IMG/VR virus record: IMGVR_UViG_3300021139_000040 | Span: 1 to 40,698 of that record | Length of the DNA stretch: 40,698 nt | Direction: 5' to 3' (one strand) | From: a virus | Shown: in pieces, positions 1 to 40,698 of the stretch | Numbering within the stretch: position 1 is the stretch's first letter | How the letters are laid out: the number at the start of each line of letters is the position of its first letter | Translations under genes and position numbers: made by a program | Notes under the pieces: generated by a model | Database searches by the model: none | What the model saw: the letters and a program-made list of their open reading frames with translations, nothing else | Told to the model about the DNA's origin: nothing

Positions 1-1047
1 GCTGTTGGTCGAATTTCGGGTCCGCTCTTAAAGGATAATTTGCTTCGTAACGGGGTAAATTTAGCCTTCGAGACGAGCCTACTTTATCTAGATGTTGTTA
101 ACAGCCGCGTGGGCATTAATACAGCATCGCCGGCCTACGACTTAGATGTTAATGGTACTACACGCTCTACAAATTTATACGCAACTACCCAAGCTCAGTT
201 AGGAACTTTTACTATTAGTGGTAACACCATTAGTAGTAGTAACAATACTATCAACTTAACTCCTAACGGAGTAAATCCTACAGTATTTTCTGGCACTATC
301 AATGTTGGAAATTTGGCACTTAATGGTAATTCTTTAACCAGTACCAATACTAACGGCAATATTACTATCCAAGCTAATGGCACTGGTGCTATTAACTTGA
401 ACTCAAATGTATTAATTTCAGGTAACTTACATGCTACTGGAACTATTACTGCTGATGGTAATATTCAGTTAGGTGCTAACAGTGGCGACACTATTACATT
501 CACTGGCGAAGTTAACAGCAATATTATTCCGGCAGCTACAAACACTTATAATCTAGGTTCAAGTGCGTTAGAATGGAATAATGTGTATGCAAATACATTT
601 AACTTAACTACACTAAATGCCCCGTCAGTTTATACAAATGATTTTCAAACCAGCGGGTTAGACATTAGTGGCAATACAATTAGTACACTAACTACTAATA
701 CAAACATTAATCTTACAACTACTGGTACAGGCGGAGTTGTTATTGGTAATATTCAAATTTATAACAATAATATTACCAATATCAGTTCAGGTGCGGTTAC
801 ACAATTTATCGAAACCAGCACAGGATATGTACAAATTACAGGTACAAATGGTGTAGTAATTCCAGTAGGAACTAACAGCAACTATCCATCAAACCCACAA
901 ACAGGTATGATCAGATATAATTCAACTAATCAGTATGTAGAAGTATATAATGGTAGTTTGTGGGGAAGTGTAGCTGGACAAAGTGGTGGTGTTAGCTTAT
1001 CAGTAGCTAGTAGTACCTCAATTACTTACGCACTACTTTTTGGATAA
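1..1047 (+). CDS. Fibre/baseplate-associated structural protein, 5' end missing
   Basis: The frame is open from base 1, so the gene starts upstream of the window; the TTG at 40 is probably internal. The first visible residues read GRISGPLLKDNLLRNGVNLA, followed by RVGINTASPAYDLDVNG. I recognise this combination from tail fibre or baseplate-associated proteins of T4-like marine phages. The body is a beta-rich shaft with repeats such as TYNLGSSALEWNNVYA, where each repeat adds a short strand pair. The end contains GMIRYNSTNQYVEVYNGSLW, a tip motif that recurs in three later fibre genes of this window. The exact virion position is unknown. The next gene follows after 6 bases, so the two are probably cotranscribed. 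Confidence 0.75.
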   Translation, partial: AVGRISGPLLKDNLLRNGVNLAFETSLLYLDVVNSRVGINTASPAYDLDVNGTTRSTNLYATTQAQLGTFTISGNTISSSNNTINLTPNGVNPTVFSGTINVGNLALNGNSLTSTNTNGNITIQANGTGAINLNSNVLISGNLHATGTITADGNIQLGANSGDTITFTGEVNSNIIPAATNTYNLGSSALEWNNVYANTFNLTTLNAPSVYTNDFQTSGLDISGNTISTLTTNTNINLTTTGTGGVVIGNIQIYNNNITNISSGAVTQFIETSTGYVQITGTNGVVIPVGTNSNYPSNPQTGMIRYNSTNQYVEVYNGSLWGSVAGQSGGVSLSVASSTSITYALLFG

Positions 1048-1053
1048 AATAAT

Positions 1054-1380
1054 ATGGCATCAACATTCGGCAACGTAATTCAAAGCGGACTAGGAACAAC
1101 TCCTACTACCGTGCTTACCACAGCTAATCCAGGTAGCACAACAGTGATTGGATTTAGCTTAACTAATACTACTGGAGCACTAGTAACAGCAAGTATCCAG
1201 TTGAATAATGGTTCAACTGCGGCTTATTTTATGAACAATATTGTAATTCCAGCTAATCAAAGTTTACGAGTTGTTACTGGTGGTGAAAAATTAATTCTAG
1301 CGGCCAGCACAGCAATTATTATTACTAGTAGTCAGGCTAGCAGTTTAGACGTAGTTATCAGTTACGTTGTAATTACATAA
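1054..1380 (+). CDS. Small beta-sandwich virion protein
   Basis: This 108-residue protein has no cysteine and no signal peptide. It is made almost wholly of alternating beta strands (VIGFSLTNTTG, TASIQLNNGS, VVISYVVIT). Its length and strand pattern match the protein encoded at 20658-20981: both start MA, both have an FxxTNT strand near the middle, and both end in a hydrophobic strand pair. They look like distant paralogues placed before the giant fibre pair and after it. Proteins of this kind sit between fibre genes in T4-like marine phages and are called structural, but I know of no defined role. It lies 6 bases after the upstream fibre gene and 10 before the next gene. Confidence 0.65.
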   Translation: MASTFGNVIQSGLGTTPTTVLTTANPGSTTVIGFSLTNTTGALVTASIQLNNGSTAAYFMNNIVIPANQSLRVVTGGEKLILAASTAIIITSSQASSLDVVISYVVIT

Positions 1381-1390
1381 GGATAAGATC

Positions 1391-1753
1391 ATGACATTTT
1401 ATGTTGGCGGCGAAAATACATCAGTTGAACAGTTAGGTATAGATACTCCTAGATATTTCTACGGATTAAGAATTGACAGTAAAGGTTACTTATATTTTGC
1501 TCGTGTTGACCAATTAACAGATCAAAGTGCTAGTACAATTATTAATAATCCAGGCGAAACAGCGGCAAACTTTGAAATGTTTGAATATGGAGTTGACTTT
1601 TTTGACGGGCAATTACCGGATCATAGTCAGCCATATGCTAATTTAAGATATCAACAATATCGTTGGGATACAAAAAATATGTACTATTATATTGACAGCA
1701 CTGGTGAATTGGTGGCAAGAATAAATCAAGTGTACAGTAGTTACCCAGCATAA
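1391..1753 (+). CDS. Small conserved phage structural protein
   Basis: A 120-residue protein rich in Tyr, Asp and Phe, unlike the Ser/Thr/Gly-rich fibres around it. The first half contains YFYGLRIDSKGYLYFARVDQ, which looks like two beta strands around a tight turn. The second half has YQQYRWDTKNMYYYIDSTGE, a second hairpin. I recognise it only as a protein type found beside fibre genes in T4-like marine phages. No enzymatic motif is visible. It begins 10 bases after the previous gene, with an AAGGA ribosome-binding site in the gap. It may be a connector or an assembly factor for the giant fibre that follows; this is inference from position. Confidence 0.6.
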   Translation: MTFYVGGENTSVEQLGIDTPRYFYGLRIDSKGYLYFARVDQLTDQSASTIINNPGETAANFEMFEYGVDFFDGQLPDHSQPYANLRYQQYRWDTKNMYYYIDSTGELVARINQVYSSYPA

Positions 1754-1778
1754 TTAAAATAAAGACAAGGATTTAGAA

Positions 1779-4700
1779 ATGGCAGAATTTAAACTTAGTA
1801 GACTACGTGTTTCATGGGGAGGTCCATGGGCCACTAGCACCACTTATGCTCGAGATACCGTAGTTCAATTCAACGGTAAAATGTACCTATGTCTTGCTCC
1901 GCATACTAGCGGAACATTTATTACAGACCTAGCCAGTGCATATTGGAGTCTACAAGTTGACGGAAAAGCATTCTTGGGTGCATGGGCATCTAGTACTAGT
2001 TATGTTCCAGGAAATTTAGTTGAATATGGCGGAACAGTTTATGTTTGTACAGTTGCTCATACCAGTAGCACAACTTTAGATTTAAGTAAATTTGTAACGT
2101 ATGTTCAAACAAACAATTGGCATCCTGCCTGGACTGGTGGCACAAATTATGGTGTAGGCGATACAGTAAAATACGGCGGTATTGTTTATACTTGTAATAC
2201 AGAACATACTAGTATTGGAGCAACAACTACTAGTACTGTATCAATTACTAGTATTACAAATAATGCATCAACACTTGCTATTACCGGAGCTACTGGTAAC
2301 GGCATATCAGTTACACTAAGTTTTACAGGAGCAACTCCTTTTATCACAGGACAAACTATTGTTGTATCAAATGTTGTTAGTGTTTCTGGTAATTATAACG
2401 GAACATTTGTTGTTTCTACAACTGGTGCAGGATTTGTAACATTTACTAGCTCAACAGTTGGAAATTATACTAGCGGAGGAACCATAAGTTATGGTTCAAC
2501 TATAGCAACAATTAATTATGCTAGCCAAACAATTATTCCATTTTTACCAGGAGAATCTGTTACCATATCGGGTTCTACTGTATCTGGTTATAATGGAACA
2601 TTTGTAGTTCAAACATGTAGTTCTACACAAACTACAATTTTAAATACCACAGCACCAGTTGCATCTAGCGGAGGAACTATATCTGGAACTGCTAGTTTAG
2701 GACTTGAAGCAAACCAAAGTTACTGGACAATTTTATACAGTAACATTGATTATAAAACAACTTGGACATCAGGAACACGTTATAAGATAAATGATGTTGT
2801 CAAAGAAGGTGCAGAGTTATTCATTTGTACAGCCGCAAATCAAGATGTTGCATTTACACCCGGCCATTGGTCATTGTATATGCCAGGATCTGAACTGGCT
2901 AGTACATGGGTTATCTCAAACACTTATCAACAAGGTGATATTGTACTATATGGCGGATATAGCTATATTAGTAATACTTCAAATAATATCGGTAATAATC
3001 CAACAACTGATACAACAGATTGGACTATTGTTACTAGCGGATTTACAATTAGCGGAGAATGGAATATTTCTTCAACTTATATTGTAGGTAGTGTTGTAAC
3101 AAGAAACGGTTACAGTTTTAGTGCTACTGCAAACAATTCGGGTAAAGATCCTGCTTCTAGTATCATACCAACTACTTATAATTCAACTGGTAGTAGTGGT
3201 ACAACTTTAGTAGTTACAAGTACAGTTGGATTATATCCAGGAATGTTTGTAACTGGCACAGGATTTAATTACGGTCAATATATTAGTGCAGTAGTTAATG
3301 GTACAACACTAACATTAAATGCATCCCCAAATGCTACAGTTACTAACGGCCAGACTCTTACTTTTATTGGAGTTAACGGCGCATTTTGGACATTACTAGT
3401 TCCTGGCGCAATGTTTAAAGGACCATGGAATTCTGCGTCGTCTTATTTGATTGGTGATACAGTAGTGTTTAAAAATACAACTTACTATTGTATTCAAGAA
3501 AACACAAGCCAAGAACCAGATTTCGATCTGTATAATACCTATTGGGTAAATTACATATTGCATTTTCAAAAAAATGCAACAGGGACACCGGGTGATATTA
3601 GTTACTACAATAGTCCTAACGCACCTAAATACACTGCATTGCCAATTGGAACAACTACTTATGTGTTAAGAGTAAACACAAATAAACCTGCATGGTCATT
3701 TATCAATAGTGTACCAAATGTTTATTATGTAAGCGCAAGCAACGGCCAAGATTTACCAACATATGGTACTACTTGGGATCATCCTTGGAAAACAATACAA
3801 TATGCTTGCAGTACAGTCGGAGCAGGTCTAGCCTATACTGCGGCAGGTGCACAACTTGAACTAAACAGAGAATATATGGTTCAAGAAATGTACTATTGGA
3901 TGTTGAGTCAAAAGACAAATCAAACAGCACCATTTACTAGTGCCAGTGTATTTGATCAAACAAAAACATTACGCGACGCTCGTTATGTTGTAGATGCTAT
4001 TGCTTATGATATTGCACGTGGCGGAAATAGTCAAATTGTAGCGGCTACACTAATGTACTTTGTCTACGGATCTAATAGTGCATTTTATAATGCTGCCGTA
4101 GACGTAGAAATGCCATTGTTCATTGCGGCCCTTGCACAATTAGGAGTATTAATTAACAGTGTCTTATCTAATTCTTCAGGGTTACAAACAACTTATCAAA
4201 CACAAAATGGAGTTACTAATCCTGTAACTTATTCAGCTTACAACGGATACATAAGTACTCCACAAATAGTAACTACGGCTTCAACATTGTTAGGAATTCT
4301 TACAACAGCACTATCTAATCAAAGTACTGCAACAGTTCCACAACCTAATTCGGGGCTTACTGCAACTATTTTTGTTAAAACTGGAACATATACTGAAACA
4401 TTGCCAATTACAATTCCAGAAAACGTTGCCCTAGTCGGAGATGAATTGCGCGGTGTTACTGTGCAACCTGCCGCAGTTATTGACACTGTAGCAACTGCTA
4501 CTAGCAGTTCAACAAATTTAATTACAGCCGCAAGTACAAATAATATGACCGACGGAACGTTGGTTCAATTTATTGCTAGTGTTAATTCTGTAGGTGTATC
4601 AACTACATTAGGCGGATTAACATCTGGAAAAACTTACTATGTGGTAGGTCCATCGGTTACAAGTACACAATTTGGTATTACAAATATTGTATCTTATTAT

Positions 4701-7700
4701 CCTGCGGTTGCTTCTAATAATTACTCTGTAGTGTTATCGTCTGCATCCAACGCTAATTTTAATGTTACTAAGTTATCTTCTGGCAGTTATAATATTACTA
4801 TATCTACAGGTGGTTCAAATTATTCAGTTAACGACCAAGTTAAAATTTTAGGAACAAGCATAGGCGGCATAAGTCCTCAAAACGATATTATTATTACAGC
4901 TACTACAGTAGTTTCAGGGACTATTACAGCATTTACATTTAACGGTAGTTCGTTATCAACACCGGGCAATACAACAGTTACTAATTTTGCCGCGGCTGGT
5001 TCTACATTTTTTGTTGCTAGATCTGGAGCAGGATTTACTCTTACATTAGTATCTGGAGGATCAAATTATACCAATGGGGATAGTTTAAAGATTTTAGGAA
5101 CTAGTATTGGTGGAACAAGTCCTCAAAATGATATTATTATTACTGTAGTTACTACTGCCGCAGGTGCAATATCAACATTTACATCAACTGGTAGTAGTTT
5201 GCTAGCATTGACAACTAGTACTGGTAGTAATTTAATTTATGGTGGTGGTGCATTACAAAATATGTTCTATATGCGCAATGGTAGCGGTTTACGTAATATG
5301 ACTCTTACTGGTCTACTAGGAACATTAACAGCATTTGATCCGTATTTAATTGCAAGACCGACTGGCGGAGCTTATGTAAGTCTTGATCCAGGAACTGGAC
5401 CAAATGATACTAGTGCTTGGATCTTCCGTAAGAGCCCATATGTGCAAAACGTTTCAACTTTTGGAACTGGTTGTATTGGCTACAAAGTAGATGGAACACT
5501 ACATGCAGGCGGTAACAAATCTATTGTTTCAAATGACTTTACACAAATTTTGAGTGACGGCATTGGTATTTGGTGCTACGGCCCCGGTGCATTAACTGAA
5601 GCAGTTAGTGTGTTCAGCTACTATAACTATGCAGGATATCTTGCTGAAGCTGGCGGACGTATTCGTGCTACTAACGGTAATAGTTCATATGGTACATACG
5701 GTGTTGTAGCCGAAGGATATGATGTAACAGAAACTCCTATTACTGGTAATGTATTCAATCAAAGTACACAAGTTCAAGCTAGCGTTCAAAGTACACTGAG
5801 CGGCAGTGCTACTTTAGTTAAATTGTTATTTGCTAATGCAGGTAGTAACTATGTCCAACCAACTACTAATTTATTAAACTATAGTAATGCATTTACAACT
5901 AGTCCATGGGCTAATGATAGCAATATTACATTGTTAAAAAATAATACTGCCCCAACAGGTTTAACCGAAGCATGGGTATTAACAGGCACTAGTGCAACGG
6001 CTGGAACTGGATATGTTTATCAAAATATTACAATTAATCCGGGAAGCTCAACTAACTATACTTTAAGTTTATATGTATACCAAGGTACTGCGGCTAGTAT
6101 AGATATTAGCGGTATATTTTCTGGCACCAGTACAGTAACTAGTAATATCAACTATGTATTTGCAACTAATACAGTAACTCCAAGTAATAGCGGCGGCGGA
6201 GTTTTACCAATTAATTATGGTTCTCAGAAGACTTTAGTCTCTGGTTGGTATAGAATTTGGATGACAATTAATGACACCAACGGTGCAAACAACACATTAC
6301 AATGGAGATTGTATGCTAAAGGATCTGCCGCTGGTAGCAGTGGAAACTATAGTATTGTCTACGGAGCACAAACAGAAATATCAGCTAGTAACTATTCTCC
6401 AAGTTTTTATCTTGAAACACAAAATAATAGATACACTGCGTTTGCCTATTATGAAATTACTGGTGCAGGAACAGGTGCAGTTGTTGTAGGAGATGAACTA
6501 CGTTCAACTTCTATTTTTAATGCTCGTGTAACTGATCCAGGAACTGGCTCCGGCGGTGCAGGCTATTTAACTGCAAGTAATTTTGCACAAACTGGCACAA
6601 CTGGCACATTAAGTTTAGCACTAGTAGATCAGAGTGGAGTAAACGGTAATACAAATAGTTATATTGGTATGCGTGCCTACATCAGTGCAGGTACGGGAGC
6701 TGGGCAATACGGTTATATTAGTGCATATAACTCAACTACAAAAGTTGCTCAAATTTTACAAGAAAATTTTGATACGCTTACTGTAACCAATACAACATCA
6801 GGTACAAATATATTGCAATTGCCTAATGGCACAGATTTCAGTAAGGTATATGTGAACATGCCTGTACAGTTTATACCTAAATATTATACAACTGTAATTA
6901 ACAGTACAAATTTAGCACAAATGACATGTACTGCTAGTGTGGGCGGTGCAACTAATACATTAACAGTTACCAGTACAGCAGGATTAGCTTTAAATATGCC
7001 AATTTATTTTATAGGCACAACATTTACATCTATTACTACTGGGTATCAATATTATGTAAGTAATATTATTGATAGTGTAACTATACAAGTTTCTGCACAA
7101 TTAGGTCAAAGTGCAGTACAGTTAACAACTGCAAGCGGATCTACAACTGTGTATTATCCGGCATATAATAGTTATATTACAAGTTCTAGCACAACAAATA
7201 TGACAGTAGGTTTACCAATACTGTTTACAGGAACTGCCGCTGGTACTATATCAACCGGAACTACATATTATATTTCAGATATAGTTGACAGTAGTAACTT
7301 TACTATTAGTGCAAGTCAGGTTAATTTAACAAGTACTAGCACTAGTTCATCTAATAACTCGGTGAATGTAGGAGCTACAGCCACATTAATTCCTTTAAAT
7401 CCAATAATATTTACGGGAGTTACATTTGGCAACATCACTGCTAATACAAAATATTATATTTCAAGCATAGTAGATAGTGCAAATATTCAATTGAGTACTA
7501 GTCTTACATACGTGAATGTGACTGCAACTACATCAGGTAGCAACATAATTACTTGTTCAAATACTACAGGATTTATAGCAGGAAATCCAATAAAATTCTT
7601 TGGAACAACATTTGGAAATCTAGCAGTTGAAACAACTTATTATATATTTGGTAGTCCTATTAGCGGCACACAATTCCAAATTACAGGAACTCCAACTGGT

Positions 7701-10055
7701 GTAACAGCTATTACATTGAATACTGCGGTAGGAGCTATGACAGCAAGAACTGCTACAGGTACACTGGCATTAACTACAAGTTCGGGCAGTATGGGTGTTT
7801 TATCAACCGGTGTTAAATCTACACTACAGATCAGTTACAATGATAGTTTATCTGGAACATTTAGCACTCAGTTATTTGGTGGTGTTGCAACCGGAACAAC
7901 TTATTATATTAAAACATTTAGCAGTGTATCTAACCAGGTTACACTTGTAACAACAAGTAATGGCGGAACAAGTCCAACTCTTACTACTAATGCAGGAACA
8001 ATGGCATTAGCCGCAGTAGGATGGGATCATATCAATCCAGGAACGCCAATTGTTGCATTAGATACAACCAGTGTTTATTACATTGAGCCTCGTACAACAT
8101 TTAGTGATCCAGCATTTACTTATTCTGCAATGACTAGTCCTCAGACTGCTACTGGTACATGGGTTGCAATTGGTTACGGATTAAATTATTTTATTGCATT
8201 ACCTAACACAGGTACTGGAGCTGCCGGCTCAGCTGATGGTTCAACATGGACTACGTTGACAATGCCAGTTAGTGCTAGCTGGACTGGTATTGCTTATGGT
8301 AATGGTTATTGGGTAGCAGTTGCATCGGGAACTGCTACTGCCTACGTAAGCAAAAATAACGGTACATCATGGACCAGTACTACACTAACAGCAAGCACTA
8401 CATGGAATAGTATTGCTTATGGTAATGGTGTGTTCTCTGCGGTAGCTAATGACGGCACAACAAATTACAGTAGAGATTTTGGTAATACTTGGTCGGCTGG
8501 ATCTTCTGTGTATACAAATAGCACAAAAGTTGTGTTTGGCGGCGGAATATTCTTTATATCAGGAAAAGATTCAAGCGGATACAATAACACATCCACTGAT
8601 GGTAATACTTGGACTTTAAATTATAAATTTTCAACACTAGGCAGTATAGCCGTTTCATCTGTTGCATACGGTAATGGCAGATTTATTGCTGTATCTAGTG
8701 CAGGCGGCACACCTTACTATAGTTTTGATACTGTAACATGGTATCCATCTAACACAAGCGTCACAGCTAGTTTTATCACTTATGGTCAAGGTATATTCTT
8801 AGCTACTGCAACTAATGGAACAGCCTACACTAGTGATAGTGGACTTGCATGGACTACACGAACTATTCCAAACCAAACATTCACATCGGTTGCATTTGGT
8901 TATACTAATACCAATACTGGTGTATTTGCCGCGTTTTATGGTACAAATGGTGGATATAATATTTCAGCAGGAGTAAGGGCAAAAGGTCGTGCAGGTATTA
9001 CATCGGGTGTAATGACTGGTATTAACCTATGGGAACCAGGTAGTGGATATACTTCTACTCCTACAGTAACATTTACTGATCCTAATGTCTTGATACAGGC
9101 AACAGTTACACCTCGTACAGGTAATGGTACACTAGGTAATCCAACATTTGTTAACAGAGGTTCAGGATATTCCACAACTAGCACAACAATCGCAATTACC
9201 GGCAATGGATATGCTGATCAGTATCAAACTGGTTACAACGTGATTATGAATAATCTTTCAAGTTTACCAATTACCGGATCAGATTTGATTATATCTGGCA
9301 ACAGCACAATTTATAAAGTAACTGGAGCTACAGCAGTTTATGGAACAGTAGCACCTTCAATACAAGCTGTAGTATCTATTAACCCTCCAATGACTACACT
9401 ACTAAGTGCTAGTAACGGTACATCAGTAAGTATTAGAACAAAATACAGTCAAGCACGTTTAACCAATCATGACTTCTTGAACATTGGTTATGGTAATTTT
9501 ATTAACAGTAACTATCCAGGAATTCCTACAGCAGGATATAGTGCAGTGGCTAATAATCAAGCAGTCGAAGCTAACTTTGGTCGTGTGTTCTATACAGCCA
9601 GTGACCAAGATGGTAACTTTAAAGTTGGTAATTTGTTCGGAGTTCAACAAGCAACAGGTATTATTACACTAAGTACAAGTCAATTTGGATTAACTGGTTT
9701 AAGTACACTGAGTTTGGGTGGTATTAGTGTTGGAGGATCAAGTGTAACTATTCTTCAATTTTCAACAGATCCAACTTTTATTGCTAATAGTGATGGTATT
9801 ATTTCAACACAGAGAGCAATTAAGAGCTATTTGAATAACAGATTATCTGCAGGTAGCAGTAATACAGTTACAACTACCGCACAAGCAGGAAATGTGGTAT
9901 TCAGCGGTAGTGTTATGGCGGCAAACGTCACAGGAACAAGCAATAAGATAAATGTCAAAGTAAATTTTGCTGGAGCAAATGCCGGTGTAGACGGCAATAT
10001 GGCAGCTTTAGAATTCTTTGCAAGAAGTTTCAACCACAGATCATCGATATTTTAA
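1779..10055 (+). CDS. Giant multidomain tail fibre A
   Basis: A 2,758-residue fibre. Residues 1-600 hold about seven copies of a short module (WxxSTxYxxGDxVxYxGxxYxC, often ending HTS) resembling chitin-binding type 3 / CBM5-12 folds. They start near 12, 66, 113, 328, 375, 425 and 547. A beta-helix-like core opens near 648 (VYYVSASNGQD, PWKTIQYA) and carries ETLPITIPENVALVGDELRG near 868 and a conserved block at 1165-1321. A jelly-roll-like domain sits at about 1364-1551 and is missing from the paralogue downstream. A run of TTYYV modules follows, then propeller-like repeats (IAYGNGxxVAVAxG...TW) at 2127-2391. The end, about 2552-2691, is the conserved TASDQDGNFKVGNLF / STDPTFIANSDGI block. 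The start is set by an AAGGA site. Probable role: cell-surface glycan recognition. Confidence 0.8.
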   Translation: MAEFKLSRLRVSWGGPWATSTTYARDTVVQFNGKMYLCLAPHTSGTFITDLASAYWSLQVDGKAFLGAWASSTSYVPGNLVEYGGTVYVCTVAHTSSTTLDLSKFVTYVQTNNWHPAWTGGTNYGVGDTVKYGGIVYTCNTEHTSIGATTTSTVSITSITNNASTLAITGATGNGISVTLSFTGATPFITGQTIVVSNVVSVSGNYNGTFVVSTTGAGFVTFTSSTVGNYTSGGTISYGSTIATINYASQTIIPFLPGESVTISGSTVSGYNGTFVVQTCSSTQTTILNTTAPVASSGGTISGTASLGLEANQSYWTILYSNIDYKTTWTSGTRYKINDVVKEGAELFICTAANQDVAFTPGHWSLYMPGSELASTWVISNTYQQGDIVLYGGYSYISNTSNNIGNNPTTDTTDWTIVTSGFTISGEWNISSTYIVGSVVTRNGYSFSATANNSGKDPASSIIPTTYNSTGSSGTTLVVTSTVGLYPGMFVTGTGFNYGQYISAVVNGTTLTLNASPNATVTNGQTLTFIGVNGAFWTLLVPGAMFKGPWNSASSYLIGDTVVFKNTTYYCIQENTSQEPDFDLYNTYWVNYILHFQKNATGTPGDISYYNSPNAPKYTALPIGTTTYVLRVNTNKPAWSFINSVPNVYYVSASNGQDLPTYGTTWDHPWKTIQYACSTVGAGLAYTAAGAQLELNREYMVQEMYYWMLSQKTNQTAPFTSASVFDQTKTLRDARYVVDAIAYDIARGGNSQIVAATLMYFVYGSNSAFYNAAVDVEMPLFIAALAQLGVLINSVLSNSSGLQTTYQTQNGVTNPVTYSAYNGYISTPQIVTTASTLLGILTTALSNQSTATVPQPNSGLTATIFVKTGTYTETLPITIPENVALVGDELRGVTVQPAAVIDTVATATSSSTNLITAASTNNMTDGTLVQFIASVNSVGVSTTLGGLTSGKTYYVVGPSVTSTQFGITNIVSYYPAVASNNYSVVLSSASNANFNVTKLSSGSYNITISTGGSNYSVNDQVKILGTSIGGISPQNDIIITATTVVSGTITAFTFNGSSLSTPGNTTVTNFAAAGSTFFVARSGAGFTLTLVSGGSNYTNGDSLKILGTSIGGTSPQNDIIITVVTTAAGAISTFTSTGSSLLALTTSTGSNLIYGGGALQNMFYMRNGSGLRNMTLTGLLGTLTAFDPYLIARPTGGAYVSLDPGTGPNDTSAWIFRKSPYVQNVSTFGTGCIGYKVDGTLHAGGNKSIVSNDFTQILSDGIGIWCYGPGALTEAVSVFSYYNYAGYLAEAGGRIRATNGNSSYGTYGVVAEGYDVTETPITGNVFNQSTQVQASVQSTLSGSATLVKLLFANAGSNYVQPTTNLLNYSNAFTTSPWANDSNITLLKNNTAPTGLTEAWVLTGTSATAGTGYVYQNITINPGSSTNYTLSLYVYQGTAASIDISGIFSGTSTVTSNINYVFATNTVTPSNSGGGVLPINYGSQKTLVSGWYRIWMTINDTNGANNTLQWRLYAKGSAAGSSGNYSIVYGAQTEISASNYSPSFYLETQNNRYTAFAYYEITGAGTGAVVVGDELRSTSIFNARVTDPGTGSGGAGYLTASNFAQTGTTGTLSLALVDQSGVNGNTNSYIGMRAYISAGTGAGQYGYISAYNSTTKVAQILQENFDTLTVTNTTSGTNILQLPNGTDFSKVYVNMPVQFIPKYYTTVINSTNLAQMTCTASVGGATNTLTVTSTAGLALNMPIYFIGTTFTSITTGYQYYVSNIIDSVTIQVSAQLGQSAVQLTTASGSTTVYYPAYNSYITSSSTTNMTVGLPILFTGTAAGTISTGTTYYISDIVDSSNFTISASQVNLTSTSTSSSNNSVNVGATATLIPLNPIIFTGVTFGNITANTKYYISSIVDSANIQLSTSLTYVNVTATTSGSNIITCSNTTGFIAGNPIKFFGTTFGNLAVETTYYIFGSPISGTQFQITGTPTGVTAITLNTAVGAMTARTATGTLALTTSSGSMGVLSTGVKSTLQISYNDSLSGTFSTQLFGGVATGTTYYIKTFSSVSNQVTLVTTSNGGTSPTLTTNAGTMALAAVGWDHINPGTPIVALDTTSVYYIEPRTTFSDPAFTYSAMTSPQTATGTWVAIGYGLNYFIALPNTGTGAAGSADGSTWTTLTMPVSASWTGIAYGNGYWVAVASGTATAYVSKNNGTSWTSTTLTASTTWNSIAYGNGVFSAVANDGTTNYSRDFGNTWSAGSSVYTNSTKVVFGGGIFFISGKDSSGYNNTSTDGNTWTLNYKFSTLGSIAVSSVAYGNGRFIAVSSAGGTPYYSFDTVTWYPSNTSVTASFITYGQGIFLATATNGTAYTSDSGLAWTTRTIPNQTFTSVAFGYTNTNTGVFAAFYGTNGGYNISAGVRAKGRAGITSGVMTGINLWEPGSGYTSTPTVTFTDPNVLIQATVTPRTGNGTLGNPTFVNRGSGYSTTSTTIAITGNGYADQYQTGYNVIMNNLSSLPITGSDLIISGNSTIYKVTGATAVYGTVAPSIQAVVSINPPMTTLLSASNGTSVSIRTKYSQARLTNHDFLNIGYGNFINSNYPGIPTAGYSAVANNQAVEANFGRVFYTASDQDGNFKVGNLFGVQQATGIITLSTSQFGLTGLSTLSLGGISVGGSSVTILQFSTDPTFIANSDGIISTQRAIKSYLNNRLSAGSSNTVTTTAQAGNVVFSGSVMAANVTGTSNKINVKVNFAGANAGVDGNMAALEFFARSFNHRSSIF
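4781..5150 (+). repeat. Tandem KILGT-module duplication inside giant fibre A
   Basis: Two copies of one module lie at about 4781-4960 and 5026-5210, each with a GGSNY strand, KILGTSIGG, SPQNDIIIT and then a TFTxTGSSL-like strand. The core DNA (about 4846-4900 and 5092-5146) is nearly the same except for scattered changes, consistent with a fairly recent internal duplication. A third, more diverged copy is in giant fibre B at about 11450-11610. Confidence 0.7.
6950..7960 (+). repeat. Array of TTYYV beta modules inside giant fibre A
   Basis: Five successive copies of a ~45-residue module follow the pattern PIxFxGTxFGxIxxxTTYYV, then a short IxxSxxFxISA strand pair. They begin near 6990, 7205, 7395, 7575 and 7860, and the last copy is weaker. 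Single copies occur at about 4545 in the same gene and at several places in giant fibre B (near 11105, 12195, 15205, 15935, 17235 and 19315). Copy number and location differ between the two paralogues. Confidence 0.65.
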
Positions 10056-10059
10056 TTAA

Positions 10060-10067
10060 GATAAATA
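10060..10067 (+). promoter_or_regulatory. T4-like late promoter box (GATAAATA)
   Basis: GATAAATA lies in the 30-base gap before giant fibre B. It fits the NATAAATA late-promoter consensus of T4-like marine phages. It is followed by an AGAGGA ribosome-binding site and the ATG at 10086, which leaves a leader of about 13 bases. It would let fibre B be transcribed apart from fibre A. Confidence 0.45.
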
Positions 10068-10085
10068 TTATCAGAGGACTAAAAA

Positions 10086-13000
10086 ATGGCAGAATTTAAA
10101 CTAGGTAGAATTAAGTTTGTATGGCAAGGTAACTGGGCCACAAGTACAGCATACGTTCCAGACGATATTGTTGCAGTTGGCGGGCAAGTATATATTTGCG
10201 TAACGGCACACACATCGTCGGCACTTTTTTCAACAGACCTAACTAGTGCATATTGGCAATTAGCCGCAGGCGGACTTAACTGGAAAGGTGCCTGGGCCGC
10301 AAGTACACTATATCAAATTAACGATTTGGTGCAATGGGGCGGCACAGTTTATGCTTGTAATACAAGTCATACTTCTGCAACTTATACAAGTCCAACTTAC
10401 TTAGGATTAGAAAATGATCAAAGTAAATGGACAGCATTTGCTACTAGCTTTAGTTGGCAAGGCGCTTGGGCAATAAGCACACGATATAAAGTTCGTGATA
10501 TTGTCTACTATGGTGGTATAAGTTATGTTTGTAACACAAGCCATATTAGTGCAAGTACAACTGCATTAGGTCTTGAAAATGATTCAAGCAAGTGGGATAC
10601 ATTTAATGCAGGTTTTACTTATATTGGTGTATGGGCCGCAAGTACACGTTATCGTTTAAATGACGTTGTCAAATTTGGTGCAGATTTATATATTTGTACA
10701 ACCTATCATACTAGTACAGGTAGCACACCTGACTTAACTAAGTTTAGCATTTTAGTTAATGGTTTTGAATTTAAAAACAGTTGGAGCAGTTCAACTTATT
10801 ATGCGGTTGGTGACAATGTAACATATGGTGGTTATGTTTATACTGCTATTGCTAACAACAATAATCAAGATCCAACTACTAACCCAAGTAGCTGGCAACC
10901 ATTTACTACAGGTCTAAGTTTTCAAGGATCTTGGGTAAGTAGTAACAGTTATCAAGTTGGTCAAGTAGTTACATTAGGTGGTTATACCTATGTAGCAGCC
11001 GCTAATAACAGTGTACAAACACTAACAATTACTGGTACAACAATAAGCACAGACGGTACTAGACCAAATCAAATTACCACAAGCGGTAATACCAGCGTAT
11101 TAGTAACTGGAGTTCCAATTAGTTTTGCAACTAATACAGGTGGCCTAATTGCTGGTACAACTTATTATGTTTTAACTATTGTTGACTCAACACACTTTAC
11201 TGTTAGTGCAACTAGTGGTGGCGCGGCATTTACAATTACTAGTACAACAACTGGTACAAATATTACAGCAACAACAAATCCAAGTCCACCGTTTACAACT
11301 TACTGGACACGACTAAATTCAGGATTCCGTTGGAACGTTCAAAATGGTTCAACATACAGCGCACTAGCTGGTACAAATACATTTGGTACAGGTACAGGCG
11401 CAACTTGGGATGTAACTCGTAATGGTACAAGTTATACAGTTGTTAACCATTCAGGTGCGGCAGGTTCAGGTTATGCTGTTAACAACACAATTAAGATTTT
11501 AGGTACTGCTGTTGGTGGGCTAAGTCCTGCTAACGATATTACAATCACTGTTAACACAGTATCAACTGGTGCTATTGCTACTTTCACAGCAACTGGTATT
11601 AGCTCAACATGGTTAACTGGTACAAGTTATGTACTAGGTGATGCAGTTTATTTTGGCGCAAATAGCTATGTTTGTATACTAGCACACACTGGCGCAACAG
11701 GTAACCGTCCAGATAATGATACAGCTGGTACATATTGGAATTTGCTAGCTAGCGGTGCAGAAAGTGCGGCACTAACTACACAAGGTGATATTGTTTACTA
11801 CGGTAACAATGGTCCACAACGTTTACCAATTGGTACAGATGGTCAAGTGTTACGTGTAAGCGGAACAAGCCCAGCATGGCAATATTATGGACAAGTTAAT
11901 AATGTAGTGTATGTTGCTCCTACAGGAACAGATACAATTGGTAATGGCCAGGGCACTACTATTGATAAACCTTGGGCAACTGTTCGTTATGCGGCATTAC
12001 AAATTGAAAATGGTTATTTAAATACTAGCGCCCAGGCACTATTAGCTAAGAACAAACAGTTTATGATGAAAGAAATTTCAAATTATGTTGTTTATCAATA
12101 TAGTTTTAATATTACTGCGGCTTCTAATGCTACTAACACATTTACAGTAGGTGGCGCTGTTACAACTGCACAAACTACTACAGCAAATATGTATGTAGGT
12201 ATGCCAATTAGTTTCAGCGGAACTACATTTGGTGGTATCACAGCAGGTACAACCTATTATGTATTACAAATTGTAAGTGCAACTTCATTTACAATTACTG
12301 CAACTTATGGTAGTAGCACCCAATTTGGACTAAGCAATGGTTCAGGTGCAATGACTGGCGCATTGGTTTACAATACAACAAAATGTGAACGTGATACAGG
12401 TTTAATTGTTGATGCAGTAGTATATGATTTAGGTCATGGTGGTACACAACAATCAACTGCGGCAGCTTTAAGTTATTTCACAAGTTCAACAAGTAGTACA
12501 CTTATTACTACAGCATTTGGTTACGAAGCAATTCCAAGTATTGCCAGCTGGAACTACTTAAAAACTCTAGTTGGTAATGTGTTAGGCAATACTGCACCAG
12601 CAACTAATTATCAGACTCAAGAAGGTATTAGTGCTGGCAGTCAAGCAAAACAAATTATCGATACAACATTAACTGCTGAGTCTGGTTCTAGTACAACTTG
12701 CACAAATTTAATTGGTATTATCACTACAGGTTTATCTGCTGGAACAGCAACAGCTATCCCTGCGGCAATCAATCCAGGTACAACAATCAGTGTTAAGACT
12801 GGTACATACAATGAAGTATTGCCAATTGTTGTTCATAAAAATACAGCAGTAGTTGGAGATGAACTACGCGGCACTGTAATTCAACCAGCAAGTGCAAATT
12901 TAAATTTAGTAAATGATAAACCAAAATCAACTGCGGCATTATTACATACTAAAGGATTATTAAGTAATCTAATTAACAATACTGTTATTACAGCAACCAG

Positions 13001-16000
13001 TGGCAATGCACAAGTGTTTACAATCACTAGTGCAACTGGCACAGGAACTACAGCAACATTAAGTTTTGCTGTTCAGACAACTGCTCCATTTACAGTAGGT
13101 CAATATATTACTGTTAGCGGATTTACAAGTACTAGTGCTGGATATAATGGTAGCTATGTAGTAACTGCGGTAACAACTGCAAGTGTAAGCTATGCTAATA
13201 CTACTACAACTGGTACATTAACTGGCACCGGTATTGTAACAAGTCAAAATACAAGTTTGACAGCTGGAGATACAGGTAGCACAGCGGCAGTTACTAGTAT
13301 TGTAAACAATACAGCATTAATGCAAAATATTTTTACAAATGGTCTTGTACAAGTTCCAGCATTTAGTTTTACTAACCCAACAAACTATAACACAAGTTAT
13401 CTAGTTGGCTACGGTGATGGTAAAGCACAAGTTGTACAAAACTATGCATTTATTATTGCAGATGTTGCGGCTTATTTTGCCGCAAATCAAACATCAGTGT
13501 GGACAGCATTAGGTGCAACTGGACAAGCCAAGTTCTATCTACAAGTTCAATATATTTTAGATGCACTACAGTATGATATGACTTATGGTTGTAACAATCA
13601 AACATTAATTGCAGGTAGCAGTTACTATAGTTATGGTCAACCACAATTAACTACTACACAAACTACAGCTTATGTTGCAGTTTACACATTCTTACAAACA
13701 GAAATAAACACTATCGTTACACGCGGTAGTGTAAGCAAACAAGGATCAAACCCGCTAAGTCAAACTACTACAGGTAATGCTGGTACAGCGGCTGCTGGCG
13801 CATTTGCTCAAGCACGTTTAGCTGATATTATCTATTGGATTCAAAACGGTAGTGCAAATTCAAGCACAGCAGTATTTGTAGCTACAATTTCAACAACTAC
13901 CTTAACTGTAAGTAGTGTCACTAGCGGTACTATTGCAATTGGTATGGCAGTTACTGGTACAGGCGTCACAGCTGGTACATATATTACAGCAGGTAGCGGT
14001 ACAAGTTGGACTATTAGTGTAAGTCAAACGGTTGGTAGTGCAACAGTTATGACTGGCGCAATGACTATTACACCTGTAACAAGCGGAGCTTATGGTCTAG
14101 CAAGTTCAGCATTACAAACTGCTTATACAGCATTACAATCACGTAGAACAGAAATTCAAAGTGATACACAATATTGGGTACAAAAATATTATCAAGCACA
14201 AAGTTTCAACCAAGCAACATGTTATCGTGATGCAGGTTATATTGTTGATGCATTGAGCTGGGACTTGGTATTAGGTACAAACTTCAACAGTATTATTTCA
14301 GGTCGTCAATATTATAACGGTACAACTAGTGCGGCAACAGTGGTTGCTAACCAATCAACTAGCGAAGTTGGTGCAATTGGATTTATTGGATACAAAGCAA
14401 AACAAATTGCGGCCAGCGGAAGTGTTGCGGCATTAAGCACAACAATTGATGATGTAGTTGCAAGTATTAACGGACAAGTAACATTTACAACAGCAATTTC
14501 AGCTAGTGTTGGCGGTACACAAACTCAAGCATACAGTTCAAGCGATACAATTACTGTAACAACTACTTACGGAACAGCTACATTTACACCTACACTAACT
14601 GTAGCAACTACTGGATTAAGTATTACAAACATTACTAACTTAGGTGTTGCAACATTTAGTAATGCATTAACAGTTGTAAGAGGACAAAGCGTTTATGTTC
14701 CAGTAGCAAGTGGCGGTATGAGTGCAGGTACATATTATGTTGCACTTCCAGCAACTACTAGTAGCCAAGTTACACTAGCAACTAGCTATGCTAATGCTAT
14801 TGCTGGTACAGCTGGATCATTTACTGGCGGCGCTGTTACAGGTGCAAGCAGTAACGTAGTAATTGGATCAACATATAATACTGTTGCAAGCGTAACAGTA
14901 TTAAGTGGTGGAACATGGACTAACACAGTAGCTGGTAATATTGCAACAACTCCAAGTTCAAGTACTGGTTTAGGACTACAGTTATCATTAAGCTATGGTC
15001 CAAGTTCATATTCAACAACAGTTACTACACTTACAACAAGTACGAACTTAATTACTGTTGGTAGTACTACTGGTATGGTAGTAGGTATGCCAATCGTATT
15101 TGCTGGCTTACCAGCAAATATTACAACTACAGCTAGTGCAATTTCAAGCAACCAAATTACTCTTGGTGCTACCGTTGCTAGTTTAGGTGTAGTTGTTGGA
15201 CAACAAGTTTATTTCTCTGGTATAGTATTCGGTGGTGTTAATGCTAATACTACCTACTATGTACAAAGTGCTAGTGCAAGCGTTATTACAATTGCCACAA
15301 CATTAGGCGGATCTGCATTATCGTTAACCAACGTTGCTAGCGGATCAATGACAGTGACATTTAATGCCGCAGGCGGATTAATCAGCGGCGACACATATTG
15401 GATTAACTCAATTCCAAGTACAACTACACTAACTGTAACTGGTACATATCCAGGATCAGCAAGTTTCCCAGGAACTGTTTATGCTATTACTAATACCGTA
15501 AGTGTAACTGGTACATGTTTAGCTGGCGCAAACGTTCAAACAAACGGTACAACAACTTATAACAATACACTAACAACAATTAATGGTGTTGAAATACTAC
15601 GTGCTAACACAACATTCTTAGCTTATGAAGCAGCCGCTTATATAAGCGCAAGTTATGGTGGAACAGCAACTACAACAACAGTAACTACCGCAAGCATTAC
15701 TGGTTATATTAGTGGTGTAACATTGACTGTAAGTTCAGTAGTATCAGGAACAGTAGCAGTTGGTATGTTATTATCAAATGCTGGTAATGTATTACAAGGA
15801 ACATATATTGTTAGCGGTAGCGGTTCAACATGGACCGTAAGTCAAACACAAACAGCTGGTAGCTCAGGCACTCCAATTGCTATTACACTAACAAATTATA
15901 CAGTGACTACAAGTTCTGCACATAATTTTGTTGCTGGTGATCCTATTCAGTTTACAGGAACAGTATTTGGTAATGTAGTTGCAAGTACAGAATACTATGT

Positions 16001-19000
16001 ATTGACTGCTCCGACCACTACAACATTTACTTTAAGTGCTACACAATATGGACAAAGTACTCAAAGTCCGGTTGTGTTGTCAGCGGCTACAGGTACAATG
16101 ACTGTAAATTATTACTATAGTCTAGCAAAATGTATTCGTGATACAACTGCATTTATCAATGCATTGATTTATGACGTACAATATCCAGGTAACTACAAAT
16201 CACGTCGTGCGGCAATTCTTTATAACAACGCTGTAAGCGGTAGTCAATTAAGCGACATGTTCTATGTACGTAACGGTAGTGGTATTCGTAACATGACATT
16301 GAGTGGTCTGAACGGATACTTAACAGCCGCTAACAGCTTTGGTACAAAACGTCCAACAGCTGGAGCTTATACAAGCCTTGATCCAGGATTTGGTCCAAAC
16401 GATACCAATGCATGGGTAACAACTAAATCTTGCTATGTACAAAACGTAACTACATTTGGTGTAGGTTGTGTAGGTTGTAAGATCGACGGTGCATTACACT
16501 CTGGTGGTAATAAATCTATTGTGTCAAATGACTTTACACAAGTATTAAGTGACGGTATTGGTGTATGGACAACTGGTACAGGTGCATTAACTGAATTAGT
16601 TTCAGTGTTCTGCTATTATAACTATTCAGGTTACTTGGCAGAATTAGGTGGCAAGATTCGTGCAACAAACGGCAACAGTTCATATGGTACATATGGTACT
16701 ATTGCCGAAGGTGTTGATACATATGAAACACCTATTGTTGGTACAGTAAACAATCGTTATAACAGTGCTCAAATCACCAACGTAATTACAGACGGTGCTA
16801 ACTTAGTATGGCGTTTAGAATATGAAAATGCAGGTATTAACTATACCAACGCTGTTCCTACTATTGTAGGCGCAGGTGTAACTGCAACTGCTACACAAGA
16901 TGAATTCCGTGATGCGGCAGTATTCGAAACACGTTTAGTTGATTTGAACAACGGCCAAGGCACTGGCGGTAGTTACTATGTAACTGCAACCAGTATTGCA
17001 CAAGGCGGTAGTCCAATTATTATTACCCTAGCGGCAACTGATACACAATTATCAAACGCTTATGTAGGTATGCGTATACAAATTACCAACGGTACAGGTG
17101 TAGGACAGTTTGCTAATATTGTAAACTACAACAGTGGTACTAAAGTTGCTCAGATTAGTAAAGATTCATTTACAAACTTAACTGTAACTGGATCAACAAC
17201 TACTCAGTTGGTTGTTGCAAGTACAGCAACCTTGTATGCTAACATGCCATTGTATTTTAGTAGCGGTATTACTGCAACTGGATTAAGTGCAAACACAGTT
17301 TACTATGTGTCATCAATTGCCAGCGGTACTAACTTTGTAGTATCTGCAAGTTCAGGCGGTGCGGCAATTACAGGTTTAACTGCAACAAGTACACAGACAA
17401 TTACATTGTATGCCGCAGGTTGGGATCATGTAATTCCAGGTACAACTCCTGTTGCGGCACTTGACTTGTCAACAACTTATATTATTGAACCTCGTATTAG
17501 TTATACAGCACCTGGTTATACAACTACTGCTCGCACATTACCAAGTTCAACAACATGGCAAGCTGTTACATATGGTGCAGGCAACTTTGTAACTGTGGCA
17601 ACAGGTGGTACCGGTACTGGTTATGGTACAACTGGTACAACTTGGACAGCAGGTGGCGCATTACCAGCAAGCTCAACATGGCAAGATGTTGTTTATGGCG
17701 GTGGTCAAGGCGCTACTGCTACAGCAGTTGTAGGTGGATTAGGCGGTGTTAATGCTACATTCAGCGTAACACTAGGTGGAACACTAAATCAACAAGTAGT
17801 TGGTGTTACTGTAACTAACGGTGGTTATGGTTACACAACACCTCCAACACTAGTTATCACTGGTGGCAGCGGCACAGGCGCAACAGCAATTTGTCAAGTG
17901 TTGAATGGTGCAGTTACCGGTGTTACTGTTATTGTTAACGGTAGCGGTTATACAAGTACACCAACATGTACAGCAGTTACTGGTGTTATCAGCAGTATTA
18001 CAGCAACAACTTGGGGACGTAACTATTATAATACTCCAACGGTTACAATCAGTGCTCCATTTAGTGCAACTGCTTGGAGTGCAAGCGGTACTGTTAGTGT
18101 AATTGGTACTTACTACAGTTATCTAAATACTGGTGTAACACCTAATCAAACTAACTATTACCAAGCTACAAGCAGTGGAACATTTAGTAGTTCAGGACCT
18201 ACACATACAACTGGTACAACTACAAACGGTTCAGTTAGCTTGTTGTATGTAGGCACACTAGCAGCCGCAACTGCTAACGTAAGTACTGGCTATGGTGTAA
18301 ACAGTTATACATTAACCAGTGCAACTATTAATGGACAATTAATTTATGGTGGTTATGGTTATACCACAGTACCAACAATTACAGTTGTAGATTCTATTGC
18401 AAAATTTGTAGCAATACGTAATGGATCAAGTGCCGCAAGTGCTTACTCAACTGTGGCTAACTTAGGTAGTACTTGGACAAGTGGTAACACACTACAAGTA
18501 ACTGACCTAGTAAGCGTTGCTTATGGTAACAACATTTATGTTGCAGTTGGCGGAACAAGTGGTGTTGCTAGTGCGGTTACTAGTCCGGACGGTATTACTT
18601 GGACTAACCATAGTCAAGGACAAACGAGTCCAATTACTAGTTTAAGTGGTAGTGCTACTTACTCAGCAGTATGCTATGGTGCTGGTGCAACTAATAGCAG
18701 TGGCGGAACATTTGTAGCAATTTCAACTGGTGGTACTGTAACAAGTATTAGTAACAATGGTACAACATGGAGTACTGGTGGTGTTATGCCTGTAAATACA
18801 ACATGGACCAGTGTTGCATATGGTAACAACAGATTTGTTGCTATTGCAAGTGGTGGTACTTATGTTGCTTACAGTATTAACTATGGACAAACTTGGGTAC
18901 AAGCTCCAGCAGGATTACCAAGCAGTCAAACTTGGGTACGTATACGTTATGGGCAAGGATTGTTTATTGCAATCGCTCAAGGTACAAACGTATGTGCAAC

Positions 19001-20642
19001 TAGCCCAGACGGTATTAACTGGACAACACAGGTATTACCAAGTTCAAGCAACTGGAACGGTATTGCGTTTGGTAACCCAACTAACTCTACATTAGGTTCT
19101 ACACCAATATGGGCCGCAGTAAGTGTAACAAGTGGCACAGTAGGTGCAAGTATTAACACTGGACCTACACCATTAGGTCGTGTTAAGGTAAGTCAAGCGG
19201 CTGGTACAGTTACTGAAGTTCGTATGATTGAATCAGGTAGCGGTTTTCCTAAAGGTAACGTTACAGCAACTACAGTTTCGACCAACTTAATTACAGTAGA
19301 TAATACAACTAACTTGGTAGCTAACCAACCAGTTTATTTCACTGGTACAAGTGCAGGCGGTATTGTTGTTAACACTTACTATTATGTAGTAAGCGGAAGT
19401 ATTACAAGTACACAATTCCAAATTAGTGCTACCAGTGGTGGCTCAGCAGTTACACTATCAACTGCAACTATTAGCGGAATGACATACTATGCAAGTCCGA
19501 TAGCAACAGTAACTGATCCAAACCACATTAATACTGTGCCATTGGCTCAGCGTATGGGCAATGGTGTACTAGCTAACCCAAGCTTCACATATCGTGGATC
19601 TGGTAATACAACTGCTAGTGCTAGTGATTTAGGTGATGGATATGCAGACTTGTATCAACCAGGTAACTATATCAACATTGCTGGGTTGTACACAATGCCA
19701 AGTACTGGTGCTAACGTACAGTTTGGTACACAGTACAGTGGTAGTGCATGGCAAGCAGGTCAAGCAGTTAGCTTGAACCAAAACTTGTATTATACAAATA
19801 CAACTACAAGTCCATATACAATTAACTACTACACAGTAACAGCGGCAGGTACAACTGGCCTAGCTGGTCCAACATTTACTAGCGGTGCAAGCTCTAACGG
19901 TACTGCTACATTAACTTATGTTGGAACCAATCCTAACATTTGGTACAAACTTGTTCAAACAAGTAACCAATTAGGTATTGCTGGTAACTACACAGCACAG
20001 TTCCAAATTAACCCAGCACTAAGTACGCTTAATGCTCCAATACATGGAACTGTAATTACCACAAGATTGAAGTACAGTCAAACACGTTTAACTGGACATG
20101 ACTTCTTGTATATTGGTACTGGTAACCAAACACAGACCAACTATCCATATGTTAACATTACCAGCGCAATACAAGGTAATCAAACTTATGCTAACGTGGG
20201 TGGCCGTGTGTTCTACACCAGTACTGACCAAGACGGTAACTTTAACGTAGGTAACTTGTTTACTGTTCAACAGGCAACAGGTGTGGCAACATTGAACGCT
20301 AGTGCGTTTAACTTAACTGGCTTGCAGTCATTGACACTTGGCTCAGTTACATTAGGAGCTGGTTCAGCAACAATTACACAATTTAGTACTGACCCATACT
20401 TTACAGCTAACAGCGATAGTATTTTACCAACTCAAAAAGCTATTAAGAGCTATATTACCAGCCAAATTGGTGGCGGACTAAGTAGCTTGAACGTAAATAG
20501 TTTAACGGCTGGTAATATTTACTTGGCAGGTAGTACAATTACTACACTAACAGGTGGACCAATTACTGTAAGCACAAAATTAACCTTTACAGGCGGCATT
20601 GACGGAAGTCCAGTTGCTCTAGTATGGTTCGGACAACGATAA
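10086..20642 (+). CDS. Giant multidomain tail fibre B
   Basis: At 3,518 residues this is the largest gene in the window and a paralogue of the gene before it: MAEFKLGRIKFVWQGNWA here against MAEFKLSRLRVSWGGPWA there. CBM5/12-like modules start near residues 10, 64, 122, 177, 227, 277 and 505. The beta-helix-like core opens near 610 (VVYVAPTGTDTIGNG, PWATVRYA). A motif of the form RDxxxIVDALxYDLxxGxN recurs near 766, 1157, 1379 and 2016. The block at 2058-2216 matches residues 1165-1321 of fibre A almost position for position. Propeller-like repeats lie at about 2490-2540 and 2772-3008. The C-terminus (about 3329-3462) has YTSTDQDGNFNVGNLF and STDPYFTANSDSILPTQKAI. It shares the end-to-end plan of fibre A but carries different inserts. 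A late-promoter-like GATAAATA lies just upstream. Confidence 0.8.
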   Translation: MAEFKLGRIKFVWQGNWATSTAYVPDDIVAVGGQVYICVTAHTSSALFSTDLTSAYWQLAAGGLNWKGAWAASTLYQINDLVQWGGTVYACNTSHTSATYTSPTYLGLENDQSKWTAFATSFSWQGAWAISTRYKVRDIVYYGGISYVCNTSHISASTTALGLENDSSKWDTFNAGFTYIGVWAASTRYRLNDVVKFGADLYICTTYHTSTGSTPDLTKFSILVNGFEFKNSWSSSTYYAVGDNVTYGGYVYTAIANNNNQDPTTNPSSWQPFTTGLSFQGSWVSSNSYQVGQVVTLGGYTYVAAANNSVQTLTITGTTISTDGTRPNQITTSGNTSVLVTGVPISFATNTGGLIAGTTYYVLTIVDSTHFTVSATSGGAAFTITSTTTGTNITATTNPSPPFTTYWTRLNSGFRWNVQNGSTYSALAGTNTFGTGTGATWDVTRNGTSYTVVNHSGAAGSGYAVNNTIKILGTAVGGLSPANDITITVNTVSTGAIATFTATGISSTWLTGTSYVLGDAVYFGANSYVCILAHTGATGNRPDNDTAGTYWNLLASGAESAALTTQGDIVYYGNNGPQRLPIGTDGQVLRVSGTSPAWQYYGQVNNVVYVAPTGTDTIGNGQGTTIDKPWATVRYAALQIENGYLNTSAQALLAKNKQFMMKEISNYVVYQYSFNITAASNATNTFTVGGAVTTAQTTTANMYVGMPISFSGTTFGGITAGTTYYVLQIVSATSFTITATYGSSTQFGLSNGSGAMTGALVYNTTKCERDTGLIVDAVVYDLGHGGTQQSTAAALSYFTSSTSSTLITTAFGYEAIPSIASWNYLKTLVGNVLGNTAPATNYQTQEGISAGSQAKQIIDTTLTAESGSSTTCTNLIGIITTGLSAGTATAIPAAINPGTTISVKTGTYNEVLPIVVHKNTAVVGDELRGTVIQPASANLNLVNDKPKSTAALLHTKGLLSNLINNTVITATSGNAQVFTITSATGTGTTATLSFAVQTTAPFTVGQYITVSGFTSTSAGYNGSYVVTAVTTASVSYANTTTTGTLTGTGIVTSQNTSLTAGDTGSTAAVTSIVNNTALMQNIFTNGLVQVPAFSFTNPTNYNTSYLVGYGDGKAQVVQNYAFIIADVAAYFAANQTSVWTALGATGQAKFYLQVQYILDALQYDMTYGCNNQTLIAGSSYYSYGQPQLTTTQTTAYVAVYTFLQTEINTIVTRGSVSKQGSNPLSQTTTGNAGTAAAGAFAQARLADIIYWIQNGSANSSTAVFVATISTTTLTVSSVTSGTIAIGMAVTGTGVTAGTYITAGSGTSWTISVSQTVGSATVMTGAMTITPVTSGAYGLASSALQTAYTALQSRRTEIQSDTQYWVQKYYQAQSFNQATCYRDAGYIVDALSWDLVLGTNFNSIISGRQYYNGTTSAATVVANQSTSEVGAIGFIGYKAKQIAASGSVAALSTTIDDVVASINGQVTFTTAISASVGGTQTQAYSSSDTITVTTTYGTATFTPTLTVATTGLSITNITNLGVATFSNALTVVRGQSVYVPVASGGMSAGTYYVALPATTSSQVTLATSYANAIAGTAGSFTGGAVTGASSNVVIGSTYNTVASVTVLSGGTWTNTVAGNIATTPSSSTGLGLQLSLSYGPSSYSTTVTTLTTSTNLITVGSTTGMVVGMPIVFAGLPANITTTASAISSNQITLGATVASLGVVVGQQVYFSGIVFGGVNANTTYYVQSASASVITIATTLGGSALSLTNVASGSMTVTFNAAGGLISGDTYWINSIPSTTTLTVTGTYPGSASFPGTVYAITNTVSVTGTCLAGANVQTNGTTTYNNTLTTINGVEILRANTTFLAYEAAAYISASYGGTATTTTVTTASITGYISGVTLTVSSVVSGTVAVGMLLSNAGNVLQGTYIVSGSGSTWTVSQTQTAGSSGTPIAITLTNYTVTTSSAHNFVAGDPIQFTGTVFGNVVASTEYYVLTAPTTTTFTLSATQYGQSTQSPVVLSAATGTMTVNYYYSLAKCIRDTTAFINALIYDVQYPGNYKSRRAAILYNNAVSGSQLSDMFYVRNGSGIRNMTLSGLNGYLTAANSFGTKRPTAGAYTSLDPGFGPNDTNAWVTTKSCYVQNVTTFGVGCVGCKIDGALHSGGNKSIVSNDFTQVLSDGIGVWTTGTGALTELVSVFCYYNYSGYLAELGGKIRATNGNSSYGTYGTIAEGVDTYETPIVGTVNNRYNSAQITNVITDGANLVWRLEYENAGINYTNAVPTIVGAGVTATATQDEFRDAAVFETRLVDLNNGQGTGGSYYVTATSIAQGGSPIIITLAATDTQLSNAYVGMRIQITNGTGVGQFANIVNYNSGTKVAQISKDSFTNLTVTGSTTTQLVVASTATLYANMPLYFSSGITATGLSANTVYYVSSIASGTNFVVSASSGGAAITGLTATSTQTITLYAAGWDHVIPGTTPVAALDLSTTYIIEPRISYTAPGYTTTARTLPSSTTWQAVTYGAGNFVTVATGGTGTGYGTTGTTWTAGGALPASSTWQDVVYGGGQGATATAVVGGLGGVNATFSVTLGGTLNQQVVGVTVTNGGYGYTTPPTLVITGGSGTGATAICQVLNGAVTGVTVIVNGSGYTSTPTCTAVTGVISSITATTWGRNYYNTPTVTISAPFSATAWSASGTVSVIGTYYSYLNTGVTPNQTNYYQATSSGTFSSSGPTHTTGTTTNGSVSLLYVGTLAAATANVSTGYGVNSYTLTSATINGQLIYGGYGYTTVPTITVVDSIAKFVAIRNGSSAASAYSTVANLGSTWTSGNTLQVTDLVSVAYGNNIYVAVGGTSGVASAVTSPDGITWTNHSQGQTSPITSLSGSATYSAVCYGAGATNSSGGTFVAISTGGTVTSISNNGTTWSTGGVMPVNTTWTSVAYGNNRFVAIASGGTYVAYSINYGQTWVQAPAGLPSSQTWVRIRYGQGLFIAIAQGTNVCATSPDGINWTTQVLPSSSNWNGIAFGNPTNSTLGSTPIWAAVSVTSGTVGASINTGPTPLGRVKVSQAAGTVTEVRMIESGSGFPKGNVTATTVSTNLITVDNTTNLVANQPVYFTGTSAGGIVVNTYYYVVSGSITSTQFQISATSGGSAVTLSTATISGMTYYASPIATVTDPNHINTVPLAQRMGNGVLANPSFTYRGSGNTTASASDLGDGYADLYQPGNYINIAGLYTMPSTGANVQFGTQYSGSAWQAGQAVSLNQNLYYTNTTTSPYTINYYTVTAAGTTGLAGPTFTSGASSNGTATLTYVGTNPNIWYKLVQTSNQLGIAGNYTAQFQINPALSTLNAPIHGTVITTRLKYSQTRLTGHDFLYIGTGNQTQTNYPYVNITSAIQGNQTYANVGGRVFYTSTDQDGNFNVGNLFTVQQATGVATLNASAFNLTGLQSLTLGSVTLGAGSATITQFSTDPYFTANSDSILPTQKAIKSYITSQIGGGLSSLNVNSLTAGNIYLAGSTITTLTGGPITVSTKLTFTGGIDGSPVALVWFGQR

Positions 20643-20657
20643 AACGAGGAAATAAAA

Positions 20658-20981
20658 ATGGCAACAGGAAGATTAGGTAGCGCGGCAATTGCTAGTGCAA
20701 ACACAAACCAAACTGTATACACAGTACCAACTGGTTTCTATAGTGTATTCAACGTAAGTTTCACTAATACCAACGCAACATCAGTAACTATCAAATTAGC
20801 ATTAGCTGCCACAAGCAGTCCTGCTACTAACGAATTGATCGAATATCAAACTACAATCGTAGCATATGGTGTGTTTGAACGTACTGGTCTAGTATTAGAT
20901 GCTAACAAATTGGTTGTTGTACAAGCAAGTAACACTGGTGTAAACGTAAACGTCTACGGCATAGAAACTTCATCAAGTTAA
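20658..20981 (+). CDS. Small beta-sandwich virion protein, paralogue-like
   Basis: A 107-residue protein with no cysteine and no enzymatic motif. It reads as alternating strands: TVYTVPTGFYSVFNVSFTNT, then SVTIKLALAATSS, a central VAYGVFERTGLVLDANKLVV stretch and a final VNVNVYGIETSSS strand. The VPTGFYSVFNV...VTIKLA pattern is familiar from small phage structural proteins with an immunoglobulin-like or jelly-roll fold. It resembles the 1054-1380 product in size and strand order, but identity is low. It is preceded by a GAGGA site and followed after 18 bases by the first fibre with the shared MARYN N-terminus. It may cap or connect fibres; the role is not established. Confidence 0.65.
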   Translation: MATGRLGSAAIASANTNQTVYTVPTGFYSVFNVSFTNTNATSVTIKLALAATSSPATNELIEYQTTIVAYGVFERTGLVLDANKLVVVQASNTGVNVNVYGIETSSS

Positions 20982-20999
20982 TAGGACTCTCGAGCGAAT

Positions 21000-23498
21000 A
21001 TGGCACGATATAATACCGTATCGTCGACGAGTTCAGTTGCAGGTGGTAGTACAATTACTACTCCTAGTAGCGGCTTATTGACCACACTTACAGGATCTGG
21101 TACAGTAACAGTGCCTAATCCTGTATTATACACGGGCCAAAGTCAAACATTTTACAATTCAACCGGAAGTGCTATTACATTAAGTACACCAAGCGGTGCT
21201 TTTATTACTTCAGGATTTGTACCAGGAAGTACGATTAGTTTGCCAGCCAGCAGTATTATTACCATTGTAAGCGATGGTACAAATTATGATGTAACAAGTT
21301 GGGTTGGCGGAAGTGTAGTCACTGGAAGTTTAACAGCAACCGGCGGAACAATTAATGGAATAACAATTGGTGGATCATCTGCAGCCGCAGGCACATTTAG
21401 TACTTTATCTAGCACTGGTACACTCGGAGCTTCAGGGGTTGTTACATTTACTAATAGTGCCGCAATTACAGTAGGAAACACTAGCACAGGTGCGCTACAA
21501 GTAACAGGCGGAGCAAGTTTTGGTGGAGGTATAAATGCTAATGGAACAAGTTCAATTGGTGGATATAGTTTACTTAATGGCAACGCAACACGCTATATCA
21601 ATTATTATTTAGGTCAAAACACCGATCCCAACACTCCAGGAACTGTTGCAAGTATTATATTATTAATTCCCGATCCAAGCGGCACAGTAAATGCAAATCA
21701 TATGTCAGGAGTTCTTACTGCAAATAGAGGCAGTGCTGGAACTGGCAACGATCATCAAAGTTGGAACATACAAGTACAAAGAAGTTATACAGGTTACACA
21801 CTCCAGCTAACCCCGATAGGATCTGCTCCATTTTTACAATTTGTTACTTGTACATACGGCGCTACTACATATTTTGCAATAGATACTGCAGGTATTGGAC
21901 TAAGCGCACACAATTGGAATTTTGACGGAATATTTTTAAATAATACAAATAGTCAGCTCCCTACACTAGTAGCACGTACATCAGTTGGCAGTATTACCAA
22001 CGTTAGCGGATCTACCTATATGAATATAGGCGGAGTGATAGTACAAAATTCAGCTGGCACAATTGGTATTAATCAAGCTAACCCCAACGGTGCGTTAGAT
22101 GTGGCTGGTGACTTGTATGTTGGCGCTAATACGAATACTGCACGTTTTAAATCAGATGGTACCCACACGTATGTAGATGCTATACCTAGTGGAGGTAATG
22201 TTTATATTCGAACAAACGGTGCTGTTACAGCCGCTACTGTACTTTCAGGTGGAGGTATTAGTACTACCAGTGCTACTACTAATGCGGGAATTGCGGCAAG
22301 CAACTCAGGAACTACAGGATATGCCGCAAGTTTTTCTGGTCTCGCACAAACTTATACAGGTACAGGATACGGCTCCCAAGATCCTTACGATCCAGCAGGC
22401 ACACTGGTAACTATTACATCGTTACCCAATGCTGTAAATAGCGGAGCATTAATAACATTCAATGCTTATAATAGCGGTAATGGTGCTACTGGTGCGCATA
22501 TTGGTGCAGTTGCTGGACCTACTGGTAATGGTCCTGCTAATCTTGTTATTGGACGCAGAACTGGTACTAGCAGTTGGGCAGAAAGTTTACGTGTAGACTA
22601 TAACGGTTATGTTTTAATTGGTTATTCTAGTAATCAAAATTCAAATGCACTACAAGTAAATGGAAATATCTCAGCATCTGGAGTATTCGGCGGCCGTCAT
22701 CCGCTAGCCGGAGAATCCTTTGCAGGATCAGGCGGCGGCAGTGGCTGGATACGTTTTGGTACTTGGTATACCGGTCAAGGAGGTTGCACATTACATGCAA
22801 AACTAGTTTGTCATACTGGATATAACGCAACAGTTAGTCAAAATTGTTTAACAGAAGTATTTTTTAAAACAAGTAACGGTAGTAGTACACAAAGTGGTAC
22901 TGGTGGCGGAAGTTTTTATGGCGACGGGTATGCTATACAGATATTAGCAAACTCAAGCGCACCAAGCGGAATAAGATTTGTGCAAGTAAACGCTAGTCAA
23001 TATGAAATGTGGTGTAACTTTGGTAGCTTTACAGAAAATAGTCATTTTACAGTTTCATTTAGCAATAACACTAGTTGGACAACAGATGGTGCAAGTTCTA
23101 ACCAGAGTGCTCCAACCAGTTATACATATTTAGATATATCAATTTATTCTAATACATATAGTTCAGATGATAATTTAAAAGATATAGTAGGAAATATTGA
23201 CAATGTGTTTGATATTATTGATGCAGTAGATCCTTTCGAATATCAATGGAAGGAAGAATACAGATCTAAACATTTCTTAGAAGATGCCGAAGATGATGCT
23301 ACCAAACACTATGGTATATCTGCTCAGCAATTAGAAAAAGTTGCTCCAAATTTAGTCGAAACAGGAAAAGAAAATATTTTAGGAAGTAGAGATTTTAAAT
23401 CAGTTAAGTATGAACAGCTTACACCTATTTTGTGGAAAGCAATTAAGATGTTGAGAGCAGAAATTGCAGATTTAAAATCACAAATTAATAAAAATTAA
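21000..23498 (+). CDS. Tail fibre 1 with S74 intramolecular chaperone
   Basis: An 832-residue fibre, first of six that start MARYN. The shared N-terminal module covers residues 1-105 but lacks the FNGPG insert of the others. A shaft with TGALQVTGGASFGGGI and LGASGVV repeats follows, then a distinct beta-rich, cysteine-containing tip at about 567-720. Residues 722-832 form a Peptidase_S74 chaperone domain. It has Ser722 and Lys727 in the SDDNLK context, the Ser-x4-Lys spacing of the known autoproteolytic dyad, then YGISAQQLEKVAP and a C-terminal helix. In this family the chaperone drives trimer folding and then cleaves itself off, here predicted just before Ser722. Receptor specificity should lie in the 567-720 tip. 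Confidence 0.85.
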   Translation: MARYNTVSSTSSVAGGSTITTPSSGLLTTLTGSGTVTVPNPVLYTGQSQTFYNSTGSAITLSTPSGAFITSGFVPGSTISLPASSIITIVSDGTNYDVTSWVGGSVVTGSLTATGGTINGITIGGSSAAAGTFSTLSSTGTLGASGVVTFTNSAAITVGNTSTGALQVTGGASFGGGINANGTSSIGGYSLLNGNATRYINYYLGQNTDPNTPGTVASIILLIPDPSGTVNANHMSGVLTANRGSAGTGNDHQSWNIQVQRSYTGYTLQLTPIGSAPFLQFVTCTYGATTYFAIDTAGIGLSAHNWNFDGIFLNNTNSQLPTLVARTSVGSITNVSGSTYMNIGGVIVQNSAGTIGINQANPNGALDVAGDLYVGANTNTARFKSDGTHTYVDAIPSGGNVYIRTNGAVTAATVLSGGGISTTSATTNAGIAASNSGTTGYAASFSGLAQTYTGTGYGSQDPYDPAGTLVTITSLPNAVNSGALITFNAYNSGNGATGAHIGAVAGPTGNGPANLVIGRRTGTSSWAESLRVDYNGYVLIGYSSNQNSNALQVNGNISASGVFGGRHPLAGESFAGSGGGSGWIRFGTWYTGQGGCTLHAKLVCHTGYNATVSQNCLTEVFFKTSNGSSTQSGTGGGSFYGDGYAIQILANSSAPSGIRFVQVNASQYEMWCNFGSFTENSHFTVSFSNNTSWTTDGASSNQSAPTSYTYLDISIYSNTYSSDDNLKDIVGNIDNVFDIIDAVDPFEYQWKEEYRSKHFLEDAEDDATKHYGISAQQLEKVAPNLVETGKENILGSRDFKSVKYEQLTPILWKAIKMLRAEIADLKSQINKN

Positions 23499-23500
23499 AA

Positions 23501-25258
23501 ATGGCACGTTATAATTCTATAAACACAACAGGATCAGTAGCACAAGGAAGCAGTATTGCTAGTCCTTATAGTGGATTATTGACCACTATTACTACTGGTT
23601 CGGGTAGTGTAGCATTGCCAAATCCTGTTTTGTATGCAGGTTCAACTCAGACATTTTATAACAGTACTTCTACAGCAGTCACACTAACAACACCAAGTGG
23701 TGTATTTAACGGCCCGGCCGCAGGCGGAACAAGTTCATTAACATTACCAATTGGTGCTGTAATTACACTAGTAAGCGACGGCACTAATTATATTGCACAA
23801 GATTGGTTAGGTGGTCCTGCTAGTCATACTACTATTAATGCTAGCGGTACAATTACTGCTACTAGCGCAGTTAGTTTTAATCCATCAAATGCCAATATAA
23901 GTATTCAACCTACTGGAACTGGTACCGTTACTATAAACCCAGCAACAGCCGGAACTTTAGACAATGTGGCAATCGGTTCTACTACTGCCAGTAGCGGTAA
24001 ATTTACATCTGTAATTAGTTCGGGCAATGTGGCAATTGGCCAAAGTAGTACAACAAGTTATGCGTTAACTGTATTTGGTACTAGCGGTAGATTTTTTGAT
24101 GCGTTAGGCAATACTACACAAATTAGACTAGCGGCCAGCGAAGGTGGTTGGGCCAGCGGTTATAACTGGGCGGCAAATAATGGCACAGTCTTAGGAGGAC
24201 TACAAGGTAACGGAAGTGGCCAAGCTATGTCATCGCTTGGAGTTTATGTTGGCGGCATGAGTACCCCAACATTAACACTTAATTCAACTCAACTGCTAGT
24301 TGGAACAACGTCTACATCGGATGCGGCAAGAAAAATATTAGCATCAGGTAGTGATGTTAATGCTCAAAAAATTGATGTTACTAATACACAAAGTGGTTCT
24401 TTAATTGAAATAATTGCGGCTGGTTCTACTGCATATAGTATTGGCGGCTGGGATTATAGCGGAGTTATTGAAGCAAATGGTGGCGGTAGCGGAACATCGG
24501 GTTTAGTATTAAGTTCATACAACGGCCCATTAATTTTACAAACTAATGCTCGTACAGAACGTATGAGAATTACCAGTTCAGGATATGTAGGAGTTAACAC
24601 TACTAATACTAATACAGCAACTGGTAGCTATACATTCAACGTGGCGTTACGTGCTAGATTTAATGGCATGATGTTAGGCAATAACGACGGAACCAATGCC
24701 AGCGATAACCGTATTTCATTAGATTGGTCAAGTGGAACCAACGCACAGATTCTAGCTCAACAAAACGTTCCTTTACAATTAGGTAGCAACGGTGCAGTAC
24801 AATTACAAGTACAACCTACGGCATTGGGCGGTGTTACCGTTGGAACTAATTTAGTTGTCAACACGTATACAAATTACAATTTTTACAATTTTAACACTAC
24901 TAGTGGCGGACAATATATTCACATGAAATTAAACCTTACTGCTGGCGGAACTTGTATGTTTATGATCAAAGCAGAAGGATATGATTATGGGTCTGGACAA
25001 AATGTATTTGGTCAATGGTGCGGTTATTGTTATAGCGGTACTAACAGTGTGATTAGTACTGGTGTTGCCAATGGTGGTAATTTTTCTGTAGCTAACAACA
25101 TTTATACGAGTTCTGACAAATATGCTGTAATTGTAGCTTATGCATCAAGTACATATTTTATGAGCTTTACACTAAGTTCAGTAACCATAGGTGAAGGATT
25201 TTATAATATCCAAGTAACTTCTACTACACAAACTGGTAGCAATTCGGGAGCATATTAA
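23501..25258 (+). CDS. Tail fibre 2 with shared N-terminus, unassigned tip
   Basis: A 585-residue fibre that starts 2 bases after the previous stop. Residues 1-108 are the shared MARYN module in the FNGPAAGG variant. The shaft contains NPSNANISIQPTGTGTVTIN, a repeat also present in three other fibres, and a MRITSSGYVGVNTTNTNTATG segment. No S74 domain is present. The C-terminal domain, about residues 460-585, has three cysteines in CMFMIKAEGYDYGSGQNVFG and GQWCGYCYSG and ends in beta strands; this is a receptor-tip type I have seen in marine phage fibres without a known ligand. The gene directly downstream may supply its folding helper. Confidence 0.8.
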   Translation: MARYNSINTTGSVAQGSSIASPYSGLLTTITTGSGSVALPNPVLYAGSTQTFYNSTSTAVTLTTPSGVFNGPAAGGTSSLTLPIGAVITLVSDGTNYIAQDWLGGPASHTTINASGTITATSAVSFNPSNANISIQPTGTGTVTINPATAGTLDNVAIGSTTASSGKFTSVISSGNVAIGQSSTTSYALTVFGTSGRFFDALGNTTQIRLAASEGGWASGYNWAANNGTVLGGLQGNGSGQAMSSLGVYVGGMSTPTLTLNSTQLLVGTTSTSDAARKILASGSDVNAQKIDVTNTQSGSLIEIIAAGSTAYSIGGWDYSGVIEANGGGSGTSGLVLSSYNGPLILQTNARTERMRITSSGYVGVNTTNTNTATGSYTFNVALRARFNGMMLGNNDGTNASDNRISLDWSSGTNAQILAQQNVPLQLGSNGAVQLQVQPTALGGVTVGTNLVVNTYTNYNFYNFNTTSGGQYIHMKLNLTAGGTCMFMIKAEGYDYGSGQNVFGQWCGYCYSGTNSVISTGVANGGNFSVANNIYTSSDKYAVIVAYASSTYFMSFTLSSVTIGEGFYNIQVTSTTQTGSNSGAY

Positions 25259-25259
25259 T

Positions 25260-25538
25260 ATGGAAACACCTAAATTTAATCCTCAAATGTTAGCAGATCC
25301 ACGTAAAATTGAGTGGACACACGAAGTTGCAAGAACAAAATTGTACGCTGACATTAAAGAACAGTTAGATATGTTATATAAAGACATTGATGCTGGTTTG
25401 TTTGGTGACACAGCTAAAACAGGTTCTTGGTATCAACACATTAAACAAGTAAAAGAAACACATCCTGCGGGAAGTATACATAAACCATTTGCACACTTAC
25501 CCGGGCCGGATGGAACTTACGATCCACCAACAGAATAA
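25260..25538 (+). CDS. Putative tail-fibre assembly protein
   Basis: A 92-residue, mainly helical, charged protein. The central YADIKEQLDMLYKDIDAG followed by WYQHIKQVKETHP matches the Y-x-x-I-x-x-QLDxLY...W...IKxxYP signature of small phage proteins encoded next to tail fibres. These are often annotated as fibre assembly or simply hypothetical. The start codon lies 1 base after the stop of fibre 2, so translation is probably coupled to that fibre. The C-terminus is Pro/Gly-rich and likely unstructured. No catalytic motif is visible. Inference: a dedicated chaperone or adaptor for fibre 2 or for the following fibre; a minor virion component is the alternative. Confidence 0.6.
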   Translation: METPKFNPQMLADPRKIEWTHEVARTKLYADIKEQLDMLYKDIDAGLFGDTAKTGSWYQHIKQVKETHPAGSIHKPFAHLPGPDGTYDPPTE

Positions 25539-25541
25539 ACG

Positions 25542-25548
25542 TTAAATA
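25542..25548 (+). promoter_or_regulatory. TTAAATA box before fibre 3
   Basis: TTAAATA ends 6 bases before the ATG at 25555, and no ribosome-binding site is visible in the gap. The same 10-base string GTTAAATATA precedes fibre 6. It may be a weak late-type promoter giving a nearly leaderless message, or simply DNA carried along in recombination. Confidence 0.3.
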
Positions 25549-25554
25549 TAGATT

Positions 25555-27570
25555 ATGGCACGATATAATACAGTCAGTACAACAAGCTCAGTATCAGGTG
25601 GTAATGTAATTACTACACCTAGTAGCGGCCTGTTGACTACACTTACTGGAACAGGTACTGTAACCGTACCTAACCCAGTTTATTATACCGGCCAAACTCA
25701 AACATTTTATAATAGCACTGGTAGTGCTATTACATTAGCTACACCAAGTGGTATATTTAACGGTCCAGGTTCAGGAGCTTCTTCTAATTTAAGTTTACCT
25801 GCTGGTTCTATTATTACAGTTGTTAGTGATGGTACAAATTATATTGTTGAATCTTGGTTAGGCGGAGCCATAGTTGTAAGCGGAACGTTAACAGCTTATG
25901 GAACAGTAGCTATGAATCCAAGCAATGCTAATGTAAGCATACAGCCTACTGGAACTGGCACGTTAAACATGAGCAGTGGTGCTACTGGCTCATTAGACAA
26001 TGTCAGCATTGGAACTACTACACAAGCTAGTGGTAAATTTACAACTCTTAGCTCAACTGGTGTTACTCAGGTAACAGCTGGTACATCAGTTACTTTAGGT
26101 ACTGCCGCAAGTGGAGCACTACAAGTTACAGGCGGCGTGGGTATTGGTGGTGGAATAACAGTAGGTAGCAGTGGTTATTTTGGTGGTAGTGTAGGAATAG
26201 GTATAACTAACCCATCATATCCTTTGGTTGTATCAAATTCTGGTGCCCAAGGTATTGAATTTAGTCCAACCGGCGGCATTAACAGTGGCGGATTCATTCA
26301 AGCATACAATAGATCTGGAGCGGCATATTTAGATTTAACATATTATGCTACTCAATATCACTTTTGGACGAACGGTAATGAGAAATTTACATTAGATTCT
26401 AGCGGTAACTTATCAATAAGCAATAAAGCTTCGAGTCCAACAAATAGTCAAAATCCCCCAGGTAGCTTATACTTTTACGGTCAGGGATGGAATACACTAA
26501 GTGGCTCAACACAATACCAAGGACAAATTAGCCTTGGCGGTGCTTACAGTGCTAGTACAGGTAGCGTAGAACCAGCAATTACGTTTAGCCTAGCTGGTAC
26601 AGGTAACAGTGGTTATAATGCTAGTGCCGGCCCGTCAACATTAACAGAGCGTGTGCGTATCAATAACTATGGTAACATTGGTGTTGGTACAACTACACCG
26701 CAAGTAACACTAGATATGGGTAGCAGAACTGATGCTATCTTATTACCAAGCGGAACATCAGCACAGCGACCTTCAGCAGTAGCAGGTATGATGCGTTATA
26801 ACTCAACCAGCGGTACAGCAGAAGTATATAGTCAAGGATCTTGGAACGCATTTGGTACGGTGGCTAACGGCTTAACAGCAACTACTCCTTTCACTAAATC
26901 ATCTGATATGGTTAACCAAAGTTCAAATGGTACATATTGGATTCAAACTAAAAATATGACTTCGGCACAACAGTATTATGTAGATTATACTAGTACTACA
27001 GGCGGGCCTTGGGTTAGAATTTTCTTAGCTAACACAGATAATTACAATCAAACTAGTTACTCATGGGACAATGCTCAAAGCAGTAACATGCTATTAGATA
27101 GCGCATATTTTATGTATGCGTTTGTTAATAGTTCAACGAATGCTTTAACATATCCTTGGGCATTTAGATTTAATGATAGTACTACACTAAATGGTAGTAG
27201 TGACGGTAATAAAAGTGCGTTCTTAAGTGGTCCTCCTATGGGCCACGGAGGATCTGGATCACCTTTAATTACTTACATGTATACTATTCGGTTAACAGAT
27301 AGCACAGTTTATTCAGGGTACTTACGAACAGGAGTAAGTAGTTTTGGATCGCTATGTGATGACGGTCGTAGTGGAATCTGGGGACAAATTTGTTTAAAAG
27401 CAGGCGGTAGTGGTGGCAGTGGTACCGGTAGTGGCGGTTATAGTGATTTCCCACATTTTAGTTCATTTGCTTATAGCGGAACAGACAATTGGGCGCAAAG
27501 TAACCAAAGTTATACAACAAACAGTTCAGATAGTAATCATAGATTTGGAGTATATTGTAAATTAGTATGA
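25555..27570 (+). CDS. Tail fibre 3 with fibrinogen-like tip
   Basis: A 671-residue fibre with the shared MARYN module at residues 1-105. Shaft repeats include NPSNANVSIQPTGTGTLNMS, VTLGTAASGALQVTGGVGIG and GIGITNPSYPLVVSN. Near residue 400 it has LPSGTSAQRPSAVAGMMRYN, the tip-joint motif also used by the two short fibres at 31673 and 31843. The C-terminus, about 455-671, has GTYWIQTKNMTSAQQYYVDY, WVRIFLANTDNYN and SFGSLCDDGRSGIWGQICLK. This resembles fibrinogen-C-terminal-like domains found on marine phage fibres, which are thought to bind surface glycans. No S74 domain is present. The last codons overlap the start of the thioredoxin-like gene. Confidence 0.8.
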   Translation: MARYNTVSTTSSVSGGNVITTPSSGLLTTLTGTGTVTVPNPVYYTGQTQTFYNSTGSAITLATPSGIFNGPGSGASSNLSLPAGSIITVVSDGTNYIVESWLGGAIVVSGTLTAYGTVAMNPSNANVSIQPTGTGTLNMSSGATGSLDNVSIGTTTQASGKFTTLSSTGVTQVTAGTSVTLGTAASGALQVTGGVGIGGGITVGSSGYFGGSVGIGITNPSYPLVVSNSGAQGIEFSPTGGINSGGFIQAYNRSGAAYLDLTYYATQYHFWTNGNEKFTLDSSGNLSISNKASSPTNSQNPPGSLYFYGQGWNTLSGSTQYQGQISLGGAYSASTGSVEPAITFSLAGTGNSGYNASAGPSTLTERVRINNYGNIGVGTTTPQVTLDMGSRTDAILLPSGTSAQRPSAVAGMMRYNSTSGTAEVYSQGSWNAFGTVANGLTATTPFTKSSDMVNQSSNGTYWIQTKNMTSAQQYYVDYTSTTGGPWVRIFLANTDNYNQTSYSWDNAQSSNMLLDSAYFMYAFVNSSTNALTYPWAFRFNDSTTLNGSSDGNKSAFLSGPPMGHGGSGSPLITYMYTIRLTDSTVYSGYLRTGVSSFGSLCDDGRSGIWGQICLKAGGSGGSGTGSGGYSDFPHFSSFAYSGTDNWAQSNQSYTTNSSDSNHRFGVYCKLV

Positions 27571-27881
27571 TAAACGATCTATTAAATCAACCAGGAATTA
27601 AATGCTTTGTACTAAGTAACAAAGAATGCCCCCATTGTGAGGAATGGATGCAAAATAATTTTGATACTTTTAAAAATCAATTTACTGATGTAACATGGCA
27701 TGTAATTGATTGCTATGAAGAACATCAAGCAGGCCGAATGCCATTTCCTCCGTTAGCAAGTCCGACATTTTATTTGTATAAAGATCCGCAAGATTTTCCT
27801 ATTATTAGTGCAGGTTTTTTACCAGAGCCAGAAATGACAATGAAGTTTAAAAGACTAGTAGAGGCCGTTAAGAATGACTGA
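27567..27881 (+). CDS. Thioredoxin-fold protein with CPHC motif
   Basis: A 104-residue single-domain protein. After a first beta strand (KCFVLSN) comes CPHC at residues 21-24 at the start of a helix. Near residues 65-67 is SPT followed by FYLYK, matching the cis-proline loop and strand of thioredoxin and glutaredoxin folds. CPHC is the active-site type of DsbA-like or glutaredoxin-like oxidoreductases. There is no signal peptide, so it would act in the cytoplasm. The start overlaps the fibre 3 stop (ATGATAA) and the end overlaps the next start, so the three genes are translationally coupled. A thiol oxidoreductase inside a fibre cassette may tune disulfides in cysteine-containing fibre tips; this is inference from position. 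Confidence 0.75.
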   Translation: MINDLLNQPGIKCFVLSNKECPHCEEWMQNNFDTFKNQFTDVTWHVIDCYEEHQAGRMPFPPLASPTFYLYKDPQDFPIISAGFLPEPEMTMKFKRLVEAVKND

Positions 27882-28152
27882 TATTACTAAAGATATTAAT
27901 TATCCTAAAGTAGTGTGGGAACAACTACGCAGATGGCGTGTTGCTCGTCAGCCTTTGCTTGAAAAATTAGATATCGAATCTCTAAGAGCTTTAGAAGTTA
28001 ATGATCAAACAACATTAGCTAGTGTAGTAGCACAAAAAACAGCCTTAAGAGAGATAACTAACTATGATTTTAGTCAAGTTGAGAAGTTAGAAGATATTTT
28101 AAGAATTTGGCCCGAATGTTTGGGTGAAATTCCAGATGAGTTTAAAGTTTAA
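27874..28152 (+). CDS. Putative tail-fibre assembly chaperone
   Basis: A 92-residue helical protein. The sequence WEQLRRWRVARQPLLEKLDI, later VVAQKTALREIT and finally a WPECL turn, resembles the short tail assembly chaperones of phages (R-x-x-LLxxxD...W..YRxxLRDIT...WP). Those proteins are encoded beside tail fibres and help fold or attach them. The start overlaps the end of the thioredoxin-like gene by 8 bases. The next fibre begins 8 bases after its stop. No enzymatic motif is seen. It is probably the companion of fibre 3 or fibre 4. The family match is by pattern only and could be wrong. Confidence 0.6.
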   Translation: MTDITKDINYPKVVWEQLRRWRVARQPLLEKLDIESLRALEVNDQTTLASVVAQKTALREITNYDFSQVEKLEDILRIWPECLGEIPDEFKV

Positions 28153-28155
28153 ATA
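28149..28155 (+). promoter_or_regulatory. TTAAATA box before fibre 4
   Basis: TTAAATA overlaps the stop of the assembly-chaperone-like gene and ends 5 bases before the fibre 4 ATG. No ribosome-binding site is visible. It has the same placement as the boxes before fibres 3 and 6. Confidence 0.3.
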
Positions 28156-28160
28156 CATAT

Positions 28161-30191
28161 ATGGCACGATATAATACAATAAGTTCAACAAATTCAGTAA
28201 CAGGCGGTAGTACAATCACCACTCCTGCTAGCGGTTTGTTGACTACACTAACTGGATCAGGCACGGTAACAATACCTAATCCAGTATATTATACTGGGCA
28301 AAATCAAAGTTTTTATAATAGTACTGCTAGTGCTATAACATTGTCAACTCCAAGCGGAATATTTAATGGCCCAGGTGCTGGAGCATCTAGTACACTGTCG
28401 TTAGCTGCCGGAGCAATTGTCACAATAGCCAGTGATGGTACTAATTATGTTACACAAGGTTGGTTAGGTGGTGTTGCTATTGCAACATCTATCACTGCTA
28501 GTTCTGGTACTCTTAATAGTGTTAGTATAGGATCTACAACTCCGGGAACTGGAGCATTTACTACTTTATCTGCAACAAGTACAACAACATTAGCTGGAGG
28601 AAGCGCTAGCGGTATATTTACATTTAGTAGTAGTCAAACCAGTAATGCATCCAACAACGGTGCAGTTGTAATTACCGGAGGACTTGGAGTTGGTGGTTCT
28701 CAATATACTGGCGGAACAATTAACGGCAGTAACGGTATATATGTTGGTAAAAATTATTCAGGGCTTGGAGCAGGTAATGCTCTAGCAACATTTTACGGAG
28801 TAGACAGCGGTGTAAGTAATACTGGTATTAGTATTACAACAAAAGGTCCTACAAGTCTATATGATACTTCGTCTTATCCGTTACAAGTTTGGGTTAATGG
28901 TACTGCAACGGCTAGTTTTGTGGGCAATGGTTATCTTGGTTTAGGTACAACAAATCCTAGTGATTTGTTTACTATAGATAACAGTAGCGCAAGTAACACA
29001 ACTGGCATTACACTAGCAAGTAGTGGAACAACCGATGCTAGAATTTATGCTAACGGTAGTAATTTAGTATTCAATAGTTTAAGAACTAACCCAATATATT
29101 GGCAAATTAATAGTAGCACTCAAATGGCGTTAAGCGGTAGCGGTTATCTAGGCATTGGAACTACTAATCCCCAAGTACCTTTACAAATTAATGCAACTAA
29201 TACATCTAACACAGCAACTGGCGGCAGTCATTTAAGATTAGAAAATCCATCAGGAAGTCAAACACTGATAGGATTTACATTTAATGGAACAGCAAAAGGT
29301 GCGTTACGTGTTGATAGTTCGGGTAATGTAATTTTTGATTCGTTAGGCGATTACTATTTTAACTATGAATTAGGCGGAACATCGTTTAATTTTAGAAATG
29401 GTGCTACCGGTGTATTCCAAAGCATTTCAGGAACAACTGTAAACTTTCCAGGTGCATTACAATATGGTGGAAATACTGTATTAAGCACAAGTAACTATAC
29501 CAGTTATGTAACACAAGTATCTCCAATTCAAGTTGGTGGCTACAGTTATGCAACTACATCTAACAGAAATTCAATTAACACTATTGGTTCTTATGCATCG
29601 TATCCAGGAGGCAGCGGCGCACCGTCTACTTATGATTATACACTAGAAGTTACTGGTTCCGGTAGAGGCTGGCGTTTAGAAATGGATTGGATTGGAGCTC
29701 CGTCGCCCTATGTAAGCGCACTACGTGATTGCTGTCAAAACTGGTCAAGCTGGTATACTATTTCTGTAGCGGCAGCGTCTGATCGCAGAAGAAAAACTAA
29801 TATAGAACCAGTAACTGATCATAGACAAATTATATTTGGTTTAAATGCTACTCGTTATGATGTTGTGAACGAAGACGGAACGTTAGGAGATGTATCAGAC
29901 CAAGATCCAGATTTACGTGTAGAACGTCCAAAAGAAATTGGTTATATTGCACAAGATGCAATTAAAGTTGTTCCAGAAGTAGTTAAATTTAATCCAAGAC
30001 AAGATACACCAAACGAAGTGGGTTGGGCAAATGCTTACACAGTTGACTATGAAAGATTAGTACCTGTATTAACTGAAGCAACTAAAGAAATTTACACAGA
30101 TATGGATGCAGTTAAGGACATGATGTTGGCAATGCAAGCACAAATTGCCGCATTACAAGCAGAAGTTGCCGCATTGAAAGGAAAACAATAA
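28161..30191 (+). CDS. Tail fibre 4 with S74 chaperone
   Basis: A 676-residue fibre. Residues 1-105 are the shared MARYN module. The shaft shows GAVVITGGLGVGGSQYTGG and two GLGTTNP / GIGTTNPQVPLQI repeats. Residues about 450-538 (SINTIGSYASYPGG, then WRLEMDWIGAP, ending NWSSWYTI) resemble a pyocin-knob-type tip. Residues 540-676 are a Peptidase_S74 domain with Ser540 and Lys545 in SDRRRK, followed by IGYIAQDAIKVVPEVV. A C-terminal coiled coil rich in Ala, Gln and Leu should hold the chaperone trimer. Autocleavage is predicted before Ser540, leaving the knob at the mature tip. The stop overlaps the next start as TAATG. Confidence 0.85.
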   Translation: MARYNTISSTNSVTGGSTITTPASGLLTTLTGSGTVTIPNPVYYTGQNQSFYNSTASAITLSTPSGIFNGPGAGASSTLSLAAGAIVTIASDGTNYVTQGWLGGVAIATSITASSGTLNSVSIGSTTPGTGAFTTLSATSTTTLAGGSASGIFTFSSSQTSNASNNGAVVITGGLGVGGSQYTGGTINGSNGIYVGKNYSGLGAGNALATFYGVDSGVSNTGISITTKGPTSLYDTSSYPLQVWVNGTATASFVGNGYLGLGTTNPSDLFTIDNSSASNTTGITLASSGTTDARIYANGSNLVFNSLRTNPIYWQINSSTQMALSGSGYLGIGTTNPQVPLQINATNTSNTATGGSHLRLENPSGSQTLIGFTFNGTAKGALRVDSSGNVIFDSLGDYYFNYELGGTSFNFRNGATGVFQSISGTTVNFPGALQYGGNTVLSTSNYTSYVTQVSPIQVGGYSYATTSNRNSINTIGSYASYPGGSGAPSTYDYTLEVTGSGRGWRLEMDWIGAPSPYVSALRDCCQNWSSWYTISVAAASDRRRKTNIEPVTDHRQIIFGLNATRYDVVNEDGTLGDVSDQDPDLRVERPKEIGYIAQDAIKVVPEVVKFNPRQDTPNEVGWANAYTVDYERLVPVLTEATKEIYTDMDAVKDMMLAMQAQIAALQAEVAALKGKQ

Positions 30192-30394
30192 TGGCACTTA
30201 ATTATTTTGTTGAAGACTCATTGTATGATGAGAGAATGAATACTTGCAGGCAATGTCCAAGTTATGGAGCATTAGGTGTGTGTAGTGAATGTAAATGCGT
30301 AATGCCTGTTAAGGCTAAATTTGCACATTTTTACTGTCCTATTAAAAAATGGGACAGAGACTATTCTAAACTCGTAATAATCAAATCGGAATAA
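30191..30394 (+). CDS. Small six-cysteine zinc-ribbon-like protein
   Basis: A 67-residue protein with cysteines at 19, 22, 31, 34, 36 and 49. The spacing is C-x2-C-x8-C-x2-C-x-C, then MP, then CP and KKW. This predicts a small zinc-binding domain. The same spacing, with ECKC and CPxxKW conserved, forms the C-terminus of the 2OG oxygenase at 32652-33362. The pattern resembles small cysteine-rich phage and bacterial families of unknown function (DUF6171-like, from memory). The start overlaps the fibre 4 stop by one base, and fibre 5 begins 1 base after its stop, so it is embedded in the fibre operon. It could be an adaptor or a folding partner; no function is established. Confidence 0.7.
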   Translation: MALNYFVEDSLYDERMNTCRQCPSYGALGVCSECKCVMPVKAKFAHFYCPIKKWDRDYSKLVIIKSE

Positions 30395-30395
30395 T

Positions 30396-31673
30396 ATGGC
30401 ACGTTATAATTCAGTAAACGCAACGGGTTCAGTAGCAGGAGGTAGTACAATTACTACACCTAGCAGTGGTTTGCTGACCACATTAACTGGTAGCGGAACT
30501 GTAACTGTGCCAAATCCAGTTTACTATACTGGTCAGACACAATCATACTACAATTCAACTGGTAGTGCTATTACACTTAGTACACCTAGCGGTGTTATAA
30601 ATGGCCCTGGATTAGGCGGCGGATCAAGCACGTTATCTTTACCTACTGGATCAATTATAACATTGATTAGTGATGGAACAAATTATTTGACACAAGATTG
30701 GTTAGGCGGAAATGTTAGTGCTTCAACATTAAGTGCAACATCTTCAGTTAACCTAAGCCCAGGTACAGGATCGGTGACAATAAGTCCTAGTAGTGCTGGT
30801 ACAATTAATAATATGAGTATAGGTGCTAGTACAGCAAGTACAGGTGCATTTAGTACATTAAGTGCTACTGGAACAACCACTGTTACTGGCGGAACTGCGG
30901 TAACATTAGGAACAGCCGCAAGTGGAGCACTACAAGTAACAGGTGGTGTTGGTATAGGCGGCGGAATATACGCAGCCGGTCAAAGTAGTTTTGGAAACAA
31001 ACTAGGTATTGGAACAAATAGTCCAGGTATCGATTTAGATGTACAAGGTTCTGGCAGATTTTTAAATACTGGCGCGGCTACTAATGCTAGTACAGGAAAA
31101 GGATTAGAAATTCAATATGCAACTTCTGGGCGTACACAAGGTGAGGGTGCTTATTTAATTCCGTATGACAGAACTGGTTCTGCTTATAAACAATTTGTTA
31201 TTGATGCTAGTACGACAATTTTATCTATAAGCGGAACATCTAAAGTTACTGTTGACACAAATGGATATTTACTAGTAGGCTATACTTCTAGTCAAGGAAC
31301 ATATAACTTGCAAGTTAATGGTAATTTCTACCTTAGCGGATTAATTACAGAAGCATCTAGTATTGCATTAAAAGAAAATGTACAACCGATTGAAAATGCG
31401 TTGGATTTAATATTAGATCTAGTAGGTGTAACTTACGATAGACGCGATGGTAGTAAGAAAAATGAACCAGGATTGATTGCAGAAGAAGTTTATAAACGAG
31501 CACCTGCATTAGTTAGCCTTGATAATGATGGAAATCCAGCAGGTGTATTGTATACTAAATTAGGTCCTTACTTAATTGAAGCAATTAAAATGCTTAAAGA
31601 CGAAGTTGATGAATTAAAAAACAAAAAATCATTCTTAAACAAATTGTTTGATATGTTGAGAGGTAAAAAATAA
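30396..31673 (+). CDS. Tail fibre 5, short, with S74 chaperone
   Basis: A 425-residue fibre, the shortest with the shared MARYN module (residues 1-105). The shaft has SVTISPSSAGTINNMSIGAS and VTLGTAASGALQVTGGVGIG repeats, then a short insert near residues 220-300. The S74 domain starts at Ser321 with Lys326 (SSIALK), five residues apart as required, and continues PGLIAEEVYKRAPALV. It ends in a strongly charged helix with a basic tail. There is little room for a separate receptor domain, so the mature tip after cleavage would be only the last shaft segment. It may be a shorter, alternative receptor fibre. The last base of its stop is the first base of the next start. Confidence 0.85.
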   Translation: MARYNSVNATGSVAGGSTITTPSSGLLTTLTGSGTVTVPNPVYYTGQTQSYYNSTGSAITLSTPSGVINGPGLGGGSSTLSLPTGSIITLISDGTNYLTQDWLGGNVSASTLSATSSVNLSPGTGSVTISPSSAGTINNMSIGASTASTGAFSTLSATGTTTVTGGTAVTLGTAASGALQVTGGVGIGGGIYAAGQSSFGNKLGIGTNSPGIDLDVQGSGRFLNTGAATNASTGKGLEIQYATSGRTQGEGAYLIPYDRTGSAYKQFVIDASTTILSISGTSKVTVDTNGYLLVGYTSSQGTYNLQVNGNFYLSGLITEASSIALKENVQPIENALDLILDLVGVTYDRRDGSKKNEPGLIAEEVYKRAPALVSLDNDGNPAGVLYTKLGPYLIEAIKMLKDEVDELKNKKSFLNKLFDMLRGKK

Positions 31674-31843
31674 TGGCAACATTAGCAAGTTTAGTATGTA
31701 CAAATACCGATGCGGCAATAATGCCTCGTGGAAATAATACAACTGATCGTCCCACTCCGGTTGCTGGTATGGTTAGATATAACAATACAGATGGTAGAAT
31801 GGAATTTTATAACGGCAGTGCCTGGGTAATATTGGTGATATAA
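31673..31843 (+). CDS. Mini-fibre protein (56 residues)
   Basis: A short gene beginning MATLASLVCTNTDAAIMPRG and ending in NGSAWVILVI. It shares RPTPVAGMVRYN and the YNGSxW ending with the tip-joint motif of fibre 3 and of the next gene. The start overlaps the fibre 5 stop by one base, and its stop overlaps the next start by one base (TAATG on both sides). This argues for real translation by reinitiation. The following gene also starts MATLA and continues through the same motif, so this looks like a truncated or minimal copy of that gene's N-terminus. It could be a tip cap, or a remnant of a duplicated fibre. Confidence 0.6.
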   Translation: MATLASLVCTNTDAAIMPRGNNTTDRPTPVAGMVRYNNTDGRMEFYNGSAWVILVI

Positions 31844-32652
31844 TGGCAACACTAGCAGGATTAACAGTCAACGGCACGGGAAGTATTCAATTACCGACCG
31901 GAACTACGGCTCAACGTCCTAGTAGTCCAGTTGCTGGCATGATTCGTTATAATACATCTTGGGGTGGAATTGAACACTACAACGGAACACAATGGGTACA
32001 AGGTATTGGATCTAGTGCTAGTACAGCGGCATCGTCTGGTAAAGCAATTTACAATGCGTTGCCTAGTGCCCCAAGCGGTATCTACTGGTTAAAAACGTCA
32101 GGTGGCACGGCTTTCCAAGCATACGTGGCAATGGATTACGGCGGTGGCTGGGTTAATTTGCATACAAATTACGGTAGCGGAGCATATACAAACCCTCTGA
32201 CAACAGCAGGCTGGGCCAATCAAACAAGTGGTGCAAGCGGTAACGGCTTCGGGCCATGGGCGCCATTGAGTGCAAGTTATCAAACAAACGCAGAAGCAAA
32301 CAGTTATGGTTGCCCAAGTAGTGGATATAGAAGTCAAGTGTTTGCCAACGCAAGTATATTAACAGATTTAGGAGCAACCCAAGTTAGATGGAGTTGTAGC
32401 GTACAAAATTTAAATAACGTTACTTGTGGATATTTGAATGCCAACCAATCTAATTTTACAATTATTAGCGGTACTACTAATATGATTACTGTTTGCAATA
32501 ACCCTCCAAACCAATACAGCCAGCTTAATCCAGGAAGTTTTACATTTATTGCATACGCTACTATCAGCGCAAGCGGTAATGCCTTATTCGAAACATGGAC
32601 CGCTTGTAGCGGTACTATGGATGTGGCCTTAAACTATTTGATGGTGAGATAA
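31843..32652 (+). CDS. Short fibre with fibrinogen-like tip
   Basis: A 269-residue protein lacking the MARYN module. It starts MATLAGLTVNGTGSIQLPTG and reaches AQRPSSPVAGMIRYN by about residue 35, the same tip-joint motif used by fibre 3. Residues about 70-269 begin SGIYWLKTSGGTAFQAYVAM and GGGWVNLHTNYGSG, which resembles the start of a fibrinogen-like domain. The later part has several cysteines (for example NVTCGYLNANQ and ACSGTMDVALNYL) that may pair. Without its own docking module it may attach to another fibre as a tip. Its stop overlaps the start of the oxygenase that follows. Confidence 0.7.
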   Translation: MATLAGLTVNGTGSIQLPTGTTAQRPSSPVAGMIRYNTSWGGIEHYNGTQWVQGIGSSASTAASSGKAIYNALPSAPSGIYWLKTSGGTAFQAYVAMDYGGGWVNLHTNYGSGAYTNPLTTAGWANQTSGASGNGFGPWAPLSASYQTNAEANSYGCPSSGYRSQVFANASILTDLGATQVRWSCSVQNLNNVTCGYLNANQSNFTIISGTTNMITVCNNPPNQYSQLNPGSFTFIAYATISASGNALFETWTACSGTMDVALNYLMVR

Positions 32653-33362
32653 TGATTAAAGATTTAAACTTAGCAGGCAACAGAGTACTAGTAATGACAA
32701 TCGATCAATCTCTAGTTGATAAAATTGCCGCTCATGCCGAACAAGAATATGAAAAAAATCTTGAAGTAAGTCAAGGTTATCCAGAAACTTCGGATGTATA
32801 TTTGTTTAAAAGTCCAACAAGTTTAACTAATCCTCCAACTGGTCCTGGTTATCAGTGGTTTCCAGTAGACTCTAGTGATGTTGAAGAATTTAAAAACACC
32901 ATGTTGTCTGCGATGCAAGCACAGTTTAATGCAGAATACAAAATTAGCGAATGCTGGTTTTTACTCCAAACCAATGAAGAGTGGATTGATAATCCAGTAC
33001 ATCAGCATCTTACAGCAGATTGGGTAGCAGTGGCATACATTAAAGTTGATGGCGATGGCATAGAATTTAGCGATGATGGCGGAAATACAGAAGTATATCA
33101 TCCAACAGCAGGAACAGTATTAGTATTTCCGGCAATGGCCAAACACAGACCAATGCCTAATACAAGCAATAGTCATAGGATCAGCCTTAATTTAGAATTA
33201 AATGCAGAAACAGAGCCAGAAACAGACTTGCAAAAGTCGCGCATGGACATTTGTAATAGTTGTGATAGATTAAGTAGTTTAAAATTTTGCGGAGAATGCA
33301 AGTGTTTTATGCCATTTAAAACTCGACTAATTTCTAGTGTATGTCCTTTGCAAAAATGGTAA
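32652..33362 (+). CDS. 2OG-Fe(II) oxygenase-like protein fused to zinc ribbon
   Basis: A 236-residue two-domain protein. Residues about 1-185 look like a double-stranded beta-helix 2-oxoglutarate/Fe(II) oxygenase of the putative 2OG-FeII_Oxy_5 type. Candidate metal ligands are His117 and/or His119 (NPVHQHLTADW) with distal His165 in FPAMAKHRPMP, and Arg176 is a candidate 2-oxoglutarate anchor (HRISLNLEL). Residues 199-236 form a zinc-ribbon-like tail with cysteines 201, 204, 213, 216, 218 and 231, the same spacing as the stand-alone 30191-30394 product. The fusion suggests the ribbon guides the enzyme to its substrate. The gene overlaps the upstream fibre stop by one base. The oxygenase call is by motif; the substrate is unknown, and a fibre protein is a reasonable guess. 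Confidence 0.65.
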   Translation: MIKDLNLAGNRVLVMTIDQSLVDKIAAHAEQEYEKNLEVSQGYPETSDVYLFKSPTSLTNPPTGPGYQWFPVDSSDVEEFKNTMLSAMQAQFNAEYKISECWFLLQTNEEWIDNPVHQHLTADWVAVAYIKVDGDGIEFSDDGGNTEVYHPTAGTVLVFPAMAKHRPMPNTSNSHRISLNLELNAETEPETDLQKSRMDICNSCDRLSSLKFCGECKCFMPFKTRLISSVCPLQKW

Positions 33363-33374
33363 AATTAAAATAAG

Positions 33375-33381
33375 TTAAATA
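33375..33381 (+). promoter_or_regulatory. TTAAATA box before fibre 6
   Basis: TTAAATA lies in the 23-base AT-only gap after the zinc-ribbon oxygenase and ends 4 bases before the fibre 6 ATG. With the flanking GTTAAATATA and the first ~30 coding bases it repeats the fibre 3 upstream region. Confidence 0.3.
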
Positions 33382-33385
33382 TAAG

Positions 33386-34963
33386 ATGGCACGATATAAT
33401 ACAGTCAGTACAACCGGATCAGTAGCAGGTGGCAATTCAATTGCTACACCTTATAGCGGATTACTGACTACATTAACCGGATCGGGTACTGTTACACTTC
33501 CTAATCCTACTTACTATGCTGGTCAAACACAAACTTATTACAATTCAACCGGAGCTAATATTGTATTAAACACACCTAGTGGTGTGTTTAATGGCCCGGG
33601 TGCAAGTAGTTCTAGCAACATTACTTTACCAGCAGGTTCAATAATCACAATAAGCAGTGATGCAACTAATTATCTTGTTGAAAGTTGGTTAGGTGGAAAT
33701 AGTGTTGCAGTAACGTTATCTGCATCTGGTTCTGTAACTTTTAATCCATCAAATAGTAGTATAAGTTTACAACCAACAGGAACTGGTACAGTTAATATAG
33801 CACCTGGAACTGCTGGTACTATAGATAACATGGCTATTGGCGCAACTACTAGATCAACTGGTGCATTTACTACATTAACAGCTAATGGTGCAACAACACT
33901 AACTAGTAATGGTGCCGCAAGTGCTTATAATACATCCGGTGCCGCATTGTTAGTCGGCGGCGGCGTTGGTATTGCAGGAGCGGTTTATACAAATAGCACA
34001 GCTACATTTGCCAATACACTTACTGTAAGTTCGGGCGGAGCAGTTGTAACTGGCAATTCTTCTGTTACTGGTACATTACAAACTACTGGATTGAATACTA
34101 TTACAGTTACATCTAGCACTGCTACACTAGCAGGAACACATATTCAATTGACCAATCCTAGCGGATCACAGATAGTAATTGGTGCTAATTTTAATAGTGT
34201 GAATAAAGGTAGTTTAAGATTTGACAATTCGGGTAATGTTGTCTTAAATGCCACTAGCGGTAATTTTTATTTTAATAACGATACTAGTCCAACCAGTATA
34301 AATTTAGTTAATGGTAATACTACATTCTTATCTACTAGTGGAAGTAATGGTATAAGTGTTCCAGGCACAGTTTCTGCTGGTACATTTAGTGGATCAGGTG
34401 CAAGTTTAACTGGAACTGGTAGTAGCTTTACTGCTGGAGCAGTAACTAACGGTGTTTATACTAACACTGGTAACACATTTACACAATTCGGCGGTGTTAA
34501 CAGTAATTATGCTAAGTCGGGATCAATTTTAATTCCAATGCAGTTGCACAACTCAGCAACAGGCCAAGGCTTAGGCGTTCCAACAACTATCAGTCCAGGT
34601 TCAGAACAATATTTTAATGCACTTGGAAATATGAGTTGGCCGCAAGGTAGTCGTGTTCGTCTGTGGTTAGTTGTTAACGTACAAGGTTCACCTGATATAA
34701 CTGAAAATACTACATTAAATATACACATTAATGCAATCGGATCTGCCACACCATACGATAGCGGATTTAAACTAAGTAATTGGACAGTATATGGTAGAGA
34801 TTGGGGCGATAATTATCAAGATCATAATATTAGTCCAATGTTTTATATGGGAAATAATAACTACGGTTTATATATTAAAAATACCGGAAGTACTAATTAT
34901 GTTCAAATATTTGGATACGGCTTTATAGCCGAACCTCCAGATGGTTATGTATCTTCAGGCTAA
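33386..34963 (+). CDS. Tail fibre 6 with unassigned beta tip
   Basis: A 525-residue fibre, last of the six with the shared MARYN module (residues 1-105). The shaft carries NPSNSSISLQPTGTGTVNIA and GAALLVGGGVGIAGAVY repeats. There is no S74 domain. Residues about 375-525 form a distinct beta-rich tip containing SRVRLWLVVNVQGSPD, WTVYGRDWGDNYQDHNISP and a final YVQIFGYGFIAEP strand. I do not recognise a ligand. The upstream gap contains a TTAAATA box, and the first ~30 coding bases closely match the start of fibre 3, as if the two shared a recent recombination. A strong ribosome-binding site follows for the next gene. Confidence 0.8.
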   Translation: MARYNTVSTTGSVAGGNSIATPYSGLLTTLTGSGTVTLPNPTYYAGQTQTYYNSTGANIVLNTPSGVFNGPGASSSSNITLPAGSIITISSDATNYLVESWLGGNSVAVTLSASGSVTFNPSNSSISLQPTGTGTVNIAPGTAGTIDNMAIGATTRSTGAFTTLTANGATTLTSNGAASAYNTSGAALLVGGGVGIAGAVYTNSTATFANTLTVSSGGAVVTGNSSVTGTLQTTGLNTITVTSSTATLAGTHIQLTNPSGSQIVIGANFNSVNKGSLRFDNSGNVVLNATSGNFYFNNDTSPTSINLVNGNTTFLSTSGSNGISVPGTVSAGTFSGSGASLTGTGSSFTAGAVTNGVYTNTGNTFTQFGGVNSNYAKSGSILIPMQLHNSATGQGLGVPTTISPGSEQYFNALGNMSWPQGSRVRLWLVVNVQGSPDITENTTLNIHINAIGSATPYDSGFKLSNWTVYGRDWGDNYQDHNISPMFYMGNNNYGLYIKNTGSTNYVQIFGYGFIAEPPDGYVSSG

Positions 34964-34970
34964 GTAGTAT

Positions 34971-34977
34971 AGGAGGA
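34971..34977 (+). promoter_or_regulatory. Strong ribosome-binding site (AGGAGGA)
   Basis: AGGAGGA lies 5 bases before the ATG of the P4H-like oxygenase. It is the clearest Shine-Dalgarno sequence in the fibre/enzyme region and fixes the start at 34983. Most neighbouring genes instead rely on overlaps or weak sites. Confidence 0.75.
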
Positions 34978-34982
34978 TTCCT

Positions 34983-35522
34983 ATGCTATTAAACCAACTA
35001 ATACTACAGATACCAAATGCTGTAGATTCTACTTTTTGTAAAAAACATATTGATTTTGTAGAACAACAAAATTATCCTATAACAACTAATACAAAAAATT
35101 TTGTCCAACGCCCTTTAGAAGGTGTTGATCTTTCAGAAGTTGCCATTTCTTTACAAAATATGCTGGGATATTATCAACAGACTGTGCCTGTTTTTAATTT
35201 CTATGCGACGCCAGTCAAATTAGAAACACCCGTAGTTAAAAAATATCAGGCAGGAGGTAAAGATTATTTTGGAGAACACATGGATAACTGTGATCACATT
35301 ACCTCTACAAGATTTATGGCATTTCTTATCTATTTGAATGATGTAGAAGAGGGCGGAGAAACAGTATTTCCACAGTTAGGTATAAGTATTAAACCAAAAG
35401 CGGGAACATCAGTGATATTCCCTCCGTATTGGATGTTCAAACATAGGGCAGAAGCCCCTGTAAGTAACAATAAATATATCATGACAACATATTTTAGATA
35501 TGCTTCTACAGAAGGAGAATAA
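34983..35522 (+). CDS. Prolyl-4-hydroxylase-like 2OG-Fe(II) oxygenase
   Basis: A 179-residue cytoplasmic protein covering one double-stranded beta-helix domain. The catalytic set is clear: His99-x-Asp101 (FGEHMDNC), distal His154 (MFKHRAEAP) and Lys164 for 2-oxoglutarate binding, ten residues after the histidine as in prolyl-4-hydroxylases. The motifs YLNDVEEGGETVFP and IKPKAGTSVIFPP are typical of the P4H family. The family hydroxylates a substrate carbon, often a prolyl residue, using O2 and 2-oxoglutarate. AGGAGGA lies 5 bases before the ATG and is the strongest ribosome-binding site in this part of the window. The position right after the fibre array suggests fibre or host-protein hydroxylation; the substrate is not proven. 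Confidence 0.85.
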   Translation: MLLNQLILQIPNAVDSTFCKKHIDFVEQQNYPITTNTKNFVQRPLEGVDLSEVAISLQNMLGYYQQTVPVFNFYATPVKLETPVVKKYQAGGKDYFGEHMDNCDHITSTRFMAFLIYLNDVEEGGETVFPQLGISIKPKAGTSVIFPPYWMFKHRAEAPVSNNKYIMTTYFRYASTEGE

Positions 35523-35525
35523 ACA

Positions 35526-35858
35526 ATGGCACTGACACAGAACTTTGAAAGCGATTTTGGTACAACACATCCAAACGCATACTACAGAATTATAGCAATA
35601 AGAATGGATCACAATACAGATATTCGAGCAGTAGATCTCGAAGGAAACCCCTTACCTGCTCCAATTAAACGCTATAGTGATATACATGCAGATGTAGCAA
35701 TTTGGAATGATCAAACATCTTATAATAATGGTGCTAAACCTATTGGAGGATTTACTCATAGAATGACATATCAACCAACACAAGGTAATGTGCTTGCAGA
35801 ATTGTACACTGATATGAAAGTTAAGCTCGAATTTATGGCAACTGCCAAAGATGCATAA
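35526..35858 (+). CDS. Small phage protein of unknown function
   Basis: A 110-residue protein between two oxygenase genes, starting 3 bases after the first. The N-terminus (FESDFGTTHPNAYYRIIAIR) and the later beta strands (THRMTYQPTQG) resemble small proteins found beside tail genes in many phages. Those are usually labelled hypothetical or structural. There are no cysteines and no clear catalytic motif; the three scattered histidines are not arranged as a metal site I can identify. An AAGGAGAA sequence at the end of the previous gene serves as ribosome-binding site. It may be a minor fibre component or a substrate or partner of the adjacent oxygenases. Confidence 0.5.
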   Translation: MALTQNFESDFGTTHPNAYYRIIAIRMDHNTDIRAVDLEGNPLPAPIKRYSDIHADVAIWNDQTSYNNGAKPIGGFTHRMTYQPTQGNVLAELYTDMKVKLEFMATAKDA

Positions 35859-35867
35859 TTATTAACA

Positions 35868-36443
35868 GTGAATTCCACTATAGTATCCCAAGTATCGTTA
35901 ACTACTTCCGAAATAGATTTTATAAAAACTAAAATCTTAGGATATGCACTGCCTTGGCATAGAAATCCTGCACAAACTTATACAGAACCCGACGAAAAAT
36001 TTAAAGGGCGAGCCGGAAATACATTTTGGTTTAGTCATCCATTAATGGATCGAGCAGAAAAGCCATACTGGGATCCTGATCAGTCAGGTAAAATAGTAGA
36101 TCCATCTTTATATTCGTTTTTCCATGTTATTTTTTCCAGGCATTTAAGAGAACAGAACATAGAATATAAAACAATCCTACGATCTAGTCTTAACCTAGTA
36201 GTACATAGCAACTATGAATTTACAGTTCCTCATGTAGATCATTTTTTCCCTCACTGGAATTGGGTCATGTATCTTAATACTGTAGAAAATGCTCCTACAG
36301 TTTTGTTTGACGAAAATATGGAAATTATAGAATCTGTTCAAGCAGAAGAATTTAAAAGTGTTATATTTCCAGGAGTAACACACGCCCACAAATTCCCTCC
36401 AATTAATCAAGATCGATGTGTTTGTGTCTTTACGTTTGCGTAA
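35868..36443 (+). CDS. 2OG-Fe(II) oxygenase-like protein
   Basis: A 191-residue protein starting at GTG; the next in-frame ATG is too far inside (near residue 60) to keep the fold. His122-x-Asp124 sits in TVPHVDHFFPHW, the distal His172 or His174 in GVTHAHKFPP, and Arg183 in DRCVCVFTF is the candidate 2-oxoglutarate anchor. This order and spacing fit the 2OG-Fe(II) oxygenase superfamily, with LYLN-type (VMYLNTVENAP) and FPGV core strands. It is only distantly similar to the P4H-like enzyme at 34983. The 3' end runs 14 bases into the end of the convergent halogenase gene, leaving no room for a normal terminator between them. Confidence 0.75.
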   Translation: MNSTIVSQVSLTTSEIDFIKTKILGYALPWHRNPAQTYTEPDEKFKGRAGNTFWFSHPLMDRAEKPYWDPDQSGKIVDPSLYSFFHVIFSRHLREQNIEYKTILRSSLNLVVHSNYEFTVPHVDHFFPHWNWVMYLNTVENAPTVLFDENMEIIESVQAEEFKSVIFPGVTHAHKFPPINQDRCVCVFTFA

Positions 36444-37908
36444 TTAAATTAATATAATTTCTATGATCATCAAACATAGGAATTATTTTACTCCACGATT
36501 CTTTTATCAAATCCAAAGTATTATTAGATTGTTGTGTTGCTTGATAAAATTCTAATTCATTTTTAGCAATATTTTTATCAAGCAATTCTAAACCGTCTAA
36601 GACATTTAGATATAGAACACTATTAACAGTTCTACTTAGTGTCATAAAATCTAAATCTCTAGGAATTTTATACTTAACAGCATCTAATAAATTAGCAGTA
36701 TTAGAAGATATTTTATCATTCCATCGATCTATCCAAAACTGTTCTTTGCGTTTAGTTCTATAATGTATTACAATGAAATCTCTAAAAGAATCATACATAT
36801 CTCCTATGTATTGATTATATTTTTCATAATTATAATCCGTTAAGGTATATTCTTCAAAAAATACTTTAAGTTGCTCTAATGTAGAATGTATGCTAGTTGC
36901 TTCTAAAGGTTCTAAAAATGCTGCCGATAATCCAACTGATAGATAATTTTTAAATAGAAACTTATCAGAACGTCCACTATTAAATTTAATTTGTTTAATA
37001 GGAGAAATTTTACGACCTAATTTTTCTTCTAATTCTTGCTGTGCTTGATCAAAGTCTATATATTTGTCACAAAAAACATAACCGCACCCTAGTTTATCTT
37101 GTTTAGGAATTTGCCACATCCATCCAGCTGATAGTGCCTGAGCAAGTGTATAATTAGGCATACTATTATTTTCATAATCTAATAAAAATGGCAAAGCAGA
37201 ATTTACTGGCAAATATTCCTGGTAACTAATCCAATTTATTCCTAATTTGTTAGCAATAACTTTTGCAAATCCGCTAGCATCTATTACAAAATCTACAAAA
37301 AATTTTTCATTATTTTTTAATACTAATGCTGAAATATTTCCATTATTATCTTGCTCTATATCAACTATTTGATCATCAATAGAACTAACATTATTTTGCA
37401 AGCAACATTTTTTAAAATATTTTCCAACTTTGTGTCCGTCAAAATGATAGCTATAAGTTAAAAATTTTGTTAATTGTTCAGGTTTACTGAATTTATGCAA
37501 CGGCATTAGTTGTCCGTTAAGTGTATTATTACCTATTTTTTCTCCACGAGATAATACCTCATTAACAAAATAATTAAAACTTTTATTTTTTGGCAACGGA
37601 CTTACTACACTACGAACGTCATCTAATGGACCAAAATAACTATGATCTTGTTCAAACCAGTCTTGATGCTTAATTCCTAATTTAAAAGTAGCACTGGTTT
37701 CTTTGATAAAATCTTTTTCGTTAATACCCAACATACCTGTTTCTAAAAAATTTTTAAATAAACCTGTACTTCCTTCTCCAGCACCTATTATTCCAATTTG
37801 ACTAGGTTCGAAAACAGTTATATTATAATCTTTTCCAAGATAATGTCGAGCAAAAATAGCTGATATCCAGCCAGCAGTACCGCCACCAATGATTGCAATC
37901 TCTTTCAT
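36430..37908 (-). CDS. Flavin-dependent (tryptophan-type) halogenase
   Basis: A 492-residue protein near the usual 500-540 of the family. Residues 8-13 (GGGTAG) open the FAD-binding fold. Lys76 in ATFKLGIKH corresponds to the catalytic lysine (Lys79 in PrnA/RebH) that relays hypochlorous acid. Residues 263-268 read WMWQIP, the WxWxIP signature of flavin halogenases. EPLEATSIH near 333-341 carries the glutamate (Glu336) equivalent to the second active-site acid. Such enzymes halogenate indoles, phenols or pyrroles and need FADH2 from a separate reductase; no reductase is in the window. The gene starts 1 base after the carbamoyltransferase, so it is last in the minus-strand operon. Related genes are known in some marine T4-like phages; the substrate is unknown. 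Confidence 0.9.
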   Translation of the reverse strand: MKEIAIIGGGTAGWISAIFARHYLGKDYNITVFEPSQIGIIGAGEGSTGLFKNFLETGMLGINEKDFIKETSATFKLGIKHQDWFEQDHSYFGPLDDVRSVVSPLPKNKSFNYFVNEVLSRGEKIGNNTLNGQLMPLHKFSKPEQLTKFLTYSYHFDGHKVGKYFKKCCLQNNVSSIDDQIVDIEQDNNGNISALVLKNNEKFFVDFVIDASGFAKVIANKLGINWISYQEYLPVNSALPFLLDYENNSMPNYTLAQALSAGWMWQIPKQDKLGCGYVFCDKYIDFDQAQQELEEKLGRKISPIKQIKFNSGRSDKFLFKNYLSVGLSAAFLEPLEATSIHSTLEQLKVFFEEYTLTDYNYEKYNQYIGDMYDSFRDFIVIHYRTKRKEQFWIDRWNDKISSNTANLLDAVKYKIPRDLDFMTLSRTVNSVLYLNVLDGLELLDKNIAKNELEFYQATQQSNNTLDLIKESWSKIIPMFDDHRNYINLITQT

Positions 37909-37909
37909 A

Positions 37910-39439
37910 TTAATATTTTAAAAAATATTCATTGCCAATAAACACAGAATCTAGTGCAGTAGTGGCCAATAAATCTTTGGCAACTTCTGGATAACCAGCT
38001 AATGGTTTTCCTGCTAGATTTAAACTAGTGTTAAGTAATATAGGACAGCCTGTTAAATTATAAAATTCTGTTAATAACATTTTAAATACAGGATTTTTAT
38101 CGTCTACTGTTTGCACTCTGCAAGTACCATCTACGTGTGTTATAGCAGGATAGTTATTTGATTTAACTGATGCAGTATATAACATAAAATCATCATCCCA
38201 AGCTAGATCAAAATATTCAGATGCATATTCTTTTAATACGCTTGCTCCGAAAGGTCTGTAATATTCTCGATTTTTAATTCCATTTATTATATCTTTACCA
38301 TTTGCAAGTCTAGGATCCATTAGAATACTTCGATTGCCTAATGCTCTGGGCCCGGCTTCTCCCTTATCTTGATACCATCCAACTGTTTTTCCTTGTGCTA
38401 AAAATTCTGCGGCCTTTTTAATTGCTTGCATAGATGGCATTGCATTAGGTGGAGTATCGGATTGTATATAGGGAAAATTTGATAACTTAAACGGAGGCAA
38501 ATTATTTTTAATTCTTAACCATTCTAAGGCACCTAAACTTAATCCTTCATCGCCAGCATGTGGAGGAATAATTAAATTTTTAAAATGCTTTTTAAGTTCA
38601 GTATTCCAAATAACATTTTGTGCAACTCCGCCTGAATAGCTAATAACATCCGTTTTACTAGCATACTTTTTAAAAAGATCAATTAACACATTTTCCATGT
38701 GTTTATGTACAGTTTTAATCCAGTCTTGATGTGAACTAGTATCTTGACTACGTTTATAGTTATACCATCTTGCAATAGAAAAGATATCGTTTATGCAAGA
38801 GTAATCAAATTGTTGTAGATATCTTAGATATGCTTCATCTATAGTACCATAACTTTGCAACCCCATAAGTTTTCCAGGTAGATCATTGGAAATTTTAGCT
38901 TTGATTCCTAATATTGATGCGGAAGACATCATAGATCCGCCAATGGATCCGTTAGTTGCAAGACCTCTGTCTATAAGTTTATCGTTTTTAAATATACTCC
39001 ACGATCTGTGATCCCCGACTCCATCTATTACTACGCATAAGTCAGGTTTAGAATCAGTTAACATCCATGTACTAAGTGAATGGGCATAATGATGCCCTAT
39101 ATAATATATATTTTTATTTGGAATATAGCTATTAAAAACATTGATATTGGGTTCTAATTTAACTACATTAGTTTCTCCCAATAATACTTTTGTTATTTCG
39201 GGAGGTAAATTGTTTAAATCATAAAATGTTTCTGCATGGAAATCAAAAATAATTTCGTCTATGTCTTTTAAATCGATATTCCATAACTGTTTAATTTCAT
39301 ATATCCATGACCATTTATTATCTATTGCAAATCTTTTATCTTGTTTAATGCGTTCTAATTTTACATAATGAACTTGCTCACCGTCAAAATAAGCAATACT
39401 TCCATCGTGTCTGGGTAAAGATACTGATAATAATTTCAT
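37910..39439 (-). CDS. O-carbamoyltransferase (NodU/TobZ-type)
   Basis: A 509-residue protein with both domains of the family. The N-terminal Kae1-like part has HHYAH at 116-120 (metal ligands), VVIDGVGD at 136-143, PGKLMGLQSYG at 188-198, SGGVAQN at 269-275 and HAGDEGLSLGA at 294-304. The C-terminal part has GPRALGNRSI at 363-372, REYYRPFGASV at 391-401 and LLNTSLN near 477. The enzyme uses carbamoyl phosphate and ATP to place a carbamoyl group on a hydroxyl, classically on sugars or antibiotics. It is slightly shorter than many bacterial members (about 550-600). It begins 1 base after the upstream oxygenase, which could make the hydroxyl it modifies; that pairing is inference. Confidence 0.9.
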   Translation of the reverse strand: MKLLSVSLPRHDGSIAYFDGEQVHYVKLERIKQDKRFAIDNKWSWIYEIKQLWNIDLKDIDEIIFDFHAETFYDLNNLPPEITKVLLGETNVVKLEPNINVFNSYIPNKNIYYIGHHYAHSLSTWMLTDSKPDLCVVIDGVGDHRSWSIFKNDKLIDRGLATNGSIGGSMMSSASILGIKAKISNDLPGKLMGLQSYGTIDEAYLRYLQQFDYSCINDIFSIARWYNYKRSQDTSSHQDWIKTVHKHMENVLIDLFKKYASKTDVISYSGGVAQNVIWNTELKKHFKNLIIPPHAGDEGLSLGALEWLRIKNNLPPFKLSNFPYIQSDTPPNAMPSMQAIKKAAEFLAQGKTVGWYQDKGEAGPRALGNRSILMDPRLANGKDIINGIKNREYYRPFGASVLKEYASEYFDLAWDDDFMLYTASVKSNNYPAITHVDGTCRVQTVDDKNPVFKMLLTEFYNLTGCPILLNTSLNLAGKPLAGYPEVAKDLLATTALDSVFIGNEYFLKY

Positions 39440-39440
39440 G

Positions 39441-40013
39441 TTACCATGTCCAAACGACAGCAGAGTATCGTGTGCCTTTAGTTATTTCATTTATTGTGTG
39501 AGGATATAAAAATGCGCTAGGCCATATAATAATATCACCTTTATCTAATTTAAATGTAGATTCGAATGGTGTGCCTTTCCAAAAAACTAATTCTCCTCCG
39601 GAATAGTTTTCGTTAAAATTAGTAATAATAGACAATACTGGTATTCCGCGTTTTTCTCCCTCGAACAAGGAATATATATGGTCGTAATGATTTCTGCAAT
39701 ATTGCCCTACTTCGTATTTGTTAAGTCTGGGCAAACTTATACCATTTGCTAATGCTTTGTTTTTCAATCCTACTTTTTGATGATATACTGTAAGTGCTTT
39801 AAATAAGCACCCTGCAAATTCTTCAGACAACTCGTCTTCAGCCCAATCTAAAACACTAAATTCTTTTTGATCATTGCTATAAGGTTGACTAGTGTATTCG
39901 GCCCAACCGTGAGGTTTCCAATTAGGCGAATTTTTAAACTTGCTGATAATATTATCGCACAATGTATTGGGCAGACCGTTGCCGAAGTGTAGTATGAAAT
40001 TACTTAGATTCAT
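39441..40013 (-). CDS. 2OG-Fe(II) oxygenase (prolyl-hydroxylase-like)
   Basis: A 190-residue single-domain enzyme. The iron ligands are His109-x-Asp111 (CRNHYDHI) and His172 (LYPHTINE). Arg182 is ten residues later and should bind the 2-oxoglutarate carboxylate. NFNENYSGGELVFW and KLDKGDIIIWP are typical core strands, and SGGEL is shared with P4H and PiuC-type proteins. It is the first of three tightly packed genes (1-base gaps) with the carbamoyltransferase and halogenase, so the three products probably act on the same target. It differs clearly from the three plus-strand oxygenases of the window. Substrate unknown. Confidence 0.85.
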   Translation of the reverse strand: MNLSNFILHFGNGLPNTLCDNIISKFKNSPNWKPHGWAEYTSQPYSNDQKEFSVLDWAEDELSEEFAGCLFKALTVYHQKVGLKNKALANGISLPRLNKYEVGQYCRNHYDHIYSLFEGEKRGIPVLSIITNFNENYSGGELVFWKGTPFESTFKLDKGDIIIWPSAFLYPHTINEITKGTRYSAVVWTW

Positions 40014-40024
40014 ACTAGATTATA

Positions 40025-40474
40025 CTAGATTAAATCTACTAAGTCAAATACAGTTTGAAGTTTTGTGCGAATTGTTTTGCTCGAAAAACTATTACGCAAT
40101 CCTTGATGTAATGGTTTTGGGGCACGGTCTATTGTAGCCCAGCACCACCCATTATGCTCATTGCTTAGATATGGAATGAATTCTTCTTCTATCACACACA
40201 AATAAGTGTGAAAATTAAACACCTTGTCATTGCTGACAAAAGTTTCAAGAGGAATTGTTTTGATTATTTCAGGACAAGGACCAATTTCTTCGTTGATTTC
40301 TCTCACTAGACCTTGCCAAGGAGTTTCGCCTTGTATGTTAGTGCCGCCAACTAAGCCCCAAGTACCTTCATGTTTACCATGAGCTTTTTGTAACAGTAAG
40401 AATCGTCGTGTAGATTTAGCGTAGAACAATGCTCCGCTACACACTATCTGTTCTGTTACAATTCTATTCTCCAT
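40025..40474 (-). CDS. Nudix hydrolase
   Basis: A 149-residue Nudix-fold protein. The Nudix box at residues 44-66 is complete: G-x5-E50-x7-R58-E59-x-x-E62-E63-x-G65, with GGTNIQGE at its start and REINEEIGP at its end. These acidic residues bind the divalent metal that drives hydrolysis of nucleoside diphosphates linked to another group. LLLQKAHGKHEGTWGLVGG before the box is typical of NDP-sugar or NTP-acting members, but the substrate cannot be fixed from this. Its first 19 bases overlap the end of the upstream structural gene, and 11 bases separate it from the oxygenase. It could recycle nucleotide intermediates or serve as a general phage nucleotide-pool enzyme. Confidence 0.9.
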   Translation of the reverse strand: MENRIVTEQIVCSGALFYAKSTRRFLLLQKAHGKHEGTWGLVGGTNIQGETPWQGLVREINEEIGPCPEIIKTIPLETFVSNDKVFNFHTYLCVIEEEFIPYLSNEHNGWCWATIDRAPKPLHQGLRNSFSSKTIRTKLQTVFDLVDLI

Positions 40475-40698
40475 GATCCTTGGTCGTACTCACCTTCAAA
40501 GCTCTTAGTCCATGTGACACCGTTCCACATGTACTGAACACTAGTGTATGTATTCGTTTGCCATACCATAGTGTCAGGAAACTGGCTTGAATTAAAAACT
40601 ACATGCCATGCAGTACCAGTCCACTCTACAATGTCATTAGCATAAGCCACTAAACTACCCCAAGCATGTGCAGGTGTAACATTGTTTGCATTGCCTAT
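40456..40698 (-). CDS. C-terminus of a phage structural protein, 5' end beyond window
   Basis: The reading frame is open to the right edge of the window; the GTG at 40650 is likely internal. About 80 residues are visible: a Pro/Trp-containing stretch (TPAHAWGSLVAYANDIVEW), then WHVVFNSSQFPDT, VQYMWNGVTWTKSFEGEYD and a final GSWRIEL. This VxWxGxxWxVxFDS...YxWxGxxWxKSxEGxY...WRxxL pattern resembles the end of T4-like neck or tail-completion proteins, possibly gp14, but I am not sure of the number. It is beta-rich and has no cysteine. It shows that the minus strand carries virion genes as well as the enzyme operon, and that the operon's promoter lies outside the window. Confidence 0.6.
   Translation of the reverse strand: MGNANNVTPAHAWGSLVAYANDIVEWTGTAWHVVFNSSQFPDTMVWQTNTYTSVQYMWNGVTWTKSFEGEYDQGSWRIEL

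Follow-up and report, generated by a model that had tools for sequence, protein, structure and literature searches.

Divergent 2OG-Fe(II) oxygenases, a halogenase and a carbamoyltransferase in an exchangeable block beside the fibre genes of a T4-like phage

Results and Discussion

The window (the whole 40,698-nt stretch of viral DNA analysed here) carries four genes, P1 to P4, that by sequence encode genuine 2OG-Fe(II) oxygenases with predicted turnover, in a variable block next to MARYN fibre genes (Table 1). Taken together, the oxygenase identity and the cassette-like behaviour of the block are very probable. The fuller reading, that the host-recognition region of this T4-like phage houses an exchangeable cassette for oxidative tailoring, with enzymes acting on the fibres, is tentative, and we give the whole statement, substrate included, a probability of roughly 0.35.

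Table 1. Coordinates and predicted products of the fibre and enzyme genes in the window (E-values from Pfam/PHROG scans and profile comparisons)
Feature	Coordinates	Strand	Predicted product and basis
MARYN fibre 1	21000..23498	+	C-terminal S74 chaperone
MARYN fibre 2	23501..25258	+	
MARYN fibre 3	25555..27570	+	
MARYN fibre 4	28161..30191	+	S74
Zinc-ribbon-like protein	30191..30394	+	free-standing DUF6171/phrog_13558, between two fibres; same domain as P1 tail
MARYN fibre 5	30396..31673	+	S74; tip unlike that of strain G001
Exchanged segment	30861..33368	+	fibre-5 tip, fibre-like ORF and P1
Fibre-like ORF	31843..32652	+	GIYWLK...GGGWVNL stretch; partner ORF of P1
P1	32652..33362	+	2OG-FeII_Oxy_5-type 2OG-Fe(II) oxygenase (HxH...H...R) with C-terminal DUF6171/phrog_13558 zinc-ribbon-like domain (residues ~188-236); PF13759 1.7e-8, phrog_81 3e-18
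MARYN fibre 6	33386..34963	+	immediately 5' of P2
P2	34983..35522	+	prolyl-4-hydroxylase-like 2OG-Fe(II) oxygenase (HxD...H...K); PF13640 8e-13, phrog_61 1.5e-35, profile vs Bacillus-type P4H 3itq 7e-18
110-aa ORF	35526..35858	+	between P2 and P3; no Pfam/PHROG match; relatives limited to G001-G003 among the records compared
P3	35868..36443	+	phrog_274-group 2OG-Fe(II) oxygenase; no Pfam match, phrog_274 3.6e-20; database name 'DNA endonuclease V' unsupported
Halogenase	36430..37908	-	flavin-dependent (tryptophan) halogenase family; PF04820 6e-94; WMWQIP, K76, E333/E336
Carbamoyltransferase	37910..39439	-	NodU/TobZ/GdmN-type O-carbamoyltransferase; PF16861, PF02543, PDB relatives
P4	39441..40013	-	PKHD/PiuC-like 2OG-Fe(II) oxygenase; PF13640 1.8e-12, phrog_61 7e-28, profile vs 3dkq 4e-19
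NUDIX hydrolase	40025..40474	-	PF00293; conserved right edge of variable slot

Four divergent 2OG-Fe(II) oxygenases

All four open reading frames proposed as oxygenases in the initial annotation are present, and profile, conserved-ligand and fold evidence agree on them. Iterative profiles seeded with P1, P2, P3 or P4 converged to a single set of 292-301 proteins, and the positions conserved among divergent relatives in the family alignments are the ligands. The Fe ligands HxD/E...H were found in the families of P2 (H99 and H154 invariant, D101 not), P3 (H122, D124 and H172 invariant) and P4 (H109, D111 and H172 invariant), whereas the P1 family is of the HxH...H type (H117, H119 and H165 invariant); because this is not the classical HxD set, the activity of P1 is less certain. 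The 2OG-binding Arg/Lys about 10 residues past the distal His is present in all four, being invariant in P2 (K164) and P3 (R183) and nearly so in P1 (R176) and P4 (R182). Regarding the double-stranded beta-helix (DSBH) fold, models of P1 and P3, for which the alignments comprised window and IMG/VR loci only and left isolate records out, match 2OG oxygenase structures, and the profiles of P2 and P4 match solved 2OG enzymes. For P2, P3 and P4, most of the nearest enzymes of solved structure hydroxylate proteins; the term P4H-like for P2 refers to profile similarity only. Recognition by motif only was dropped, since the loose ligand motif (HxD/E/H...H...R/K) was found in 177 of 569 control ORFs of 150-260 aa (31%).

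On its predicted fold (pLDDT 86.7; top PDB match 6n1f, 2.7e-7) and its invariant H, D, H and R, P3 is an oxygenase, and 13 of 19 P3 relatives match PF13640. Its assignment as a T4-type DNA endonuclease V (DenV) was rejected, given the 2OG oxygenase fold and the failure of Pfam and PDB sequence searches to match it to DenV; with this label on phrog_274 proteins, many oxygenases in public genomes go unrecognised and auxiliary-gene counts are skewed. P4 is not taken as an ortholog of the PKHD-type YbiX/PiuC, with which it shares the superfamily only (NCBIfam PRK05467, best 55.9 bits, below the cut-off of 143). In PADLOC, P2 and P4 matched only the generic CRISPR-associated 2OG model and the NUDIX protein only a candidate model, and these matches were not accepted as defence.

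Exchange of fibre tips and enzyme genes

P1 to P3 share with the fibres a closely packed run of plus-strand genes, with gaps of -8 to +23 nt except for 169 nt before the fibre-like ORF, and the start of P1 overlaps the stop of that ORF (TAATG). Because the T4-type late promoter TATAAATA has no occurrence in the window, transcription units were deduced from gene spacing alone.

Between near-identical strains, P1 and the adjacent fibre tip have been replaced together: strain G001 carries a different tip and a different 2OG gene in place of the exchanged segment, with flanks of 93-98% identical DNA and breakpoints in or beside repeated MARYN sequence (a 300-nt repeat present five times and a shorter core of 105-132 nt present six times). 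This swap is a single event, with G001-G003 counted as one strain type, and it carries everything between the MARYN repeats, so that it need not mean functional pairing. Because at least one oxygenase gene is swapped together with a fibre tip, that oxygenase may contribute to adjusting the encounter of phage and host. In another record (G027) the fibre-like ORF and P1 are kept as a pair in the same abutting order, at 39% and 42% identity; the search for further relatives of the fibre-like ORF gave just one weak extra locus, tblastn found no P1 relatives in isolates, and the MARYN N-terminus had no match among sequenced isolates.

The slot between the MARYN fibres and the NUDIX gene, which holds oxygenases, halogenase and carbamoyltransferase, varies strongly in content among relatives. 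The NUDIX protein itself is conserved (85-99% amino acid identity across the ten best MARYN-record matches), and DNA homology with one relative, G005, ends at its edge, at position 40026. A survey of related genomes for co-occurrence of oxygenases with MARYN fibres, as proposed in the initial annotation, was positive: in four MARYN-fibre records longer than 90 kb, the 20 kb to either side of the MARYN gene hold 29 of 40 oxygenases (6.7 expected) and 14 of 15 halogenases (2.4 expected).

The stretch under study also contains the halogenase and carbamoyltransferase genes, both absent from that annotation. The halogenase ORF has the motifs GGGTAGW (GxGxxG) and WMWQIP (WxWxIP), with K76 and E333/E336 invariant in alignment A8, and its PDB matches include VirX1; WxWxIP is kept by 34 of 67 related phage paralogues, about half being without it. 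The carbamoyltransferase has TobZ, GdmN and the novobiocin enzyme as PDB relatives. Halogenase genes are tightly linked to 2OG genes, 59 of 61 being at most three genes away (p 2.5e-30), and the linkage was also found in records longer than 90 kb (21 of 22 vs 4.7 expected) and in a sample picked by halogenase alone (133 of 171).

Oxygenases in other phages

The earlier statement that T4-like marine phages commonly have single oxygenases was an understatement, as P-SSM2, S-SSM7, HTVC008M and P-RSM6 have 20-25 per genome; with these numbers, and with 4-9 oxygenases inside 8 kb in many records, the view of four as exceptional was rejected. The idea of a dedicated modification system by the fibres is partly supported: the tie of a dedicated oxidative block to MARYN fibres is borne out by the concentration within 20 kb and the P1 swap. 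Homologues consistently far from fibres and linked to nucleotide metabolism had been named as counting against this idea, and this applies in part. Many relatives in isolates lie among replication genes; cyanophage relatives of P2 and P3 often adjoin uvsX/gp41 or gp44, and one P4 relative is directly upstream of gp62, near dam. The link between oxygenases and fibres in seven isolates is weak (34 of 122 oxygenases within 5 kb of fibre-like genes vs 21.4 expected, p 0.03), and nearness was not significant in 10 of 11 individual records. Placement of oxygenases directly downstream of fibre-like genes did not hold up as a general rule, since across records 2OG genes in that position are not enriched and, if anything, depleted (3/149 vs 35/362).

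Such a distribution would fit 2OG genes that are general auxiliary metabolic genes, acting in 2-oxoglutarate drain, nitrogen signalling or DNA repair, with the fibre location being a hypervariable insertion hotspot. The high copy number, the many copies in replication regions, the weak fibre proximity in isolates, the modulation of 2OG/NtcA proposed by Sullivan et al. 2010 (PMC3037559) and the known hypervariability of the fibre region (PMC7029224) are in its favour, but it does not explain why halogenases are so tightly linked, why the copies diverge so strongly, why P1 is fused to a zinc domain or why the genes concentrate by MARYN fibres, and we consider it unlikely.

Substrate of the block

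Modification of nucleic acid, by 2OG hydroxylation of bases followed by carbamoylation as in the hydroxymethylcytosine carbamoyltransferase systems, is very improbable. Phage carbamoyltransferases acting on 5hmC do exist, and a NUDIX enzyme, and in P-SSM2 also dam, is found near such genes; however, no base-modification, thymidylate-synthase-like or kinase genes were seen in the window, and the profiles of P2 and P4 fit protein hydroxylases far better than Tet/AlkB enzymes.

The blocks are probably swapped by recombination, between the MARYN repeats and also at the NUDIX edge. If the enzymes act on the fibres, P1 to P3 would be made late, with the fibres, and would hydroxylate side chains of fibre or receptor-binding proteins; the halogenase and carbamoyltransferase could further modify aromatic residues or the newly formed hydroxyls; and marks on the tips may alter their receptor contact, folding or stability. 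Fibre hydroxylation by these oxygenases is plausible, and modification of the host surface or of a metabolite is equally compatible with the evidence. A hydroxylated phage fibre was not found in the literature searched, and sugars and small molecules are the usual substrates of the carbamoyltransferase and halogenase families, which speaks against fibres as the substrate. A stronger version, in which tips travel with their own hydroxylases, halogenases and carbamoyltransferase as customising enzymes and the MARYN repeats swap tip and enzyme as a unit of a modular receptor-binding system, is doubtful.

Alternatively, the block could modify the host, decorating envelope or capsular polysaccharide or making a halogenated or carbamoylated small metabolite, and so keep out rival phages or sustain the host during infection; its location by the fibres would follow because a modified receptor must match the receptor used. 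This possibility is a serious one, although we would not bet on it at even odds. S-SSM7, which we take to be a close relative of S-SSM6a, shows the order of the S-SSM6a gene cluster at 101-108 kb in the gene-order map. For that cluster Iyer et al. 2021 proposed a role in host modification or metabolites (PMC7824862); in addition, relatives of the carbamoyltransferase act on sugars and antibiotics, and pelagiphage host-recognition clusters hold glycosyltransferases together with fibres (PMC7029224). Against host modification, when window proteins near the block were scanned with Pfam/PHROG, none matched a glycosyltransferase, nucleotide-sugar enzyme, HAD phosphatase, methylase or biosynthetic scaffold enzyme, protein hydroxylases are the nearest enzymes to P2, P3 and P4, and P1 to P3, in the fibre gene run, are probably expressed late, which is late for exclusion.

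Dozens of 2OG oxygenases are found in phages that infect abundant aquatic bacteria, and a locus that exchanges oxygenases, halogenases and fibre tips together leaves two testable candidates for their substrate: the fibre, or the receptor met by the fibre. Were the fibres modified, phage host-range chemistry would gain a new layer.

Comparison with known systems

Viral hydroxylation of structural or collagen-like proteins is known from PBCV-1 P4H and mimivirus L230; these are eukaryotic viruses, with Pro/Lys-rich or collagen-like substrates that are not seen in the fibre translations of the window. VirX1 (PDB 6qgm), reportedly a marine viral halogenase described by Gkotsi et al. in 2019, shares family and motifs with the window halogenase but is distant from it (phmmer 3e-39), many bacterial Trp halogenases scoring better.

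Expansions of 2OG-Fe(II) oxygenases have been reported for cyanophages and pelagiphages, among them S-SCSM1 (24 genes, PMC9602691), S-CREM1 (ten genes, PMC9964418) and the HTVC023P type (PMC9599517), and as in the window there are many divergent PF13640/PF13759-type genes per phage; these reports treat them as metabolic, and the passages considered describe neither a slot bounded by fibre repeats nor fibre-tip exchange. The host recognition cluster of pelagimyophages is a large hypervariable island of tail fibres and enzymes in the structural region (PMC7029224), but there the most prominent enzymes are glycosyltransferases, whereas here oxygenases, halogenase and carbamoyltransferase lie between MARYN fibres and NUDIX gene.

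The combination of carbamoyltransferase, halogenase and 2OG enzymes is already described in cyanophages: the second gene cluster of Iyer et al. 2021, with 10 genes in S-SSM6a, comprises carbamoyltransferases, a halogenase, several 2OG enzymes and a cupin (PMC7824862). Common to both loci are a carbamoyltransferase, a flavin halogenase and several 2OG oxygenases adjoining in a T4-like phage. Among the window proteins scanned there was no counterpart to that cluster's HemK-like methylase, HAD phosphatases or cupin gene, although the window may cut the cluster. Unlike that cluster, the block described here is interleaved with MARYN fibres and is exchanged at the fibre repeats and the NUDIX edge.

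Gene content of the window

ORF calling on the window, a 40.7-kb virus record, delineated a plus-strand run of giant tail proteins, six fibre genes and small genes in between, and recovered all four 2OG-Fe(II) oxygenase (2OG) genes that the initial annotation had described (P1 to P4), together with three genes absent from it: a flavin halogenase, a carbamoyltransferase in the same stretch and a NUDIX gene bounding that stretch. The six fibres (MARYN fibres) share an N-terminus of about 105 residues that starts with MARYN and is 63-76% identical to the first copy. Also present between fibres is a 104-aa ORF (27567-27881) with CPHC and an SPTFYLY stretch, for which no convincing family match was found and which, judged by eye, looks like a thioredoxin/glutaredoxin fold.

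Enzyme genes of the window and their family assignments
Gene	Position	Strand	Assignment
P1	32652-33362	+	2OG-FeII_Oxy_5 (family search)
P2	34983-35522	+	2OG-FeII_Oxy_3 (family search)
P3	35868-36443	+	phrog_274 (sole family match)
Flavin halogenase	36430-37908		PF04820, E 6e-94
Carbamoyltransferase	37910-39439		NodU/TobZ-type
P4	39441-40013	-	2OG-FeII_Oxy_3 (family search)
NUDIX gene	40025-40474		

P1 to P4 are true oxygenases

A bare ligand motif is insufficient proof of an oxygenase, its loose form being present in 31% of control ORFs. Profiles built separately from P1, P2, P3 and P4 arrive at one common set of 292-301 proteins, and in divergent alignments conservation falls, as expected, on the ligands, which are invariant in P3 (H122/D124/H172/R183), P2 (H99/H154/K164), P4 (H109/D111/H172, with R182 nearly invariant) and P1 (H117/H119/H165, an HxH variant, with R176 nearly invariant). 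By profile, P1 comes closest to a pair of uncharacterised structures from the Roseobacter group (E 2e-21), P2 to a Bacillus-type prolyl 4-hydroxylase (E 7e-18) and P4 to PKHD hydroxylases (E 4e-19). The P3 sequence gave no match worth noting in the PDB; its predicted model (pLDDT 86.7) agrees with 2OG oxygenases, a P. putida P4H and PHD2 among them, and 13 of 19 P3 relatives match PF13640. The 'DNA endonuclease V' label that databases give it is therefore unsupported. For P2, P3 and P4, the closest proteins of solved structure are mostly protein hydroxylases. That the block modifies nucleic acids is considered very improbable.

Doubtful names recur in and around this set. Genes of phrog_274 or 'denV' (e.g. 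L096:18386-18982, that is P-SSM2 138386-138982) belong to the 2OG set and carry the endonuclease label in many cyanophage records; in both PHROG and RefSeq the names seem to be erroneous. Labelled 'ferrochelatase', PSSM2_169 of P-SSM2 is also a 2OG protein and resembles P4. The same label is borne by a family of about 212 aa (HTVC008M 56808-57449, phrog_2954, and the related cluster 20) whose match in phrog_3531 is the N-terminal half, the C-terminal half of that group being 2OG-like; each of the 11 copies counted is no more than three genes away from a 2OG gene.

A recurring enzyme slot beside the MARYN fibres

The initial annotation set four different oxygenases near fibres against the single ones common in T4-like marine phages and took them as a sign of a dedicated modification system. 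The number is not exceptional: the same profiles found 25 2OG genes in P-SSM2, 23 in S-SSM7 and 20 each in HTVC008M and P-RSM6, isolates picked for having relatives and hence not a random sample, and many records hold 4-9 copies inside 8 kb. HTVC008M has four annotated oxygenases in a run about 2.5 kb from fibre genes. The dedicated block did hold. Gene-order maps of MARYN-fibre phages reveal a recurring slot from the fibre region to the NUDIX gene; what it contains differs between them, drawn from 2OG, halogenase, carbamoyltransferase, phrog_7084 and JmjC genes. The proposed survey for co-occurrence with MARYN fibres was positive in four MARYN records above 90 kb, where 29 of 40 2OG genes (expected 6.7) and 14 of 15 halogenase genes (expected 2.4) lie within 20 kb of a MARYN gene, counts reached by none of 5000 circular shifts.

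Seven isolates show a weak link: of 122 2OG genes, 34 have a fibre-like gene no more than 5 kb away, where 21.4 would be expected (p 0.03). The figure is approximate because length and composition served to define fibre-like genes; proximity is significant in just 1 of 11 records taken singly. No enrichment of 2OG genes directly after fibre-like genes was seen anywhere tested, P1 and P2 of the window being exceptions. Generic metabolism or insertion at a hotspot is an unlikely explanation of the block.

P1 to P3 belong to the gene run of the fibres, where gaps measure -8 to +23 nt, save 169 nt before the fibre-like ORF 31843, and P1 overlaps the ORF upstream; from this arrangement, they are probably made together with the fibres. 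The T4 late-promoter octamer TATAAATA occurs 0 times in positions 1-40698 against 8.2 expected, and ATAAATA twice against 22.9; other MARYN records are depleted too (G009, 3 against 12.4; G012, 0 against 6.1; G022, 4 against 14.8), a pattern suggesting that the phage relies on a T4-type late promoter and keeps its genome free of stray copies.

Joint exchange of fibre tip and oxygenase

The related contig G001, whose type is also carried by two others (G002 and G003), shares 97-98% identity with the window across 20150-24807 and 33369-40170, with P2, P3, halogenase, carbamoyltransferase and P4 99-100% identical. Between these blocks it differs by replaced segments, which begin within one MARYN fibre and end where the next one starts. 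In one of them, 30861-33368, the window has the fibre-5 tip, ORF 31843 and P1, whereas G001 carries a different tip, a small ORF and an unrelated 2OG gene of PKHD type. The MARYN 5' ends are direct repeats (a 300-nt family in five copies, shorter families in six) suitable for recombination swapping these segments, although recombination itself is inferred. At the other end, contig G005 matches the window at 97% identity through the NUDIX gene, with homology ending at 40026 and a different enzyme set following. The ORF 31843-P1 pair is kept abutting (39% and 42% identity, respectively) in contig G027; this contig lacks MARYN genes, and we read its ORF 7145-8539 by eye as a gp23-like capsid protein. 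A short frame at 31674-31842 (MATLASLV...RPTPVAGMVRYN...) resembles the N-terminus of ORF 31843 and is probably what is left of an earlier exchange of tips or duplication.

Halogenases and other partners

The strongest partner of 2OG genes is the halogenase family, with 59 of 61 members within three genes of one (p 2.5e-30); in records above 90 kb the figure is 21 of 22, where circular shifts predict 4.7. A second set, 80 virus loci retrieved solely for their halogenase, gives 133 of 171, and 34 of these loci hold at least four 2OG genes, accompanied by a fibre-like gene in 27, NUDIX in 20 and a phrog_7084 gene in 20. Up to five PF04820 paralogues occur per phage record, many of which may not be halogenases, since WxWxIP is kept in just 34 of 67. 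The phrog_7084 family (cluster 9; about 250 aa, conserved K.CPG...W.D motif, e.g. L109:14141-14953) adjoins 2OG genes in 25 of 26 copies, up to three of them consecutive. The zinc-ribbon-like DUF6171/phrog_13558 domain, possibly a partner domain, is fused to P1 (residues 188-236), stands alone between fibres (30191-30394) and forms small genes beside or inside 2OG clusters elsewhere (W03 198214-198417, G009 55082, G012 30859, G019 5742).

Proposed function and comparison with known systems

We tentatively favour, with a probability of roughly 0.35, that the oxygenases hydroxylate fibre proteins or others that bind the receptor; halogenation and O-carbamoylation would be putative further steps. 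Almost as likely, the block modifies the host surface or makes a metabolite, as proposed by Iyer et al. 2021 (PMC7824862), who suggested polysaccharide decoration or a secondary metabolite for S-SSM6a. Expansions of 2OG genes in phages are already known, with 24 in S-SCSM1 by an independent count (PMC9602691) and ten in S-CREM1 (PMC9964418). The combination is known as well: like the window, S-SSM6a has carbamoyltransferase, halogenase and 2OG enzymes together (PMC7824862). Two features appear to be new: the fibre/enzyme slot bounded by repeats, and the joint exchange of tip and oxygenase, seen in one event.

Follow-up and report, generated by a model that had tools for sequence, protein, structure and literature searches.

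Results

An enzyme operon between the tail-sheath-stabiliser gene and the tail fibres

The window, meaning the whole stretch of 40,698 nucleotides that was analysed (positions 1 to 40,698 of IMG/VR record IMGVR_UViG_3300021139_000040), is a 40.7-kb virus fragment, taken in the explanation favoured below to come from a T4-like aquatic phage. It carries a minus-strand operon in the order NUDIX hydrolase, 2OG-Fe(II) oxygenase (2OG), O-carbamoyltransferase (CT) and halogenase. On one side this operon borders a T4 gp15 tail-sheath-stabiliser gene; on the other it converges on six paralogous tail-fibre genes with three further 2OG genes interleaved (Table 1). The oxygenase and CT open reading frames, singled out as a pair by a sequence-only reading of this DNA, lie on the minus strand exactly where that reading placed them.

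Table 1. Genes of the operon and its surroundings in the window
Feature	Coordinates	Strand	Evidence
Six paralogous tail-fibre genes, small genes between	20999-34963	+	Repeat families D1-D3; tail-fibre PHROGs
OXY_A, phrog_81-like 2OG oxygenase after fibre gene	32652-33362	+	PF13759, E 1.7e-8
OXY_B, second phrog_61-like 2OG oxygenase after fibre gene	34983-35522	+	PF13640, E 8e-13
OXY_C, phrog_274-like 2OG oxygenase	35868-36443	+	phrog_274, E 3.6e-20
Flavin-dependent tryptophan-halogenase-family enzyme, 492 aa, 1-base gap after CT	36430-37908	-	PF04820, E 6e-94; phrog_2928
CT, NodU/TobZ-type O-carbamoyltransferase, 509 aa	37910-39439	-	PF16861, E 2.7e-51; PF02543, E 2e-20; phrog_1601 'Nol-like carbamoyltransferase', E 4e-144
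OXY_D, 2OG-Fe(II) oxygenase, P4H fold, phrog_61-like, 190 aa	39441-40013	-	PF13640 2OG-FeII_Oxy_3, E 1.8e-12; phrog_61, E 7e-28
NUDIX hydrolase, first enzyme gene of operon	40025-40474	-	PF00293, E 3e-15
T4 gp15-like tail sheath stabiliser, C-terminal end, runs off window	40456-40698	-	98.8% identity to L005:1186-2556

The NUDIX gene lies 11 bases upstream of the oxygenase-CT-halogenase trio, whose GC content (36430-40013) is 0.31 versus 0.38 in the rest of the window, consistent with separate acquisition of the trio. The close counterpart of the truncated gp15-like gene, L005:1186-2556, is 49% identical to L227:8962-10602 (PF16724 T4-gp15_tss, E 5e-25). NUDIX genes are retained near CT or gp15 in L011, L045 and L227. 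Since in L011 and L227, too, the NUDIX gene is next to the gp15 gene and is followed by 2OG, CT or halogenase genes, the locus is a repeated insertion point, and in the explanation favoured below the gp15-to-tail-fibre interval would be a hot spot holding a modular tailoring cassette.

The oxygenase-CT junction reads TAA-C-ATG, confirming the 1-base gap from which the sequence-only reading had suggested translational coupling. Gaps this short are nothing unusual in the window phage, however: of 24 junctions between same-strand genes, 4 have a 1-base gap and 10 fall between -8 and +3. The gap was accordingly rejected as evidence of coupling and is weak evidence on its own. The CT gene is in fact flanked by them on both sides, the CT-halogenase junction being TAA-T-ATG, so that the unit is at least a trio and the earlier two-gene framing is too narrow for this larger cassette.

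OXY_C is convergent with the halogenase gene, their ends overlapping by 14 nt. Its AlphaFold2 model (pLDDT 88.8) has a 2OG fold (Z 16.2 to 6n1f), and its family is that of the convergent partner of the bacterial CTs described below. Proteins grouping with 2OGs (window 35868-36443 and L014:8064-8708) carry the PHROG labels 'DNA endonuclease V' (phrog_274) and 'ferrochelatase' (phrog_2954/3531), which are probably propagated annotation errors.

Carbamoyltransferase and halogenase

By its domains and motifs, the CT is a NodU/TobZ-family O-carbamoyltransferase, with carbamoyl transfer as the predicted reaction. The Kae1-like N-terminal and YrdC-like C-terminal domains (PF02543 and PF16861) both score above cut-off, and its PDB relatives are the novobiocin CT, GdmN and TobZ (E 1e-39 to 1e-34). 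The HHxxH/D metal site and the GPRALGNRS carbamoyl-phosphate/ATP motif appear intact, and residues H116, H120, D139, D297, R365, G368 and R370 are conserved in CTs of phages and bacteria alike. A comparison of CT in the window with that in L006/L007 gives 24 synonymous versus 2 nonsynonymous differences, indicating that the gene is under selection. At some other loci, CT is split into separate C- and N-terminal genes beside a ThyX-like thymidylate synthase (L033:3379-5631; also L126 and L263).

The halogenase has its motifs intact as well, namely the FAD site GGGTAG (GxGxxG), WMWQIP (WxWxIP) and the catalytic K76 and E333; the catalytic Lys and Glu are invariant in A6 (halogenase). Its PDB relatives include cyanophage VirX1, PrnA and RebH.

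Predicted fold and possible substrates of the oxygenase

The iron triad and the 2OG-binding arginine of the oxygenase (H109-x-D111...H172...R182) are intact on a double-stranded beta-helix. The AlphaFold2 model (pLDDT 86.6) matches the PBCV-1 viral prolyl 4-hydroxylase (P4H) 5c5t with Z 18.5 and an rmsd of 3.1 over 163 residues, and also matches P. putida P4H, algal P4H, PHD2 and PiuC. Peptide or protein hydroxylases make up many of the top structural matches; among solved structures, the closest by sequence is the PKHD-type PiuC (E 2.6e-6). The Foldseek/VIA match lists do not separate P4H, PHD2 and PiuC as the nearest function. As judged from the model, 'P4H-like' is thus correct as a fold but not as a proven prolyl substrate, and it is in the former sense that the earlier label of prolyl-hydroxylase-like enzyme stands. 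A collagen-type fibre as the P4H substrate was rejected: the window fibres have no collagen-like Gly-X-Y runs longer than 3, so that prolyl hydroxylation of such a fibre is not indicated, and proline makes up only 2-4% of the large ones. When the oxygenase alone was used to look for close relatives, only the same virus species came up.

2OG genes adjoin CT genes more often than expected

Besides the window, the exact oxygenase-CT pair was found only in L005-L007, three near-identical contigs that come from other samples. The sister CT in L009, which is 58% identical to the window CT and groups with it in the tree, lies in an overlapping halogenase-CT-2OG(phrog_274) arrangement, with the halogenase gene preceding CT and a 2OG of another family following it; the window oxygenase is therefore not the conserved partner of CT that a pairwise reading would make it. 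Other orders are NUDIX-2OG(phrog_81)-CT-2OG(phrog_61) in L011 and overlapping CT-2OG-2OG genes in the isolated pelagiphage HTVC008M, where curli-type genes (CsgF, CsgG and CsgB) lie a few kb from CT (L002:7562-9557). In P-RSM4 and S-SSM5, the CT and 2OG genes are divergent.

Given that the exact pair is limited to near-identical contigs, we tested the association at class level. The sample comprised 80 viral-contig CT loci plus phage records, which were then dereplicated; the 2OG families, detected by means of HMMs constructed for this analysis, include remote members such as L219:8532-9176, which has no Pfam hit. Expected adjacency was taken from each locus's own 2OG density, and P was simulated. 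At 90% dereplication, a same-strand 2OG is directly beside CT in 30 of 75 loci and occupies 35 of 148 neighbour slots versus 22.1 expected (P 7.5e-4, approximate, as are the P values that follow, because slots were treated as independent). The excess persists at 70% dereplication (25/121 slots versus 13.4 expected, P 4.5e-4), and at 55% the P value is weaker (11/59 versus 6.3 expected, P 0.029). Gaps of 10 nt or less separate CT from 29 of the 35 adjacent 2OGs, and adjacency is highest at the immediate neighbours. A Pfam check of these 35 returned 20 PF13759 hits and 15 PF13640 hits, while among 44 other CT neighbours Trp_halogenase is the sole Pfam family appearing twice. On the CT tree, which comes from a quick search and has approximate support, a minimum of 17 changes in the '2OG adjacent' state is needed, and the adjacent genes belong to three 2OG families.

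Part of this adjacency is background, given how common 2OG genes are in these phages. No same-strand 2OG adjoins CT in 45 of the 75 loci, and several CTs stand alone beside gp23 or within replication genes.

Scanning bacterial genomes turned up 11 betaproteobacterial CT loci (L114-L121 and L123-L125; 41-50% identity), some of them near relatives, so that they represent roughly seven lineages. In all 11, a phrog_274-type 2OG gene is convergent to CT and lies just behind it (those of L118 and L125 were found by tblastn), and the flanks examined showed few further 2OG genes. The convergent pair occurs in Massilia, for example. That the same two genes stand together in bacteria, yet in convergent orientation, is the best sign of a functional pair. 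The bacterial CTs are nested among phage CTs in the tree. A broad presence of CT in Burkholderiales was rejected, with only 1 of 399 genomes carrying it. In L114 and L115, the gene just before CT encodes an Lcl_C-domain protein (Lcl_C, Legionella collagen-like C-terminal); L114 also has an APS kinase and a JmjC protein.

As a class, then, the 2OG-CT association recurs beyond chance, with unrelated 2OG subfamilies and on bacterial chromosomes too, even though the exact gene pair is confined to near-identical viruses.

Halogenase loci and dense islands

Among 69 dereplicated halogenase loci, 42 have a 2OG within five genes and 35 a second halogenase; CT is directly adjacent to the halogenase in 4, the window included. 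L216 has overlapping 2OG-HAL-CT-2OG genes, L227 the order 2OG-HAL-CT and L272 HAL-HAL-CT, and halogenase accompanies CT in several additional lineages besides that of the window. In some phages, stretches of about 15 kb contain 5-12 2OG genes together with as many as 4 halogenases, a density also cited as up to 12 2OGs plus 3 halogenases in 15 kb. Dense islands, with 10-12 2OG genes and up to 4 halogenases in ~15 kb, are those of L219, L217, L208, L257, L261 and L271. The large genes flanking islands encode tail sheath, sheath stabiliser, tail fibre and baseplate proteins, and also helicases and groEL.

A proposed tailoring cassette and its possible target

We tentatively prefer, as possible though short of likely, a modular tailoring cassette in which an oxygenase supplies a hydroxyl, CT caps it and a halogenase may act as well, with a virion protein, and most probably a tail fibre, as the preferred target. 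The P4H-fold 2OG oxygenase would insert a hydroxyl group on the target. CT would activate carbamoyl phosphate with ATP to a carbamoyl-adenylate and pass the carbamoyl onto that hydroxyl, for a net +59.00 Da, and at loci that have one, the halogenase would add a halogen to an aromatic ring on that target as well. The 2OG partner of CT need not be the oxygenase separated from it by 1 base. The enzymes with their motifs and folds, the operon, and the recurrent association of CT with 2OG and with halogenase genes are shown directly; we infer both that one enzyme's product is the next enzyme's substrate and what that substrate is. The P4H fold and the recurrent 2OG-CT association make the two-step hydroxylation-carbamoylation chemistry of the sequence-only reading plausible, but they do not establish the specific pair, the substrate or the order of reactions.

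A fibre protein is favoured as the target by the location, the P4H fold and one exchange: between window 30861-33362 and L006:7237-9700, the fibre tip and the 2OG that follows it (OXY_A) have been replaced together (L006/L007), in viruses that are 98.4% identical from 33369 to 40618, across the operon. This co-replacement is one event and could be passive linkage. Counting against fibre targeting, some islands adjoin groEL, helicase or sheath genes. We consider it rather improbable that swappable 'decoration islands' in aquatic T4-like phages hydroxylate, O-carbamoylate and halogenate their own tail-fibre proteins. If they do, O-carbamoylated hydroxy-residues would be a new protein modification, one that could serve to tune receptor binding or evade host defences.

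Alternative explanations

The same islands could arise if genes for single-step modifying enzymes simply gather near tail genes, with CT and the oxygenases modifying unrelated substrates. The very dense 2OG genes (up to 12 in 15 kb), the gaps of a few bases that are normal in the window phage, the differing gene order and 2OG subfamily between CT loci and the many CTs that have no 2OG neighbour would all follow from such accretion. It accounts less well for an adjacency that exceeds the level given by local 2OG density and is highest right beside CT, or for a 2OG beside CT at 11 of 11 bacterial loci whose examined flanks contain few others, and we regard it as somewhat unlikely.

Alternatively, like NodU, TobZ and the novobiocin enzyme, CT could carbamoylate a nucleotide sugar, a fibre or host-surface glycan or a secondary metabolite, with the oxygenase and halogenase tailoring the same molecule. 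The characterised PDB relatives of CT act on small molecules, and some phage CTs lie inside sugar operons (S-CAM3 and S-SCSM2R). Bacterial pathways are also known in which O-carbamoylation comes after hydroxylation: the 2OG hydroxylase CefF and the O-carbamoyltransferase CmcH act in cephamycin biosynthesis, a small-molecule beta-lactam pathway of actinomycetes. Yet the sugar-operon CTs form a separate clade, fully supported in the approximate CT tree, and the window oxygenase has protein hydroxylases and PiuC as its nearest matches. The scanned window genes include no glycosyltransferase, sugar-nucleotide or NRPS/PKS gene, nor any for sugar or Nod-factor synthesis near CT. On balance, a sugar or other small molecule is an unlikely substrate.

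Least probable by far is DNA base modification, in which the oxygenase or another enzyme would make 5-hydroxymethylcytosine (5hmC) for CT to carbamoylate: a described phage CT performs exactly that second step, converting 5hmC to 5cmC (MetaGPA study, eLife 70021, PMC8670742), but the window CT fails the residue test for it and its neighbouring oxygenase is P4H-like. TobZ R423 is one of three positions that set 5hmC-type CTs apart (PMC8670742). Phages BF503P1 and MD-2021a (L194 and L196) have CTs that adjoin dCMP hydroxymethylase or ThyA/deaminase/ligase genes and carry T there, whereas the window CT (R370) and all clade members tested keep R, making DNA an unlikely substrate. The partner of the eLife CT is a thymidylate-synthase homologue; none was seen in the window, nor a dCMP hydroxymethylase among the genes scanned in this 40.7-kb fragment. 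W408 was rejected as a diagnostic residue, as the halogenase-linked CTs of L216, L227 and L272 have Y or I at that position. A 2OG gene, a DNA methyltransferase and CT do share one block in S-SZBM1, P-RSM6 and S-WAM1. The conserved order in these phages (L028, L030 and L031) is 2OG, DNA methyltransferase, gp62, regA and CT, among replication genes, and the block might be a DNA-modification set, although its CT keeps R at TobZ 423.

Comparison with known systems

The proposed tailoring cassette shares its parts with several described systems. The window oxygenase has the same fold and HxD...H...R site as the viral and bacterial prolyl-4-hydroxylases PBCV-1 vCPH and P. putida P4H, but is only 14-16% identical to them, and a collagen-like or EF-Tu substrate is not indicated. 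The window CT has the two-domain architecture and motifs in common with TobZ, NodU, the novobiocin-type CT and GdmN; these modify antibiotics or Nod factors in bacterial pathways, whereas the window shows no such pathway. In CefF/CmcH, a 2OG oxygenase makes the hydroxyl that a CT carbamoylates, as is proposed for the cassette, CefF belonging to another 2OG family than the window oxygenase.

The closest phage precedent qualifies the earlier view that no described phage system works this way. In 5hmC carbamoylation (PMC8670742), a phage PF02543/PF16861 enzyme likewise caps a hydroxyl made by another phage enzyme, but that hydroxyl comes from a dCMP hydroxymethylase rather than a 2OG enzyme, and the target is DNA. 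A 2OG-CT-halogenase cassette was not found in the literature searched, of which coverage was incomplete. T4-like cyanophages carry the same three gene families as the window, noted one by one as scattered host-like genes (PMC3037559), and a shared cassette or two-step function was not found in that literature. PrnA/VirX1-type halogenases and 2OG-FeII genes were described there as auxiliary metabolic genes, with proposed roles in 2OG/nitrogen signalling and DNA repair (PMC3037559). In T4-like aquatic phages, 2OG oxygenases and halogenases are widespread as auxiliary metabolic genes of unexplained role; their clustering with CT beside tail genes, together with the bacterial 2OG-CT loci, suggests tailoring chemistry instead. 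Such chemistry would have a defined mass signature (+15.99, +43.01 and +59.00 Da, and halogen isotope patterns) by which phages in culture, HTVC008M among them, could put the question directly to the test.
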